53,660 nt of DNA from Terrimonas sp. (lineage in GTDB: Bacteria; Bacteroidota; Bacteroidia; Chitinophagales; Chitinophagaceae), in NCBI RefSeq assembly GCF_003075435.1, contig NZ_QCZJ01000035.1, forward strand, positions 1 to 53,660. The letters are read 5' to 3'. Positions 1 to 53,660 of the stretch are shown piece by piece. A program made the position numbers and the translations under genes. Each line of letters begins with the position of its first letter. The first letter of the stretch is position 1. The notes below the pieces were generated by a model that was not told where the DNA came from, ran no database searches, and worked only from the letters and a program-made list of their open reading frames with translations.

Positions 1-44
1 ATGCAAGAATGTACTTTGACAATACATGACCATCCCTAATCAGA

Positions 45-117
45 GTGGGTCAACATGATCAGGAATGATGGGTCAGCATGTGCAGGAATAGTGGGTCAGC
101 ATGTGCAGGAATATACA
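45..117. mobile_element. IS21-type terminal repeat array (end of an insertion sequence lying to the left)
   Basis: Three direct copies of a unit close to TGGGTCARCATGWKCAGGAAT begin at 46, 69 and 92, an exact 23-base period. The array ends in TATACA at 112-117, so the reverse strand starts TGT, as IS21-family ends do. Multiple short terminal repeats that bind the IstA transposase are a known property of IS21 elements, and Bacteroidota members carry GGGTCA/GGAAT repeats of this look. No istA or istB reading frame is visible in the 44 bases to the left, so the body must lie outside the window. The family assignment is inference from the repeat pattern. Confidence 0.6.
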
Positions 118-120
118 ACA

Positions 121-160
121 TGCCTTTAATTCAAGCTTCATGCGGGCGGGCTCGCAATGA
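121..160 (+). repeat. Half copy of a dispersed GC-rich repeat, interrupted by the IS end
   Basis: This stretch matches 7882-7922 with a few substitutions and one indel; both end in GGCGGGCTC(A/G)CAATGA. The copy near 7.9 kb has a left half with GATTGCTTCGCCCGCC that is missing here, where the IS21-type end sits instead. The IS therefore appears to have inserted into a pre-existing dispersed repeat. The rest of the interval to 310 shows no gene. Confidence 0.6.
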
Positions 161-287
161 AAAGAGTCTTTGCATTTTTCTGTCATCAATAAGTTTTAAG
201 TGTATTACTTCACCATGCCATACCCCGGTACGCCATTAACAGCCAAAGTTCAAATTTCTCAAATTCCTGGAAAATACTTACTTTTGG

Positions 288-298
288 CGTTAGTAACG
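288..298. promoter_or_regulatory. Candidate HigA operator upstream of higBA
   Basis: A perfect inverted repeat, CGTTA-G-TAACG, lies 13 bases before the higB start. HigA-type antitoxins repress their own operon through short palindromes at this position. The site is seen directly; its role is inferred from the context. Confidence 0.35.
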
Positions 299-310
299 TA
301 ATACGGCAGT

Positions 311-592
311 ATGATACTTTCATTTGGCAATTCTGATACAGAACAAATATGGATAGGTAACCGGGTAAAAAAATTGCCAATAGAAATTCAAAATATTGGC
401 AGAAGAAAACTCAGGATGCTTAATAACGCAGTTGATATAGCTGATCTAAGGATTCCACCAGCCAATAGATTAGAAAAGCTGTCCGGAAAACTTAAGGATT
501 TTTACAGTATTCGAATAAGTGATCAGTGGAGAATAATATTCAAATGGAAGGCCGGAAACGCTTTTGAAGTTGAAATAATTGACTATCATTAA
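311..592 (+). CDS. higB: HigB-type toxin of a type II toxin-antitoxin system (RelE/ParE superfamily)
   Basis: This 93-residue protein has the usual length and layout of HigB/plasmid-killer toxins, which are ribosome-dependent mRNA endonucleases. Recognisable family features are the central stretch with PPANRLEKLSGKLKDFYSIR, the RISDQWRIIFKW strand and the C-terminal EVEIIDYH. Toxin precedes antitoxin, which is the HigBA order and the reverse of most other type II systems. The stop overlaps the first possible start of higA, so the two are probably co-translated. A CGTTA-G-TAACG palindrome just upstream is a likely autoregulatory site. The pair sits directly beside an IS end, a common position for mobile toxin-antitoxin loci. 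Confidence 0.88.
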   Translation: MILSFGNSDTEQIWIGNRVKKLPIEIQNIGRRKLRMLNNAVDIADLRIPPANRLEKLSGKLKDFYSIRISDQWRIIFKWKAGNAFEVEIIDYH

Positions 593-602
593 ATTTTACA
601 AA

Positions 603-902
603 ATGGCAAAACTTAAAAATATTCATCCGGGTGAAATCCTTTTAGAAGAATTTCTTATACCTTTTAATATAACTGCTTACAAACTTGCAAAAGATATAGA
701 TATCCCTCAAACAAGAGTTTCTGAGATTCTTAAAGGCAACCGCAGAATTACTGCGAATACAGCTTTAAGGCTAAGTAAATACTTTGGCAATTCTGCAAAA
801 TTTTGGCTTGGATTACAAGACGACTTTGACATTGAAGAGGAAATATTATCAAAAGGTTCGGCGCTCAAGTCCATTAAAGCATTAAATGCAGAAGTAGCTT
901 AA
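603..902 (+). CDS. higA: HigA-type antitoxin, XRE/HTH DNA-binding protein
   Basis: This is the antitoxin partner of the preceding HigB toxin. It binds and neutralises the toxin and represses the operon. The typical HigA opening IHPGEILLEEFL is followed by a helix-turn-helix (about residues 20-60) with KLAKDIDIPQTRVSEILKGNRRI, then the conserved FWLGLQDDFDIE segment. An ATG exists at 579 inside the end of higB, but the family N-terminus and usual length (about 99 residues) favour ATG 603, eleven bases after the higB stop. No frame damage is seen, so the system looks intact. Confidence 0.88.
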   Translation: MAKLKNIHPGEILLEEFLIPFNITAYKLAKDIDIPQTRVSEILKGNRRITANTALRLSKYFGNSAKFWLGLQDDFDIEEEILSKGSALKSIKALNAEVA

Positions 903-1027
903 CGGTGTATTGTTGGGTGCTGATGTTCAACTTTTGTACTGCTGCCTGGCAGATTGCTTCACCCGCTGAGCAAACTTGCAGACTTAACCTATTGCGCCGC
1001 AATCCAATGTTTTTCTGTATACAATAA

Positions 1028-1061
1028 AAGAAGCAAATTTCTGAAAAGAAATTTGCTTCTT
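1028..1061 (-). terminator. Rho-independent terminator of icd
   Basis: A perfect 14-bp stem (AAGAAGCAAATTTC and its complement) with a six-base loop lies about 20 bases past the icd stop on the minus strand. It is followed on that strand by a T-rich tail (TTATTGT). Confidence 0.8.
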
Positions 1062-1082
1062 AAAATTTATTGCTACAACTGT

Positions 1083-2318
1083 TTACTTTTTCAGCTTAGC
1101 AATCAGGTTATTATTGATTGCTTCCAAAAATTCTTCAGTATATAAAAAGTGCTCACCATGCTTTACTTTATTGCCGTGTATGCAAACAGCAAGGTCTTTG
1201 GTCATCTTACCACTTTCAACGGTTTCAATACATACCTGCTCCAGTGCTTCGCTAAAATCTATTAAAGGCTGGTTGCCATCTAATTTACCACGGAAGGCAA
1301 GACCTCTAGTCCATGCGAATATGGACGCGATGGGGTTGGTAGATGTTGGTTTGCCTGCCTGGTGATCGCGGTAGTGACGGGTAACAGTACCATGCGCTGC
1401 TTCTGCTTCCAGCGTTTTTCCGTCAGGTGTTACCAATACAGAGGTCATCAAACCTAAAGAACCAAAACCCTGTGCAACGGTATCGCTTTGTACATCGCCA
1501 TCATAGTTTTTACAAGCCCAGACAAAATTACCATTCCATTTTAATGCGCTGGCAACCATGTCGTCAATCAGGCGATGTTCGTAAGTTATACCTGCAGCAT
1601 CAAACTGCGCTTTAAATTCTTTTTCATATATATCCTGGAAAATATCTTTAAATCTTCCATCGTATTTTTTGAGAATGGTATTTTTTGTAGAAAGATATAA
1701 AGGCCATTTTTTGCTGAGTGCCATATTAAAACAGCTTCTTGCAAAACCTTTAATACTTTCGTCTGTGTTATACATGGTCATTGCAACACCATCGCCTTTA
1801 AAGTTGTATACTTCAAAAGTTTGAGGAGCGCCGCCATCTTCGGGCGTAAAGGTCATAGTAAGTTTACCCTTGCCTTTTATTACGGTATCTGTTGCCCTGT
1901 ATTGATCACCAAACGCGTGACGCCCAACTATAATAGGTGCAGTCCAGTTGGTTACTAATCTGGGTACATTTTTAATGACTATCGGCTCGCGAAAAACAGT
2001 TCCGTCAAGGATATTGCGGATGGTACCGTTAGGACTTTTCCACATTTGCTTAAGATCGAACTCTTTTACCCTTGCTTCATCAGGTGTAATAGTTGCGCAT
2101 TTAATACCAACACCATACTGTTTAATGGCATTAGCGGCGTCAATCGTTATCTGGTCGTCGGTTTTATCGCGGTATTCAATACCCAGATCGTAATATTTAA
2201 TATCTATATCCAGGTAGGGCAGGATCAGCTTGTCTTTAATAAATTTCCAGATGATCCTTGTCATTTCATCTCCATCCAGTTCTACTACCGGATTAGCTAC
2301 TTTTATTTTTTCTGCCAT
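1083..2318 (-). CDS. icd: Isocitrate dehydrogenase, NADP-dependent (eukaryotic-type homodimer)
   Basis: The enzyme oxidatively decarboxylates isocitrate to 2-oxoglutarate in the TCA cycle, using NADP. The 411-residue sequence resembles the type II, mitochondrial/cytosolic-like subfamily rather than the E. coli type: it begins with [18 protein letters not shown] and has [16 protein letters not shown] for substrate contact, [12 protein letters not shown], and [32 protein letters not shown] near the metal and cofactor site. The start is the first ATG and fits the family N-terminus. A well-formed Bacteroidota promoter precedes it (2354-2386) and a strong hairpin terminator follows, so it is probably monocistronic. 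Confidence 0.96.
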
Positions 2319-2353
2319 GCCAGTTTTTTTAAGATTAAAATTATTATTTGGAC

Positions 2354-2386
2354 GGCAAATGTACAGTCTTGTAGTTAAAATGGCAA
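2354..2386 (-). promoter_or_regulatory. Candidate Bacteroidota-type promoter of icd
   Basis: On the minus strand TTTTG is followed after 20 bases by TACATTTG, an exact match to the Bacteroidota -33/-7 pattern TTTG and TAnnTTTG. The predicted start of transcription would lie about 30 bases before the icd ATG. Confidence 0.65.
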
Positions 2387-2473
2387 AAGGATATTAAAAG
2401 AGAATTATATATAGATTTCTATTGTTATCAGATTGGCATAAAGTTTTCAATACAAGCTAAAAAATACAGGCTT

Positions 2474-2845
2474 ATGATTATAAAAATTGAAAATACACCT
2501 GACAATATGATTGGCTTTCAGGCATTGGGAGATGTAACTAAAGAAGATTTTGAAATTAAGGTGCTGCCTGAGGTGAAAGCATTAATAGAAAGAACCGGGA
2601 AACTGAATTATTTAATGGTGATTGATACGGCTTTGCAGCATTTTACAGCCGGGGCATGGCTGCAGGATGCTTTGTTGGGTATAAAAAACCTCAGTCTCTG
2701 GAATCGTGTAGCCATTTTAAGCGACAGTGAGCCGCTCAAAACATTCACTAATATTTTCAGTATCGTGATGCCGGGAGAATTTCGCGGTTTTTCGAAAGAC
2801 CAGCTGGAAACAGCGGTAGCCTGGGTGTCTGAGGAAAAGCAATAA
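2474..2845 (+). CDS. SpoIIAA-like/STAS domain protein
   Basis: A 123-residue soluble protein of the SpoIIAA-like family (STAS/CRAL-TRIO-like fold). It opens with MIIKIENTPDNMIGFQALGD and contains the repeated strand-helix pattern of this family, including the KLNYLMVID strand and the WNRVAILSD strand, then a C-terminal helix ending VAWVSEE. These proteins are small stand-alone modules of uncertain role, often near stress genes. The gene stands alone: divergent from icd and convergent with the receiver-domain gene. No catalytic motif is visible. Confidence 0.7.
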   Translation: MIIKIENTPDNMIGFQALGDVTKEDFEIKVLPEVKALIERTGKLNYLMVIDTALQHFTAGAWLQDALLGIKNLSLWNRVAILSDSEPLKTFTNIFSIVMPGEFRGFSKDQLETAVAWVSEEKQ

Positions 2846-2874
2846 ATTATGAATAGGGACTACTTTTTCACGCC

Positions 2875-3258
2875 TCACTTCTGAACAAGCATGCTTTGTA
2901 TTTTTTGCTTTACTGTTTCAGTGTGAAAAGGCTTTTCAATATAATCATCAGCGCCACACATCAGCGCTGTATTTTTTATATCATTATTACCAGAAATAAT
3001 TATTACAGGTATATCAGATGTCGCTTTATGATTTTTAAGCGCCTGGCATATATCTCTGCCATCAATACCCTGCATACTCACATCAAGCAAAATCAAATCA
3101 GGACGTTCTTCTGAAATCATATTCGCTATATTATGGGCATTATGACTTATCCTTACCCTGAAACCTGATTTCGAAAGCTTCAGTTTAGCCAGCTCCAGCA
3201 AATCTTCATCATCGTCTGCAAACAAAATCGATGGATTTGTCAAAGTAGTGTTCGTCAT
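2875..3258 (-). CDS. Single-domain response regulator (CheY-like receiver)
   Basis: A 127-residue stand-alone receiver domain without an output module. The acidic pair is in ILFADDDEDLLELA, the phosphoacceptor Asp in PDLILLDVSMQGIDG, the switch Ser in VIIISGNND and the conserved Lys in DYIEKPF. The ATG at 3258 is chosen because longer in-frame extensions run into the upstream gene and lack domain sequence. It lies 28 bases after the next minus-strand gene, so the two may be co-transcribed. No histidine kinase is adjacent, so its partner is unknown. Confidence 0.85.
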   Translation of the reverse strand: MTNTTLTNPSILFADDDEDLLELAKLKLSKSGFRVRISHNAHNIANMISEERPDLILLDVSMQGIDGRDICQALKNHKATSDIPVIIISGNNDIKNTALMCGADDYIEKPFHTETVKQKIQSMLVQK

Positions 3259-3286
3259 TGTAATTATCTTAACTGTATTCAACCAT

Positions 3287-3643
3287 CTATAGCAGTTCAG
3301 CTTTTTCTGTTGCGGTATTTTTTTTATAGATCTCCTCAACGTCTTTCATAAATTTATCAACCTTTTCATCGGCGTATGGTCCAAACGCGTCTACTAAAGT
3401 TCCTTTTGCGCCATCAGTGGTTTCTACGGCATAGAGTATACTGTTGTCGGCCGGATCACTTGCTCCTTCAAACCTGTAGAAATTCACTACCTGTATTTGT
3501 TCGGGTGTATAAGTTTTGTTTGTTTTAAGCGATTGTAATCCTTCGTCTGTGGCTTTAAAATCTTCTTCGAATCCTTCACTTAAAAGCTTATTCAGGCATA
3601 AAGTCAGCGACTTCATATCTTCTGTTGTTGCATTGCGTATCAT
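3287..3643 (-). CDS. Small conserved Bacteroidota protein (family often mislabelled phosphoribosylpyrophosphate synthetase)
   Basis: A 118-residue acidic cytoplasmic protein. The central block FYRFEGASDPADNSILYAVE followed by KGTLVDAFGPYAD matches a small family common in Bacteroidota whose database label of phosphoribosylpyrophosphate synthetase seems unfounded: no PRPP-binding loop or kinase motif is visible and the protein is far too short. Function is unknown. It sits between a receiver-domain gene and a four-helix-bundle stress-type gene on the same strand, which suggests a general stress context. Confidence 0.65.
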   Translation of the reverse strand: MIRNATTEDMKSLTLCLNKLLSEGFEEDFKATDEGLQSLKTNKTYTPEQIQVVNFYRFEGASDPADNSILYAVETTDGAKGTLVDAFGPYADEKVDKFMKDVEEIYKKNTATEKAELL

Positions 3644-3766
3644 AATCTTTAATTAATAGTAATTTAAAAAGGGCTGAACCTTTGTTCTTATCATATCACA
3701 TGCGTGTTCTTGTTCTTCAATTGCAATTTTTCACGAGATATAATAATTACGGCCCAGCCCGATACA

Positions 3767-4234
3767 TTATGCAGGCTGTGCATCCCGCAACATTTTAATC
3801 CTGTCGTGAGAGCCTTTCAATTTATTTTTTTGTTCTTCAATTACATGCCTTACATCCGGCGAAAGCCTGTTATCTGTGTCTGCTTTCAGCGCTTCTTTAT
3901 AGGCTTTTTGTGCGGCGTCTTCGCCATATTCACAGGATTCCAGGATTGCTTTTCTGTCCTTTCCGGAAAATGTTGCTTTTACATCCATCCAAACCCTGTA
4001 TAGCTTACCGCTAACAGTAGTACTATCTGTAGGAGTGCCACCTTGCTGATTTACATACCTGCTTAATTCATTGGCATAGGTACGGCTTTCAGATGCCAGG
4101 CTGTTAAATATAGTGCGTAAATCCTGGTCAACAGCCTCAGTTTCTTTTGCCGCTTTTTCATAACCGGTTGCACGGTCGTTATTAATTTGTATCAGGTCAT
4201 TTAATACTTCAATATTCTTTTCATTCGTTTTCAT
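3767..4234 (-). CDS. Four-helix-bundle protein of the PA2169/DUF2383 family
   Basis: A 155-residue, ferritin-like helical protein starting MKTNEKNIEVLNDLIQINNDRATGY. The typical family features are the N-terminal helix with LNDLIQINNDRATGYEKAA, the FNSLASESRTYANEL helix, WMDVKATFSGKDRKAILESCEYGED, and the C-terminal helix ending HDRIKMLRDAQ. The family is linked to stress tolerance, but its chemistry is unknown. ATG 4234 is preferred over 4270 because the family begins close to this residue. It heads a minus-strand run with the two small genes downstream. Confidence 0.8.
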   Translation of the reverse strand: MKTNEKNIEVLNDLIQINNDRATGYEKAAKETEAVDQDLRTIFNSLASESRTYANELSRYVNQQGGTPTDSTTVSGKLYRVWMDVKATFSGKDRKAILESCEYGEDAAQKAYKEALKADTDNRLSPDVRHVIEEQKNKLKGSHDRIKMLRDAQPA

Positions 4235-4495
4235 AAAATAAATTTCATTGATGATTAAATATGCAATCATTGATTCTGTAAAAGAGAGGAGAAAAACTAT
4301 GCCAAAGGAGGCTGTTAATGGCTGTTTTGCTTTAATGATGTGGATAACAAAGCCAGGCAGGCTGCTTACGTGTATTATATTCTACAAATTTGTGGTGCAG
4401 GATTGCTCAAACCTGCTTGGTATATGAGGGCAAAGTTCTACAGTGAACAAAACAGTTCATCGAAAAAAGTTAGGAGGGAAGCAAATTTAATATTT

Positions 4496-4512
4496 ACTTT
4501 GTAATTCAAAGT
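4496..4512. promoter_or_regulatory. Palindrome ACTTTG-TAATT-CAAAGT before the membrane-protein gene
   Basis: A perfect 6-5-6 inverted repeat ends 16 bases before the next start codon. A second imperfect palindrome (TGAAC-N6-GTTCA, 4443-4458) lies just upstream. Position suggests an operator, but no regulator can be named. Confidence 0.25.
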
Positions 4513-4527
4513 GCTTTTAAATATTGT

Positions 4528-5016
4528 ATGAAACGTATTGCTCACCATAAAAGGATCATTAGAAGCTGGTGCATTTTCTTCATTATATCCCTTGTATTAA
4601 GCGGCATAACTGCTTTTGCGGTTGAAACAGGGCTTTCATGGATTATTACATGGTGGCCGGAGCAAAGCATATTGCATGAATGGCTATATAAGAGTTATGA
4701 AGCTGTTCGTGCTACCAATATTAATTATCCATTCATAGCGTATGGTTACGACTGGTTGGCGTTCGGTCATATCGTAATTGCCATATTTTTCATTGGTGTT
4801 TTAAAAGACCCGGTTCGGAATGTCTGGGTGATCAAAACAGGGTGTATTGCCTGCGTGCTTGTAATACCGCTTGCTTTGATAGCCGGTCATATAAGACAAA
4901 TCCCGATTTTCTGGAGGTTAATAGATTGTTCTTTCGGTGTAACCGGCATTATTCCACTTACTATAGTATACAGGAATATTTTACTTCTTGAAAAAATCCA
5001 ACACAATAACAAATAA
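4528..5016 (+). CDS. Small integral membrane protein, unknown function
   Basis: A 162-residue protein with about four hydrophobic segments: residues 12-33 (IRSWCIFFIISLVLSGITAF), about 75-92 (WLAFGHIVIAIFFIGVL), about 103-120 (TGCIACVLVIPLALIAGH) and about 132-150. It is not assigned to a named family. It is followed after nine bases by the MpaB-like oxygenase gene, so the two probably form an operon and the membrane protein may serve as its partner or anchor. That link is inference from spacing only. Confidence 0.7.
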   Translation: MKRIAHHKRIIRSWCIFFIISLVLSGITAFAVETGLSWIITWWPEQSILHEWLYKSYEAVRATNINYPFIAYGYDWLAFGHIVIAIFFIGVLKDPVRNVWVIKTGCIACVLVIPLALIAGHIRQIPIFWRLIDCSFGVTGIIPLTIVYRNILLLEKIQHNNK

Positions 5017-5025
5017 TGTAAGCAG

Positions 5026-5811
5026 ATGGAAAATTTTGTAGACGAAAAATCGGTTGTAAGAAAGATATGGGGAAGGTCGGATACTATTCTCTTCATTTTT
5101 GCAGGCGCTGCTGCAGAATTTGCATTAAATAAAGCGGTTGACTGGTTATATTTTACCGGTAAACTACCCGCAGATCCGATAGGCAGGTTGTTTTCTACCG
5201 TTGGTTATGCACGCCAGATCATTTTTGCCGATAAGGATGCTGCTCATGCTGCCATAGATAAAATGAATACTATTCATCAGGCGGTAGAAAAGGGAAGGGG
5301 CGCTCAAATTCCTGAATGGGCTTACCGTGATGTTTTGTTTATGCTGATTTATTATTCTGTTGCTTCATTTGAATTGCTGGAACGAAAATTAACAGACAGG
5401 GAAAAAGAAGAAGTGCTGCAGGTTTTTCTGAAAGTTGGAGAAAGAATGCAGGTAAAGGATTTGCCGGTAAACTATAGCGCATGGCAGCAAATGCATGCAG
5501 CGCAATTAGAAGATGATCTTCAAAGAAGCAGGTATACAGATGACCTGTTTAAACAATATAAAAAGCACCTGGGAATTTTCCGCTACTTTGTTTTAAAAGA
5601 AGTGCAAAGTTTACTTGCCCCGCACACGGTGAAAAGATTGCTGAGTTTAAATGGTGGTTATGTTGTAAAACCGATATTGCCCCTTTACAGGTTCTGCAGA
5701 AAAATACAATGCGCCCAACCAATACAGGATTTACTGATGCCTTCTGCATATAAACATCAATTGAAGCAATTAAATTACAATACCGCAACATATGCTGGCA
5801 GTATATTATAG
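5026..5811 (+). CDS. Oxygenase of the MpaB/latex-clearing-protein (DUF2236) family
   Basis: A 261-residue protein with the diagnostic DUF2236 layout: an N-terminal RSDTILFIFAGAAAEFAL hydrophobic segment, DPIGRLFSTVGYARQIIFAD, an AAIDKMNTIHQAVEKGRG helix, WAYRDVLFMLIYYSV, and LTDREKEEVLQVFLKVGERM followed by DLPVNYSAW. The family includes haem b oxygenases acting on isoprenoids, such as fungal MpaB and bacterial Lcp. The usual W-V-H after the first helix pair is changed to an L-I-Y context here, so the substrate and haem ligation cannot be predicted. It is translated just after a small membrane protein. Confidence 0.7.
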   Translation: MENFVDEKSVVRKIWGRSDTILFIFAGAAAEFALNKAVDWLYFTGKLPADPIGRLFSTVGYARQIIFADKDAAHAAIDKMNTIHQAVEKGRGAQIPEWAYRDVLFMLIYYSVASFELLERKLTDREKEEVLQVFLKVGERMQVKDLPVNYSAWQQMHAAQLEDDLQRSRYTDDLFKQYKKHLGIFRYFVLKEVQSLLAPHTVKRLLSLNGGYVVKPILPLYRFCRKIQCAQPIQDLLMPSAYKHQLKQLNYNTATYAGSIL

Positions 5812-5937
5812 CACATCCCGCCTGTGCAGGAATTAGAGAACAAGCGGTTGAATAATCCCCCTTTGATTCAGTGCTGATAGTAAAATACAAACACTCTCGC
5901 CCGTCTTTTCGAATCCTGCCCTAATTAAGATTTAATT

Positions 5938-6076
5938 AAAAGTATGTTGCACAATAGTACCAGTGTTCAACAATAGCACTAATGCTCAACACAGCATCAT
6001 GGTTTGTTATGCCGAGGCACGAGGCATCTGCATAAGATTGCCATATACGCGAAAATTTGAAATACACTCAACCCCA
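5938..6076 (+). mobile_element. Left-truncated copy of a 207-bp MITE-like element
   Basis: The copy shares the stretch TGTTCAACAATAGCACTAA and GGCACGAGGCATCTGC with the elements at 30743-30949 and 42398-42565. It ends in GCGAAAATTTGAAAT plus a CCCCA end, matching the right inverted repeat of the complete copy. The left terminal repeat is missing. It lies immediately upstream of the S1-domain gene and supplies an open but probably non-coding frame that would falsely extend that gene. Confidence 0.65.
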
Positions 6077-6121
6077 GCCATCTATGTAAAATCTTTATTT
6101 ATCACATACCTTTATCATATA

Positions 6122-6973
6122 ATGAAGCATATGGTAAAAGTTGGTGATTACAATATACTCCCGGTTTCCCGTATCGTTGATCCCGGAGCCTATCTTGATG
6201 ATGGGGCAGATGGTATTCTGCTTCCCAAAAGATTTATGCCGCTGGATATAAAAAGAGGTGATGAAATTAAAGTGTTTGTATACCACGATTCTGAAGGAAG
6301 ACTGATTGCAACCACCCAAAAACCCTTTGGCGTTGTAGGCGATATAGTGCTATTGAAAGTGGTGTCTGAAACGCCGCATGGTGCTTTTATGGACTGGGGG
6401 CTGATGAAGGATATTTTTGTTCCTAAGTCGCAGCAGCGATCAAGAATGTATAAGGATGAAAGCTATCTGGTGAAAATATATATAGACGAAAAAACGGGTA
6501 GGGTAGCAGCTACTGAAAAGATTGATTTCTTTTTAAGCAACGAGAATTTAACCGTGAAACAGAAAGATGAAGTTGACCTGCTGGTATACCGGAAAAGTGA
6601 TTTAGGATTTGTAGTCATCATCAATAATATACATACCGGTGTTATACATTTCAGTGATGTGTTCCGCGATCTTGAACCCGGAGAAAAACTGAAAGGATTT
6701 ATAAAATTCATTACCCCGGATAATAAAATTGATGTGGTTCCCGGAAAAGCAGGGTATGAAAAAGTGAGTGATGAAACTACAAAGATACTCCGGCTCCTTA
6801 ATGATAACAATGGTTACCTGCCGTATAATGACAAATCTGATCCTGATGATATTTATGCCTTTTTCGGAATGAGCAAGAAAACATTTAAAATGACATTGGG
6901 TAATTTATATAAACAGCGTAAGATTAGTTTTACTACAACAGGCGTAAAGTTGGAGGAAAATGGAGAAGGGTAG
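6122..6973 (+). CDS. S1-like RNA-binding protein of the CvfB/YitL family
   Basis: A protein of about 283 residues with tandem S1-type OB folds and a C-terminal winged helix, the CvfB layout. Visible features are VGDYNILPVSRIVDPGAYLDD at the start, LPKRFMPLDIKRGDEIKVFVY, GAFMDWGLMKDIFVPKSQQ (second S1), TGVIHFSDVFRDLEPGEKLKGFIK (third S1), then DIYAFFGMSKKTFKMTLGNLYKQRKI (winged helix). Relatives bind RNA and influence gene expression. The frame stays open to 5963, but that part is MITE-like repeat sequence, so the start is set at ATG 6122, with ATG 6131 an equal alternative. Confidence 0.88.
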   Translation: MKHMVKVGDYNILPVSRIVDPGAYLDDGADGILLPKRFMPLDIKRGDEIKVFVYHDSEGRLIATTQKPFGVVGDIVLLKVVSETPHGAFMDWGLMKDIFVPKSQQRSRMYKDESYLVKIYIDEKTGRVAATEKIDFFLSNENLTVKQKDEVDLLVYRKSDLGFVVIINNIHTGVIHFSDVFRDLEPGEKLKGFIKFITPDNKIDVVPGKAGYEKVSDETTKILRLLNDNNGYLPYNDKSDPDDIYAFFGMSKKTFKMTLGNLYKQRKISFTTTGVKLEENGEG

Positions 6974-7023
6974 AAGTGAGGGTTGAAGGTGTAAGGTGTA
7001 AGGTGTGAGGTAGGAGGCATAAG
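6971..7023 (+). repeat. Heptanucleotide array (AAGGTGT-type)
   Basis: Directly after the S1-domain gene the sequence reads as consecutive 7-base units such as GTAAGGT, GTAAGGT, GTGAGGT. It is one arm of the 7-base-period repeat class seen at four other places in the window. Confidence 0.6.
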
Positions 7024-7049
7024 TGTTTGAAAAATCCTGAAGGGATGTT

Positions 7050-7130
7050 ATGATTATAGAAAGAAAGTTCATTGATTATTTTGAAAGTAAACCTCGAAAA
7101 GGTGGCAAAAACATTGTGATAGTAAAATGA
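7050..7130 (+). CDS. Possible 26-residue coupled small ORF or gene remnant
   Basis: The small frame MIIERKFIDYFESKPRKGGK... ends in ATGA, overlapping the start codon of the next gene. The coupling and the lysine-rich tail are all that supports it; it has no recognisable family and may be a remnant or chance. Confidence 0.2.
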   Translation: MIIERKFIDYFESKPRKGGKNIVIVK

Positions 7131-7789
7131 AAATTAAAGTTATAATAACCGGCGCAACCGGGATGGTAGGCGAGGGCGTGTTGCAGGAATGCATCGTTAA
7201 ACCCGCAGTGGAAAAAATATTACTAATTAACAGGAAACCTGCCGGCTATGCTCATCCCAAAATTGAAGAAATACTACATAGTAATTTCAATGATATTTCT
7301 TCTATAGTTGAAAAAACAAAGGGATATGATGCCTGCTATTTTTGTTCAGGTGTTTCTTCTGTAGGCATGAGTGAGGAAAAATATACCAAACTAACTTATG
7401 ACCTCACATTGAATTTTGCAAAAGCATTGTCGCCTGTTAATCCGCAAATGGTATTTTGTTATGTTTCTGGCGCCGGAACAGACAGCACGGAAAATGGAAG
7501 GCAAATGTGGGCACGCGTAAAAGGTAAAACTGAAAATGATTTAATGAAGCTTCCGTTTAAAGCAGTGTATAATTTTCGTCCTGCATTTATGAAGCCAACA
7601 AAAGGCGCGAAAAATATAAAGGGTTTTTATAAAGTTATTAATGTGCTTTTTCCAGTATTCAGGATTTTCAGCCACTCTTATTTTCTAACGCTTGAAGAAG
7701 TAGGCAGGGCAATGATCAATCTTGCTTTGCACGGATATGATAAGCATGTTCTTGAAATAAAAGATATTTATACGCTTTCAAAGGGATGA
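7127..7789 (+). CDS. Atypical SDR / NAD(P)-binding Rossmann protein
   Basis: A 220-residue protein with the N-terminal dinucleotide motif ITGATGMVGEGVLQ (G-A-T-G-x-x-G), then strand LLINRKP, the DACYFCSGVSSVGMSEEKYT block and a YVSGAGTDSTENGRQMWARVKGKTE stretch. This order (SGxG...W..vKgktE) is typical of small epimerase-like atypical SDRs annotated as NAD-dependent epimerase/dehydratase. The canonical Tyr-x3-Lys pair is replaced by this W-A-R-V-K segment, as in related atypical members. The substrate is unknown. It lies between repeat-filled gaps. Confidence 0.78.
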   Translation: MKIKVIITGATGMVGEGVLQECIVKPAVEKILLINRKPAGYAHPKIEEILHSNFNDISSIVEKTKGYDACYFCSGVSSVGMSEEKYTKLTYDLTLNFAKALSPVNPQMVFCYVSGAGTDSTENGRQMWARVKGKTENDLMKLPFKAVYNFRPAFMKPTKGAKNIKGFYKVINVLFPVFRIFSHSYFLTLEEVGRAMINLALHGYDKHVLEIKDIYTLSKG

Positions 7790-7844
7790 GAGACTCCCGG
7801 TGTCAGTGATTTTGCTTTTAAAAAACTTTAAGGTAATCTTCATT

Positions 7845-7930
7845 CTCGAACTTGCAAGAGATTGCTTCGCCCGCCGCAAAATACCTTTAACTCAAATCTT
7901 CATGCAGGCGGGCTCACAATGACGGAGTAG
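7845..7930 (+). repeat. Dispersed GC-rich hairpin repeat, full copy
   Basis: The unit contains GATTGCTTCGCCCGCCGC at left and GGCGGGCTCACAATGACG at right, so CCCGCC and GGCGGG can pair. The right half recurs at 121-160. The gap from 7790 to about 8350 contains no convincing gene and consists mainly of this and the next repeat. Confidence 0.65.
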
Positions 7931-8087
7931 GGGCGTATCGTCATATCGAGTACCAAACCTGATTCAGGAGAAATATAAAGATGACATTTGCTTTCTTTCT
8001 ACAAACAGTTGGCCGCTATGCGGCAGGATGCCCGGTTACAGCTTATAAATTCCCGGCTTACCGGTTGCATTATTCACTGGTTATTTC

Positions 8088-8356
8088 ACGGAGGTACACG
8101 AAGGCTACACAAAGAACCACAAAGCATAATAAAACGCTCTGTGTAACTTTGTGTATCCTTCGTGGCGCTTTGTGTAGCAAGTCCTGTTTCGCCGATGCGA
8201 ACACCGGAATTCGTGGCAGGAAATATATCAGGGGTTATTTAAAAATAACTTCGGGCATGCCCAATACGCAGAATGGAATACAGATAAAACGGATATGGTG
8301 GATATTTACGGAATGTATCGGTGTTTATCAGTATCATCAGTGTATTCCGTGGCTAT
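8088..8356. repeat. Composite of two inverted-repeat families in a gene-free gap
   Basis: CACGAAGGCTACACAAAG at 8097-8114 pairs with CTTTGTGTATCCTTCGTG at 8147-8164 with one mismatch in 18. This is the CACGAAGG/CACAAAG repeat type found between genes in many bacteria. From about 8257 a second family follows (GGATAT, TTTACGGAATG, TCAGTGTATTCCGTGGC). A frame of 132 codons at 7981-8379 runs through both repeats and is rejected as a gene. Confidence 0.55.
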
Positions 8357-8544
8357 TCTATAAAAAGTATTTGTTGTAATGCTAAATCATTATACACACG
8401 GCGCAACGCAGGAAACCTGTTTTTCAATTCATCCGTAATGATGTCATTTACTTTCGGTGAGAAAAGTTCTCTCCCGCCATAAGATACCTTCAGTTCAGTT
8501 TTTATGAGAGGCGATCGAATACTGGAATGTTTATCTTTTGACAC
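8353..8544 (-). CDS. Hypothetical short protein, possibly a gene remnant
   Basis: A 63-residue frame with a GTG start, reading MSKDKHSSIRSPLIKTELKV and ending in LRRVYNDLALQQILFIE. The composition is protein-like, but no family is recognised and the 3-prime end touches the repeat region. It may be a remnant of a longer gene cut by repeat insertion. Confidence 0.25.
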   Translation of the reverse strand: MSKDKHSSIRSPLIKTELKVSYGGRELFSPKVNDIITDELKNRFPALRRVYNDLALQQILFIE

Positions 8545-8627
8545 TAAAATATCTTTTTAAAAGCGAAATTTCTGCTCTTAGTGCTATTCACCTGCCTGGA
8601 TAATTATTTTTTAAATATTTTCGCTGC

Positions 8628-9632
8628 ATGCATACCGGTAGACGTTACAGTCCTTATGAATTTTTCAGGTGGACATTGCGGGATACACTGCTGCTGCTTT
8701 GTATAGCCACGGTGCCGACAGTTCTGTATGTGATGGGTTTTCATTTTATCGCCTTGCCCTGGCCGCCAATCGCCATCCTTGGCACAGCACTGGCATTTAT
8801 TGTAGGATTTAAAAATAACGCCAGCTATGGCAGAATATGGGAAGCCCGCCAGATATACGGCGCTATTATAAATGATAGCAGGAGTTTTGGCTACACCTTA
8901 CGGGATGCGCTGGGTAAAGAATCTGCCGTGGTTAAGAAAATGTTTTATCGCCATTTTGCCTGGCTTACCGTGTTACGCTTTCAACTGCGTGAGCCACGCA
9001 GTTGGGAAAACATGCGCCGCAGCAGCAACCGGCAATATAAGAAGGGCAGGTATATTGTTCCTGAATGGGAAACTAAAGCAGAAGATGAGCTTGGAAAATA
9101 TTTACCGGCAGATGAGCTGCAATACCTTCTTTCTAAAAAAAACAGGGCTACGCAGCTGATAGCTCTGCAGTCGGAAACCCTGGCGGAATTAAAGCAATCC
9201 GGTGTTATTAATGATTTTCAGTGGAAAGAACTGCAGGATGGCATTATTAAATTGACGGATAACCAGGGTAAAGCTGAGCGGATCAAGAATTTTCCCTATC
9301 CAAGGAATTTCGGTTCTGTGGCCACATATCTTATGTTCATTTTTGTAACGCTGTTGCCTTTCGGGCTTTTAAAAGAATGCAGCAAAATAGGAGACGGAAC
9401 ATTGCTGGAAGGCTACACCATCTGGTTTAATATTCCTTTTTCAGCTATTGTTGCATGGGTTTTTCACGTGCTGGATACTATTGGTGAAAGCTCGGTAAAT
9501 CCCTTTGAAGGCAGCGCCAATGATGTGCCGATCACACAGATAAGCCGCACCATTGAAATTGATATGCGTGATATGCTTAACGAAACCCCGCTTCCTGAGC
9601 CAATTGTGGCTCAGCATAATATTGTATTATAG
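8628..9632 (+). CDS. Bestrophin-like (UPF0187/YneE) membrane channel protein
   Basis: A 334-residue inner-membrane protein of the prokaryotic bestrophin family, which forms pentameric ion channels. Hydrophobic segments lie at about 18-36, 42-58, 230-250 and 262-282. Family landmarks are the N-terminal YSPYEFFRWTLRDTLLLL, the GFKNNASYGRIWEARQIYGAIINDSR block after TM2, and the C-terminal NPFEGSANDVPITQISRTIEIDMRDML. It is a single-gene unit downstream of a repeat region. Ion selectivity cannot be read from the sequence. Confidence 0.9.
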   Translation: MHTGRRYSPYEFFRWTLRDTLLLLCIATVPTVLYVMGFHFIALPWPPIAILGTALAFIVGFKNNASYGRIWEARQIYGAIINDSRSFGYTLRDALGKESAVVKKMFYRHFAWLTVLRFQLREPRSWENMRRSSNRQYKKGRYIVPEWETKAEDELGKYLPADELQYLLSKKNRATQLIALQSETLAELKQSGVINDFQWKELQDGIIKLTDNQGKAERIKNFPYPRNFGSVATYLMFIFVTLLPFGLLKECSKIGDGTLLEGYTIWFNIPFSAIVAWVFHVLDTIGESSVNPFEGSANDVPITQISRTIEIDMRDMLNETPLPEPIVAQHNIVL

Positions 9633-9857
9633 CTATTGGATAGTAAATGTTGTTCCAAATCGCAATATTCCTGAATAGACCACGGGTAATTCTTCCCCCG
9701 TACTCCGGCAATATTCTGTTTTAAGGATAGTGTCACCCTCCAATTGTGCAAGGGAAAAATGAGGGCAGCAACAAATGCTGGTAATTTTAATAGTTTTATA
9801 TACAGCTTACAACTTTGATAAAATGTAAGCGTAAGTGCTGCCGGTCAGCCTGCTGTT

Positions 9858-10235
9858 TTACTCTTCTCCGCCCAGCAGTTCCCTTTCCACCTCCTCCATC
9901 TGCACAATATCCCAAGCCTCGCTTTCTGTAGGGGTATAGTTTAGGATATCCAGTAAATCGGCTTCCTTAAACACATCCTTTACGGCCTGCTGCATCCCGC
10001 AAATCACGAAGGATCTGCCCTGTTCGTAGGCATTTTGCTGTTGCTCAGCTATAAAAACCGCCACAGCCTGATCAATTTTTTCTACAGGCGCCAGGTTCAG
10101 AACAATATGTTTAACATGATTTTCTGTAACTTCATTCAACTTTTCGCGTATTTCTTCTGTCATATTAGCAGATATTGAAGGCTGAATTATCGTTATGACA
10201 TGAAATTTTTCCTTGGTATCTATTTTGACGTTCAT
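9858..10235 (-). CDS. STAS-domain protein (anti-sigma-factor antagonist type)
   Basis: A 125-residue cytoplasmic protein with the STAS pattern: a first strand (KFHVITIIQPSIS), a NHVKHIVLNLAPVEKIDQAVAVFIAEQQ block where an antagonist would carry the phosphorylatable Ser/Thr, and the strand SFVICGMQQAVKDVFKEADLLDILN. The usual D-S-S/T-G is replaced by K-I-D-Q-A-V, so no phosphorylatable Ser is evident at that position. ATG 10235 fits the domain start. It is divergent from clpC, and no anti-sigma factor is adjacent. Confidence 0.75.
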   Translation of the reverse strand: MNVKIDTKEKFHVITIIQPSISANMTEEIREKLNEVTENHVKHIVLNLAPVEKIDQAVAVFIAEQQQNAYEQGRSFVICGMQQAVKDVFKEADLLDILNYTPTESEAWDIVQMEEVERELLGGEE

Positions 10236-10476
10236 AAACGAGTTCTTTTGATAGATTGATTTTATGAGCAATGAGTTTACCGCTATTCATTACTTGCCTG
10301 AATATGTAAATGGTGTTTAAAGTTACCGGGTTCCGCTTTTCTAATAAGGAGCCCTCAAATCTTTAGTTGTCTACATATTGTGTTCAGCACAATAATTCAC
10401 ACACCTTCAATGTTCTATTTATCAGAAGTCAAAATTATTCGTTATTATTGTACAGATCACTTTTAAAATGTATTAA

Positions 10477-13008
10477 ATGGATAATAATTTTTCTACCCAG
10501 GTAAAAGAAATTATTTCTTTCAGCAGGGAGGAAGCTTTGAGGTTGGGAAATGATTTTATTGGAACGGAGCATTTGTTATTGGGATTGATCAGGGAAGGGG
10601 AAAATATGGCGGTTAAGATTTTGAAGAACCTGAATGTTGACCTTTATGAACTTCGCAAAGAAGTGGAATTGGCGGTTAAAGATAAAACCGGAAAGAATAT
10701 AGCTAATATTAATAGTCTGCCTTTAACCAAACAAGCCGAAAAAGTAATAAGGGTTACAGTTCTTGAAGCTAAAGCGCTGAAAAGCCCCACTGTAGAAACC
10801 GAGCACCTGATGCTTTCGATTTTAAAAAACAAAGAGAATATTGCTACTCAGATTTTAAACCAGTTTGATGTAGACTATGATCTTTTTAAAAACGAATTAG
10901 GTATGGTTAAAAGCAACGATGTACGCAGCGAGTATACAGACGATGCCGATGATGATTTTGACGATGAAAAGAAAAGCTATCAGCAAAAATCAAAATCACA
11001 GGCAGCCAATGCAAAAAGCAAAACGCCTGTATTGGATAATTTCGGACGTGATATTACCCGCCTGGCAGAAATGGGCACATTAGACCCGATTGTAGGCAGG
11101 GAAGAAGAGATTGAAAGAGTATCGCAAATACTTTCACGCCGTAAAAAGAATAACCCTATTCTTATTGGAGAGCCTGGTGTTGGTAAAACAGCCATTGTTG
11201 AGGGGCTTGCATTAAGGATAGTGCAAAGAAAAGTATCAAGAGTATTGTTTGATAAAAGAGTGGTTTCATTAGATCTTGCAGCGCTGGTGGCAGGTACAAA
11301 ATATCGCGGTCAGTTTGAAGAAAGAATGAAAGCCATTATGAATGAACTGGAGAAAAACCGTGATGTGATTTTATTCATAGATGAGATTCACACTATTGTG
11401 GGTGCCGGTGGCGCCAGCGGTTCTCTCGATGCATCCAATATATTTAAGCCTGCACTTGCCCGTGGTGAATTGCAGTGCATAGGCGCCTCTACCCTTGATG
11501 AATACCGTATGTATATTGAAAAAGACGGTGCGCTCGACAGGAGGTTCCAGAAAGTGCTGGTTGATCCGCCAAGCGTGGATGAAACCATCCAGATATTGCA
11601 GAATATCAAGCCTAAATACGAAGACTATCACAACGTGACATATTCAGAAGATGCTATTGATGCTTGTGTAAAGCTCAGTGACCGGTATGTTACTGACAGA
11701 CTGTTGCCGGATAAAGCTATTGATGTAATGGATGAGGTGGGAGCAAGGGTGCATTTGAAAAACATTAATGTGCCTAACGAAATAGTGGAGCTGGAAAAGA
11801 AGATTGAAGATATTAAGCAGGAAAAAAACAAGGTGGTAAAAAGCCAGCGTTTTGAAGAAGCTGCTTCTTTAAGAGATAATGAAAAGCGTTTGCAGGAAGA
11901 CCTGGAAAAAGCAAAAGCGCAATGGGAAGAAGAAAGCAAACACAAACGGTATCCTATAGACGAAGAAGCTATTGCTGAAGTAGTGAGTATGATGACCGGT
12001 ATTCCGGTGAAGAGAATGGTGCAGGCTGAAACAGAGAAATTGCGCAGGATGGCAGATGATCTGAAAGGCGCTGTTATAGGTCAGGACGAAGCGATTGTGA
12101 AAGTGGTAAAAGCCATTCAGCGTAACCGCGTAGGTCTGAAAGATCCTAAAAAACCAATCGGAACATTTATTTTCCTGGGCCCTACAGGTGTTGGTAAAAC
12201 CGAGTTGGCACGTGCGCTGGCTAAATATATGTTCGACTCTGAAGATGCATTGATCCGCATTGATATGAGTGAATACATGGAAAAGTTCACCGTAAGCCGT
12301 TTGATTGGTGCGCCTCCCGGATATGTAGGTTATGAAGAAGGTGGCCAGTTAACAGAACGTGTTCGCCGTAAACCATACAGCGTGGTATTGCTGGATGAAA
12401 TTGAAAAAGCGCATCCTGATATCTATAACATTCTTTTACAGGTACTGGATGATGGTCAGTTGACTGATGGATTAGGCAGGAAAGTTGACTTCAAGAATAC
12501 GCTTATCATCATGACATCAAATATTGGTGTACGCCAGTTAAAAGATTTTGGTGAAGGTGTAGGTTTTGCAACCGCGGCACGCCAGCAAAGCGCTGATGAA
12601 AATAACAAAGCGGTTATTGAAAAAGCGTTGAAGCGTACATTCAGTCCTGAGTTTTTAAACAGGATTGATGATGTGATGATATTCAATACGCTTACGCAGG
12701 AGCATATCTTCCAGATCATTGATATTTTAATGAAAGGCGTGATGAAGCGTCTGAGCAGCCTCGGATTTTCCCTGGAGCTTACAGAAGAAGCCAAAAAGTT
12801 CATATCAGAAAAAGGATATGATCAGCAGTTTGGCGCACGTCCGCTGCACAGGGCAATACAAAAGTATCTTGAAGATCCGCTTGCAGAAGAGATATTGAAT
12901 ATGAATGTGAAAGCAGGCGATATATTAATCGCTGATCTTAATGCCGACAAGTCGCAGTTAACGTTTACGTTAAAAGGTGAAGGCAAAAAAGAAAAATCTG
13001 AAGCGTAG
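10477..13008 (+). CDS. clpC: ClpC, AAA+ unfoldase of the Clp protease
   Basis: An 843-residue HSP100 ATPase that unfolds substrates for ClpP. Order of domains: Clp N-domain with two repeats (about 1-145; [16 protein letters not shown] and [12 protein letters not shown]), AAA+ D1 with Walker A GEPGVGKT (about 231-238), the UVR-containing middle domain (about 445-480; [15 protein letters not shown]), AAA+ D2 with Walker A GPTGVGKT (about 568-575), Walker [14 protein letters not shown], and the D2-small C-terminal domain. The UVR middle domain identifies ClpC rather than ClpA or ClpB. A terminator follows at 13033, so it is probably a single-gene unit. Confidence 0.96.
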
Positions 13009-13032
13009 TATTTTTTGAATAGAATGAATATA

Positions 13033-13066
13033 AGAGGTTGTCTGAATGAAGGCAGCCTCTTTTTTT
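13033..13066 (+). terminator. Rho-independent terminator of clpC
   Basis: An 11-bp stem (AGAGGTTGTCT with AGGCAGCCTCT, including G-U pairs) and a six-base loop is followed by a run of seven T, starting 24 bases after the clpC stop. Confidence 0.85.
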
Positions 13067-13080
13067 AGTGAATGGTATAG

Positions 13081-13171
13081 GTTTGTGATTTATGGCTTAT
13101 AGTTTATAGTTTATGGTTTGTGGTTTGTCGTTTGCATATAACCATAAACCACAAACTACAAACCTCAAACT
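13081..13171. repeat. Inverted heptanucleotide array (GTTTATG/GTTTGTG type)
   Basis: The left arm splits into 7-base units GTTTGTG, ATTTATG, GCTTATA, GTTTATA, GTTTATG, GTTTGTG, GTTTGTC. The right arm is built of ATAAACC, ACAAACT, ACAAACC units, complementary to the left. The array ends about 50 bases before cmk and opens a spurious N-terminal extension of that frame. Confidence 0.75.
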
Positions 13172-13221
13172 CCCCCTCCCTTCTTTTTTTCGCATACTAT
13201 ACCTATTTTGCATCAGCATTC

Positions 13222-13896
13222 ATGAAAAAAATTATCATTACTATAGATGGCTGGTCTTCGTGCGGAAAAAGCACGTTGGCGAAGCAGTTGGCCAAAGAGC
13301 TGAACTATGTATATATTGATAGCGGAGCTATGTATCGTGCCATTACCTTATACTTTTTGCGTAATTCCATTGACTGGAAAAAAGAAAAGGCTGTAAAAGA
13401 AGCTTTGCAAAACATACAACTCGAATTCAGGACAAACGATGTGACTAAGAAAACAGAGATATACCTGAATGATGAAAATGTAGAATATATTATTCGTGAC
13501 CTGGTGGTTGCTGAAAAAGTGAGTGAGGTAGCTGCTATAAAACAGGTACGTGATTTTGCCGTGGCTCAGCAGCGAAAAATGGGTGGGAAAAAGGGTATCG
13601 TAATGGATGGAAGAGATATTGGTACCGTTGTTTTTCCCAAAGCAGAATTAAAAATATTTATGACTGCTGATAATGCCATAAGGGTTGAGCGGAGGTTTAA
13701 AGAATTGTTTGCACAAAACCCTAATATCACCATTGAAGAAGTAAAGAATAATCTCGAAATGAGGGATTATATAGATTCACACCGTGAAGTAAGTCCCTTA
13801 CGACAGGCAGAAGACGCGATGATACTGGATAATTCCAATATTACTCAGGAGCAGCAATTGAAGAAGGCATTGGAGTGGGTAAAAGAGAGAGCCTGA
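13222..13896 (+). CDS. cmk: Cytidylate kinase
   Basis: This enzyme phosphorylates CMP and dCMP with ATP in the pyrimidine salvage and RNA-turnover pathway. The 224-residue protein starts MKKIIITIDGWSSCGKSTLAK with a P-loop at residues 10-18, followed by IDSGAMYRAITLYFL (nucleotide-binding), the MDGRDIGTVVFPKAELKIFMTA core and the LID with RDYIDSHREVSPLRQAEDA. ATG 13222 is chosen because the upstream in-frame extension lies in a heptanucleotide repeat and has no family similarity. It is followed by a small secreted-protein gene. Confidence 0.95.
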   Translation: MKKIIITIDGWSSCGKSTLAKQLAKELNYVYIDSGAMYRAITLYFLRNSIDWKKEKAVKEALQNIQLEFRTNDVTKKTEIYLNDENVEYIIRDLVVAEKVSEVAAIKQVRDFAVAQQRKMGGKKGIVMDGRDIGTVVFPKAELKIFMTADNAIRVERRFKELFAQNPNITIEEVKNNLEMRDYIDSHREVSPLRQAEDAMILDNSNITQEQQLKKALEWVKERA

Positions 13897-13931
13897 ATGC
13901 TTGCTGGTTATAACAGTTAAAGAAAAAGATA

Positions 13932-14426
13932 ATGCGAATAATTGTTTTATTCACAATATTAATTTGTTCCGTCAGGAGCGAAGCTCAAATGTATATTCTT
14001 TCTAATGAGCAGGTGGTATTTTCTTTTCAAACCATAACCGGAAAGGAGGTAATAGTTGCAAAAGATACCGGTAATAAATATTTGGTCTATAGATTTGGTA
14101 CTGGCGGTAATATTGAATTTGAATTTCCGGGTAGCAAAGAGCATAGTTGGGACAAGTTTGAATATTCATTTTACCTGAGAGGCGGCGGCAGGCAAAACGA
14201 AGGCATGGACCTTAATTATTTGCAATTCACAAATGAAGGATATAAGTATGTTGTTTACAATACATACTTCGCATCTGATAATAAAAGTAGGGTTGGAGTA
14301 AAGGTTATTCAATTGAGCAATAACAAAATCATTAATATACAGGGTTTGGTAAAATCCCGGAAAGGTAGTTTGGGTGATTTCAGGAATAATGAAAAAATAC
14401 GGCAGGGAGATGAGTTGTTTGATTAA
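13932..14426 (+). CDS. Secreted protein of unknown function
   Basis: A 164-residue protein with a short signal peptide (MRIIVLFTILICSVRSEAQ, cleavage expected after A-Q). The mature part is rich in beta strands and aromatic residues (FSFQTITGKEVIVAKDTG, YLVYRFGTGGNIEFEFPG, LRGGGRQNEGMDLNYLQF), suggesting a small all-beta periplasmic or surface protein. No family is recognised. It starts 35 bases after cmk and could be co-transcribed with it. Confidence 0.7.
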   Translation: MRIIVLFTILICSVRSEAQMYILSNEQVVFSFQTITGKEVIVAKDTGNKYLVYRFGTGGNIEFEFPGSKEHSWDKFEYSFYLRGGGRQNEGMDLNYLQFTNEGYKYVVYNTYFASDNKSRVGVKVIQLSNNKIINIQGLVKSRKGSLGDFRNNEKIRQGDELFD

Positions 14427-14562
14427 ATTCCCCAATTATTCAACATAGCGAGGCATTATATGGTTTTTTCGGTCATTTCAAATACCTTTGCGGTCGTTTT
14501 AAAAGAAGCCGTTAAAAGTTTCAATTAACTAATTATCAATCAACTAATTAACTTTCTCAAAT

Positions 14563-15444
14563 ATGCCAGGCGCATTAAAAGAGGTTCGTAATCGTATAAA
14601 ATCAGTACAAAGTACACAGCAAATTACCAAAGCCATGAAAATGGTGAGCGCGGCAAAGCTGCGTCGTGCCCAGGATGCTATTATCCAAATGCGTCCTTAT
14701 GCACAGAAGCTGCAGGAAATGCTGAGCAATATCGTGAGTAATACAGATGGCGATACCGGCGCTGATCTTGCGGTAGAGCGTACCCCTGAAAAAGTGTTAT
14801 TGATTGTAATTTCTTCCGACAGGGGATTATGTGGCGCTTACAATGCCAATATCATCAAATCTGCCCGTAATGTGGCGCAGGAAAAATATCCCAGACAACT
14901 TGCAAAGGGCAATGTTATTGTTTGGCCGATTGGCAAAAAAGCATACGATTATTTTCAGAAAGCTAAATGGACTGTAATTGATAAGTATAGAGATATATTT
15001 CTTTCTCTTTCTTTTGAACATGTGCAGGAAGTAGCCCAGTCTGCTATTGAAGCCTTTTCCAAAAAAGAATTTGATTTGGTGGAGGTTGTGTACAGCGAAT
15101 TCAGGAATGCAGCTACACAGCGTTTTGTAGTGGAAAGATTTTTGCCTATTCCTAAAGTAGAAAACAAAGGCAATACCACAAAGGCTGATTTTATTTTTGA
15201 GCCTGATAAACAAACGCTGATTGCAGAACTGATGCCGAAAATATTAAATACACAATTATATAAAGCTGTGCTTGATGCCAATGCCAGCGAACACGGCGCA
15301 AGAATGACGGCGATGGATAAAGCCAGTGAAAACGCAAATGAGCTGTTGAAAGGTTTGAAAATTTCTTATAACCGTGCACGCCAGGCTGCTATTACAACCG
15401 AGCTTACCGAAATTGTAAGTGGCGCGGCAGCATTACAGGGATAA
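14563..15444 (+). CDS. atpG: F1F0 ATP synthase gamma subunit
   Basis: The rotor shaft of the F1 sector. The 293-residue protein has the conserved N-terminal coiled-coil MPGALKEVRNRIKSVQSTQQ and ITKAMKMVSAAKLRRAQ, the Rossmann-like middle (VLLIVISSDRGLCGAYNANI), and the C-terminal coiled-coil ASEHGARMTAMDKASENANE with ARQAAITTELTEIVSGAAAL. No other atp gene is adjacent. Bacteroidota usually carry atpG next to atpA, so this copy appears detached from its operon. A direct repeat AACTAATTA occurs twice just upstream. Confidence 0.96.
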   Translation: MPGALKEVRNRIKSVQSTQQITKAMKMVSAAKLRRAQDAIIQMRPYAQKLQEMLSNIVSNTDGDTGADLAVERTPEKVLLIVISSDRGLCGAYNANIIKSARNVAQEKYPRQLAKGNVIVWPIGKKAYDYFQKAKWTVIDKYRDIFLSLSFEHVQEVAQSAIEAFSKKEFDLVEVVYSEFRNAATQRFVVERFLPIPKVENKGNTTKADFIFEPDKQTLIAELMPKILNTQLYKAVLDANASEHGARMTAMDKASENANELLKGLKISYNRARQAAITTELTEIVSGAAALQG

Positions 15445-15521
15445 CCTGGATATTGGCATAATAATGAAATGAATTATGCCCGGCACGATTTTTTGAGTTT
15501 ATATATTTGAGTTAGCCTCTC

Positions 15522-16304
15522 ATGGAAATTTCACAGATCATACCACATATAGAAGCATTGATATTTGCCAGTGAAAAGCCTTTAACAAGTCTTGAACTGG
15601 CTGATCTTGTAAACCAGGCTTTGGGTTTTATTGAAGACCGGGCTACTATGGACCAGGTTGATTCAGCCATACAGGGCATTCGCGAAAAATACGCCAGTGA
15701 ATTTTATCCTTTTGAAGTAAGGCAGAGTGGGGGAGGATGGCAATTTCTTACCAAAGCAGAATACCATAAAACCATTGGTCAATTAAATGGTGATAAGTTT
15801 TTAAAACGGCTTTCAGCCGCAGCAATGGAAACACTTGCCATTATTGCTTATAAGCAGCCTATCACAAAGGGAGAAGTTGAGGCCATACGCGGAGTAAACT
15901 GCGATTATGTTGTGCAAAAACTTTTGGAAAAAGATCTTGTGGTTATTACCGGCAGAAATGAAGCGCTTCCTGGTAAGCCATTGATATATGCTACCTCAAA
16001 ATCCTTTATGGATTATTTTGGTATCAACTCTGCTGATGATCTTCCTAAAATAAAAGAAATATTGGCTGAACAGGTTGTAGAGCCAACATTGGTAAATGCT
16101 GAACATTTTGAGGTAGAAGCCGAGAGTAATTTAAGAGTAGGGGAAAATGGTGAATTGCTGGAGAAACAACTGGATGAGGCGCAGCCCTATGATAATGTGA
16201 TTACTGATGATAGTAACATCACCAATGAGCAGGATAATAGCGAAATGGATGATGATAATACTGATCAAACGCAGGAAGATGATAATACTAGTAAGGATGA
16301 ATAG
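15522..16304 (+). CDS. scpB: Segregation and condensation protein B
   Basis: ScpB is the winged-helix kleisin partner of the SMC-ScpA condensin. The 260-residue protein has two winged-helix domains: the first begins EISQIIPHIEALIFASEKPLT, the second contains ETLAIIAYKQPITKGEVEAI followed by RGVNCDYVVQKLLEKDLV and LPGKPLIYATSKSFMDYFGI, all diagnostic. The last about 70 residues form an acidic low-complexity tail rich in D, N and E, longer than in typical ScpB. No scpA or smc is adjacent. A terminator follows. Confidence 0.93.
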   Translation: MEISQIIPHIEALIFASEKPLTSLELADLVNQALGFIEDRATMDQVDSAIQGIREKYASEFYPFEVRQSGGGWQFLTKAEYHKTIGQLNGDKFLKRLSAAAMETLAIIAYKQPITKGEVEAIRGVNCDYVVQKLLEKDLVVITGRNEALPGKPLIYATSKSFMDYFGINSADDLPKIKEILAEQVVEPTLVNAEHFEVEAESNLRVGENGELLEKQLDEAQPYDNVITDDSNITNEQDNSEMDDDNTDQTQEDDNTSKDE

Positions 16305-16340
16305 TTGAGATTTCCTACAGGTATAAAATAAGATACAGGA

Positions 16341-16367
16341 GCCCCCGGTTAACGGGCGGCTTTTTTA
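16341..16367 (+). terminator. Rho-independent terminator of scpB
   Basis: A GC-rich hairpin (GCCCCCG, loop GTTAAC, CGGGCGGC with a one-base bulge) is followed by six T, about 37 bases after the scpB stop. Confidence 0.75.
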
Positions 16368-16516
16368 TTTTTAAATTTCTGTCGGATATGTATGAATTGC
16401 AGTTCTATCCTTTATTTACATGATATTATTTTTTTATTAACTAAGTATAATTTGCATTTTATTCTGAAGTTTAAATAAAAGTTAAGCCGGGAATTACATA
16501 TTTTTGCTTTCATACG

Positions 16517-16822
16517 ATGAAAAAAATCATTGCAATATTTTTATTATTGCTTTTTACCTTCCAGAGTTTTTCTTACGAGGTGATAAGCTTTGTTTTTTCT
16601 AAAGGCTATGTTTTAGAAGAAAAATGTTGTAACACATCCTGTAATGAGGATGCTGTGAATAAGGCTGTTAAAGCCGATAGTATAACTGAACCGTCAAACT
16701 ACAGGTTTCAGTTCCAGGGTTTGGCAAATGAAGACATGGCGTTGCGTGTTATTGCACAAGAGCCTCTTCTTTCTCACCTCTATTTCGAAATAACTGTCCC
16801 GCCTCCCAATTGTTTTGCGTAA
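16517..16822 (+). CDS. Small secreted cysteine-containing protein upstream of SulP
   Basis: A 101-residue protein with a signal peptide (KKIIAIFLLLLFTFQSFSYE). The mature part holds EKCCNTSCNED and ends VPPPNCFA. The CC pair and terminal PPP recall the HYC_CC_PP small Bacteroidota proteins associated with metal transport, but the H-Y-C motif is absent, so this is only a weak resemblance. TATTTTTG at 16499-16506 fits a -7 element, which would give a very short leader. The SulP gene follows after 77 bases. Confidence 0.6.
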   Translation: MKKIIAIFLLLLFTFQSFSYEVISFVFSKGYVLEEKCCNTSCNEDAVNKAVKADSITEPSNYRFQFQGLANEDMALRVIAQEPLLSHLYFEITVPPPNCFA

Positions 16823-16899
16823 TAAGATAGGTTCCTACTGTATTTATTATTCATTTATTTATTTACCTGAACAGAGTTTCAGGTCTTATTACACATTAT

Positions 16900-18579
16900 A
16901 TGGCTGAAAAAAAATCCTTATTTGCATACGCAAAAAAAGACATCGTTTCCGGGCTTATTGTTTTCCTTATTGCATTACCACTTTGTTTAGGTATTGCGCA
17001 GGCGTCTAATGCTCCGCTTTTCTCAGGAATAGTGGCAGGCATCATTGGTGGTATTGTTATTGGTTACCTCAGTAAATCGCAGTTGAGCGTTAGCGGGCCC
17101 GCGGCGGGTTTGGTGTCAATAGTTGTTGGTGCTTTAGCAGAGCTGCAGGCATTTGAAATTTTTGTATGCGCTGTAATGCTGGCCGGTCTTTTTCAGGTAT
17201 TACTTGGTTTTTTAAAGGCTGGTACATTTGCTAATTTCTTTCCTTCCAGTGTTATTGAAGGGATGCTGGCAGGTATTGGTCTTACTATTATTTTTAAGCA
17301 GTTACCTGATGCTGTGGGGTATAACGGACCAGATCAGTTGATTGGTATGCGTGATGGTGAACGGGGTATGAATTTTGAAATTCTTACCGGTATTACAGAT
17401 CATATTAAAATCGGGGCACTCCTGATCACAGTGATCGGAATAGCAATACTTGCTTTATGGCAAACAAAAAGAATGAAGAAATTTCAATTGATCCCGGCAG
17501 GGTTACTGGTTGTTTTAATAGGTACATTCTTGAATATGCTGTTTAAAACTACTGCCGGAACGCTTCATCTCGATGATGAGTTCCTGGTACAGCTTAATGT
17601 TCCTACTTCTGCCAAAGACTTTTTTGCACAATTCAGCTTTCCGGATTTCAGCGGATTTTTAAATCCGAAAGTATGGCAGTTCGGAGCCATCATTGCCGTG
17701 GTGGCATCAATAGAAACATTACTCTGTATTGAAGCAACTGATAAGCTCGATCCTATGAAACGGAATACATCGGGCAATGCGGAATTGAAAGCGCAGGGAA
17801 TTGGTAATATGCTTAGCGGTCTTATCGGAGGCTTACCTATTACATCTGTAATTGTGCGCTCAAGCGCCAATATCAATGCAGGCGCCAAATCTAAACTCTC
17901 CGCTATTTTTCATGGTGTATTGCTTTTAACTTGTGTTGCATCTATTCCGGCCATTTTAAATTATATACCAAAATCCGCCCTTGCCGCCATTTTGATATAT
18001 ACAGGGTTCAGACTTGCCCGTCCTGCATTATTCAGGCATATGTATAAAGTAGGACCAACAGAATTTATACCGTTTGTGGTAACTGCCGTAGCTGTAGCAC
18101 TTCCTTTCCTCGGCTTATTAAAAGGTGTTGCAATAGGATTTGTGATCAATATATTTTATTTATTAAGGGCTAATATGCGGATACCTTATTATTACCGCAG
18201 GGTGCAATCTGATAACGGAGATATTACCCGTCTTGAGTTGGCACAGGAAGTATCTTTCCTGAATAAAGGAAGTATAAAAGAAACATTTGGCTCAATTGCT
18301 GATGGAAGCACTGTAATTATTGATGCTTCTAAATCGGAGTATATAGACTATGATGTGCTTGAAGAGATCCGTGAGTTTCACGATGTGCAGGCGCCTAACA
18401 GGAATATCACTGTTTCGCTGGTAGGGTTCAGGAATGATTATAAAATTCCCCAGGGTTCAAATGTACACTACCAGATGATGGACGAACTGGCTTCAGATAA
18501 AACTGCAAAAACATCAGCAGGAAAACATAAAAAATTACTCAGGGAGCTGAATGCAGGAAGGCCTCCTGTAAATGAATGA
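16900..18579 (+). CDS. SulP family inorganic anion transporter with STAS domain
   Basis: A 559-residue inner-membrane protein with the SulP core (about 10-12 membrane segments, residues 12-425) and a C-terminal STAS domain (about 440-530; GSTVIIDASKSEYIDYDVLEEI). Family motifs are VSGLIVFLIALPLCLGIAQA at the start, LSVSGPAAGLVSIV, and GLPITSVIVRSSANINAGAK. SulP members carry sulfate, bicarbonate or other anions; the sequence does not decide which. The bicarbonate branch is often labelled this way in Bacteroidota, and no carbonic anhydrase is adjacent. A strong terminator closes the gene. Confidence 0.93.
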   Translation: MAEKKSLFAYAKKDIVSGLIVFLIALPLCLGIAQASNAPLFSGIVAGIIGGIVIGYLSKSQLSVSGPAAGLVSIVVGALAELQAFEIFVCAVMLAGLFQVLLGFLKAGTFANFFPSSVIEGMLAGIGLTIIFKQLPDAVGYNGPDQLIGMRDGERGMNFEILTGITDHIKIGALLITVIGIAILALWQTKRMKKFQLIPAGLLVVLIGTFLNMLFKTTAGTLHLDDEFLVQLNVPTSAKDFFAQFSFPDFSGFLNPKVWQFGAIIAVVASIETLLCIEATDKLDPMKRNTSGNAELKAQGIGNMLSGLIGGLPITSVIVRSSANINAGAKSKLSAIFHGVLLLTCVASIPAILNYIPKSALAAILIYTGFRLARPALFRHMYKVGPTEFIPFVVTAVAVALPFLGLLKGVAIGFVINIFYLLRANMRIPYYYRRVQSDNGDITRLELAQEVSFLNKGSIKETFGSIADGSTVIIDASKSEYIDYDVLEEIREFHDVQAPNRNITVSLVGFRNDYKIPQGSNVHYQMMDELASDKTAKTSAGKHKKLLRELNAGRPPVNE

Positions 18580-18596
18580 TTGTATTTTTTTATATG

Positions 18597-18629
18597 AATT
18601 GCCGGTTGTACTCAACCGGCAATTTTTTT
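18597..18629 (+). terminator. Rho-independent terminator of the SulP gene
   Basis: A perfect 12-bp stem (AATTGCCGGTTG with its complement) with loop TACT is followed by seven T in a row, starting 18 bases after the stop. Confidence 0.9.
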
Positions 18630-18694
18630 GGGAAAAGTGTGCAGCGTATTCATTCTATATTACATTTTGGGTTTCTCTTCAGGAGGGAAAGTTA

Positions 18695-18718
18695 AATCTT
18701 ATTAATTTTAATGAGATT
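18695..18718. promoter_or_regulatory. Palindromic operator upstream of the second toxin-antitoxin locus
   Basis: A 24-base inverted repeat with half-sites AATCTTATTAAT and TTTAATGAGATT (10 of 12 positions complementary) ends 24 bases before the antitoxin start. Type II antitoxins bind such sites to repress their own operon; this role is inferred. Confidence 0.5.
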
Positions 18719-18742
18719 TTAATATCTCTAAAAAACTTCAAT

Positions 18743-18964
18743 ATGAGTTTAAATGAATATAAAGAATCTATAAAAAATTTAGTAGACTCTATAAACGACG
18801 AAACCCTATTAAAACACTGGAAACACCAGATAGAATGGGATATAGAAAATAGTGATGCGATTGAATTGTCTGCTGAAGAATGGAGTTTGGTGCAGGAAGG
18901 TATTGCAGATTATAAAAAGGGTGATGTAATAACGCTTGAAGACTTTATCAGCAAACGGAAATGA
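18743..18964 (+). CDS. Antitoxin of a ParE/RelE-type toxin-antitoxin pair
   Basis: A 73-residue acidic protein, MSLNEYKESIKNLVDSINDE, with a helical N-terminus and the tail LSAEEWSLVQEGIADYKKGD followed by VITLEDFISKRK. This layout matches short antitoxins common in Bacteroidota that precede RelE/ParE toxins. The frame is open back to 18572, but that extension crosses the SulP terminator, so ATG 18743 is used. Its stop overlaps the toxin start (ATGA), showing translational coupling. The partner toxin is frameshifted, so this antitoxin may be an orphan. Confidence 0.7.
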   Translation: MSLNEYKESIKNLVDSINDETLLKHWKHQIEWDIENSDAIELSAEEWSLVQEGIADYKKGDVITLEDFISKRK

Positions 18965-19255
18965 TACGTTACACGCTGAGTTTCACCAGGAGCGCTGATA
19001 AGACGAAGCTATATCTATAAGTACATAACAGATAAATTCGGAGAAATATATGCTCAGAAGTTCCGTAGGAATCTGATTGAATTTTGCCATTTGTTAACTA
19101 AGCAACCACTTATTGGCAGACCTTCAAAAAACGATGAGACACTCAGCGTCTTTATTTTCAGTAAGCAAAATAAGATTGTATATAAAGTTGAAGATAATAA
19201 CATAACAATAATCCGGATATTAAGTATAAAAACAAACCTTTCTTCAAAATATTAA
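18961..19255 (+). pseudogene. ParE/RelE-family toxin, frameshifted
   Basis: The ATG at 18961 overlaps the antitoxin stop and reads MIRYTLSFTRSADKTKLYL, then stops at 19018-19020. From 19013 a frame shifted by +1 stays open for 80 codons to the TAA at 19253. It reads IYKYITDKFGEIYAQKFRRN, then LLTKQPLIGRPSKND, VFIFSKQNKIVYKVEDNNIT and SIKTNLSSKY. This is the pattern of plasmid-stabilisation toxins (fold with LL..P.IGR and F...K....Y....). Neither part alone forms a full toxin. A real mutation, programmed slippage or a sequencing error are possible; mutation is most likely. Confidence 0.65.
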
Positions 19256-19681
19256 ACCGCAGGTCGCTTGCCTGCCTGCTTTTCACCTAATAGCACCTAA
19301 TAGCGCAAGCATATAAGCCAGCGAATTATGGACTGCTAAAAATACTTGAGCACCAGGCGTCCCGTTTGTGCCGTTAATACCTGATGCCCTGTAATTAATT
19401 TCAGAAGCCGGTTAATAGTTTTTAGATTTAATCGTGAGTCGTAAATATAATTTTGGCAATAATGATAAGCTTTATTTTATCTGTTTTGCGGTAGTATATG
19501 GGATTGATTTATTTATCTGAAATGAGTAGCACAAGCGTGACGCGCCTGGTACCCCAATATTTGCAACCTTGCATCTGATTGGGCGGCTCATTCATTTTAG
19601 ATACATTTTCTCTATAATCAGGGATTTACTTACTTTCATGTCCTGATAATATCCGCCTACTGGTGGTAACAAATAACTGTT
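19256..19681. other. Gene-free interval before the biosynthetic cluster
   Basis: No reading frame with protein-like composition was found on either strand. It contains a short direct repeat (CACCTAATAG twice near 19287-19305) and an exact -7-like TAATTTTG at 19448-19455 without a good -33 partner. A promoter for the following cluster presumably lies here but cannot be fixed. Confidence 0.4.
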
Positions 19682-20095
19682 ATGAGTGATATATTATCCT
19701 TCATTCCCCAACGGCCGCCATTTGTAATGGTTAGTGAAATTATTAAGGCAGATGCACAGGCTTGTACAACAAAATTTCTTGTTGATGCGGATAATATTTT
19801 TATGAACAATGGGTTTTTAGGCGAACCGGCTTTGGTGGAGAATATAGCTCAAACTGCAGCAGCTCATACGGGTTATCTGTGCAGTAAAAAAAATGAACCC
19901 GTGCCGGTAGGCTTTATCGGGGCAGTACAACAGTTGGAGGTATTTGCACTTCCTTCAGTTAACGATATACTTGAAACGGAAATTACTGTAAAGAACCAGG
20001 TATTGAATGTTGCGCTTATTTCCGGCAAAATAACCTGCAGGCAAAAACCAGTAGCACAATGTGAAATGAAAATTTTTATTCAACCTGATAAATAA
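19682..20095 (+). CDS. ApeP-like 3-hydroxyacyl-ACP dehydratase (hotdog fold)
   Basis: A 137-residue hotdog protein related to the dehydratases of aryl-polyene and flexirubin pathways. It opens SDILSFIPQRPPFVMVSEII, the counterpart of the PHRxPF loop of FabZ, and has the helix ALVENIAQTAAAHTGYLC carrying the expected acidic residue. The GHFPG stretch that holds the catalytic His in FabZ is replaced by NGFLGEP, as in the ApeP-type subgroup. Nine bases separate it from the next gene. It is the first gene of the cluster and probably works on ACP-bound polyene intermediates. Confidence 0.72.
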   Translation: MSDILSFIPQRPPFVMVSEIIKADAQACTTKFLVDADNIFMNNGFLGEPALVENIAQTAAAHTGYLCSKKNEPVPVGFIGAVQQLEVFALPSVNDILETEITVKNQVLNVALISGKITCRQKPVAQCEMKIFIQPDK

Positions 20096-20104
20096 ATATA
20101 CAAT

Positions 20105-20746
20105 ATGAAACGTATACTCAAATCATCACTGCTTTTGCTTTTTATAGTACTGGTTGCAGGCGTTCAGCAAGTCTCAGCCCAGTCACTTAAAGAGTTCTTC
20201 AATTCTTCTGAGGTGCCTCTTACTTACCTCGGCGTTGATTTTACCAGGGCCAAAATTTTAAATGAGGTTGCAGTGAACAACATGGACATAAGAGACAGGC
20301 AGTTCCCGGCCATTAACCAGGTAATTATTAATGAACCCAAGAAATATGATTTCCAGAAAGCATTTTCAAAAACTACTGTTAATAATGATATCGCGTTGGT
20401 GAATGCAAAAAATGCAAAAATTGATGCTGAAAAGCTGGTTGAGTCAGGCTCTGATGCGGTACACCTGAAAAAAGCGGATATTGATGTGATAGTTAAAAGT
20501 TATGACTTTGGTGGTAAAAAAGGCATCGGCCTAATGTTTATTATGGAAAGCATGAATAAAGCAAGCGCAGAAGCCTCAATGTACGTTACGCTGATCGATT
20601 TGTCGAGCCGTAAGGTATTGCTTACTGAAAGGATGACGGCTAAAGCTGCTGGTTTTGGTTTTAGAAACTATTGGGCTAAAACAATATACGAAGTACTTGC
20701 TGATATAAAAAAATCGAAATACAAAGAGTGGAAGGCAGCCAATTGA
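20105..20746 (+). CDS. Secreted protein of unknown function in the polyene-type cluster
   Basis: A 213-residue protein with a signal peptide (hydrophobic LLLLFIVLVAGVQQVSAQ, cleavage after A-Q). The mature part (SLKEFFNSSEVPLTYLGVDF, a KKADIDVIVKSYDFGGKKGI strand region and RKVLLTERMTAKAAGFGFRN) looks like an alpha/beta periplasmic protein. No named family is recognised. It forms a two-gene unit with the dehydratase upstream and is closed by a terminator, so it is separated transcriptionally from the rest of the cluster. A link to pigment assembly at the envelope is inferred from position only. Confidence 0.6.
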   Translation: MKRILKSSLLLLFIVLVAGVQQVSAQSLKEFFNSSEVPLTYLGVDFTRAKILNEVAVNNMDIRDRQFPAINQVIINEPKKYDFQKAFSKTTVNNDIALVNAKNAKIDAEKLVESGSDAVHLKKADIDVIVKSYDFGGKKGIGLMFIMESMNKASAEASMYVTLIDLSSRKVLLTERMTAKAAGFGFRNYWAKTIYEVLADIKKSKYKEWKAAN

Positions 20747-20770
20747 TATTATATATACTTTTAAAATGCG

Positions 20771-20805
20771 AAAGTGAAAGATTTACAGGCATCTTTCACT
20801 TTTTC
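20771..20805 (+). terminator. Rho-independent terminator after the first two cluster genes
   Basis: A perfect 12-bp stem (AAAGTGAAAGAT and complement) with an eight-base loop runs into five T. It divides the cluster into a short first unit and a long second unit starting at 20861. Confidence 0.8.
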
Positions 20806-20860
20806 ATTTAATTTAGTGCCCTTTTAAAAGCGTTCAGTCACACGAAAGAATAATTTATAA

Positions 20861-21286
20861 ATGCAAAAGACCTTATCCGGCAGGATTGAAATAAATGTCA
20901 GGTTTAATGAAGCAGATCCGTTGGGTATAGTGTGGCACGGGCACTATGTTCGTTATTTTGAAGATGGCCGTGAAGCCTTTGGCAATGAGCATGGTATTGG
21001 TTATCTTGATTTTTACAAAAAAGGCTATGTCATACCCATTGTAAGTATTCAATGTGATTATAAACGTTCTTTAAAATATGGTGAAAGAGTGATCGTGGAA
21101 ACGACTTTTGTTCCCTGCGATGCGGCTAAATTAAAATTTGAATACAGGCTATTTAATGCCGGAACCAAACAGGTTGTAGCTACAGGTTCTTCTGTGCAGG
21201 TGTTTTTAGAAAAAGAAAATTCGGTATTGCAACTAACTAATCCGGATTTTTTTGAAGAATGGAAAGCGCAAAATGGACTGATATAA
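20861..21286 (+). CDS. Acyl-CoA/ACP thioesterase, YbgC/4HBT family
   Basis: A 141-residue hotdog thioesterase. The signature RFNEADPLGIVWHGHYVRYF carries the catalytic Asp of the 4-hydroxybenzoyl-CoA thioesterase family, followed by GREAFGNEHGIGYLDF and a core strand region (VIPIVSIQCDYKRSLKYGER). Such enzymes release acyl chains from CoA or ACP. It begins the long operon of the cluster (15 bases to the next gene), where it could off-load or edit the polyene chain. Confidence 0.85.
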   Translation: MQKTLSGRIEINVRFNEADPLGIVWHGHYVRYFEDGREAFGNEHGIGYLDFYKKGYVIPIVSIQCDYKRSLKYGERVIVETTFVPCDAAKLKFEYRLFNAGTKQVVATGSSVQVFLEKENSVLQLTNPDFFEEWKAQNGLI

Positions 21287-21301
21287 TTTTTAACCAGACT
21301 A

Positions 21302-22435
21302 ATGAACCCGGTTTATATTATTGCTGAAAATATTGTTTCTCCGATTGCTGGTACCGCGCTGGATAATTTCACCTTATTGAAAGAAGGCAGATCCGGTATA
21401 CAACAGCATAATATACCGCGCTTTTCTCCTGAGCCTTTTTTTGCCTCATTGTTTCCGGAAGAAAGTTTTGTAAGCGATAATGTATACACGAAATTTGAAC
21501 AGTTGCTGATAGCATCTGTAAGTGATGCATTGTCGCTGACAAATATTAATCCCGCTGATGAAAGAACAGGTTTAATTATTTCCTCTACCAAAGGCAATAT
21601 CAGTTTGCTTGAAACCAGTACGCAGAACGAAGCGCTGGTGAAAAGGATGTCCCTGCCTGTATCTGCAAAACTTATTGCGGAACACTTTAAGGTCGTCAAT
21701 AAACCCATAATTGTTTCTCATGCCTGTATTTCAGGATTGGTTGCATTGATCACAGGCATGCGCATGATTCAGTCAGGCAAATATGATCATGTAATTGTTG
21801 CCGGCGCGGATATCATCACGCAATTTATACTTTCCGGTTTCCAGTCTTTTCATGCCATCAGTAACCAGGCTTGTAAACCTTTTGATGCGAACCGCACCGG
21901 TATTAACTTGGGCGAAGCAGCAGCCACTATTATTCTTTCTTCCCAAAAACCCAAAGGAAAAGAAGCTATAGTGCTCAATGGTGGTGCTGTAAGCAATGAC
22001 GCCAATCATATTTCAGGTCCCTCAAGAACCGGCGAAGAATTGTACCAGGTAATACAGCAGAGCATGCAGGAATCAGGGATTGATGCTACAGAGGTTGATT
22101 TTATTTCGGCACACGGCACAGCCACAATGTATAATGATGAAATGGAAGCCAGGGCCTTTAACCTTGCAGGCTTGCAGGATGTACCGTTGAATAGCCTGAA
22201 AGGATATTATGGACATACGCTTGGCGCTGCAGGATTGATAGAAACAGTTGCCTCTGTTTTATCTTTAAAAGAAAACGTAGTTTTACCCACTCCCGGCTTT
22301 GATACACCAGGCACAACCAAACCCGTTAATGTGAACAGGCAATTGAAGCAGGGAATATATAATGCATGCCTTAAAACTGCCTCTGGCTTCGGCGGCTGTA
22401 ATGCGGCAATAGTTTTGAAAAAAATAAACATATAA
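21302..22435 (+). CDS. Beta-ketoacyl-ACP synthase (KAS II-like), complete active site
   Basis: A 377-residue thiolase-fold condensing enzyme. The Cys-His-His triad is intact: Cys142 in SHACISG, His271 in SAHGTATMYND and His305 in GYYGHTLGAAG. The C-terminal TASGFGGCNAAIVLK loop is also typical. It would extend ACP-bound chains by two carbons using malonyl-ACP. It is one of two apparently active ketosynthases in the cluster. In aryl-polyene systems separate ketosynthases act at different stages; which stage applies here cannot be told from sequence. Twenty bases separate it from the methyltransferase. Confidence 0.9.
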   Translation: MNPVYIIAENIVSPIAGTALDNFTLLKEGRSGIQQHNIPRFSPEPFFASLFPEESFVSDNVYTKFEQLLIASVSDALSLTNINPADERTGLIISSTKGNISLLETSTQNEALVKRMSLPVSAKLIAEHFKVVNKPIIVSHACISGLVALITGMRMIQSGKYDHVIVAGADIITQFILSGFQSFHAISNQACKPFDANRTGINLGEAAATIILSSQKPKGKEAIVLNGGAVSNDANHISGPSRTGEELYQVIQQSMQESGIDATEVDFISAHGTATMYNDEMEARAFNLAGLQDVPLNSLKGYYGHTLGAAGLIETVASVLSLKENVVLPTPGFDTPGTTKPVNVNRQLKQGIYNACLKTASGFGGCNAAIVLKKINI

Positions 22436-22455
22436 AAAGATAACAGAACGTTTTC

Positions 22456-23526
22456 ATGGAATTTTATACAAAAGATACTAAGACAGCACTAGAAGCTAAG
22501 CATCTCGCTCAATTTATTGCATTCGGACCCGTGGTTTTCCAGGTGGCAAAAGTGGTTAGAGATAACGGTATTTTAAAAGCTATTGAAGATAGCGCCAGCA
22601 ATGGTTTAACTATTGAAGAGATCATTGAGAAAACCGGTGTATCGCGTTATGGCGTAAGGGTATTGCTTGAATCTTGTTTAGGCATTGGTTTGATACTGCT
22701 GAATGATGGCAGGTATACTATTACAAAAACAGGTTATTTTATACTGCACGACCCATTGACCAAAGTAAATATGGATTTTGTGCATGATGTATGTTATAAG
22801 GGCTTATTTCATCTTGATAAAAGTATTGAAACCGGTAAACCCGAAGGCTTGAAGGAACTCGGTAATTGGGCAACGGTGTATGAGGGTTTGTCTCAACTGC
22901 CACCACATATTCAGAAAAGCTGGTTTGGCTTTGATCATTTCTTTTCAGACATCGCTTTTCCTTTGGTGATTAAGCATGTATATAAAGATGGCATTAAGAA
23001 CCTGCTTGAAATTGGAGGTAATACCGGGAAGTGGGCCATTGCTTCTGCAAAACATGCCGATGATATACATGTTACCATAATGGATTTGCCGGGCCAACTG
23101 GAAATGGCGAAAAAGAAAATGGAAGAACTCGGGCTTTCTGACCGGGTATCATTTCACCCTGTAAACATATTGGATGAATCCCAGCCTTTTCCAAAGGGAT
23201 TTGATGCCATCTGGATGAGCCAGTTCCTGGATTGTTTTTCTGAAGAGGAAATTGTGTCAATATTGAAACGTTGCGCAAATGCCATAGATGAAAATGGCTA
23301 TGTGCTTATCCTGGAAGCATTCTGGGATACACAGCGTTTCGAAACCGCAGCATTCTGCCTGCAGCAAACATCCATTTATTTTACAGCACTGGCAAATGGT
23401 AACAGCCAGATGTATGATTCAAAAGTTTTTAAGCAATGTATATATGACGCGGGTTTTGAAATTGTGGAGCAGGTTGATAATATCGGGCTTAGTCATACAT
23501 TGCTGAAATGCAGGAAGAGGAAATAG
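22456..23526 (+). CDS. SAM-dependent O-methyltransferase-like protein with winged-helix N-domain
   Basis: A 356-residue class I methyltransferase. An N-terminal dimerisation/winged-helix domain (about 15-110; LTIEEIIEKTGVSRYGVRVL) precedes the Rossmann domain with SAM motif I LLEIGGNTGKWAIAS (about 185-200), an acidic strand VTIMDLPGQLEMA, and FDAIWMSQFLDCFSEEE. This is the plant-OMT/acetylserotonin-OMT-like layout. Flexirubin-type pigments often carry ring methyl groups, so methylation of an aryl head is a sensible guess. The general base of true O-methyltransferases was not clearly identified. A heptanucleotide array follows. Confidence 0.82.
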   Translation: MEFYTKDTKTALEAKHLAQFIAFGPVVFQVAKVVRDNGILKAIEDSASNGLTIEEIIEKTGVSRYGVRVLLESCLGIGLILLNDGRYTITKTGYFILHDPLTKVNMDFVHDVCYKGLFHLDKSIETGKPEGLKELGNWATVYEGLSQLPPHIQKSWFGFDHFFSDIAFPLVIKHVYKDGIKNLLEIGGNTGKWAIASAKHADDIHVTIMDLPGQLEMAKKKMEELGLSDRVSFHPVNILDESQPFPKGFDAIWMSQFLDCFSEEEIVSILKRCANAIDENGYVLILEAFWDTQRFETAAFCLQQTSIYFTALANGNSQMYDSKVFKQCIYDAGFEIVEQVDNIGLSHTLLKCRKRK

Positions 23527-23529
23527 GGG

Positions 23530-23702
23530 TAGCGGTCAGCAGTCAGGTATCAGCAGTCAGCTATCAGCAGTGAGCTATGAGCAGCGGGTTTTCAGTTAAT
23601 TGCTTAAAGCTATCAGGTATGATGTGAGATGTTGACCTGGCATCGGCCAATAGCAAACTGTTAATCGCTGACCGCTCAAAGCCCAATGCTCACCGCTAAT
23701 CT
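23530..23702. repeat. Inverted heptanucleotide array (CAGTCAG/CTATCAG type)
   Basis: The left arm splits without remainder into CGGTCAG, CAGTCAG, GTATCAG, CAGTCAG, CTATCAG, CAGTGAG, CTATGAG. The right arm (about 23665-23700) reads CTGACCG, CTCAAAG, CCCAATG, CTCACCG. The array fills the whole gap between the methyltransferase and halogenase-like genes, and the arms are roughly complementary. Confidence 0.75.
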
Positions 23703-23717
23703 CTTTAAACTAAATAT

Positions 23718-24974
23718 ATGCAAACAGAAAAAACAGATGTACTGGTAATTGGTGCGGGGCCTTCCGGAACCGTTGCCGCATCTATCGTTCACCAGGAAGG
23801 CTACAAAGTAAGGATAGTAGAAAAATTAAAATTTCCCCGCTTTGTAATAGGGGAAAGTTTGCTGCCCCGATGTATGGAGGCATTGGAAGAAGCTAAATTC
23901 CTTGATGCGGTGAAGGCAAGGGGGTTCCAGGAAAAAAACGGAGCCAAGTTTGTTAAGAATGGTAAGGTATGTGATTACCAGTTTGCAGACCAGTTTACAC
24001 AGGGCTGGAAATGGACATGGCAGGTTCCCCGTGCAGATTTTGATAATACGCTTGCTACGGAAGTTGAAAAGATGGGCGTACCGGTTGAATATGAAACTAC
24101 CGTTACCGGTATTGTTTTTAATGATGACGGAAGATCCGTAACAACGGTTGAAGATAACAACGGCAATAAGAAACATATTGAAGCAAGATTTATTATAGAC
24201 GGAAGTGGCTACGGAAGAGTGATACCAAAGCTGTTCAACATGGAGCGTCCTTCCAATCTTCCGCCACGTAAAGCATTGTTTGCACATACTATTGATAAAA
24301 AGCGTTCAATGGCAGACGAGCCGAACCGTATTACGATTGTAGTGCATAAAAAAGGTGTATGGATATGGATCATACCATTTTCTAACGGCATTACATCGGT
24401 TGGCTTTGTGGGCGACAGGGAGTTTTTTGATGGTTTTGAAGGAACGGACGAAGAAAAATACCGGGCAATGCTTGCAGGTGAAAAAGATATTGCTGAAAGA
24501 TTTAAAGATGTTGAACTGGTATTCCAGCCAAGAACATTAGAGTCATGGTCTGCCACCACAGATAAATTTTATGGAGATGGTTTTGTGCTTACAGGCAATG
24601 TTACCGAGTTTCTTGACCCGGTATTTTCATCAGGCGTTACATTGGCAACGGTTTCAAGCCAACTGGCAGGAAAACTTGTGGTAAGAAAACTGAAAGGCGA
24701 AACAATAGATTGGAATGCATCATATATGGATATTATGTTGCAGGGTGTAAATACATTCCGCTCATATGTAATGGCATGGTACGAAGGCACACTGGATACT
24801 ATCTTCTTTGCAGACGATCAGGATCCTTTGATCAAAAGCCAGATTTGTTCAGTGCTGGCAGGATATGTTTGGGATACCACAAATCCCTATGTAAAAGATC
24901 ATACCACCGCACTGCATAAATTGGCGCGCATTATTAAAATGAGAGATGATTTAAGAGCAGGAGGAATGAAATAA
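23718..24974 (+). CDS. Flavin-dependent halogenase-like FAD oxidoreductase
   Basis: A 418-residue FAD enzyme of the tryptophan/phenol halogenase superfamily. The FAD motif GAGPSG is at 12-17, GESLLP at 45-50, and a Lys in EKNGAKF at about 73, where phenolic halogenases carry a conserved Lys. The halogenase signature W-x-W-x-I-P is present as WIWIIP at 215-220, and FLDPVFSSG at 298-306 matches the F-x-P-x-F-S-x-G motif. Both signatures together favour halogenation over simple hydroxylation. Chlorinated flexirubins are known, so chlorination of an aryl ring is plausible. Similar proteins in these clusters are sometimes called oxidoreductases, and activity is unproven. Confidence 0.82.
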   Translation: MQTEKTDVLVIGAGPSGTVAASIVHQEGYKVRIVEKLKFPRFVIGESLLPRCMEALEEAKFLDAVKARGFQEKNGAKFVKNGKVCDYQFADQFTQGWKWTWQVPRADFDNTLATEVEKMGVPVEYETTVTGIVFNDDGRSVTTVEDNNGNKKHIEARFIIDGSGYGRVIPKLFNMERPSNLPPRKALFAHTIDKKRSMADEPNRITIVVHKKGVWIWIIPFSNGITSVGFVGDREFFDGFEGTDEEKYRAMLAGEKDIAERFKDVELVFQPRTLESWSATTDKFYGDGFVLTGNVTEFLDPVFSSGVTLATVSSQLAGKLVVRKLKGETIDWNASYMDIMLQGVNTFRSYVMAWYEGTLDTIFFADDQDPLIKSQICSVLAGYVWDTTNPYVKDHTTALHKLARIIKMRDDLRAGGMK

Positions 24975-24999
24975 GCGTGGTGGAAGGTATAGCGGCTAA

Positions 25000-25136
25000 G
25001 AAGTTACAGGTTTAAGGTTGCAAGTACATACACCAGCTCACTATTTAGCAATATGTTTTTAGTTTAGGTACCTGTAACCTGAAACCCGTAACTTGCAATC
25101 TTGCAGCCATTGCCTATTCACTATTGTCCATTGCAA
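25000..25136. repeat. Heptanucleotide arrays (AAGTTAC/ACCTGTA and ATTGCCT types)
   Basis: The left arm reads AAGTTAC, AGGTTTA, AGGTTGC, AAGTACA. The right arm reads ACCTGTA, ACCTGAA, ACCCGTA, ACTTGCA and is roughly complementary. A third run follows directly: ATTGCCT, ATTCACT, ATTGTCC, ATTGCAA. The last unit reaches the presumed TTG start of the next gene. Confidence 0.75.
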
Positions 25137-25760
25137 CACATCACCACATATAGCACTATTTCAGGTAATGCCGCTTCAAAAGACGGTACTGTTTTGTTTG
25201 AGGAGCAATCATTATCTCCGCAAGAGTTCCTTCTTTCTTTATACAAGTATCTGCAGGCTGATTATCCAAAATATTATAAAATGGATAATCTGTGTAAGCT
25301 TGGCTTTTTAGCTACGGAAATATTGTTGCAAAACAGGAATGTTGCGGAAGAATATGGAAAAGCAGGAGCGGGTGTTGTGCTGAGTAATGCCAATGCAAGC
25401 CTTGATGCGGACATTGCTTATTTTGAAACAGTGAAAAATATACCAAGCCCTGCCCAATTTGTGTATACTTTGCCTAATATTGTGATCGGCGAAATCAGCA
25501 TCAGGCATGGTTTAAAAGGAGAAAATGCTTTTTTTGTGTCTGAAGATTTTGATGCGGCATGGCTGGAGTTTTATGTAAACGATCTGTTTAAAAGAAAAAC
25601 AATAGATTGCTGTATTGCAGGCTGGGTAGATTTTTTAGGAGGGTCATATAAGGCTGTACTTTATTTGGTGGAAAATCGCTCAACAGAACGATCTTTGCCG
25701 TGGGAAACTGAACATATTAATAAAATATACGAGTTAGCAAATGGAAAAGTTAATGGCTGA
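25131..25760 (+). CDS. Beta-ketoacyl synthase N-terminal-like domain protein
   Basis: A protein of about 209 residues related to the stand-alone ketosynthase N-terminal domain (PF13723-type) found in aryl-polyene/flexirubin clusters. Recognisable parts are LCKLGFLATEILLQ, FVYTLPNIVIGEISIRHGLKG followed by ENAFFVSEDFD, and CCIAGWVDFLGGSYKAVLYL. The usual nucleophilic Cys context and C-terminal half of a ketosynthase are absent, so it is probably structural. No ATG fits: the frame opens at 25092, and TTG 25131, at the edge of the repeat array, is preferred over TTG 25101. Its end overlaps the ACP gene by 20 bases. Confidence 0.7.
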   Translation: MQHITTYSTISGNAASKDGTVLFEEQSLSPQEFLLSLYKYLQADYPKYYKMDNLCKLGFLATEILLQNRNVAEEYGKAGAGVVLSNANASLDADIAYFETVKNIPSPAQFVYTLPNIVIGEISIRHGLKGENAFFVSEDFDAAWLEFYVNDLFKRKTIDCCIAGWVDFLGGSYKAVLYLVENRSTERSLPWETEHINKIYELANGKVNG

Positions 25761-26004
25761 TCTGAAGCGACAGATCATTGAACAGTTAAACCTGAAAGAT
25801 TTAAAACCTGAGGATATTGGTGATGACCAGCCTTTATTTGTTGAGGGACTTGGACTGGATTCTATTGATGCTCTTGAACTGATCGTATTACTTCAGCAGG
25901 AATATAAAATTAAGCTTGCCAGTGCTGAAGAAGGACAAAGCGTGTTCCGTTCAGTAAGGACAATGGCACAATATATTACGGAGCATCAACCGAAAACGGT
26001 GTAG
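25741..26004 (+). CDS. Acyl carrier protein
   Basis: An 87-residue acidic carrier protein. The phosphopantetheine attachment Ser lies in GLGLDSIDALELIVLLQQ. The four-helix ACP pattern is otherwise complete (MADLKRQIIEQLNLKDLKPE at the start, MAQYITEHQP at the end). It overlaps the preceding gene, so the two are translationally coupled. In this cluster it would carry the growing polyketide or polyene chain for the adjacent ketosynthases and dehydratases. It is separate from the housekeeping acpP, judged by context only. Confidence 0.92.
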   Translation: MEKLMADLKRQIIEQLNLKDLKPEDIGDDQPLFVEGLGLDSIDALELIVLLQQEYKIKLASAEEGQSVFRSVRTMAQYITEHQPKTV

Positions 26005-26009
26005 TGAGG

Positions 26010-26130
26010 TAGAAGGTGTAAGTAGGGTAGAAGGGAAAGGGTTTTGCGTTTGTGGTTTGTAGTTTACGAAACCTCTAACCATAAACAACAAACCATAAAC
26101 CACAAATATCTCAAATTTCAAATTTCAAAT
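26010..26130. repeat. Inverted heptanucleotide array (GTTTGTG/AAACCAT type) with a TCAAATT run
   Basis: The left arm reads GTTTGTG, GTTTGTA, GTTTACG; the right arm AAACAAC, AAACCAT, AAACCAC, AAATATC. TCAAATT then occurs three times in tandem. The same sequence type occurs at 13081-13171. GTGAGGT, AGAAGGT units at about 26004-26020 belong to the same class as 6971-7023. Confidence 0.72.
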
Positions 26131-26134
26131 CTTC

Positions 26135-27340
26135 TTGACTAAACCGGTTTTTATTACAGGTGCAGGCGTAATATCTGCCATTGGCAACAATGTGCAGGAG
26201 AATCTTGCTGCACTTGAAAATGGAAAAGCCGGTATGGCAAAAATGGAATATCTTTCTTCTGCTCATAAAGAAAAGTTGCCGGTAGCTGAGGTAAAGATGA
26301 ATAATGAAGCGCTGGCAGCACTTGCAGGAATGCCTGCACATATCAGCCGCACGGCATTGCTTTCCGCTATTGCTGCAAAAGCAGCAATACAAAACGCGGG
26401 ACTGGAAAGCCTCAAAGGTTTACGCAGTGGCTTTATCTCTGCCAACACAGTAGGCGGGATGGATAAAACAGAAGATTTTTTCACGGATTTTTTAAGTGAT
26501 CCACAAAAAGGAAGATTAAGAAACCTGGTACATCATGAATGTGGCGCTGCGACAGAACTGGTGGCTGATGTGCTTGGTATAAAAAATTATGTATCTACAA
26601 TAAGTACAGCCTGTTCATCTTCGGCCAACGCGGTGTTCTATGCTGCAAGACTTATCAAACAAAATATCCTGGATATTGCTATAGCCGGTGGCACGGATTC
26701 GCTCACAAAATTCACCCTCAATGGCTTTAATACATTGATGATACTTGATCAGCAGTATTGCCAGCCTTTTGATGAAAACCGGCGTGGACTGAATTTGGGT
26801 GAAGGGGCAGGATATGTTGTGCTGGTTTCTGAAAAAGTAGTACAAACGTTAAAGCAAAATCCTGTTTGCACATTAAGCGGGTATTGTAATGCCAATGATG
26901 CATATCATCAAACTGCATCTTCACCTGATGGAACAGGTTCTTATCTTGCTATGAAAGGAGCACTTGAACAAAGCGGGCTAAACCCTGCTGATATTGATTA
27001 TATTAACCTTCATGGCACAGGCACACAGAATAACGATATAGCTGAAGGCACAGCCATTAAATTATTGTTTGAAGGTAAGTATCCGAAGATGAGCTCAACC
27101 AAATCATTTACAGGGCATACACTTGGTGCAAGCGGTGGTATTGAAGCGGTGTTTTCTGTACTGGCATTACAGTATGGACTGATTTATCCCAATCTCCGTT
27201 TTGAAACGCAGATGGCAGCGCTGCCTTTTGCTCCTGAAACCATTTTCCGCAAAGGAGAAAAAGTAAATCATGTGCTGTCAAACTCATTTGGCTTTGGCGG
27301 TAATTGTTCTTCACTCATTTTTTCAAAACTGCAGGCATAA
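26135..27340 (+). CDS. Beta-ketoacyl-ACP synthase (KAS II-like), catalytic partner of the next gene
   Basis: A 401-residue ketosynthase with the full triad: Cys160 in STACSSSANAV, His293 in LHGTGTQNNDIAEG and His328 in SFTGHTLGASGG. The start TKPVFITGAGVISAIGNNVQ is the usual KAS N-terminus and requires a TTG start, as no ATG fits. Its stop overlaps the start of the next ketosynthase-like gene by one base, the arrangement typical of a ketosynthase and chain-length-factor pair forming a heterodimer. It is probably the main elongating enzyme of the cluster. Confidence 0.92.
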   Translation: MTKPVFITGAGVISAIGNNVQENLAALENGKAGMAKMEYLSSAHKEKLPVAEVKMNNEALAALAGMPAHISRTALLSAIAAKAAIQNAGLESLKGLRSGFISANTVGGMDKTEDFFTDFLSDPQKGRLRNLVHHECGAATELVADVLGIKNYVSTISTACSSSANAVFYAARLIKQNILDIAIAGGTDSLTKFTLNGFNTLMILDQQYCQPFDENRRGLNLGEGAGYVVLVSEKVVQTLKQNPVCTLSGYCNANDAYHQTASSPDGTGSYLAMKGALEQSGLNPADIDYINLHGTGTQNNDIAEGTAIKLLFEGKYPKMSSTKSFTGHTLGASGGIEAVFSVLALQYGLIYPNLRFETQMAALPFAPETIFRKGEKVNHVLSNSFGFGGNCSSLIFSKLQA

Positions 27341-28377
27341 TGTATATTAAAGCGGCCGCAGCCATATCACCCCAGGTTTCGTTTGAGCAGATACTGCAAT
27401 CACCGGCATCCTATAATAGCAACAGGTTGAATTGTGCAGAGCCTGATTATACCAAATTATTTGATGCACGCATAATAAGGCGCATGAGCCGTATTATTAA
27501 AATGGGCGTTGCAACAGCGAAAGATTGTTTACATCAGGCAGATGTACAAAGCCCCGGTGCAATTATAACCGGAACAGCTTATGGTTGTCTTGCCGATACG
27601 GAATTGTTTTTATCTAAAATGGTAGAGAATAAAGAAGAACTGCTTACACCTACAGCATTTATTCAATCTACCCATAATACCGTTGGTGCACAGATAGCGT
27701 TGATGCTTAAATGCCATAACTATAATAATACATTTGTGCATCGTGGGTTTTCCTTTGAAAGCGCTATGCTGGATGCTATAACATTATTACATGAAAATGC
27801 AGTTGAAGATGTATTGGTTGGTGGTGTGGATGAAATAACAGATACCAGTCATACATTACTGAGCCGTTTCGGTTTATATAAACAACATGCTTTTTCTAAT
27901 CTTGATTTGTATAACAACCATTCAAAAGGAACTATAGCGGGCGAAGGAGCAGGGTTCTTTTTGTTGTCAAAAAAAACTACCGGTAACAGCTATGCAAAGC
28001 TGGATGATATGGCTACTTTGTATAAACCTTCTTCACCCGGGGAAGTAGCTGGTTTCGTGAATGATTTTTTGCATAGAAATAATATCAGGGCAGGGGATAT
28101 CGGTTTGCTGGTATCCGGCGAAAATGGAGATGCCGCTAATGATAAATGGTATGCAGATATGAAGAAGACATTGTTTAATGATACTGCAACACAAGCTTTC
28201 AAACATTTTTGCGGCGAATATCCAACAGCACCGGCTTTTGCATTATGGCTGGCTGCCAATATTATGAAAACGGGTAAAATACCCGCGCATAAAAAAATAA
28301 AAGCGCCCGGAAAAATATTGATCTATAATCATTATCTTACTATTCATCACTCATTATACCTGCTTTCTGCATGTTAA
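27340..28377 (+). CDS. Ketosynthase-like chain-length-factor protein (no active-site Cys)
   Basis: A 345-residue thiolase-fold protein starting MYIKAAAAISPQVSFEQILQ. It retains TGTAYGCLADTELFLSKMVE, TPTAFIQSTHNTVGAQIAL and the GEGAGFFLL segment, but at the nucleophile position it reads VHRGFSFESAML, with no Cys. The downstream His motifs are also degenerate. This is what is expected of a chain-length factor that pairs with an active ketosynthase, here the gene immediately upstream (one-base overlap). ATG 27340 is used rather than an upstream ATG inside that gene. The end overlaps the deacetylase gene by seven bases. Confidence 0.8.
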   Translation: MYIKAAAAISPQVSFEQILQSPASYNSNRLNCAEPDYTKLFDARIIRRMSRIIKMGVATAKDCLHQADVQSPGAIITGTAYGCLADTELFLSKMVENKEELLTPTAFIQSTHNTVGAQIALMLKCHNYNNTFVHRGFSFESAMLDAITLLHENAVEDVLVGGVDEITDTSHTLLSRFGLYKQHAFSNLDLYNNHSKGTIAGEGAGFFLLSKKTTGNSYAKLDDMATLYKPSSPGEVAGFVNDFLHRNNIRAGDIGLLVSGENGDAANDKWYADMKKTLFNDTATQAFKHFCGEYPTAPAFALWLAANIMKTGKIPAHKKIKAPGKILIYNHYLTIHHSLYLLSAC

Positions 28378-29144
28378 GATTCAATACCATCACCGCTATA
28401 TTTGTTGTGCTGCTGATAGCGCTTATAGGTATACATTTTTTCTACGGATTTTCCTATTATGTGTTTGCCATACTGCTGGTGCTGTATGCGGCAGCACTCG
28501 CCTATGGGAGTTATAATGTACGCTCCAACTTTTATGTAAAAACCATCAGTTCTGCCAACACACCGCTTAAACAAATTGCTATCAGTTTTGATGATGGTCC
28601 TGCTAAAGATTATACCCCACAGATATTACAGATACTCAAAGAACATGAAGTGAAGGCAGCTTTTTTTTGTATAGGCAAACGTATTAAAGAGAACGAAGAC
28701 TTACTGAAACAGGTACACGAAGAAGGGCATATTATCGGTAATCACAGTTATTCGCATGATCTGTGGTTTGATCTTTTTTCTGCTAAAAAAATGTATGAAG
28801 ATCTGCAGATGATGAATAGTGTGATGGAAAAAACTATTGGCAAAAAACCTAAACTTTTTCGCCCGCCTTATGGTGTTACCAATCCGAATTTGAAAAAAGC
28901 CATACAGCAGGGCAGGTATATTACAGTTGGCTGGAATATACGCTCTATGGATACAGTGGTAAAAGACGCCCGCAAATTACTCGCAAAAGTTACGGCTTCG
29001 TTAAAACCCGGCGCCGTGGTTTTATTTCATGATACCAGCAAAACTACGCTGGATATACTTTCCGCGTTCATTAAGCAAGCCAGGGAAATGGGGTACGATA
29101 TTGTGCGGTTGGATAAATTGCTTAATTTGGAGCCTTATGCGTAG
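28371..29144 (+). CDS. Membrane-anchored NodB-type polysaccharide deacetylase
   Basis: A 257-residue protein with two N-terminal membrane segments (about 8-24 and 27-46) and a NodB carbohydrate-esterase-4 domain. The catalytic Asp-Asp is in AISFDDGPAKDYTPQ, the metal-binding His pair in GNHSYSHDLWFD, and the conserved RPPYG and VLFHD motifs are present. The active site should face the periplasm. CE4 genes accompany many flexirubin-type clusters, where their substrate is unknown. It overlaps genes on both sides, so it is firmly within the operon. Confidence 0.9.
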   Translation: MLRFNTITAIFVVLLIALIGIHFFYGFSYYVFAILLVLYAAALAYGSYNVRSNFYVKTISSANTPLKQIAISFDDGPAKDYTPQILQILKEHEVKAAFFCIGKRIKENEDLLKQVHEEGHIIGNHSYSHDLWFDLFSAKKMYEDLQMMNSVMEKTIGKKPKLFRPPYGVTNPNLKKAIQQGRYITVGWNIRSMDTVVKDARKLLAKVTASLKPGAVVLFHDTSKTTLDILSAFIKQAREMGYDIVRLDKLLNLEPYA

Positions 29145-29772
29145 CATTTTTTTATTAGGGTATATATTGATGTCTAGCCTTGTTGCCAATGCGCAATATT
29201 CCGGTTACAAACCTGTGGCAGACGCTGCCGCTTTTAAAGTGCAGTTCGCGGAAGCATCTAAAAAAACAAACGCTATTAAAAGTGATTTTGTGCAGGAAAA
29301 GAACCTGAGTTTACTGGCCGAAAAAATCACATCAAAAGGAAAATTCTGGTTTAAAAAAGATAACCTTGTGCGCATGGAATATACTCAACCTTTTCAATAC
29401 CTCATGATATTAAATGGCACGAATGTATATGTAAAAGACAGCCAGAAGGAGAATAAGGTATCTGTAAAATCAAACAAGCTGTTTCAGCAGATCAATAAAA
29501 TAATGGTGGATTGCGTAAAAGGCGAAGCTTTGCAGAGTGGCGATTTTACCGTAAAGGTTTTTGAAAATAGCAGTACCTATCTGGCGGAGCTCATACCTGT
29601 AGATAAGAATATGAAAAAGCTTTTCAAAAATATCAACATGATCATTGAGAAGAAAAGCTTTGGCGTTACTGCAATTGAAATGCATGAGCCTTCGGGTGAT
29701 AATACTGTTATCAATTTTGTGAATCGTGAACTGAATACCAATCTTCCTGATGCGTTATTTACTATTCATTAG
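29137..29772 (+). CDS. LolA-like outer-membrane lipoprotein carrier protein
   Basis: A 211-residue periplasmic protein with a signal peptide (MRSIFLLGYILMSSLVANAQ). The mature part follows the LolA pattern: SKKTNAIKSDFVQEKNLSLL, SKGKFWFKKDNLVRMEYTQP with YLMILNGTNVYVKD, and a late INMIIEKKSFGVTAIEMHEP strand pair. LolA-like proteins in aryl-polyene and flexirubin clusters are thought to escort the lipid product across the periplasm. ATG 29137 overlaps the deacetylase stop by eight bases and gives a proper signal peptide; an upstream ATG at 29029 would not. Confidence 0.87.
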   Translation: MRSIFLLGYILMSSLVANAQYSGYKPVADAAAFKVQFAEASKKTNAIKSDFVQEKNLSLLAEKITSKGKFWFKKDNLVRMEYTQPFQYLMILNGTNVYVKDSQKENKVSVKSNKLFQQINKIMVDCVKGEALQSGDFTVKVFENSSTYLAELIPVDKNMKKLFKNINMIIEKKSFGVTAIEMHEPSGDNTVINFVNRELNTNLPDALFTIH

Positions 29773-30373
29773 TATAGTTTTATACTGCACAGCCTGTTCA
29801 TCTTCCTACAAAGCATTGCAGCGCACGGAAGCAGATCCTTCTTGTGTAAAAAAGTTTAAACCTGCATTTGCAACCGCTTTATATACTACACAGGTTGATG
29901 TGATCGGTAAACATTTAAGCGGCTTGCTTATTATAAAAACAATGCCCGACAGTAGTGTGCGTATGGTATTTTCCAATGAAGCAGGGTTTAAATTTTTTGA
30001 TTTTGGATTTGAGCAGGATGACTTCAAAGTGTATTATGTTTTCGACCAGATGGATAAAAAAGCCGTGATTAAAACATTGCGCAAAGATTTTGAGCTGGTA
30101 TTGATGCGCCATCTTGATGCACAGCAATCGTATACGGCAAAAGAAAGCCAGGGTTTGTATCATGTTTTCCCGGATGGCAGGGACATATACTATTATATTA
30201 CCGACGGTGCCTGCGATAGTTTAATACGTATGGAACGTGGCAGCAAACGTAAAAAAGTAGTAGAAGCTTTAATTAAGCCAGGAGCTGATAATGTGCCGGA
30301 TAGCATTGGAATAAGGCATTATAATTTTAATTTTGATATACAGCTAAAACGCCTGCAAAGAGATGCTCAATAA
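29750..30373 (+). CDS. Lipoprotein of unknown function in the polyene-type operon
   Basis: A 207-residue protein with a lipoprotein signal (MRYLLFISIVLYCTACSSSY; lipobox T-A-C). The mature part has alternating strands (ATALYTTQVDVIGKHLSGLL, MVFSNEAGFKFFDFGFEQDD) similar in pattern to small lipoproteins seen beside LolA-like genes in aryl-polyene clusters. The start lies 23 bases inside the LolA-like gene and its end overlaps the dehydratase gene by 11 bases, so it is translationally coupled. It may accept the product at the outer membrane; this is inference. Confidence 0.72.
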   Translation: MRYLLFISIVLYCTACSSSYKALQRTEADPSCVKKFKPAFATALYTTQVDVIGKHLSGLLIIKTMPDSSVRMVFSNEAGFKFFDFGFEQDDFKVYYVFDQMDKKAVIKTLRKDFELVLMRHLDAQQSYTAKESQGLYHVFPDGRDIYYYITDGACDSLIRMERGSKRKKVVEALIKPGADNVPDSIGIRHYNFNFDIQLKRLQRDAQ

Positions 30374-30725
30374 TGATTTTTTTTATACAAGATCAATCAG
30401 CAATGAGGATAACAATATTATTGCTGAATTGCAATTGAATCCTGCGCACAAAATATTTGAAGGACATTTTCCCGGTCAGCCGGTAGTGCCCGGCGTTTGC
30501 CAGGTGCAGATGATAAAAGAAATCCTTGAAACAGCTTTGGACTATAATCTTCAGCTAAAATCAGCCGATCATATAAAGTTTCTCTCTGTTATAATTCCTG
30601 ATCATTCTGCTGTTGTTAAGGCGGTAATAAAGTATACCGAAGAAGAAAATGGCCTATCCGTAACGGCTTCCCTTGCAAAAGAAGACAGGATTTGTTTAAA
30701 GTTCAAAGGAATATTTCAATCCTGA
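30363..30725 (+). CDS. FabZ-like 3-hydroxyacyl-ACP dehydratase (hotdog fold)
   Basis: A 120-residue hotdog protein with the canonical dehydratase core LNPAHKIFEGHFPGQPVVPG, containing the catalytic His of GHFPG, then VCQVQMIKEILETAL in place of the usual helix with Glu. This is the last gene of the operon. With the ApeP-like dehydratase at the start of the cluster it forms a pair, one with and one without the His, as is usual for polyene assembly. A MITE-like element follows 17 bases after the stop. Confidence 0.8.
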   Translation: MLNNDFFYTRSISNEDNNIIAELQLNPAHKIFEGHFPGQPVVPGVCQVQMIKEILETALDYNLQLKSADHIKFLSVIIPDHSAVVKAVIKYTEEENGLSVTASLAKEDRICLKFKGIFQS

Positions 30726-30742
30726 AGTATTACTCAGTAATT

Positions 30743-30949
30743 GGGCGCATTTCAAATTTTCGCATATAGGTACTACTGCTACAGCAGACCCGTCGTGCCT
30801 CGGGGTGACAGACTGCGGTGCAATGCCGAACTATGTTACCATTGCCAGACATTTGTATCAATGCTGAACAACGCACTGCTGCTGTCATGCCGAGGCACGA
30901 GGCATCTGCATATGATTGCCCGATTCGCGAAAATCTGAAATGCACCCCA
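30743..30949. mobile_element. Complete 207-bp MITE-like element with 5-bp target duplication
   Basis: The left end TGGGCGCATTTCAAATTTTC and the right end (reverse complement TGGGGTGCATTTCAGATTTT) form terminal inverted repeats of about 23 bases. GTAAT occurs immediately outside both ends (30738-30742 and 30950-30954), consistent with a target-site duplication. Inner arms carry CGTGCCTCGG and CCGAGGCACG. It has no coding capacity. Related partial copies lie at 5938-6076 and 42398-42565. The mobilising transposase is not in the window. Confidence 0.8.
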
Positions 30950-31011
30950 GTAATTTCCAGGTTATCCATTTTCTGAAGAGCTTGTTCAATGTTTTATGCA
31001 GCTTTTAGCAT

Positions 31012-31065
31012 AAAAATAATAAAAGATAAAAATGTCTTTTATTATTTTTATTATCCTTAATTTTG
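31012..31065 (+). promoter_or_regulatory. Promoter and palindromic operator of ric
   Basis: A perfect 15-bp inverted repeat (31012-31026 with 31035-31049, eight-base loop) covers the expected -33 region. It is followed by an exact -7 element TAATTTTG at 31058-31065. The left arm contains TAATAAAAGATAAAAA (31017-31032), repeated identically before ccoN at 35186. Its position over the -33 suggests repression, perhaps by the Rrf2 protein encoded at 34743; the regulator is inferred. Confidence 0.6.
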
Positions 31066-31101
31066 TATTCACATTACTGAATACATTTTAAATAATACAC
31101 T

Positions 31102-32037
31102 ATGATCACAGCAGAAATATTAGATGTAACCCGGATAGAGCCAAAACTTAAACACCCTACCATCTTTAAATACTTTGATGCTTTAGATAGCGGCGAAAGT
31201 TTTGTAATTGACAATGATCATGATCCCAAGCCACTGTATTATCAATTGCTCGGAGAACGTGGGAATATATTTAGCTGGGAATATCTTTTGCAGGGGCCTC
31301 AAAGGTGGCAGGTAAAAATAGCAAAGCTATTGAATACACCGGGAGAAGAAACCATTGGAGAGATTGCGGCTAAGGATATGCGTAAAGCTGCTATATTTAA
31401 GGCAAAGGGAATTGATTATAGCTGTGGTGGAAATAAAACGCTGGCGCAGGCTACCGCTGAGGCCGGAATAACAGAAGAAGAATTAGAAACCGCATTAGGA
31501 AATGCCGGCAATCAACCGCTTACTGCATCCCAGGATTTTGCAAAATGGTCCCCGGAATTTTTAACCGATTATATCAGCAATACACATTATCAATATATAA
31601 GGGAAAATATTGAAACCATCTGCGGATTAACAGAGAAAGTTGCCGGCCGGCATGGTAACCAACACCCTGAGCTATACCGGTTACTACAATCTGTTCCTGC
31701 TTTTTTTCAAAACCTGCTGGTGCATATCAATAAAGAAGAGAAGACTTTTTTTCCGGTAATAAGACAGAAAACCGGCAGAAAAAAAGACCCCTCATTGCCG
31801 GTAGTGTATGAGGAAGGGCTGATACAACAATCTATCCTTTTATTACAAAAGGAACATCATATTATAGCAGAAGATCTTGCATATTTCAGGAAAATAACAA
31901 ATGGGTATACCCTACCGGAAGAAGCATGTAATTCTTATACCTATTTATATAAAAAACTGCTGGAACTGGAAGAGGATCTGAAGCAGTGCCTGCACCTGGA
32001 GAATAATATTTTATTTCCAAAAGCTGCTGCTTTATAA
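31102..32037 (+). CDS. ric: Iron-sulfur cluster repair di-iron protein (Ric/ScdA/YtfE) with N-terminal DUF2249
   Basis: A 311-residue protein that repairs Fe-S centres damaged by nitric oxide or oxidants. Domains: DUF2249 (about 1-75; LKHPTIFKYFDALDSGESFV, NDHDPKPLYYQLL), the ScdA N-terminal DUF542 (about 90-125; KDMRKAAIFKAKGIDYSCGG), and a hemerythrin-like di-iron domain (about 155-311) with His in NTHYQYIREN, HINKEEKTFF, KEHHIIAED and LHLENN. The usual C-C-G-G of the DUF542 is S-C-G-G here, so one Cys is lost. It opens the nitric-oxide/low-oxygen locus behind a palindromic promoter. Confidence 0.9.
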   Translation: MITAEILDVTRIEPKLKHPTIFKYFDALDSGESFVIDNDHDPKPLYYQLLGERGNIFSWEYLLQGPQRWQVKIAKLLNTPGEETIGEIAAKDMRKAAIFKAKGIDYSCGGNKTLAQATAEAGITEEELETALGNAGNQPLTASQDFAKWSPEFLTDYISNTHYQYIRENIETICGLTEKVAGRHGNQHPELYRLLQSVPAFFQNLLVHINKEEKTFFPVIRQKTGRKKDPSLPVVYEEGLIQQSILLLQKEHHIIAEDLAYFRKITNGYTLPEEACNSYTYLYKKLLELEEDLKQCLHLENNILFPKAAAL

Positions 32038-32079
32038 TAATAAACCTGCGCAACAAATATTTGTAAATCAGGATGAGAT

Positions 32080-32913
32080 ATGGAAAATATAATGAGCTTC
32101 AGCAACGATACTAAAATATCAGCATTAATAAAAGCAAATAAGAGCTGCATTAATGCTATTGCAGGCGTAGCAAAACCTTTTCAGCGTTTAAAAAATCCCA
32201 TCCTTAGGAAAATAATGGCGCCCCGCGTAACAATACTGGAGGCTGCAAAAATGGGGGGATGTAAAGTTGAAGATATTGTGAATGCACTTACTCCCCTGGG
32301 GTTTAATTACAAGCCGTCGCCAATTGATATTAGTGAAGTGCAATATAAGCCGGAATGGCTGCAGCGGGCGAATGAAGCATGTATTACGAGATACGATGTC
32401 CGTCCTGTTATTGAATCAGGTACTGATCCTTTAAAAGAAATATTGAACAGGCTTAAAGATGTAGCTCCCGGTGAGGTATTGTGTATCATTAACAGCTTTA
32501 TACCTACCCCGCTGATTCATTTATTGGAACAGGAAAAAGTAGAAAGCAGTTATGTAGAAACCATAAGTCCTGATGAATTTCACACTTATTTTCTTAAAAA
32601 TAAAGGTGGAATTGCAAAAAAAGAGGCAAATGCTGCTGTAGCAGCTGATGATAGTAATTCTTTTGAAGCAATATATAAGCGGTTTTCTGAAAAACAGGTA
32701 ATAGAAACTGATGTCCGGCACCTGGAGATGCCGCAGCCTATGCAGGTTATATTGCAGGAGTTGAATAAATTGCCTCAGGATAGTATGCTCTATGTGCATC
32801 ATAAACGTGTACCTGTATATTTACTGGAAGAGCTTGCTGATAAACATTATGAGGTGCATATACATGCTATTGCCGAAGGAAATGTAAAAATGATAATATT
32901 CAAAAAAGCATAA
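32080..32913 (+). CDS. DUF1858-DUF2249-DUF2249 protein
   Basis: A 277-residue soluble protein. The N-terminal region (about 10-70) fits DUF1858, with the PFQRLKNPILRKIMAPRVTI and AAKMGGCKVEDIVNAL segments. Two DUF2249 copies follow: about 103-185 (YDVRPVIESGTDPLKEILNR) and about 205-275 (DVRHLEMPQPMQVILQELNK), each ending in a strand-helix-strand pattern as in TusA-like folds. Such proteins accompany Ric and NnrS genes in nitric-oxide-responsive loci; their biochemical role is unknown. ATG 32080 or 32092 are both possible. It follows ric by 42 bases. Confidence 0.78.
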   Translation: MENIMSFSNDTKISALIKANKSCINAIAGVAKPFQRLKNPILRKIMAPRVTILEAAKMGGCKVEDIVNALTPLGFNYKPSPIDISEVQYKPEWLQRANEACITRYDVRPVIESGTDPLKEILNRLKDVAPGEVLCIINSFIPTPLIHLLEQEKVESSYVETISPDEFHTYFLKNKGGIAKKEANAAVAADDSNSFEAIYKRFSEKQVIETDVRHLEMPQPMQVILQELNKLPQDSMLYVHHKRVPVYLLEELADKHYEVHIHAIAEGNVKMIIFKKA

Positions 32914-32941
32914 AGTTTTCTGGTTACAGGTAATCATTGTT

Positions 32942-34210
32942 ATGTCAAACATTCATATAGGAAATGCTCCACCTGATAAAGTCATACTCCCTTTTTATGC
33001 AACGGGAGCCTTTGTTTTTTGGTTGCTTTGTCTTTTATTGTTGGCAGATCCGGGCAGCCTTACACAGCATCATTTTAACCCTCATTTACTGGCTATTGTA
33101 CACATGGCTGCTTTGGGATGGGGCACAATGATCATTATGGGGGCAGCTCATCAATTATTGCCAGTGATTTGTGAACGTGATTTATTTAACCCTGTATTAG
33201 CCTCGGTAAGCTGGTATTTTTTAACTGCAGGAATAATATTCCTTGCTTATGCTTTCTGGAACATGCAGACCGGTTGGTTAATGATCGGCGGGGGAGTGCT
33301 GGTTGTATTGTCTGCTTTAGCTTATTTCATTAATACCGCATTTACAGGCAGTGTTTTTATTCATTATTCTGTTGTACGGGTGTTTATTTTTTCCTCTGCT
33401 TTCTGGTTATTATTTACTACTTTAATTGGTTTATTGCTTGCCATTAATCTCCGGTATGTCTTCTTTACAAAAAATCACCTCGAGCTTCTTAAGCTCCATG
33501 CCCATGCCGGCCTGGCAGGATGGTTTCTTCAATTAATTACCGGTGTAAGCAGTAAACTGGTTCCGATGTTTTTGCTTGGCAAATCAGATAAAGAAAAGTT
33601 ACTGCTGTACGCTTTTATACTTCAGAATGCAGGGTTATTGCTTTTCTTGTTTGATGGATACTTTCTTGAAATGCCTGCATTAAGAATGTTTGTTTACGCA
33701 GTTCTTGTTGCTGCAGGCATTACCTGCTGGTTGCTGTATCTTTATGATGCATTTCGTAACCGGGTACGGAAAAAAGCTGATATCCAGATGAAGCAAACAT
33801 TTCTTTCATTCCTAGGCATTGTTATTGCGATATTACTGGTGCCTTTTGTTTTATATGCCAATGATCCCCGCTGGAGTATTGTATATGGAGCGTTTTTATT
33901 TATGGGGTGGATTACAGGGCTCATTCTTGGAAAAACATTTAAAACCTTGCCATTTATTGTTTGGAACAGGCATTATAAAAATCTTTCCGGGAAAGCTAAA
34001 ATACCGCTTCCTAAAAACCTGTACAGCGAAGGATTGGTGCAATGGCAGTTTCGCATCTTTATAGCAGCAATGGTATTGCTTGCAGCAGGTATATTAATGA
34101 ATAACACAATTATTGTACAGGTTGCGTCTGTATTCTGGCTGCTGTTGGCAACTATATATTTATTGAATGTTATGAAGGTATTGTTGCACAAAAAAACGCT
34201 TTTGTCATGA
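32942..34210 (+). CDS. Polytopic membrane protein, NnrS-like/haem-copper-oxidase-subunit-I-like
   Basis: A 422-residue protein with about twelve hydrophobic segments. His-rich signatures are HMAALGWGTMIIMGAAHQLL and KLHAHAGLAGWFLQLITGVS, spaced as in NnrS and in subunit-I-like haem proteins without a copper site. NnrS proteins protect against nitric oxide by an unclear mechanism. The full set of oxidase ligands (a His-His pair and H-x-H near the C-terminus) is not seen, so it is unlikely to be a terminal oxidase. Its end overlaps the next gene by four bases (ATGA). Confidence 0.7.
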   Translation: MSNIHIGNAPPDKVILPFYATGAFVFWLLCLLLLADPGSLTQHHFNPHLLAIVHMAALGWGTMIIMGAAHQLLPVICERDLFNPVLASVSWYFLTAGIIFLAYAFWNMQTGWLMIGGGVLVVLSALAYFINTAFTGSVFIHYSVVRVFIFSSAFWLLFTTLIGLLLAINLRYVFFTKNHLELLKLHAHAGLAGWFLQLITGVSSKLVPMFLLGKSDKEKLLLYAFILQNAGLLLFLFDGYFLEMPALRMFVYAVLVAAGITCWLLYLYDAFRNRVRKKADIQMKQTFLSFLGIVIAILLVPFVLYANDPRWSIVYGAFLFMGWITGLILGKTFKTLPFIVWNRHYKNLSGKAKIPLPKNLYSEGLVQWQFRIFIAAMVLLAAGILMNNTIIVQVASVFWLLLATIYLLNVMKVLLHKKTLLS

Positions 34211-34533
34211 TCGTTTCATTGTCGCAGCCTTATGCAAACGAAAAGATTAAAGCGCAACAGGCTTTATATAATGTAATAGATCCGGAGCTTTTTGTGAATG
34301 TAATAGATCTTGGATTGATATATGAAATAGATTTTGACGGGGAAAATAGTATAACAGTAACAATGACATTATCAACTCCTCATTGTCCGATGGGGGAAGC
34401 AATAACAAACGGAGTACGCAATGCGCTGGAAATAGCATTTCCGGGGCGTACAATAAATATTAACCTGACTTTTGAGCCCAGGTGGAATTTTGAAATGCTG
34501 ACAGAAGAAGGCCGGGCACAATTGGGGGTTTGA
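34207..34533 (+). CDS. Fe-S assembly factor of the MIP18/SufT/PaaD (DUF59) family
   Basis: A 108-residue protein with the MIP18 pattern: QALYNVIDPELFVNVIDLGL, YEIDFDGENSITVTMTLSTP, and the reactive Cys in HCPMGEAITNGVRNAL, ending FEPRWNFEMLTEEGRAQLGV. Family members take part in maturation of Fe-S proteins. Translational coupling to the NnrS-like gene and the neighbourhood of ric suggest a role in restoring Fe-S centres under nitric oxide stress. Confidence 0.88.
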   Translation: MIVSLSQPYANEKIKAQQALYNVIDPELFVNVIDLGLIYEIDFDGENSITVTMTLSTPHCPMGEAITNGVRNALEIAFPGRTININLTFEPRWNFEMLTEEGRAQLGV

Positions 34534-34694
34534 GTGTATGCTGTTATAGTGTATACAAAAAATTAAACTGAATTAAAATTTGAATGATCACAAAAGATTT
34601 ATATTTAATTAACCGGTAAATTTCTCCTGAATAATTGTTATTGTTTTATAGCCAGGAGAAACGCCGATGAAATTCTTTGTTCACCCTTTGTGTA

Positions 34695-34725
34695 TTTTGT
34701 GAATGAAAAATTTCATGTACGTTTG
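34695..34725 (+). promoter_or_regulatory. Candidate Bacteroidota-type promoter of the Rrf2 gene
   Basis: TTTTG at 34695-34699 is followed after 18 bases by TACGTTTG (34718-34725), an exact TAnnTTTG -7 element. The predicted start of transcription lies about 10 bases before the ATG at 34743. Confidence 0.6.
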
Positions 34726-34742
34726 ATAAGTAAAATGAAAAG

Positions 34743-35174
34743 ATGTTTTCAAAAACATGTGAATACGCCATAAGAGCAACAATATTTATAGCGCAGAAAA
34801 CAAAAGAAGGAGAGCGGGTAGGGATAAAAGAGATAGCAAAGGGAATAGATTCTCCTGAACATTTTATTGCTAAAATATTGCAGGATTTAAGCAGGAAGGG
34901 CATCGTTCAGTCTGCTAAGGGACCTAATGGAGGGTTTTACCTGGATAAAGTTTCTATGAAACAGTCAATAGCTGATGTTGTGAAAGCCATTGATGGCGAT
35001 AAAGTATTCCAGGGATGTGGTTTGGGCTTAAAACAATGTTCAGAGGCAGAGCCATGCCCTATACATCACGAGTTTAAAAGATTACGGAAGCAGTTGTTTG
35101 TAATGTTGGATAAGGCAAAAGTAGGAGCATTTACCGAAGCGCTTGAAAGTAGCCTTGCTTTTCTTAAGCGATAA
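34743..35174 (+). CDS. Rrf2-family transcriptional regulator, NsrR-like
   Basis: A 143-residue winged-helix repressor. The N-terminal SKTCEYAIRATIFIAQKTKE and the recognition region EHFIAKILQDLSRKGIVQSA followed by KGPNGGFYL are standard Rrf2. Three Cys in GCGLGLKQCSEAEPCPIHHE (spacing C-x6-C-x5-C) could hold an Fe-S cluster that senses nitric oxide, as in NsrR, or oxygen/iron, as in relatives. Placement between nitric-oxide defence genes and the cbb3 oxidase makes it the likely local regulator. Candidate sites are the AAAAGATAAAAA elements before ric and ccoN. Confidence 0.88.
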   Translation: MFSKTCEYAIRATIFIAQKTKEGERVGIKEIAKGIDSPEHFIAKILQDLSRKGIVQSAKGPNGGFYLDKVSMKQSIADVVKAIDGDKVFQGCGLGLKQCSEAEPCPIHHEFKRLRKQLFVMLDKAKVGAFTEALESSLAFLKR

Positions 35175-35185
35175 TTTTTTTAACC

Positions 35186-35216
35186 TAATAAAAGATAAAA
35201 AGGTATTAATATCTTT
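35186..35216 (+). promoter_or_regulatory. Candidate operator upstream of ccoN, shared with ric
   Basis: TAATAAAAGATAAAAA at 35186-35201 is identical to the element at 31017-31032 before ric. AAAGAT (35191-35196) is mirrored by ATCTTT (35211-35216), and GGTATTAATATC between them is nearly palindromic. The spacing between arms differs from the ric site (14 against 6 bases), so only the left arm is strictly shared. The site ends three bases before the ccoN start codon. Confidence 0.45.
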
Positions 35217-35219
35217 AAT

Positions 35220-37364
35220 ATGAAATCGAGATTTATAATAAACTTTCTCCTTTTGGTAGTATACGGCAACGTAAATGGACAGGAGATGAGGCCTTCCGGG
35301 TTTACCCTGAGCTCTGCTCACTTGCAAACGGGATGCATATTTGCAATGTTGTTTTTTTTACTTGCTGCTGTTTTGGTTTTAAAGAAAAAGGTATCAATGC
35401 TGCAAAAAAAACGCCGTGAGCTACAGCAGAAAGGTGATAGCAAAGTCTTCAGGGCGCATATGCATAAGCTTACGGGCAAACAAATTGAAACGATTATCAA
35501 ATACAAAGCCTGGAAAAAAACAGGAAGACAAAGTTCCTTAATGCTTTTGCTTTCTGTTCTTATTACAGGTTCCGCAAATAACCTTACAGCTCAGCCAATG
35601 ACGGAGAAGGGTGAACTCCTGTCACAAGGGGGAATTATTATTACTATTATCCTTGTTTTAATTCCCATTATTGCAGCTGTTTTACTGTTTATTGTAAGAC
35701 TGAATAGGCTTATAACTCAACATAAAAACAAGCTTAATATGCAGGAGGCTGCCAAGTTTGCCCAATACCTGCAAACACTTACCGATGAAGAATTAAGCGA
35801 AACGCTTAAGAAAAGAAAAACAGCCCTGGAATATACATTAGCCAATAATGAATTATCCGGTAATGAACCTCCTGAAGATTCAAAAGGGTTATTAAATATA
35901 AACCAGGAGCCTGGTTTGCCTATAGTTGCTATTAAAAAGAAAGCGCTGCCCCGTCCTAATATTGATCCGGCATTATCGAAATTGGTTTTATGGTACCTGG
36001 GATGTGCTACATTCTGGTTGTTGTTTGGAACTACTGTAGGCGAATATGTAGGTATCAAGTTTGTAGCTCCTGATATTGATCAATCCAGCTGGCTTAGTTT
36101 TGGAAAATTGCGACCGGTGCACACCAATTCGGTTTTTTGGGGGTGGGCTTCACTTGGTATGCTTGGGCTCGGTTATTACATAGTGCCGAGGGTAAGTAAT
36201 GTTAAATTATATAGCCTCAGGCTAGGCTGGTATGCACTTTATTGCATCAATGCCTGTGTGCTTATAGGGTCAATATGTTTGATGGCAGGCATAAACAACG
36301 GAGGGGGAGAATACAGAGAATACATTTGGCCGGTTATGCTGCTGTTCGGAGTTGCATTGGGATTGTCTCTTATTAATTATATTAAAACAATTGCATCACG
36401 AACGACCAGGGAAATTTATATTTCTAACTGGTATATGGTTTCTGCCATTATTTTTACTATTATCATTTCTCTTGCAGCTTATATTCCTTACTGGCAAAAT
36501 GGGTTAGGCGAAACTATTATACAGGGTTACTACATGCACCAGGGTGTAGGCATGTGGTTTATGTTATTTACGCTTGGCATAGTATATTATTTTCTTCCGC
36601 AACAGTTAAATAAGCCTATTTATTCCTATAGTTTGGGTGTGCTTGCTTTCTGGACGCAGATATTGTTTTATACACTTATCGGCACACATCATTTTGTATT
36701 CAGTTCTATACCCTGGTGGCTGCAAACGGTAGCAATAGTAGGTAGTGCAGGTATGGCAATACCGGTAATTGCCGGTACCACCAATTTTTTAATGACGTTT
36801 AACGGTGCATGGTATAAAGTGAAGGACAGCTATACGCTTCCCTTCTTCCTGGTGGGTACTGTTTTTTATTTTACAGGGTCAATGCAGGGCACTGCCGAAG
36901 CCTTCCGCTACACCAATTTGCTCTGGCATTTTACTGATTTTACAGTGGCACATTCTCATCTTACCATGTATGGCATTATCTGTTTTTTTCTTTGGGCATG
37001 TATTTATGCCGTAGTGCCCAGGCTTACAGGTAAAGAGGCGCCGCAAATTACTATAGGTGCACACTTTTGGCTCGCATTGATCGGGATGTTGTTTTATACT
37101 ATTCCCCTGATGTATGGCGGAACCCTTAAAGGTTTATTGTGGATGAATGGTAAACCTTTTATGGAAAGTGTAACCATGATGGCGCCTTACTGGTTATGGC
37201 GTGCTATAGGAGGCAGCCTGATGTGGTTATCACATTTGTTCTTTGCTTATAATATGTATAAAATGATAGCACGAAGGCCGGAAACAGATATCAGGGAAAC
37301 AGCGATAGATCAATTAAAGCAAAATCTTTCAACCGGACATACAACATTATATAACCATCTGTGA
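35220..37364 (+). CDS. ccoN: cbb3-type cytochrome c oxidase subunit I with duplicated N-terminal extension
   Basis: A 714-residue protein. Residues from about 247 onward are CcoN, the oxygen-reducing subunit. It has the low-spin haem His in GKLRPVHTNSVFWGW (about 300), the CuB His in GYYMHQGVGMWF (about 439), the CuB His pair in LIGTHHFVFSS (about 489), and the haem His in FTVAHSHLTMYG (about 579). The cross-linking Tyr expected seven residues before the second His of the pair is present (FYTLIGTHH), which favours oxygen rather than nitric oxide reduction. The first about 245 residues are unusual: two similar modules, each a signal-like hydrophobic stretch, a second membrane segment and a basic cytoplasmic part. 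Nitric-oxide genes upstream suggest expression under that stress. Confidence 0.88.
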   Translation: MKSRFIINFLLLVVYGNVNGQEMRPSGFTLSSAHLQTGCIFAMLFFLLAAVLVLKKKVSMLQKKRRELQQKGDSKVFRAHMHKLTGKQIETIIKYKAWKKTGRQSSLMLLLSVLITGSANNLTAQPMTEKGELLSQGGIIITIILVLIPIIAAVLLFIVRLNRLITQHKNKLNMQEAAKFAQYLQTLTDEELSETLKKRKTALEYTLANNELSGNEPPEDSKGLLNINQEPGLPIVAIKKKALPRPNIDPALSKLVLWYLGCATFWLLFGTTVGEYVGIKFVAPDIDQSSWLSFGKLRPVHTNSVFWGWASLGMLGLGYYIVPRVSNVKLYSLRLGWYALYCINACVLIGSICLMAGINNGGGEYREYIWPVMLLFGVALGLSLINYIKTIASRTTREIYISNWYMVSAIIFTIIISLAAYIPYWQNGLGETIIQGYYMHQGVGMWFMLFTLGIVYYFLPQQLNKPIYSYSLGVLAFWTQILFYTLIGTHHFVFSSIPWWLQTVAIVGSAGMAIPVIAGTTNFLMTFNGAWYKVKDSYTLPFFLVGTVFYFTGSMQGTAEAFRYTNLLWHFTDFTVAHSHLTMYGIICFFLWACIYAVVPRLTGKEAPQITIGAHFWLALIGMLFYTIPLMYGGTLKGLLWMNGKPFMESVTMMAPYWLWRAIGGSLMWLSHLFFAYNMYKMIARRPETDIRETAIDQLKQNLSTGHTTLYNHL

Positions 37365-37374
37365 AATAAGAATA

Positions 37375-38385
37375 ATGGAATTTTTTGATAATCATAAAAA
37401 GCTATTTGGCACGGCAGCAGTCATGTTTGTAACGCTTACATTGGTTGTAGCTATTATGCCGGCCATACACAATCAAAATAAGAATAAGCCACTTGCCGGT
37501 GCAGTTGAACCCGGAGATGATGTAATAAAAGGTAAAGCTGTATTTATTGCCAATGGTTGTGTTGCCTGCCATACGCAGCAGGTGCGAAATGTAGACATGG
37601 ATAAAGTGTGGGGCAGCAGGCCGGGAATTGCAGCAGATTATGCAAATATCCGCCGGACGGATTTCTGGCGGAATACTGCAACGCTTATGGGCACAGAGCG
37701 TACCGGGCCTGATCTTACAAATATCGGTAACCGTCAGCCTTCTCAAGACTGGCATCTTGTTCATTTGTTCAATCCAAGAATTGTTGTAAAAGAATCCGTA
37801 ATGCCTGCTTATCCATGGTTGTTTACCATAAAGAAAAAAATATCAGCACAGGATATTGCAGTTAATGTGCCATCATCCTATTTGCAGGATAAAGAAAGCA
37901 AAGTGGTGGCTAATAAAGATGCTGTTTATTTAGTTGCTTATCTCCAGTATTTAAAACAGGCAGCGCTGCCTGATGGAAAAAATGCGCCGGAATTTTTGTA
38001 CAAGCAAACACAAAAACAACTACCGGGAAACGGTGATAATACAAATGCCGTAAATGGTAAAGAACTATTTGCTGCTAATTGCCAGGCTTGTCATCAGGCA
38101 AATGGCGAAGGCTTACCCGGGGCATTTCCTTCTTTAAAAGGAAGCCCGGTTGTGACAGGCGATAATCTCCAATTGTATATAGATATTATAATGAATGGTT
38201 ATGATGCCAATCCTGGATATGGAGTAATGCCGCCTGTGGGGACTAATATGAGATTCACAGAAAATGAAGTAGCGGCCATTGTGAACTATGAACGCAATAG
38301 TTGGGGAAATAAAGGTGGTGAAATAACGCCTGAGGAGGCAAAAAAAATTATGGAAGCCATTCAACTTAAAATATCAAAAGAATGA
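37375..38385 (+). CDS. ccoO: cbb3-type oxidase subunit II (CcoO) fused to a second cytochrome c domain
   Basis: A 336-residue membrane-anchored dihaem cytochrome. A single N-terminal membrane segment (about 10-30) precedes the CcoO/FixO domain with haem site CVACH (about 62-66), GSRPGIAADYANIRRTDFWR, GTERTGPDLTNIGNR and the Met ligand region SVMPAYPWLF. A C-terminal class I cytochrome c domain follows with CQACH (about 236-240) and YGVMPPVG as Met ligand. This fusion replaces a separate CcoP. It starts 10 bases after ccoN and overlaps the next gene by four bases (ATGA). Assembly genes ccoG, ccoI and ccoS are not nearby. Confidence 0.93.
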   Translation: MEFFDNHKKLFGTAAVMFVTLTLVVAIMPAIHNQNKNKPLAGAVEPGDDVIKGKAVFIANGCVACHTQQVRNVDMDKVWGSRPGIAADYANIRRTDFWRNTATLMGTERTGPDLTNIGNRQPSQDWHLVHLFNPRIVVKESVMPAYPWLFTIKKKISAQDIAVNVPSSYLQDKESKVVANKDAVYLVAYLQYLKQAALPDGKNAPEFLYKQTQKQLPGNGDNTNAVNGKELFAANCQACHQANGEGLPGAFPSLKGSPVVTGDNLQLYIDIIMNGYDANPGYGVMPPVGTNMRFTENEVAAIVNYERNSWGNKGGEITPEEAKKIMEAIQLKISKE

Positions 38386-38657
38386 AAAAGATCGTATGCA
38401 GTATTTTTCTGCCACTTGTTTCTGTTTGTAAAATACTTGCCTGTGAAGTTTGTGAACGCAACCAGCCGGCAGTTTTAAAAGGTATAACGCATGGCACTGC
38501 ACCTGAAAGCCGCTGGGATTATCTTATTGTGTGCTCAGCAGTAGTGATAGTTGCTGTATCAGCTTTTTATTTTGTAAAGTGGATAATATATCCCGGAGAG
38601 CGATCTGAAAGACATATCAAACGGGTTATTTTAAACAACGAATACTATGAAGGATAA
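38382..38657 (+). CDS. Small oxidase-linked membrane protein with C-x2-C
   Basis: A 91-residue protein with an N-terminal signal-like segment ending in LACEVCERNQP, a short periplasmic loop (GITHGTAPESRWDYLIVCSA), one membrane segment (about 50-68) and a basic tail (PGERSERHIKRVILNNEYYE). The C-E-V-C pair next to the membrane and the coupling to ccoO suggest an accessory or assembly role for the oxidase, perhaps in place of CcoQ or CcoH, but no named family is recognised. It overlaps the next gene by 11 bases. Confidence 0.68.
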   Translation: MKKIVCSIFLPLVSVCKILACEVCERNQPAVLKGITHGTAPESRWDYLIVCSAVVIVAVSAFYFVKWIIYPGERSERHIKRVILNNEYYEG

Positions 38658-39051
38658 CAGTACTATATTTATTTTTATTGATAATGATACTAAACCGGTA
38701 GCAGAAGTATTATCCCCTGTTAGTTTTGAGCTAGACACACGTAAATTAACGGATGGGGAACATGTGCTGAAGATAGTAAGCAGGGATCCTTCCGGCAAAG
38801 AGGGGATACGCAAGATCCCTTTTATTGTTCGTAACGGACCGGCTATAGCAGTTGAAGGAATCAAAGAAAATGCAATAGTTGACGGAGTATTACCTTTAAT
38901 GATCAATGCATACGGAAAAGGCGATCAGAAATCTTTTTTGATTGAAGGTAGTGAAACACCGCAAAGTATACCCTCCTGGGTTTGGATAATCATAATTGTA
39001 TTTACCGGGTGGGCAATGTATTACCTGTACAGGTATTTTTCTATTTCTTAA
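38647..39051 (+). CDS. C-tail-anchored protein of unknown function, oxidase operon
   Basis: A 134-residue protein with an immunoglobulin-like beta region (about 5-65; SFELDTRKLTDGEHVLKIVS, then a DPSGKEGIRKIPFIV strand), a linker and a C-terminal membrane segment (SWVWIIIIVFTGWAMYYLYR). No signal peptide is evident, so topology is uncertain. Its 11-base overlap with the preceding gene places it as the last gene of the ccoNO operon. An accessory role for the oxidase is inferred from position alone. Confidence 0.62.
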   Translation: MKDNSTIFIFIDNDTKPVAEVLSPVSFELDTRKLTDGEHVLKIVSRDPSGKEGIRKIPFIVRNGPAIAVEGIKENAIVDGVLPLMINAYGKGDQKSFLIEGSETPQSIPSWVWIIIIVFTGWAMYYLYRYFSIS

Positions 39052-39053
39052 GA

Positions 39054-39332
39054 TTATTTTTTGTCAGAATGTCCGAGGTCTTTGCCAGGGTTTATAATAT
39101 CTCTGACCAATTGCTTCAGCCCTTTTATTTCCGGGAATCTTCCTTCTCTTTTCCTGTCAAAAACAATTTGTTCGTTTATGCTTATGGTATAGCGCCCGCT
39201 TATTTCAGAAGGAATGAGCGAAACAGCTTTTACATCATCAGAAAAAGTGGTTAACAGCTCCTGTGCCATATAAGCTGCGCGTAACATCCAGCCGCATTTG
39301 GGGCAATACTCAATGGATATAGTTGGTTTCAT
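39054..39332 (-). CDS. SelT/SelW/SelH-family (Rdx) thioredoxin-like protein, Cys form
   Basis: A 92-residue protein with the Rdx start SIEYCPKCGWMLRAAYMAQE, holding a C-x2-C redox motif where eukaryotic relatives have Cys-x2-Sec. The rest (TFSDDVKAVSLIPSEISGRY, EIKGLKQLVRDIINPGKDLG) follows the family beta-alpha pattern. The role is presumably thiol redox, with no known partner. Its start overlaps the stop of the secreted-protein gene by one base, so the two form an operon. It converges on the oxidase operon with two bases between stops. Confidence 0.85.
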   Translation of the reverse strand: MKPTISIEYCPKCGWMLRAAYMAQELLTTFSDDVKAVSLIPSEISGRYTISINEQIVFDRKREGRFPEIKGLKQLVRDIINPGKDLGHSDKK

Positions 39333-39733
39333 TAATGCCGTTTCTTTGATTTCGTTTTGGGAGGATCAGCAAGTATTTCATCAACTGTTTTCAGTTGTGA
39401 GTCTTCCTTCTTCTTTTTGATATAAATGGTTTTATAAATCACCTTGTTGGGGTTGTTTTTCAGGATCACGGTTATGTTTATCTTCTCCTCATTAGTTTCA
39501 AAAGGTATCCATAAACTGTTCCCGGAAAATTTACTATAAGAGCTTATAAACGACAATTGAGTGCTGTCAAGCGGGCGGATGCTACCGTTTGCTAATTTCC
39601 CTTCAACATTAATATAATTGTAAGTGCCTTTTTTTAAGCTGTCAGTATAGAGATTGAAATATATACTGTCGATTTTTTGCGCAAAAATCACAGTATGAAA
39701 TACAAGGAGGGGGAAAAGTAAAAGTTTTTTCAA
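39332..39733 (-). CDS. Small secreted protein of unknown function (TTG start)
   Basis: About 133 residues. A TTG start at 39733 gives a proper signal peptide, MKKLLLFPLLVFHTVIFAQ. The frame reaches back to 39796, but that part has no signal character. The mature protein is beta-rich (YNYINVEGKLANGSIRPLDS, NITVILKNNPNKVIYKTIYI) with a lysine-rich C-terminus. No family is recognised. It is coupled to the SelW-like gene downstream. Confidence 0.6.
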   Translation of the reverse strand: MKKLLLFPLLVFHTVIFAQKIDSIYFNLYTDSLKKGTYNYINVEGKLANGSIRPLDSTQLSFISSYSKFSGNSLWIPFETNEEKINITVILKNNPNKVIYKTIYIKKKKEDSQLKTVDEILADPPKTKSKKRH

Positions 39734-40054
39734 TTTGCAGTGTTTTACTAACCATAGACGGTTGCTGGTATGCAAAAGTACAGACCTATGGTTCAAAATA
39801 ACAAAAGTTTATGAATGTACAAATGAAGACGTGCTGTTTTATAACAGGTAGCGGCTGCAGGGAGTTCGCTTTTTAAAAAATTTAAGGCAATCTTAATTTG
39901 TGGAATCTCAATTCCTTTATAAAACTTTTTATTGCTTAACTAATGGATATTTGTCTTTAGCGTTTAAAATATCATTTTAAAACCGAAGTCCCTGCCGCCC
40001 GGCTGATTTTATTTGAAATAAGGATACTATTTTTACCAAAAGATATTTCCCGAT
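39734..40054. other. Gene-free divergent region before the kinase gene
   Basis: No gene was found in these 321 bases. CTTTTTAAAAAA followed by TTTAAGGCAATCTTAATT (near 39870-39900) closely resembles a stretch near 7815-7843 (AAAAAACTTTAAGG, AATCTTCATT), possibly a shared regulatory or repeat sequence. CCAAAAGATATTT just before the next start resembles the AAAAGATA core of the ric and ccoN sites. Confidence 0.3.
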
Positions 40055-41320
40055 ATGGCTTCTGCGCAAATAGAACTATTAAACGAAAAAGAGAAATTTG
40101 ATGCTCTTTTTCAACATGTTTCGCTGGGTATTTTAATTGTTAACCAAAAAGGGGAGATCATCCTTGTAAACAATTTCCTTTTAAAACAATTTGAATATAA
40201 CGATGTTGCTGAATTAACCGGGAAGAGTATCGAAGTACTCATTCCACAAAGGTTTCATCATAATCATGTAGGCTACCGTGATAATTATGCAGCTCATCCA
40301 CAGCCCAGGCCAATGGGTTTAGGAATGGATCTGTTTGGCATTAAAAAAAATGGCGAAGAATTTAATGTGGAAGTCAGTTTAAGCACCTACAAGAGTCATA
40401 ACGCTACTTTTATTATTGCGTTTATAAATGATATTACCAGGAGAAAGCAAATTGAAGCCGAACTATTGCAGCAAAAAAAAGAGCTTGAAGCAGTTAACCT
40501 GAAAATTGAAAAATTGAATGATGAGCTGGAGCAGAAGGTTGTATTACGTACAAGCCAGCTGGAGCAGGCAATGAAAGAGCTCGAGGAATCTAAAGATGAG
40601 CTGGCGCAGGCGCTGAATAAAGAAAAAGAGCTGAGTGATTTAAAAAGTCGTTTTGTCTCTATGGCGTCGCATGAATTCCGCACACCGTTAAGTACTATTT
40701 TATCTTCTGCATCACTGGTGGCAAAATATACCCAAACCGAAGAACAGGAAAAAAGAGACAGGCATATATTGCGTATCAAGTCTTCAGTAAATAATCTTAC
40801 TGATATTCTTAATGAATTTCTCTCTATAGGTAAAATAGAAGATGGGAAAATTGTAACGCACTACAGCAACTTCAATGTAAAAGAGCTGATTACGAATATA
40901 TGCAGCGAGATGCAGGGGATAGCTAAAAAGACGCAGTATATTATATATGATCACGAAGGCGAGGCTAATGTATATCTCGATATCACTTTGCTCAGGAATA
41001 TCTTTATGAACCTGCTGTCTAATGCTATAAAATTTTCTCCTGAAGATGGGAAAATTGAAGTAAAAAGCAGTGTAAATGCAGATTATATTATATTCGGGGT
41101 GAAAGATTATGGTATGGGTATTTCTGTTGAAGATCAGAAACATTTATTTGAACGTTTTTTCAGGGCTAAAAATGCCACAAACATACAGGGTACAGGTTTA
41201 GGACTGCATATTGTAGGAAAGTATGTTGAATTAATGAATGGAGATATTAGATGTGAAAGCAAGCTGGAGAAAGGCACTGCATTTACAATAACTTTTAAAA
41301 ATGATGAATTGCCGGCATGA
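40055..41320 (+). CDS. PAS-domain sensor histidine kinase
   Basis: A 421-residue soluble kinase without membrane segments. An N-terminal PAS domain (about 12-130; LFQHVSLGILIVNQKGEIIL, LIPQRFHHNHVGYR, FIIAFINDITRRK) is followed by a long coiled coil (about 130-200). The HisKA box has the phosphorylated His in FVSMASHEFRTPLSTILSS, and the HATPase shows N-box NLLSNAIKFSPEDGK, G1 VKDYGMGI and G2 GTGLGLHIVGKY. PAS sensing in the cytoplasm could be of oxygen or redox state; the HNHVGY region offers His residues but no proven ligand. It overlaps the response-regulator gene by four bases. Confidence 0.93.
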   Translation: MASAQIELLNEKEKFDALFQHVSLGILIVNQKGEIILVNNFLLKQFEYNDVAELTGKSIEVLIPQRFHHNHVGYRDNYAAHPQPRPMGLGMDLFGIKKNGEEFNVEVSLSTYKSHNATFIIAFINDITRRKQIEAELLQQKKELEAVNLKIEKLNDELEQKVVLRTSQLEQAMKELEESKDELAQALNKEKELSDLKSRFVSMASHEFRTPLSTILSSASLVAKYTQTEEQEKRDRHILRIKSSVNNLTDILNEFLSIGKIEDGKIVTHYSNFNVKELITNICSEMQGIAKKTQYIIYDHEGEANVYLDITLLRNIFMNLLSNAIKFSPEDGKIEVKSSVNADYIIFGVKDYGMGISVEDQKHLFERFFRAKNATNIQGTGLGLHIVGKYVELMNGDIRCESKLEKGTAFTITFKNDELPA

Positions 41321-42375
41321 AACGGATACTTTTAATAGAAGATAACAATGATATAAGAGAGAACACAGCTGAGATACTGGAACTTGGCGGTTACAAAGTG
41401 GAAACAGCTGAAAATGGTAAGATAGGGGTGGAGAAAGCACTTTCCAATAAGCCCGATCTTATAGTGTGCGATGTAATGATGCCTGTATTGGATGGATATG
41501 GTGTGCTTCATTTACTGAATATTAACCCTGAACTGAAAGGCATACCTTTTATTTTTTTAACAGCTAAAGCAGAACGGGGCGATTTCAGGAAGGGAATGGA
41601 AATGGGTGCGGACGATTATGTAACGAAGCCATTTACCGATATTGAATTGCTGAGTGCAATTGAAAGCAGGCTGAATAAAGTGAACCTGCTTAAAAAGAAT
41701 TTTGAACTGAATGCAGATGGTATGCAGCAAATGCTGCACGAGGCTGGTGGAAAAAAGGCATTGGAGAATCTTACAAAAGACAGGCATGTCAATCATTACA
41801 AAAAAAAGCAGGTTATATATTCAGAGGGGAATCATCCTAATAAACTATACTATATTGAAAAGGGGAAGATTAAAACATTCAAAACAAATGCGGACGGAAA
41901 AGAATTTACTGTAGGGTTACACGGCGAGGGAGAATTTATTGGCTATGTTGCCATGCTGGAAGGATCTGCATATAAAGAAACGGCAGAAGCCATCAGTGAG
42001 GCAGAGGTGGCGATCATTCCTGTTGAAGAGTTCAGGGGATTAATAGATAGTAATAAGGAAGTAATGCAAAAGTTTATAAAGCTGCTTGCAAAAAATGTTG
42101 AGGAAAAAGAAGAGCAGCTGCTGGGGCTTGCATATAATTCACTGCGGAAAAGAGTCGCCGATGCGCTGATGACTTTGCAGCAGAAATATAAAAAAGCACA
42201 TACGGATAAGTTTTCGATCCAGATATCAAGAGAAGATCTTGCGAATATAGCCGGAACGGCAACTGAGTCTCTTATCAGAACTTTAAGTGATTTTAAATCA
42301 GAGAAGTTAATTGAAATACATGCCGGAGAGATCATTATTCTTAATGAGAAAAAGCTTGCGGCATTGTTGAATTAA
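41317..42375 (+). CDS. Response regulator fused to a CRP/FNR-type transcription factor
   Basis: A 352-residue protein: receiver domain (about 1-125; phosphoacceptor Asp in PDLIVCDVMMPVLDG, Lys in DYVTKPF), a linker, a cyclic-nucleotide-binding-like beta-barrel (about 150-265; KKKQVIYSEGNHPNKLYYIE, GEFIGYVAML) and a CRP-type helix-turn-helix (about 270-350; ISREDLANIAGTATESLIRT). No FNR-type Cys cluster is seen at the N-terminus, since the receiver replaces it. It is the cognate partner of the upstream PAS kinase (ATGA overlap). Position next to the nitric-oxide/cbb3 locus suggests that locus as a target. Confidence 0.92.
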   Translation: MKRILLIEDNNDIRENTAEILELGGYKVETAENGKIGVEKALSNKPDLIVCDVMMPVLDGYGVLHLLNINPELKGIPFIFLTAKAERGDFRKGMEMGADDYVTKPFTDIELLSAIESRLNKVNLLKKNFELNADGMQQMLHEAGGKKALENLTKDRHVNHYKKKQVIYSEGNHPNKLYYIEKGKIKTFKTNADGKEFTVGLHGEGEFIGYVAMLEGSAYKETAEAISEAEVAIIPVEEFRGLIDSNKEVMQKFIKLLAKNVEEKEEQLLGLAYNSLRKRVADALMTLQQKYKKAHTDKFSIQISREDLANIAGTATESLIRTLSDFKSEKLIEIHAGEIIILNEKKLAALLN

Positions 42376-42397
42376 AATAAGGGGTTACTGTTTAAAA

Positions 42398-42565
42398 GGT
42401 CGCATTTCAAATCTTTGCGTGTAGTAATTTCGTGCAGATGCCTGGTGCGTCGGCACGACAGGCAGGAGAAGGTATGTTGAACAGTAGTATAAATGTTCAA
42501 CAATAGCACTAACGCTGAATACTGCACTGTAGTCCGTCATGTCGGGGCACGAGGCATCTGCTTTA
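42398..42565. mobile_element. Degenerate copy of the MITE-like element
   Basis: The left end carries GGTCGCATTTCAAATCTTTG, related to the left inverted repeat at 30743. The interior matches copy one (TGTTCAACAATAGCACTAA, GGCACGAGGCATCTGC). The right terminal repeat is not recognisable. The copy lies directly upstream of the oxidoreductase gene and extends its open frame spuriously. Confidence 0.6.
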
Positions 42566-42649
42566 GCAGCGGTCTTTGTATGCAAAAAATCAGGATGGCC
42601 CTATTTTAAACGCTTTTATTTTTCCTTTATCTTTATTCAAAACAGTATC

Positions 42650-43732
42650 ATGGCTAAGCAAAAAATAAGGACAGGCGTTGTTGGTTTTGGCATTTCTGCA
42701 AAAGTTTTTCATCTTCCTTTTGTAACAACTTTACCAGGGCAATATGAATTTGTGAGTATTCTGCAGCGCAAAGGGAGTGAAGCAAAAGCGCAGTTTCCGC
42801 AGGCTAAAATTGTGCGTACCATTGAAGAAATGGTGAGTGACCCGGATATTGACCTTATTATTATTACTACACCTAATGATACACATTTTCCTTATAGCAA
42901 AATGGCTCTGGAAGCAGGTAAGCATGTTGTGCTTGAAAAGCCTTTCACTAACACTATTGAAGAAGCAGAACAACTGGTTGATATAGCGGCTAGTAGCGGT
43001 AAAGTGCTGAGCGTATACCAGAACCGCAGGTACGTAAGTGATTTCAGAACAATAAAGCAGATACTGGATAATAAATTGCTGGGCGATGTGCACGAATTTG
43101 AAGCACATTATGATCGTTACCGCGCGGAAGAGCGGCCAACAGCCTGGCGTGAAGCTCCTTTGCCGGGTAGTGGTATCTTATATGATCTTGGTGCGCATAT
43201 TATTGACCAGGCTTTATATTTTTTTGGGTTACCAAAGTATATAACCGCGGACATACGCCTTCAAAGGCCTCATGCGAGGGTTGATGATTATTTTAATATC
43301 TGGCTTGATTACGGGTTTAATAAAGTAATACTTCATGCAGGTATGCTTTTCCGTGAGCAGGGACCCAGGTATATGATCCATGGCACAAAGGGATCATTTA
43401 TTAAATATGGTGAAGACCCGCAAGAGGCAAGACTAAGAGCCGGGGAACCACCGGCAGGGGAGGACTGGGGTGCTGAAAAGGAAGATACGTATGGATTGCT
43501 GCATACTGATGTTAATGGTGAAATTATTAAAGAACGTTATCCTTCGCTCAAAGGAAGTTATGCTGATTATTATCTTGATCTTTATGATACTATAGTAAAT
43601 GGCAAACCGGTAAAACAAAAGCCGGAACACGGTTACAATACCATCCGCATTATTCAGCTTGCTATACAAAGCAATGCAGAGAAAAGAACTTTACCCTGCA
43701 CCGGTTTGATGGATATCAGCTATGATGATTAG
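42650..43732 (+). CDS. Gfo/Idh/MocA-family oxidoreductase
   Basis: A 360-residue NAD(P)-dependent dehydrogenase. The Rossmann start IRTGVVGFGISAKVFHLPFV holds the dinucleotide loop, followed by DPDIDLIIITTPNDTHFPYS and the catalytic-Lys motif EKPFTNTIEEAEQL. The C-terminal domain shows GSGILYDLGAHIIDQALYFF with the conserved D-x3-H. The architecture resembles the YdgJ/scyllo-inositol-dehydrogenase-like group; the substrate is not determinable. ATG 42650 is used because the upstream frame lies in MITE-like sequence. It converges on the beta-barrel gene with a four-base overlap of stops. Confidence 0.92.
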   Translation: MAKQKIRTGVVGFGISAKVFHLPFVTTLPGQYEFVSILQRKGSEAKAQFPQAKIVRTIEEMVSDPDIDLIIITTPNDTHFPYSKMALEAGKHVVLEKPFTNTIEEAEQLVDIAASSGKVLSVYQNRRYVSDFRTIKQILDNKLLGDVHEFEAHYDRYRAEERPTAWREAPLPGSGILYDLGAHIIDQALYFFGLPKYITADIRLQRPHARVDDYFNIWLDYGFNKVILHAGMLFREQGPRYMIHGTKGSFIKYGEDPQEARLRAGEPPAGEDWGAEKEDTYGLLHTDVNGEIIKERYPSLKGSYADYYLDLYDTIVNGKPVKQKPEHGYNTIRIIQLAIQSNAEKRTLPCTGLMDISYDD

Positions 43733-44289
43733 AAATTATACCCGAGCGAAAAGAAAGGGCGGTTCCCGTAAGGAGTGCGCTGTTCTTGTAAAATGTCATA
43801 TTGTATCATAAGTAATAAGGCTCCATTTCTGCCGCCCATTGGTATTGCGGCTCCGCCACCCAGTAATAGTGAAGGGACAAATTGTCCTGCTAGTTTTTGT
43901 CTCTCATTGCCGTTATAATATTTTATTGAACCCCAGCTATAATTTAATTCCGGTTGGGCCTGCAACAATATAAATTTAATGGGATAAACGCGTCCAAATA
44001 CATTGAATCCTGTATATCCATAGCTTTCTCTCGAATCGAAATACCTGTAATTATAATAATTAAAATTCACGCCGGCGCCTGCAGCTAAATAATCATTGAA
44101 CCTGTAACCTACCTGCGGAGATACATTCACCGAAGTGTTGGTGCCGAATCCTAACCCAAAATTTCCGCCAAAAAACAATTTGGATTTATCAAAACCTTTT
44201 TGCACCGGCTCCTGGTCTTCCTCCTGGGCAATTGCGTGTTGCGTTATTACAAAGCCGGCAATAATAAGTAGTGATATACACTTTTTCAT
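43729..44289 (-). CDS. Outer-membrane beta-barrel protein (OmpA/porin-like small barrel)
   Basis: A 186-residue protein with a signal peptide (SLLIIAGFVITQHAIAQ). The mature part has alternating amphipathic strands rich in Gly, Tyr and Phe (LFFGGNFGLGFGTNTSVNVS, GYRFNDYLAAGAGVNFNYYN, VPSLLLGGGAAIPMG) and ends in the aromatic FFSLGYNF, an outer-membrane assembly signal. This fits an eight-strand barrel. No partner gene is adjacent and the function is unknown. Confidence 0.83.
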   Translation of the reverse strand: MKKCISLLIIAGFVITQHAIAQEEDQEPVQKGFDKSKLFFGGNFGLGFGTNTSVNVSPQVGYRFNDYLAAGAGVNFNYYNYRYFDSRESYGYTGFNVFGRVYPIKFILLQAQPELNYSWGSIKYYNGNERQKLAGQFVPSLLLGGGAAIPMGGRNGALLLMIQYDILQEQRTPYGNRPFFSLGYNF

Positions 44290-44412
44290 GAGATAGATAT
44301 TTATGGCAAAGATATACAGTGCTGCAAAATAAAGCTTCCGGACTTTGATGATATGTTAAATGTTGAATAAAGCATAAAAAACATCGATAAATAACGATGT
44401 GAATTTTGGAAA

Positions 44413-44450
44413 TACGAAAATAATCGTATTTTTATACGAAATTTATCGTA
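44413..44450 (+). promoter_or_regulatory. Twin palindromic operators TACGA-N6-TCGTA
   Basis: Two perfect palindromes, TACGAAAATAATCGTA (44413-44428) and TACGAAATTTATCGTA (44435-44450), are 22 bases apart, about two helical turns, so a repressor could bind both on one DNA face. A related third inverted repeat (CATCG-N8-CGATG) lies at about 44382-44399. The second site ends 24 bases before the next start codon. The binding protein is unknown and not encoded adjacently. Confidence 0.6.
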
Positions 44451-44474
44451 ATTGTATAATTTAAAACTCCGCAC

Positions 44475-45305
44475 ATGATACACTATGCATTAAGTACGCG
44501 CATTTTTCTTATGATGGTTTTTAGCTCAATAACAATTTTTGCATTAGCCTTTTCCGGTAATGATGGCGATTCCTTTCGGGGATACCCCCGCAATACCCAA
44601 ACAACAACAGATACGGTACCTCCCAAAAAAAGATTACCACGAATCTCCGCTGATAATGAGCATCTGGAGAATAACAGAGTAAACCTGCAGGCGGTTGAGC
44701 AGGCTATGCGTGAAGTGGAACGCAGTATGCAAAGGCTTAAAAGAGAACTGGGAAAGGATTATGATAATTATATAAAGGACAGTTATCGTAAGACGCTCGA
44801 CGAAACCGGCTTGCAGGATATGTATAGATCACGTCAAAGGATACTTGCAGATGTGCAGGAAAATATTGACTATGATATGATCAATAAAAAATTTATGCAG
44901 CAGCAGCATAGGATGCTGGCAAATGCAAACAGGCAAATGGAACTGAACCGGCTAAACCTGGAGCGTGGCAGGAAACAGATGGAACTTGCAATGAAAAATG
45001 ATGTAGATCTGAACATGCGTAAAGCCAGGGTTAAATTAAGAGAGGCAAAAGTTAAACTGGATGAATTGAATAATTTTAAAGCTGACCTGGAGAAAGATGG
45101 ACTGATAAAACAAAATGAACCTTTTGAAATTGAAATAAAAGACGGTGATCTGTATATCAATAATAAAAAACAGAAAAATAAAGTCTCAGAAAAATATAAA
45201 AATAAATACCCAAAGTATTTTGAAAAGAATAATGAGTTTAGGTGGAAAGATGATAATCAAAAGCAAATACGCGGTTTTAAAATAGATAACGATGAACTTA
45301 TTTAA
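44475..45305 (+). CDS. Secreted coiled-coil protein of unknown function
   Basis: A 276-residue protein with an N-terminal signal or anchor (IFLMMVFSSITIFALAFSG) and a long charged helical region (about 55-215) rich in M, R, E and L with heptad-like spacing (NLQAVEQAMREVERSMQRLK, RQMELNRLNLERGRKQMELA). The C-terminal part (EIEIKDGDLYINNKKQKNKV, KYPKYFEKNNEFRWKDDNQK) is highly basic. Similar regions occur at the C-termini of Bacteroidota BlaR1-like M56 peptidases, but no peptidase domain is present here. Twin palindromes upstream point to tight repression. Confidence 0.62.
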   Translation: MIHYALSTRIFLMMVFSSITIFALAFSGNDGDSFRGYPRNTQTTTDTVPPKKRLPRISADNEHLENNRVNLQAVEQAMREVERSMQRLKRELGKDYDNYIKDSYRKTLDETGLQDMYRSRQRILADVQENIDYDMINKKFMQQQHRMLANANRQMELNRLNLERGRKQMELAMKNDVDLNMRKARVKLREAKVKLDELNNFKADLEKDGLIKQNEPFEIEIKDGDLYINNKKQKNKVSEKYKNKYPKYFEKNNEFRWKDDNQKQIRGFKIDNDELI

Positions 45306-45331
45306 GCTGGGTTGACAATACAGATGCCGGT

Positions 45332-46111
45332 CTACTTGTTTTTTTTCAGTGCCAGCAATTCTTTTTTAAATCCTTTGGCATAATCATAGCCAAGTTGAAA
45401 TATGTCATCAATTTTTTTTGTTTCAAATGTGCTGTAGTTATTGAGGGTATCAGGTTGCAGGTATACATCACAAAGCTGTTTTGAATTAACAGCCTTCAGT
45501 GCGGTAGTCATCCTGATAATGCGGGCAATCATCGCTTTATAGCCCAGGGGCCCCTCCAGGGTACTGATGGGGTCAACATTTACACCTATTACTTTACTGC
45601 AGATAGAGCGGAGCTGCTCCACCGGAAAGTTATTTAAAAGCCCGCCATCGCAGAGGTAAGTGTTATCTTTATATAATACAGGCTGAAAAACCAATGGGAA
45701 ACAACAGGATGATTTCACCGCAAATGAAAGTGAGCCTTCGTTGAATATAAGCGATTGGGCATGGGTGATATCAGTAACGGATACGTATAGCGGCATTTTC
45801 AGTTTTTCAAAGCTGTCATGCGGAATATATTTTTTAATCAGCTTTTCAAAAACTATCGTGCTGAACAAACCTCCCCTGCTGGTAAAGAAATCAGAATAGG
45901 TAAACAGTTTTTCTTTTTTGCTGAACTCCAGGATTTCATCAGGCATATATCCTGCTGCGATGAATGCACCAATCAATGAGCCAACGCTTGCACCGGAAAT
46001 CATATCCGGTTTAATACCCTGTTCCTGCAAATATTTTATTACACCAAGATGGGCTATGCCTCTAAAGCCGCCGCCGGAAAGTGTGATACCGATCTTATTA
46101 TTTAAAATCAT
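45332..46111 (-). CDS. Patatin-like phospholipase
   Basis: A 259-residue lipid acyl hydrolase. The oxyanion-hole glycines are in GITLSGGGFRGIAHLG, the nucleophilic Ser in the G-x-S-x-G of SGASVGSLIGAF, and the catalytic Asp in YLCDGGLLNNFPVEQL (D-G-G form). These give the Ser-Asp dyad of the RssA/patatin family. No signal peptide is seen, so action in the cytoplasm or at the inner membrane is expected. It converges on the coiled-coil gene with 26 bases between stops. Confidence 0.93.
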   Translation of the reverse strand: MILNNKIGITLSGGGFRGIAHLGVIKYLQEQGIKPDMISGASVGSLIGAFIAAGYMPDEILEFSKKEKLFTYSDFFTSRGGLFSTIVFEKLIKKYIPHDSFEKLKMPLYVSVTDITHAQSLIFNEGSLSFAVKSSCCFPLVFQPVLYKDNTYLCDGGLLNNFPVEQLRSICSKVIGVNVDPISTLEGPLGYKAMIARIIRMTTALKAVNSKQLCDVYLQPDTLNNYSTFETKKIDDIFQLGYDYAKGFKKELLALKKNK

Positions 46112-46320
46112 TTTAAAGCGCTGGTTTATGCTGTGATGACTTGTTTATACGGATTGCTAATCTACAGATATTACCAGTAATTGCAATTGCCCTTCGTGGT
46201 ATAATGATTCAGTATTACGGCAATGTACCTGTTACGGAATAGTATAATGAATGCAGAGGAGGCATTGATTAATGCGGGTATATCCTGTGGAACCTGTTTT
46301 CCGCGTTCCACACTTCGCAT

Positions 46321-47334
46321 TTAATATGTCTCTACATGTTTATTAAAATTTTCAGACTTAACAACTTTTCCCTTATCTGTAATCATAATACAACTATAGG
46401 CAGGGTATTTTTTAATTAAACGTAATCCTTTTTTCCTGCCCAACACCATTAATGCAGTGCTGAAACCATTTGCTGTTTCTGCATCGGGGCCGGTAACCGT
46501 TACACTGGTTAGCCCTGTAGCCGGATAGCCGGTTTTGGGGTTAATGATATGCGAGTAGCGCCTGCCGTTAAACTCCACGTATTTTTCGTAGCTGCCTGAC
46601 GTGGTTACAGAAGCATTTTTTAGCGTAATAACAGCCAGCAGTGAATCTGCATTGAATGGATTAGTAATTCCAATCTTCCAGTCTGTTCCGTCTGGTTGTG
46701 TTCCCCATGCGGTCATATCTCCGGAAGCATTCACAATTCCGGCATATACGCCATGCTCAAGCATAACCTGTCTTCCCCTGTCTGCTGCATACCCTTTGCC
46801 AATGGATCCGAAACCAATTTTCATGCCTTCCAGTTTCAAAAAAATAGTGGAGTTGATACTATCGAGAATAATATTCCTGTAACCAACTTTTGCTACAGAT
46901 TTTTTCACTGATTCGGGAGAGGGCATTTCCGTCATTGAATCATCAAATTTCCATATCCTGTCCATAGCAGCAAAGCTGATATCAAAAGCTCCATCAGAAA
47001 TCCGGGAAAAATATATGGCCCGCCTGGTCAGTTCAAAAACCTCTTTATCAACTTTTACCGGTCGTATTCCTGCATTATTATTCACTTCAGATATTTGGGT
47101 TGCAGGCCGCCATTCTGAGATAAGATTTTCAATCCTTGTAATTTCTGCAATAACCGCATCAATATATTTTTCAGCCGATACAGAATCTTTTGCTGTAATA
47201 ATGATCTCAAATCGGGATCCCATCAAAGTTGTCACTCTTTTGCGTATGGTTTGTGCTGAAACATTACTGCTCAATAATACCATCAGCACAACGCTGCAGG
47301 ATTGTATCAGCCAAATGCCTTTGTTAACCTTCAT
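46321..47334 (-). CDS. apbE: FAD:protein FMN transferase
   Basis: ApbE attaches FMN covalently to Thr or Ser of extracytoplasmic flavoproteins. The 337-residue protein has a signal peptide (residues 1-28, ending VSAQ), then TTLMGSRFEIIITAKDSVSA, the flavin-binding GSIGKGYAADRGRQVMLEHG and NASGDMTAWGTQPDGTDWKI, and the Mg/FAD site YSHIINPKTGYPATGLTSVT. It is separated from the DUF4374 gene upstream by a terminator, yet lies on the same strand as the iron-uptake-type genes. An acceptor flavoprotein (for example a PepSY-type ferric reductase or NqrC) is not in the window. Confidence 0.93.
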   Translation of the reverse strand: MKVNKGIWLIQSCSVVLMVLLSSNVSAQTIRKRVTTLMGSRFEIIITAKDSVSAEKYIDAVIAEITRIENLISEWRPATQISEVNNNAGIRPVKVDKEVFELTRRAIYFSRISDGAFDISFAAMDRIWKFDDSMTEMPSPESVKKSVAKVGYRNIILDSINSTIFLKLEGMKIGFGSIGKGYAADRGRQVMLEHGVYAGIVNASGDMTAWGTQPDGTDWKIGITNPFNADSLLAVITLKNASVTTSGSYEKYVEFNGRRYSHIINPKTGYPATGLTSVTVTGPDAETANGFSTALMVLGRKKGLRLIKKYPAYSCIMITDKGKVVKSENFNKHVETY

Positions 47335-47428
47335 AGTTGCTGCAAGTTTATGCTATCCCGCTAATAGGATCAAGCGTAACATAATATAATTTTTTTAAAA
47401 CCGCTATGGAACAAACCTGTATAAACGA

Positions 47429-47460
47429 CAAAGAAGCCGTTATTATTTACGGCTTCTTTG
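47429..47460 (-). terminator. Terminator of the TonB receptor/DUF4374 unit
   Basis: A perfect 12-bp stem (CAAAGAAGCCGT and complement) with loop TATTATTT lies about 100 bases after the DUF4374 stop on the minus strand. It is followed there by a T-rich stretch (TCGTTTAT) that is weaker than in the other terminators. Confidence 0.6.
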
Positions 47461-47561
47461 ATAACAAATTAGTGTTAAGTTAATCGCGAAAAGTCAGACG
47501 GTAAACTAAGCATTTGACACCCGGCTTCCGGTAGGCGAGTCTTAGGGTTTACCGCTGGTTT

Positions 47562-48947
47562 TTAGTATGCTCCAATATACTGTCCGCCGGTTTGGTTGCC
47601 CAGTTTTGCACCCGCAGACATTTCCCCGGTTTCTTTATTGAAAACATAAATATTACCCTGCTGACCAGGAACTGCTACTGCAATAAAAACATCGTTGCCA
47701 TTCTGTGCAATATTCTGGATCTGTCCAAAATACAAACTTGATTCGTTAGGAAGCGTATATTTTGTAGCTGTTTTATCATTGAGATTAATACGGGCAATAT
47801 AACCACCTGTACGTTCTCCCTCACTGCTAACCAAACTGTATACTACAAATCCAATTCCGTCACCAACATATCTCCATGTTTCAATATAAGTATTGCTTAA
47901 GCCTAAAGCGGCATCCAAACTAAATACATAGCTGTTGTCATAATCGTTGCCGGAAGCGTTGATTTTTAAAATTTTTGAACCACCGTTGCCATAGCCTTCA
48001 CCTGAAGTAGCCTGGTATACATTACCATCAGTTCCTATATACTGCATAGTGCTGCGGTATCCATTAGTGTTAGCTCTTGTATTGGATGAAGATATAAGTG
48101 TAGGATTAGTGAGGGCCGGATAGTCTGCTACGATTGTCTTTGCCCAGGCTTTAGGGCTGGCATTGTCTGTAGCAAATGTTGGAGTACCATCAGTACCAAT
48201 GGTGAAAGACTCAGGTTTAACTTTAGAAACGGCTACACCTATATACACTTTATTACCAGCTTTGTTAACTACAGGCACATCAATACGGGAAATATAATAA
48301 CCGGCTGCTGTTTCTTCTTCAGAAAGCGAAAATTTAGCAGTAGTGGCAGTGTTGATGATCTTGGGATCATTCAGGTCCAGTGAAAGAATATCTATTTTAG
48401 CAGTTCTCTCTTTGAACACAAAGTCAGGAGAGGTGCCTTCATATACCACTGCATTGGCTGTGCCTCTTACTGCAATACCTATACCTTCTGCAGCTTTTAA
48501 CCAGCGTGGTGAAGAGCTTACATAAGTTGCTGTTTCCACTTCAGCGCCGCTTGCTCTGAAGTCATTAGCACCATGTACACTGTATTTATTGAATATACCA
48601 CCATCATCGCCGGTATATTGTATGTTGTACAAAAAATTTCCATCAGCAGAAGCCTGTAAACGGGCTGTGCGGGAAGATTTAACATGCATACCATCATTAA
48701 AAACATTCACGGTTATACTCGGGTTTTTAGCGTCTGCGGCAGTCAGGCTATATACCATTGTTCCGGCATCGCCATCAGCGGGATTGGTATTGGATGGATC
48801 ATCAATGGCTCCTGAAAGCGTAATCCAGCGGCTTTCATCTACCGGTGGTTCTGTGCTACCACCATTATCATCTTTTTTGCAACTTGCCAATGCAAAAGCT
48901 GCTACAACAGTACCCAGTATTAACGGTTTAAACATTTTTTTTTCCAT
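47562..48947 (-). CDS. DUF4374 lipoprotein linked to TonB-dependent uptake
   Basis: A 461-residue surface or periplasmic lipoprotein. The signal peptide ends in the lipobox LASCKK, followed by an acidic linker (DDNGGSTEPPVDESRW). The mature protein has repeated blade-like strand blocks (for example WLKAAEGIGIAVRGTANAVV, GYIARINLNDKTATKYTLPN, DVFIAVAVPGQQGNIYVFNK), consistent with a beta-propeller of the DUF4374 family. Members regularly sit beside TonB receptors for iron chelates in Bacteroidota and probably bind the ligand at the surface. It follows the receptor gene by 24 bases. Confidence 0.86.
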   Translation of the reverse strand: MEKKMFKPLILGTVVAAFALASCKKDDNGGSTEPPVDESRWITLSGAIDDPSNTNPADGDAGTMVYSLTAADAKNPSITVNVFNDGMHVKSSRTARLQASADGNFLYNIQYTGDDGGIFNKYSVHGANDFRASGAEVETATYVSSSPRWLKAAEGIGIAVRGTANAVVYEGTSPDFVFKERTAKIDILSLDLNDPKIINTATTAKFSLSEEETAAGYYISRIDVPVVNKAGNKVYIGVAVSKVKPESFTIGTDGTPTFATDNASPKAWAKTIVADYPALTNPTLISSSNTRANTNGYRSTMQYIGTDGNVYQATSGEGYGNGGSKILKINASGNDYDNSYVFSLDAALGLSNTYIETWRYVGDGIGFVVYSLVSSEGERTGGYIARINLNDKTATKYTLPNESSLYFGQIQNIAQNGNDVFIAVAVPGQQGNIYVFNKETGEMSAGAKLGNQTGGQYIGAY

Positions 48948-48971
48948 GCTACTTCTATTGTTTGATTTGTA

Positions 48972-51416
48972 TTAAAATTTGCCAATTGTATAAGTTATTT
49001 TTCCATAAAAACCTCTGCCTGGTTTTTGTACGCCAAAATTGTCGTACACTTCAGAGTTAAAGATGTTTTTAGCATCAATGCTTATAATAAGTTTCCTGTT
49101 AGGGAACCGGTAATTTACTCCTGCATCGTGTACAAGCTGAGCAGGTGTGGTAAACCATTCAGACTTCGGCCAAACAGTATTGAATGGTGCTACATATCCG
49201 AAATTGTAGAACAGGTTTACAATAGATTTTTTTTGTATGATATTATTCAGCCGGTACTGCACATTCCCATTCATGGTAAAAAAAGGCTCATTAGGTACCT
49301 GTTTGTTGTAATATTGAGATAACCGGTCTGCTGCTGAACCTGTTCCCTTAAACACAGAATTGAATTTGGAAATACTGAAAAGAAAATTCAGCTTGTTATT
49401 ATAGATGTAACCAAGTTCTCCTTCAAATCCCAGCGACTGTGCTTTGCCTAAATTTATAAAAGGAGAAACTTCCACTTCCTGGTCTACAAGATTAGCATTT
49501 GCCTGCCGCATGATCTTATCTTTCACATTTCTCCAGAATGCATTGGTTGAAAGTGTGAATTTGTGTTTACCAAAATCAAAAGAACCTAACCTGAACCCAA
49601 TATTGAAATTGTTGCTTACTTCAGGCCGGATGGTAAAATTGGACAGCACATTTTCATTGGGGTCGCCCAGTATTTCCGATTCACCCGGCATACGTACCGC
49701 TCTTTCTGCTGATCCGATAATGATTACACGGGGAACAACAGTATACGATGCCGCCAATCCGTAACCGGTTGCCCCAACCTTTCCATCATTTTTTACCATC
49801 GTCACTACATTTTTACCATCCACCACTGATACAACCGGGCTGTTGCGGCCAACGTTTTGCTGGTAATATTTTACGAATAAGTTTGTCTTTAATTTATTGC
49901 TGATGGTTTGCGCTTCATAATTTAAAGCCACAACATTTTTATAGAGATCACTTTTGGTTTTTAAAGTATTATTGTCAACCGGTTTCAGCAGATCTTCATC
50001 ATTTCTGTTAACAGTATAAAACACATGGTTAACTGAAAGCCTGTGCCCTGAAAAAATATCATAACTGAGATTAGTACGAAAGTTGGTTATTTTCCTGTTG
50101 ATGTCCGTAATCACTTTATCACCCTGCTGACCTTCGCCAACCCTGTACATAGGGTTTTTATTTATATCGAGCCTGTAATTACCATCCCAGTTGTATACCC
50201 AGCCTACAGTATCCTGCAAATACATATTCCTGTTGCTGTATACACCATTAAACGTAAGATTCAGACCTTCCGTAAACAAATTCTTCTTGGTATAATTTAA
50301 GCTGAATACATGTGCCTGCGCCTCGTTAAAACGTCCTACATAAGGTCTGCCCATGGTTTGCCCATGAGGGATCTCATTATGTGTTTCTGACCCGTTATAT
50401 CCAAACAAAAACACATCAGCCCATTTCACATTGGTAAAGCCAAGTTCAAAACGACCGCCATATGATTTGTAGGAGTCGTTAAATCGCTTTGCCCTGTAGT
50501 TTCTCGTAACCACCCCGTTATATGCAATGTATTTCGAAAACTTTCCCCAGGTTTCATAGTCGTTATCTGTATACGTATAAAAGCCTGAAGCCTTCACTGT
50601 AAAACCATTCTTTTGGTTCCGGTACATACCACTTGCATCAGCCTGGAAGGTGTTGAATGATCCGTAAGAAACTGATGCGGTGATATTATTTTGTGAAACA
50701 TCTTTTTTGAGAATTACGTTAATGGCGCCGCCCATATAATCTCCTGACAGATGAGAAGGTAAAACACCTTTATACACTTCAATCCGCTCAATCATGGATG
50801 GCGGAATATTGTTGAGGTTAAATGACGATCCATAAGTGGAAATTTCAAGCCCGTCAATAAAAATGCCGACTGATCTGCCGGACATTCCATTTAAATTGTA
50901 TTCAACAGCAGATCCAACACCTCCATTCTGACGTACTCTTACACCAACAGTTCTGTCGAGCAATTCATTGGTTTGAATATTGCGTAAAGCAGCTTCCCTG
51001 GTTTCTACCACATTTACCGCAAATCCCGAGGTTTCTATTTGTTTTTTAGTGGAGATACTTTGTATGGTTACTTCCTTTAATTGTTTATTATCTGATTTTT
51101 TTAAGTGAAAGTTGTGTGTAGCCGGTTGTGTGCCTGAAATGACAATGTCAAGTTCCTGTGTTTCATAGCCTATCATTGTGCACACTAATTTGTGTTTGCC
51201 GGGTGTAAGTTGTAATTGATAATGCCCGTCTGCACCTGCTACTGTAAATTTATCTTTACCGGCAATGCCTATGGTAGCCTGGGCTGCCGGCTGTTTTTTT
51301 TCATCTGTTACAATTCCCTTTACTGTTACAGTTTGTTGTGCACTAAGTTTATTACTGTAAATAACAAAAAACAGGAGAAAACTTATTAGATATAAAACTG
51401 CTTTATTGTGCCTCAT
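48972..51416 (-). CDS. TonB-dependent outer-membrane receptor (siderophore type)
   Basis: An 814-residue receptor. Order: signal peptide (to about residue 26, LSAQQ), a carboxypeptidase-regulatory-like domain (about 29-110; TVKGIVTDEKKQPAAQATIG), plug domain (about 125-240; VGVRVRQNGGVGSAVEYNLN, IERIEVYKGVLPSHLSGDYM with GGAINVIL), and a 22-strand barrel ending GRGFYGKITYTIGKF with a terminal aromatic. It imports a ligand, probably an iron chelate, with TonB-ExbBD energy. A DUF4374 lipoprotein follows and a PchR-like AraC regulator is divergent, the usual set for a regulated siderophore system. Confidence 0.93.
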   Translation of the reverse strand: MRHNKAVLYLISFLLFFVIYSNKLSAQQTVTVKGIVTDEKKQPAAQATIGIAGKDKFTVAGADGHYQLQLTPGKHKLVCTMIGYETQELDIVISGTQPATHNFHLKKSDNKQLKEVTIQSISTKKQIETSGFAVNVVETREAALRNIQTNELLDRTVGVRVRQNGGVGSAVEYNLNGMSGRSVGIFIDGLEISTYGSSFNLNNIPPSMIERIEVYKGVLPSHLSGDYMGGAINVILKKDVSQNNITASVSYGSFNTFQADASGMYRNQKNGFTVKASGFYTYTDNDYETWGKFSKYIAYNGVVTRNYRAKRFNDSYKSYGGRFELGFTNVKWADVFLFGYNGSETHNEIPHGQTMGRPYVGRFNEAQAHVFSLNYTKKNLFTEGLNLTFNGVYSNRNMYLQDTVGWVYNWDGNYRLDINKNPMYRVGEGQQGDKVITDINRKITNFRTNLSYDIFSGHRLSVNHVFYTVNRNDEDLLKPVDNNTLKTKSDLYKNVVALNYEAQTISNKLKTNLFVKYYQQNVGRNSPVVSVVDGKNVVTMVKNDGKVGATGYGLAASYTVVPRVIIIGSAERAVRMPGESEILGDPNENVLSNFTIRPEVSNNFNIGFRLGSFDFGKHKFTLSTNAFWRNVKDKIMRQANANLVDQEVEVSPFINLGKAQSLGFEGELGYIYNNKLNFLFSISKFNSVFKGTGSAADRLSQYYNKQVPNEPFFTMNGNVQYRLNNIIQKKSIVNLFYNFGYVAPFNTVWPKSEWFTTPAQLVHDAGVNYRFPNRKLIISIDAKNIFNSEVYDNFGVQKPGRGFYGKITYTIGKF

Positions 51417-51698
51417 CTCTTTGTTAAGTGCGGTTTAGTTATTGAAAAGCAGATGATTACCGATTAACAAAAAGCAGTGCTGTTTTGGCTGATTTGATGA
51501 TAATACATTGCGTTTCAGTTTGCAAAGGTGGGAACAAAGAGTAACTGTAAACGGAAATATGATTACGCAAAAAGGAGAACAATCGCAGGTATTGGATATT
51601 TTTTTCGCTTTTCGAAACTTTGTTTTACAATAAAATGACATTTTTGTAGCCAGATACGCTTATACTTGCCAAATGTGTGGAAATCATAATGTGAGCAA

Positions 51699-52778
51699 AT
51701 GAATAACAACCCACTTTTTGCAACAACCAGGTCTGGAATTTGCCGACATCATCAACCGGTAAGCTTGGCATACACCGAATTTTTTTCATTAAAAGAGCAT
51801 GAGATCATTGATCGCGAAAATCCACAGCATGTAAGAACACCCGTAGATCAATGCAAAGAGTTTCTTATCCCGGGTATCCATTTCATGCATTTCATTTATA
51901 AAAGCGCACAAAAAGAAGAAGTTGTTTTTAAGAGTAAGGAATCTTATATCAGTATGGTTTTTTGCCAGAAAATTGATTGCACTTATATTAACCAGGAAAC
52001 CAATACTGCCTTCGCCGAGATATACCGTAATGAACACAGCCTGGTATTTATTTCAAACCAGGAAACTAAAATTAAGTGGGATGGCGATGCAGGAGCTGAG
52101 GTTTTTATCATTAATCTCACTATTGATTATTTCGAAAGATTTATTCCTCAAAATCATCCTTTACACCAGGTATTTGTAAGCAGCGTGTATGAAAATACAC
52201 CCGCGGTATTAGGAGAATATGCATTGCAGGTAAGCCCGCGCATGTTAACCCTGTTGTATGATATTGTGCAATGCGAGCAGAAGCAGTATTATAAACGCCT
52301 GTTCATAAAAGCGAAAGTAATTGAACTACTCATGTTGCAACTGGAGCAGTTTGAGAATGCGGGTGAAAGAGCAGCAGTAGAATTGCCTGATAATATTCAC
52401 GTAGAAAAGATGTACAGGGCAAGAGATATTATTACCTCAAACATAGGTAATTCCTGCTCTATTCTTGATCTTGCACAGCAAATAGGTACCAATGATTGCT
52501 ACCTGAAAAAACATTTCAAGCAGGTATTTGGCACTACCGTATATGGCTACCTGCAAAAAGAACGTATGGAAAAATCGAGAGTATTATTATTAGAAGGCGA
52601 GAAAAAGATTTCTGAAATTGCAAGACTTGCCGGTTATAAACATGCCTCGCATTTTACTACTGCCTTTAAAAAATATTTCGGGTATTTACCTAATAAAATT
52701 AAAGTGTTTCTCCTTCCTTTTTTAAGTCAGCCGGAGATGATCGCACTTATGGAATCTCCATTCTTTGCGACTGCGTGA
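51699..52778 (+). CDS. AraC-family transcriptional regulator, PchR-like
   Basis: A 359-residue regulator with an N-terminal sensor region (about 1-225, beta-rich, YISMVFCQKIDCTYINQETN, EVFIINLTIDYFERFIPQNH) and a C-terminal AraC domain with two helix-turn-helix units (about 240-340; SILDLAQQIGTNDCYLKKHF, EKKISEIARLAGYKHASHFT). PchR-type regulators bind a ferric siderophore and activate the receptor gene. It is divergent from the TonB receptor across 282 bases that should hold both promoters; no exact -7 consensus is visible there. Confidence 0.87.
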   Translation: MNNNPLFATTRSGICRHHQPVSLAYTEFFSLKEHEIIDRENPQHVRTPVDQCKEFLIPGIHFMHFIYKSAQKEEVVFKSKESYISMVFCQKIDCTYINQETNTAFAEIYRNEHSLVFISNQETKIKWDGDAGAEVFIINLTIDYFERFIPQNHPLHQVFVSSVYENTPAVLGEYALQVSPRMLTLLYDIVQCEQKQYYKRLFIKAKVIELLMLQLEQFENAGERAAVELPDNIHVEKMYRARDIITSNIGNSCSILDLAQQIGTNDCYLKKHFKQVFGTTVYGYLQKERMEKSRVLLLEGEKKISEIARLAGYKHASHFTTAFKKYFGYLPNKIKVFLLPFLSQPEMIALMESPFFATA

Positions 52779-52796
52779 GTTGGTTGCAGCTTCCTG

Positions 52797-53419
52797 AAGT
52801 TTTATTATGAGCAGGTATTGAAAAAGGAGAAATTTCTTTGGGAAATACCGAGACCAAAGAAGCCATTACAACTACCATCTTTTTTTAACAAGGATGAGAT
52901 AACTATTATTATTAAGTCAGCAGGAAATATTAAGCATAAAACGATGCTCATGCTGGCGTATTCATCAGGTTTGCGGGTGAGTGAGTGGTTAATTTAAGAA
53001 CGGCAGATATAGATAGCAGGCGCATGACCATAATGATACAGCAGGCTAAAGGAAAGAAAGACAGAATAGTAAAATTGAGTCCGGTATTGCTGATTATGTT
53101 ACGGGAGTACTGGAAAAAAGCAAAGCCATCGTTAAAAGGTTATTTATTTCCGGGTCAATACCCGGGTGAACCTTACAGCAGCCGGAGTTTACAACTGGTG
53201 TTGGCAGCCGCAAAGAAAAAAGGAGGCATTCTAAAACCCGGAAGTATACATGCATTGCGACATAATTTTGCAACACATTTGCTTGACAGGGGAACCGATG
53301 TTACCCTTATTATGAAATTGCCTGGACATAATGACATAAAAACCACGCTGCGTTATTTGCATGTAACGAACCGGGATATGCTGCAAATAATCAGTCCTCT
53401 AGACGATTTAAAATTATAA
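52797..53419 (+). pseudogene. Tyrosine recombinase/integrase, 5-prime truncated and frameshifted
   Basis: The first frame reads KFYYEQVLKKEKFLWEIPRP to AYSSGLRVSEWLI and stops near 52998. It holds the Arg I box (SGLRVSE). A frame shifted by one base continues from 52985: VVNLRTADIDSRRMTIMIQQ, HALRHNFATHLLDRG (box II), LPGHNDIKTTLRYLHV with the catalytic Tyr. Adding one G after GTGAGTGAG restores the expected V-S-E-V-V-N-L, so a one-base deletion is the simplest cause. The N-terminal core-binding domain is mostly missing, the fragment starting right after the AraC stop. The type resembles Bacteroidota integrases ending in I-S-P-L-D. Confidence 0.8.
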
Positions 53420-53486
53420 TATTTTAAATTGTATTTGCGAAAGTTTTAAAGTAGTAAACAATATTTATAAGCATTTGAAAAATAAG

Positions 53487-53550
53487 GCGATAACAAAAAA
53501 AGCGAAAGTTTTAGGAGAGGAAAACTTTCGTATATTTATGAGTTGTAGGC
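53487..53550 (+). other. attC-like folded recombination site downstream of the integrase
   Basis: CGAAAGTTTT (53503-53512) and AAAACTTTCG (53521-53530) form a perfect 10-bp inverted repeat around the spacer AGGAGAGG. Outside lie GCGATAAC (53487-53494) and GTTGTAGGC (53542-53550), which share the AAC/GTT and GC/GC ends of attC outer boxes. GCGAAAGTTTTA also occurs once at 53437-53448, 65 bases earlier, as a possible attI-type half-site. A site 70-130 bases after an integrase suggests a crossover site, either attC/attI-like or a simple dif-like core. Confidence 0.45.
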
Positions 53551-53557
53551 AACTTTT

Positions 53558-53660
53558 ATGAAACAGTCTTCTGAAACATATTTTGAAATATTTGACGGTG
53601 GTGATATAATTAGAGTTGAACCATATCAAACTATCAAGTACGACTCTGCCCTTGATTGGG
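53558..53660 (+). CDS. Start of a possible cassette-borne gene, cut by the window end
   Basis: An ATG at 53558, eight bases after the attC-like site, opens a frame reading MKQSSETYFEIFDGGDIIRV and on to YDSALDW at the end of the window (34 complete codons). No family can be assigned from this much. The very short distance to the recombination site is what an integron cassette would show. Confidence 0.45.
   Translation, partial: MKQSSETYFEIFDGGDIIRVEPYQTIKYDSALDW

Follow-up and report, generated by a model that had tools for sequence, protein, structure and literature searches.

The central block of a flexirubin pathway that is very probably complete and spread over three contigs in Terrimonas sp.

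Flexirubins are yellow-orange membrane pigments of Bacteroidota. The stretch of DNA analysed here (the window; 53,660 nucleotides of contig C35 of a Terrimonas sp. draft genome) very probably carries the central block (flxF-flxS) of an otherwise complete flexirubin pathway that is spread over three contigs. The 14 genes found between 19682 and 30725 (Table 1) follow the order of the Chitinophaga pinensis flexirubin cluster and represent 14 of the 25 known flexirubin genes, the remaining ones being located on two further contigs of the same genome; by tblastn, 25/25 flx genes were matched to a C. pinensis assembly, with A-S and T-Y in order. Judged from its genes alone, the pathway is complete in content and not reduced, i.e. 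an ordinary pathway whose genes were moved apart. The original prediction of a flexirubin locus is borne out by this gene order and by its list of parts (dehydratases, ketosynthases, acyl carrier protein, FAD enzyme and others), each of which corresponds to an open reading frame at the place given. As described, most genes between 25101 and 30725 overlap (with the exception of a 130-base gap before 26135); the earlier ones are separated by gaps of 9-191 bases.

Table 1. Features of the window, with coordinates, strand and the evidence for each assignment
Feature	Position	Strand	Evidence
Landmark pair, presumably atpG and scpB	14563..16304	+	same pair directly upstream of flxY in G197, G198, G200
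SulP transporter	16900..18579	+	PF00916 E 2e-59
flxF, FabZ-like hotdog dehydratase, core polyene	19682..20095	+	47% to C. pinensis, in order
flxG, 213-aa protein, signal-like start, probably secreted	20105..20746	+	cluster member by position
flxH, 4HBT thioesterase	20861..21286	+	PF13279 E 1.2e-19
flxI, ketosynthase, Cys/His/His	21302..22435	+	PF02801 and PF00109
flxJ, methyltransferase, putative ring methylation	22456..23526	+	NF053543 FlxJ
flxK, flavin-dependent halogenase-like enzyme, putative function	23718..24974	+	PF04820
flxL, short Cys-less KS/chain-length-factor-like protein	25101..25760	+	predicted fold
flxM, acyl carrier protein	25741..26004	+	PF00550 E 5e-10
flxN, ketosynthase, Cys/His/His	26135..27340	+	NF006618 316.6 bits (cut-off 407)
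flxO, Cys-less ketosynthase partner	27304..28377	+	PF13723 E 6.8e-10
flxP, CE4 polysaccharide deacetylase	28371..29144	+	PF01522 E 1.4e-35
flxQ, LolA-like carrier	29029..29772	+	PF03548 E 4.4e-18
flxR, small lipoprotein-like protein	29750..30373	+	same position in other flx loci
flxS, ApeI-like hotdog dehydratase, core polyene	30363..30725	+	PF22818 E 3.7e-9

A type II polyene set (ketosynthases, ketoreductase, two dehydratases and acyl carrier protein) was recovered, with F, I, L, M, N, O and S in the window and B, C and D on contig C26. FabF-family models match the ketosynthases, as they would if these belonged to ordinary fatty acid synthesis, but FlxN (262.2 bits) and FlxI (175.7 bits) stay below the FabF equivalog cut-off (493.75) and both are found in the flx loci of many relatives, leaving this explanation exceedingly improbable. 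FlxF had no Pfam match and reached NCBIfam FabZ models far under their cut-off (E 9e-6). The flxL product matched no Pfam or NCBIfam family, and its hhalign comparisons with FlxN and FlxO were not significant (probability 0.5 and 4.3); the top Foldseek matches of its AlphaFold model (pLDDT 88.0) were KS/CLF chains, with ApeC (6qsp_B) at rank 26. FlxJ scored 557.5 bits against its NF053543 model (E 1e-167), 2.5 bits short of a cut-off (560) that was reached by 0/195 family genomes. The true start of flxQ, by reading, is probably near 29137, and the flxR product had no Pfam family match. The initial list of parts had passed over flxG, a cluster member whose product fell in no Pfam or NCBIfam family and whose AlphaFold model (pLDDT 90.1) gave weak TolB/PelC-like fold matches (query TM about 0.3).

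The original prediction had named genes as missing from the window and allowed for a pathway either split in the genome or of a different, reduced type; the first half of this alternative held and the second gave way to the 25-gene complement. Contig C26 carries flxY-A-B-C-D-E, including the tyrosine ammonia lyase FlxA (850 bits, cut-off 700), the ligase FlxY (672 bits, cut-off 520) and the ketoreductase FlxB (402.7 bits, cut-off 340), while C14 carries flxT-X with darB (637.4 bits, cut-off 550), darG (188.8 bits) and darH (462.2 bits), the latter two each over its cut-off, and a darA candidate. This candidate, a 303-aa open reading frame directly upstream of darB, is assigned by position only; it had no Pfam or NCBIfam match, and G141, G096 and G212 each have a homologue (53-54%) at the corresponding site. 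An MMPL-containing protein is likewise encoded outside C35, and genome-wide profile searches for ammonia lyase, MMPL and KAS III domains (PF00221, PF03176 and PF08541, the last for DarB) gave zero matches on the window contig, as had been foreseen. Another MMPL gene is situated on C9, the genome has other KAS III genes, and one C19 stretch had no flx or dar match. The absence of starter lyase, exporter and dar genes within the window, together with the reduced types found among relatives, would suit a reduced or different aryl polyene locus that makes no flexirubin, but the presence of all 25 flx genes plus darB, darG and darH in the genome makes this highly unlikely.

All 25 flx genes of the C. 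pinensis cluster (PMC3992019) are matched in Terrimonas sp., with the same order inside the blocks except that Y precedes A here; in C. pinensis flxA-flxY form one run and dar lies apart, whereas here Y-A-E, F-S and T-X with dar occupy three contigs. A draft genome of 82 contigs may suggest an assembly artefact, but neither break falls at a contig end (flxE lies about 15 kb and flxF 19.7 kb away from one) and the close relative G203 (locus L129) keeps both neighbourhoods, with SulP-F...S in one and the C26 genes beside flxY-E in the other, so that an artefact is unlikely. Since the breaks lie within contigs and the split is repeated in G203, we rejected the contig-edge explanation. Moreover, in G199, whose 9 contigs are those of G123, the groups Y-E, F-K and L-S each sit on a large contig of their own, and in seven family genomes flxA and flxK lie >160 kb apart on a single contig; altogether, we regard an artefact as very improbable.

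The split itself is probably due to the departure of flxY-E from between atpG-scpB and flxF. The SulP transporter sits where G197, G198 and G200 carry flxY-E, and the same order precedes flxF in L129; scpB is also found near flxA in G202. Agriterribacter humi (L110/G198) and related MAGs show the same flx genes in view and the same atpG-scpB landmark, and differ in having flxY-E and flxF-S on one contig (at a distance of about 20 kb in A. humi, from coordinates). The tree backbone is poorly supported (37 to 77), so that synteny is the basis for the direction given to this rearrangement. C26 and C35 could join end to end, which would leave E and F in one orientation with no less than about 35 kb between them. 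Spacing between flxE and flxF was <300 bases in 78/93 loci where F was seen, and of the 51 family genomes having both flxA and flxK, 27 had them on different contigs or separated by >50 kb, a frequency that led us to drop the idea of the split as an unusual event.

FlxK is a standard cluster gene product, a conserved, halogenase-like flavoenzyme. It contains WIWIIP (215-220) and FLDPVFSSG (298-306), and its nearest solved chain (3nix_A, E 2.5e-171) was deposited as a flavoprotein/dehydrogenase. K73 and WxWxIP, which we take to be the catalytic lysine and motif of flavin-dependent halogenases, are kept in 110/110 distinct homologues. FlxK thus shares sequence family, aligned lysine and WxWxIP with such enzymes (CmlS, PltA and others), and departs from CmlS in having GNVTEF in place of GDAACF, with N294 in 110/110 homologues. 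The halogenase-like enzyme and the methyltransferase are not special to this locus, as flxJ and flxK occupy the same place in the C. pinensis (L139) and Chitinophaga filiformis (L165) clusters. The two proteins co-occur in 52/54 genomes each; FlxK is absent from 9/60 genomes bearing FlxA, which weakens its standing as a plain core gene.

That FlxK is a working ring chlorinase and the strain makes a chlorinated flexirubin is possible, although we lean against it. The PF04820 match, a lysine aligned with one of CmlS and the invariant WxWxIP speak in its favour, as does the co-occurrence with FlxJ (expected of ring-tailoring partners); furthermore, flexirubins of differing chlorination exist (PMC3992019, available part), and halogenase-bearing Xanthomonas clusters go with brominated pigments, while Lysobacter is without both (PMC3691225, available part). 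Against it stand the replaced GDAACF motif and, in the accessible portions of two papers, the C. pinensis pigment, given the chlorine-free formula C43H54O4 and considered by its authors most likely similar to the C. filiformis flexirubin (PMC3992019), in an organism whose FlxK has the same motifs, and an Azoarcus polyene proposed to be nonbrominated despite the halogenase gene arcA (PMC3949708). The claim of a chlorinated product is not supported and falls away, because the halogenase-like gene is standard equipment.

The analysis establishes which genes are present, their order and the content of the genome as a whole. The likely working of the pathway can be drawn from C. pinensis and the aryl polyene (APE) literature, and every reaction, product and protein pairing in it is inferred. 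FlxA would deaminate tyrosine to 4-coumarate and FlxY would activate it (both activities were demonstrated in C. pinensis, as stated in the available part of PMC3992019); FlxI and FlxL may pair to take the coumaroyl starter, and FlxN and FlxO to extend the chain, with FlxB reducing and FlxF and FlxS dehydrating it to an aryl polyene. FlxJ would add the ring methyl group, export and attachment to lipid or envelope may fall to FlxC-E, G, H, M, P-R, T and U, and DarA/DarB would supply the dialkylresorcinol esterified to the polyene. Proteobacterial APE clusters (E. coli, Xenorhabdus ApeO-ApeC) have in common with this set a type II ketosynthase with chain-length factor, ketoreductase, two dehydratases, two acyl carrier proteins, acyltransferases and a thioesterase (PMC8253772, available part); unlike them, the present set has a putative tyrosine/4-coumarate starter, dar genes and FlxK.

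Among 124 loci, flxA-flxS were fully in view in 60, the rest being truncated, divided or of a different type. In five relatives the cluster consists of nine genes (Y A B F I L N O S), with neither J nor K among them, and a further seven loci retain K but have no Y, A, I, J or L; flxI occurs with A and Y in the former and is missing with both in the latter. Together, these loci suggest two separable modules. Tentatively, and with less than even confidence, we propose that flexirubin clusters may be composites of a nine-gene tyrosine-polyene unit (Y A B F I L N O S, sometimes X) and an aryl-polyene envelope unit (C D E G H K M P Q R, plus T U V), in which the FlxI-FlxL KS-CLF pair would be reserved for the coumaroyl starter and FlxK, its halogenase signature intact, would be a non-chlorinating or transiently halogenating flavoenzyme of the envelope unit.

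Neither the three-way flx split nor the nine-gene type was described in the titles or abstract openings of the papers listed in the literature searches. As flexirubin clusters were divided into at least five families (PMC9248904) and taxon-specific flexirubin diversity was reported (PMC10734526), both according to the available parts of these papers, the nine-gene and other types may already be present in published data. A flexirubin locus that is partial on its contig can be part of a complete pathway, and given that separation is common in the family, cluster-finding on draft genomes will undercount or misname such loci. The nine-gene clusters and the envelope-gene loci without tyrosine-starter genes would offer natural variants for testing the unassigned steps of starter uptake, FlxK and envelope attachment.

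All 14 predicted proteins of the flexirubin (flx) block in the window were scanned with Pfam models, the first 10 of them with NCBIfam models as well. This recovered two hotdog dehydratases (one ApeI-like), a thioesterase, a methyltransferase, a flavin halogenase-like enzyme and a CE4 deacetylase, together with two complete ketosynthases, a Cys-less one, an ACP, LolA, a lipoprotein-like protein, a 213-aa protein with a signal-like start and a short protein without a family. The methyltransferase reached 557.5 bits on the NCBIfam FlxJ model (cut-off 560). For Chitinophaga pinensis, PMC3992019 describes flxA-flxY and separate dialkylresorcinol (dar) genes; in its text FlxF and FlxS are the dehydratases, the ketosynthases being FlxC, I, L, N and O. 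The name FlxJ is also used in NCBIfam, and the remaining letters were assigned by counting along the gene run. Since tblastn with our genome's proteins recovered homologues of A-S in order in a C. pinensis assembly (L139, L205), followed by T, U, V (CrtI-like), W (C45 acyltransferase-like), X (120 aa) and Y, we read the block, by homology, as flxF-flxS (14 of 25 flx genes).

Features with coordinates
Feature	Genome and contig	Positions
putative atpG-scpB pair	window	14563..16304
SulP transporter	window	16900..18579
flxF-flxS	window	19682-30725
DUF2249/ScdA_N/hemerythrin and DUF2249/DUF1858 proteins, large membrane proteins (after flxS)	window	31102-38385
Second ammonia-lyase gene, one in-frame TGA (L002)	G000:C11	112988-114358
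Three extra 108-bp tandem stretches after flxJ, matching the FlxJ model's last 36 positions	G006:C7	52308-52661

The window is contig C35 of a genome in 82 contigs (6,175,289 bases). A genome-wide profile search retrieved two PF00221 lyase genes, one of them on contig C26, where FlxY (672 bits), FlxA (850) and FlxB (402.7), all above cut-off, are followed by a ketosynthase, an ACP and an acyltransferase in the C-D-E positions. Contig C14 carries DarB (637.4 bits), DarG (188.8) and DarH (462.2), each above cut-off, and a 303-aa ORF without family match before darB. Its opposite strand encodes a glycosyltransferase next to a 1279-aa MMPL-acyltransferase-methyltransferase protein, followed by homologues of V, W and X. 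As judged from sequence, none of the 25 flx genes is missing, which speaks against the reduced or different pathway entertained in the original prediction; its alternative of a split pathway is borne out by FlxY, FlxA, FlxB and the MMPL-containing protein on other contigs, and of the dar genes it proposed to seek elsewhere darB lies on C14, with the 303-aa ORF as a darA candidate by position. The second lyase gene is probably a histidine ammonia-lyase, its TGA marking either a pseudogene or a sequencing error.

Records under the labels Chitinophagaceae, Agriterribacter, Terrimonas and Chitinophaga supplied close homologues of FlxK, the halogenase-like enzyme, whose closest solved chain was 3nix_A (E 2.5e-171), with CmlS and other halogenases next. 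K73, W215, W217, I219, P220 and N294 were kept in 110/110 distinct homologues (match of at least 350 aa; from 118 loci and the window), and K73 aligns with a CmlS lysine that we take to be catalytic. C. filiformis and C. pinensis likewise retain the motifs. The pigment of the latter, however, has the chlorine-free formula C43H54O4 (PMC3992019), so that the chlorinated product originally inferred for this locus is not supported. Among 195 family genomes (cut-offs: FlxA E up to 1e-200, FlxK up to 1e-100, FlxJ under 1e-100) FlxA was found in 60, FlxK and FlxJ in 54 each and these two together in 52; eight FlxA genomes had neither, G099 lacked FlxK only and G157 FlxJ only. Such a coincidence would also be expected from a pair of ring-tailoring enzymes. 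In G157, without FlxJ match, a divergent FlxK (47%; L216, on C66) divergently adjoins A-B-C. The predicted FlxL model (mean pLDDT 88.0, low at 115-122) matched KS/CLF chains (best 6kxe_B, query TM 0.56; ApeC 6qsp_B at rank 26) and a profile search gave 6kxd_B at E 0.0089; hhalign against FlxN and FlxO was not significant, and no clear relative of FlxG was found.

flxE lay <300 bases from flxF in 78 of the 93 loci where flxF was seen (gathered via flxJ or flxK, some being one contig fetched twice, e.g., L049/L114, L050/L111, L051/L116, L058/L113, L061/L117), and two further loci had spacings of 1.85 and 3.75 kb. In nine, the visible 5.8-7.6 kb of upstream sequence contained no flxE (it lay ~8 kb off in one of them, L056), and four ran too close to a contig end for a decision. 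flxE and flxF were adjacent in none of ten related genomes (ours, G195-G203): by coordinates the spacing was 3.7 kb in G202 and roughly 13-21 kb in G197, G198, G200 and G201, while different contigs held the two genes in ours, G195, G196, G199 (Y-E, F-K and L-S on three contigs) and G203. Because the window reads atpG-scpB-SulP-flxF...S, against a direct atpG-scpB-flxY in G197, G198 and G200, flxY-E seems to have been lost from the interval that once carried it. In G202 scpB is ~2 kb from flxA on one contig; it is not beside flx in G201, G195, G196, G199 or the outgroups G204-G207, thus the landmark is not universal. On C44 of the close relative G203, flxY follows the same genes as on our C26. 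A tree of seven Flx proteins from 17 genomes, with incomplete rows (Niabella lacking four proteins, G202 one), gave support of 100 to ours+G203 and to G195+G196, on a weak backbone. Judged from ORF starts, the relatives' inserts hold defence-like, efflux or housekeeping genes; that of Agriterribacter humi between flxE and flxF (L190-L191) has restriction-modification-like genes beside an ABC efflux set resembling one in G197. The large membrane proteins after flxS in the window look, by sequence, like nitric-oxide stress genes, and homologues of this gene group lie near flxY-E in G196.

Of 51 family genomes having both flxA and flxK, 22 had them within 20 kb, two 29-46 kb apart, seven 163-843 kb apart on one contig and 20 on different contigs, a figure that contig breaks can inflate. 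The dispersal in our genome is not very unusual, being common in the family.

J and K are both missing from eight FlxA genomes, of which five (G054, G055, G062, G096, G144) had Y-A-B-F-I-L-N-O-S, two (G035 and G074) had the same beginning up to a contig edge, and G075 differed, with A and B next to dar genes; G055 and G096 had additional ACP- or KS-like matches, either in the adjoining dar region or at a separate site. Seven loci (L167, L174, L175, L181, L183, L186, L224; four labelled Mucilaginibacter) kept B-C-D-E-F-G-H-K-M-N-O-P-Q, five with R and S also; Y, A, I, J and L were not in view there, and FlxA was absent genome-wide from G112 (L224), the sole genome of the seven so tested. G211 and G212 divide the cluster along nearly the same line, with B C D E G J K M P Q R S (plus O in G211) in one place and A F I L N (plus X and Y in G211, O in G212) in another, H being seen in neither. 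From the nine-gene clusters, the K-keeping loci and this division, the gene content suggests that I and L serve a tyrosine starter and that K belongs to an aryl-polyene envelope unit. Several points count against these two modules: J is missing from both pure types; B and S, although among the nine, sit with envelope genes in G211 and G212; L118, L120, L126 and the divergent L069-L079 and L081-L085 match neither type; and the loci are a non-random sample. L118, L120 and L126 (MAG loci) show A-B-J-K together (L120 also C, D, E, P, Q, R on the opposite strand), F-I, L-O and S not being in view there, and the best FlxN homologues in their genomes have 45-47% identity. G006 carries, besides a full cluster, a second compact one (L221-L222, on C51) of A, I, L, M, N, O and Y at 32-60% identity.

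Several flexirubin cluster families are already reported in PMC9248904 and PMC10734526; titles and abstract starts of the flexirubin literature found did not describe the modular reading. By its sequence, then, our Terrimonas genome holds a complete but dispersed flexirubin pathway whose gene content is already known, and the modular reading is the part that we would call new.
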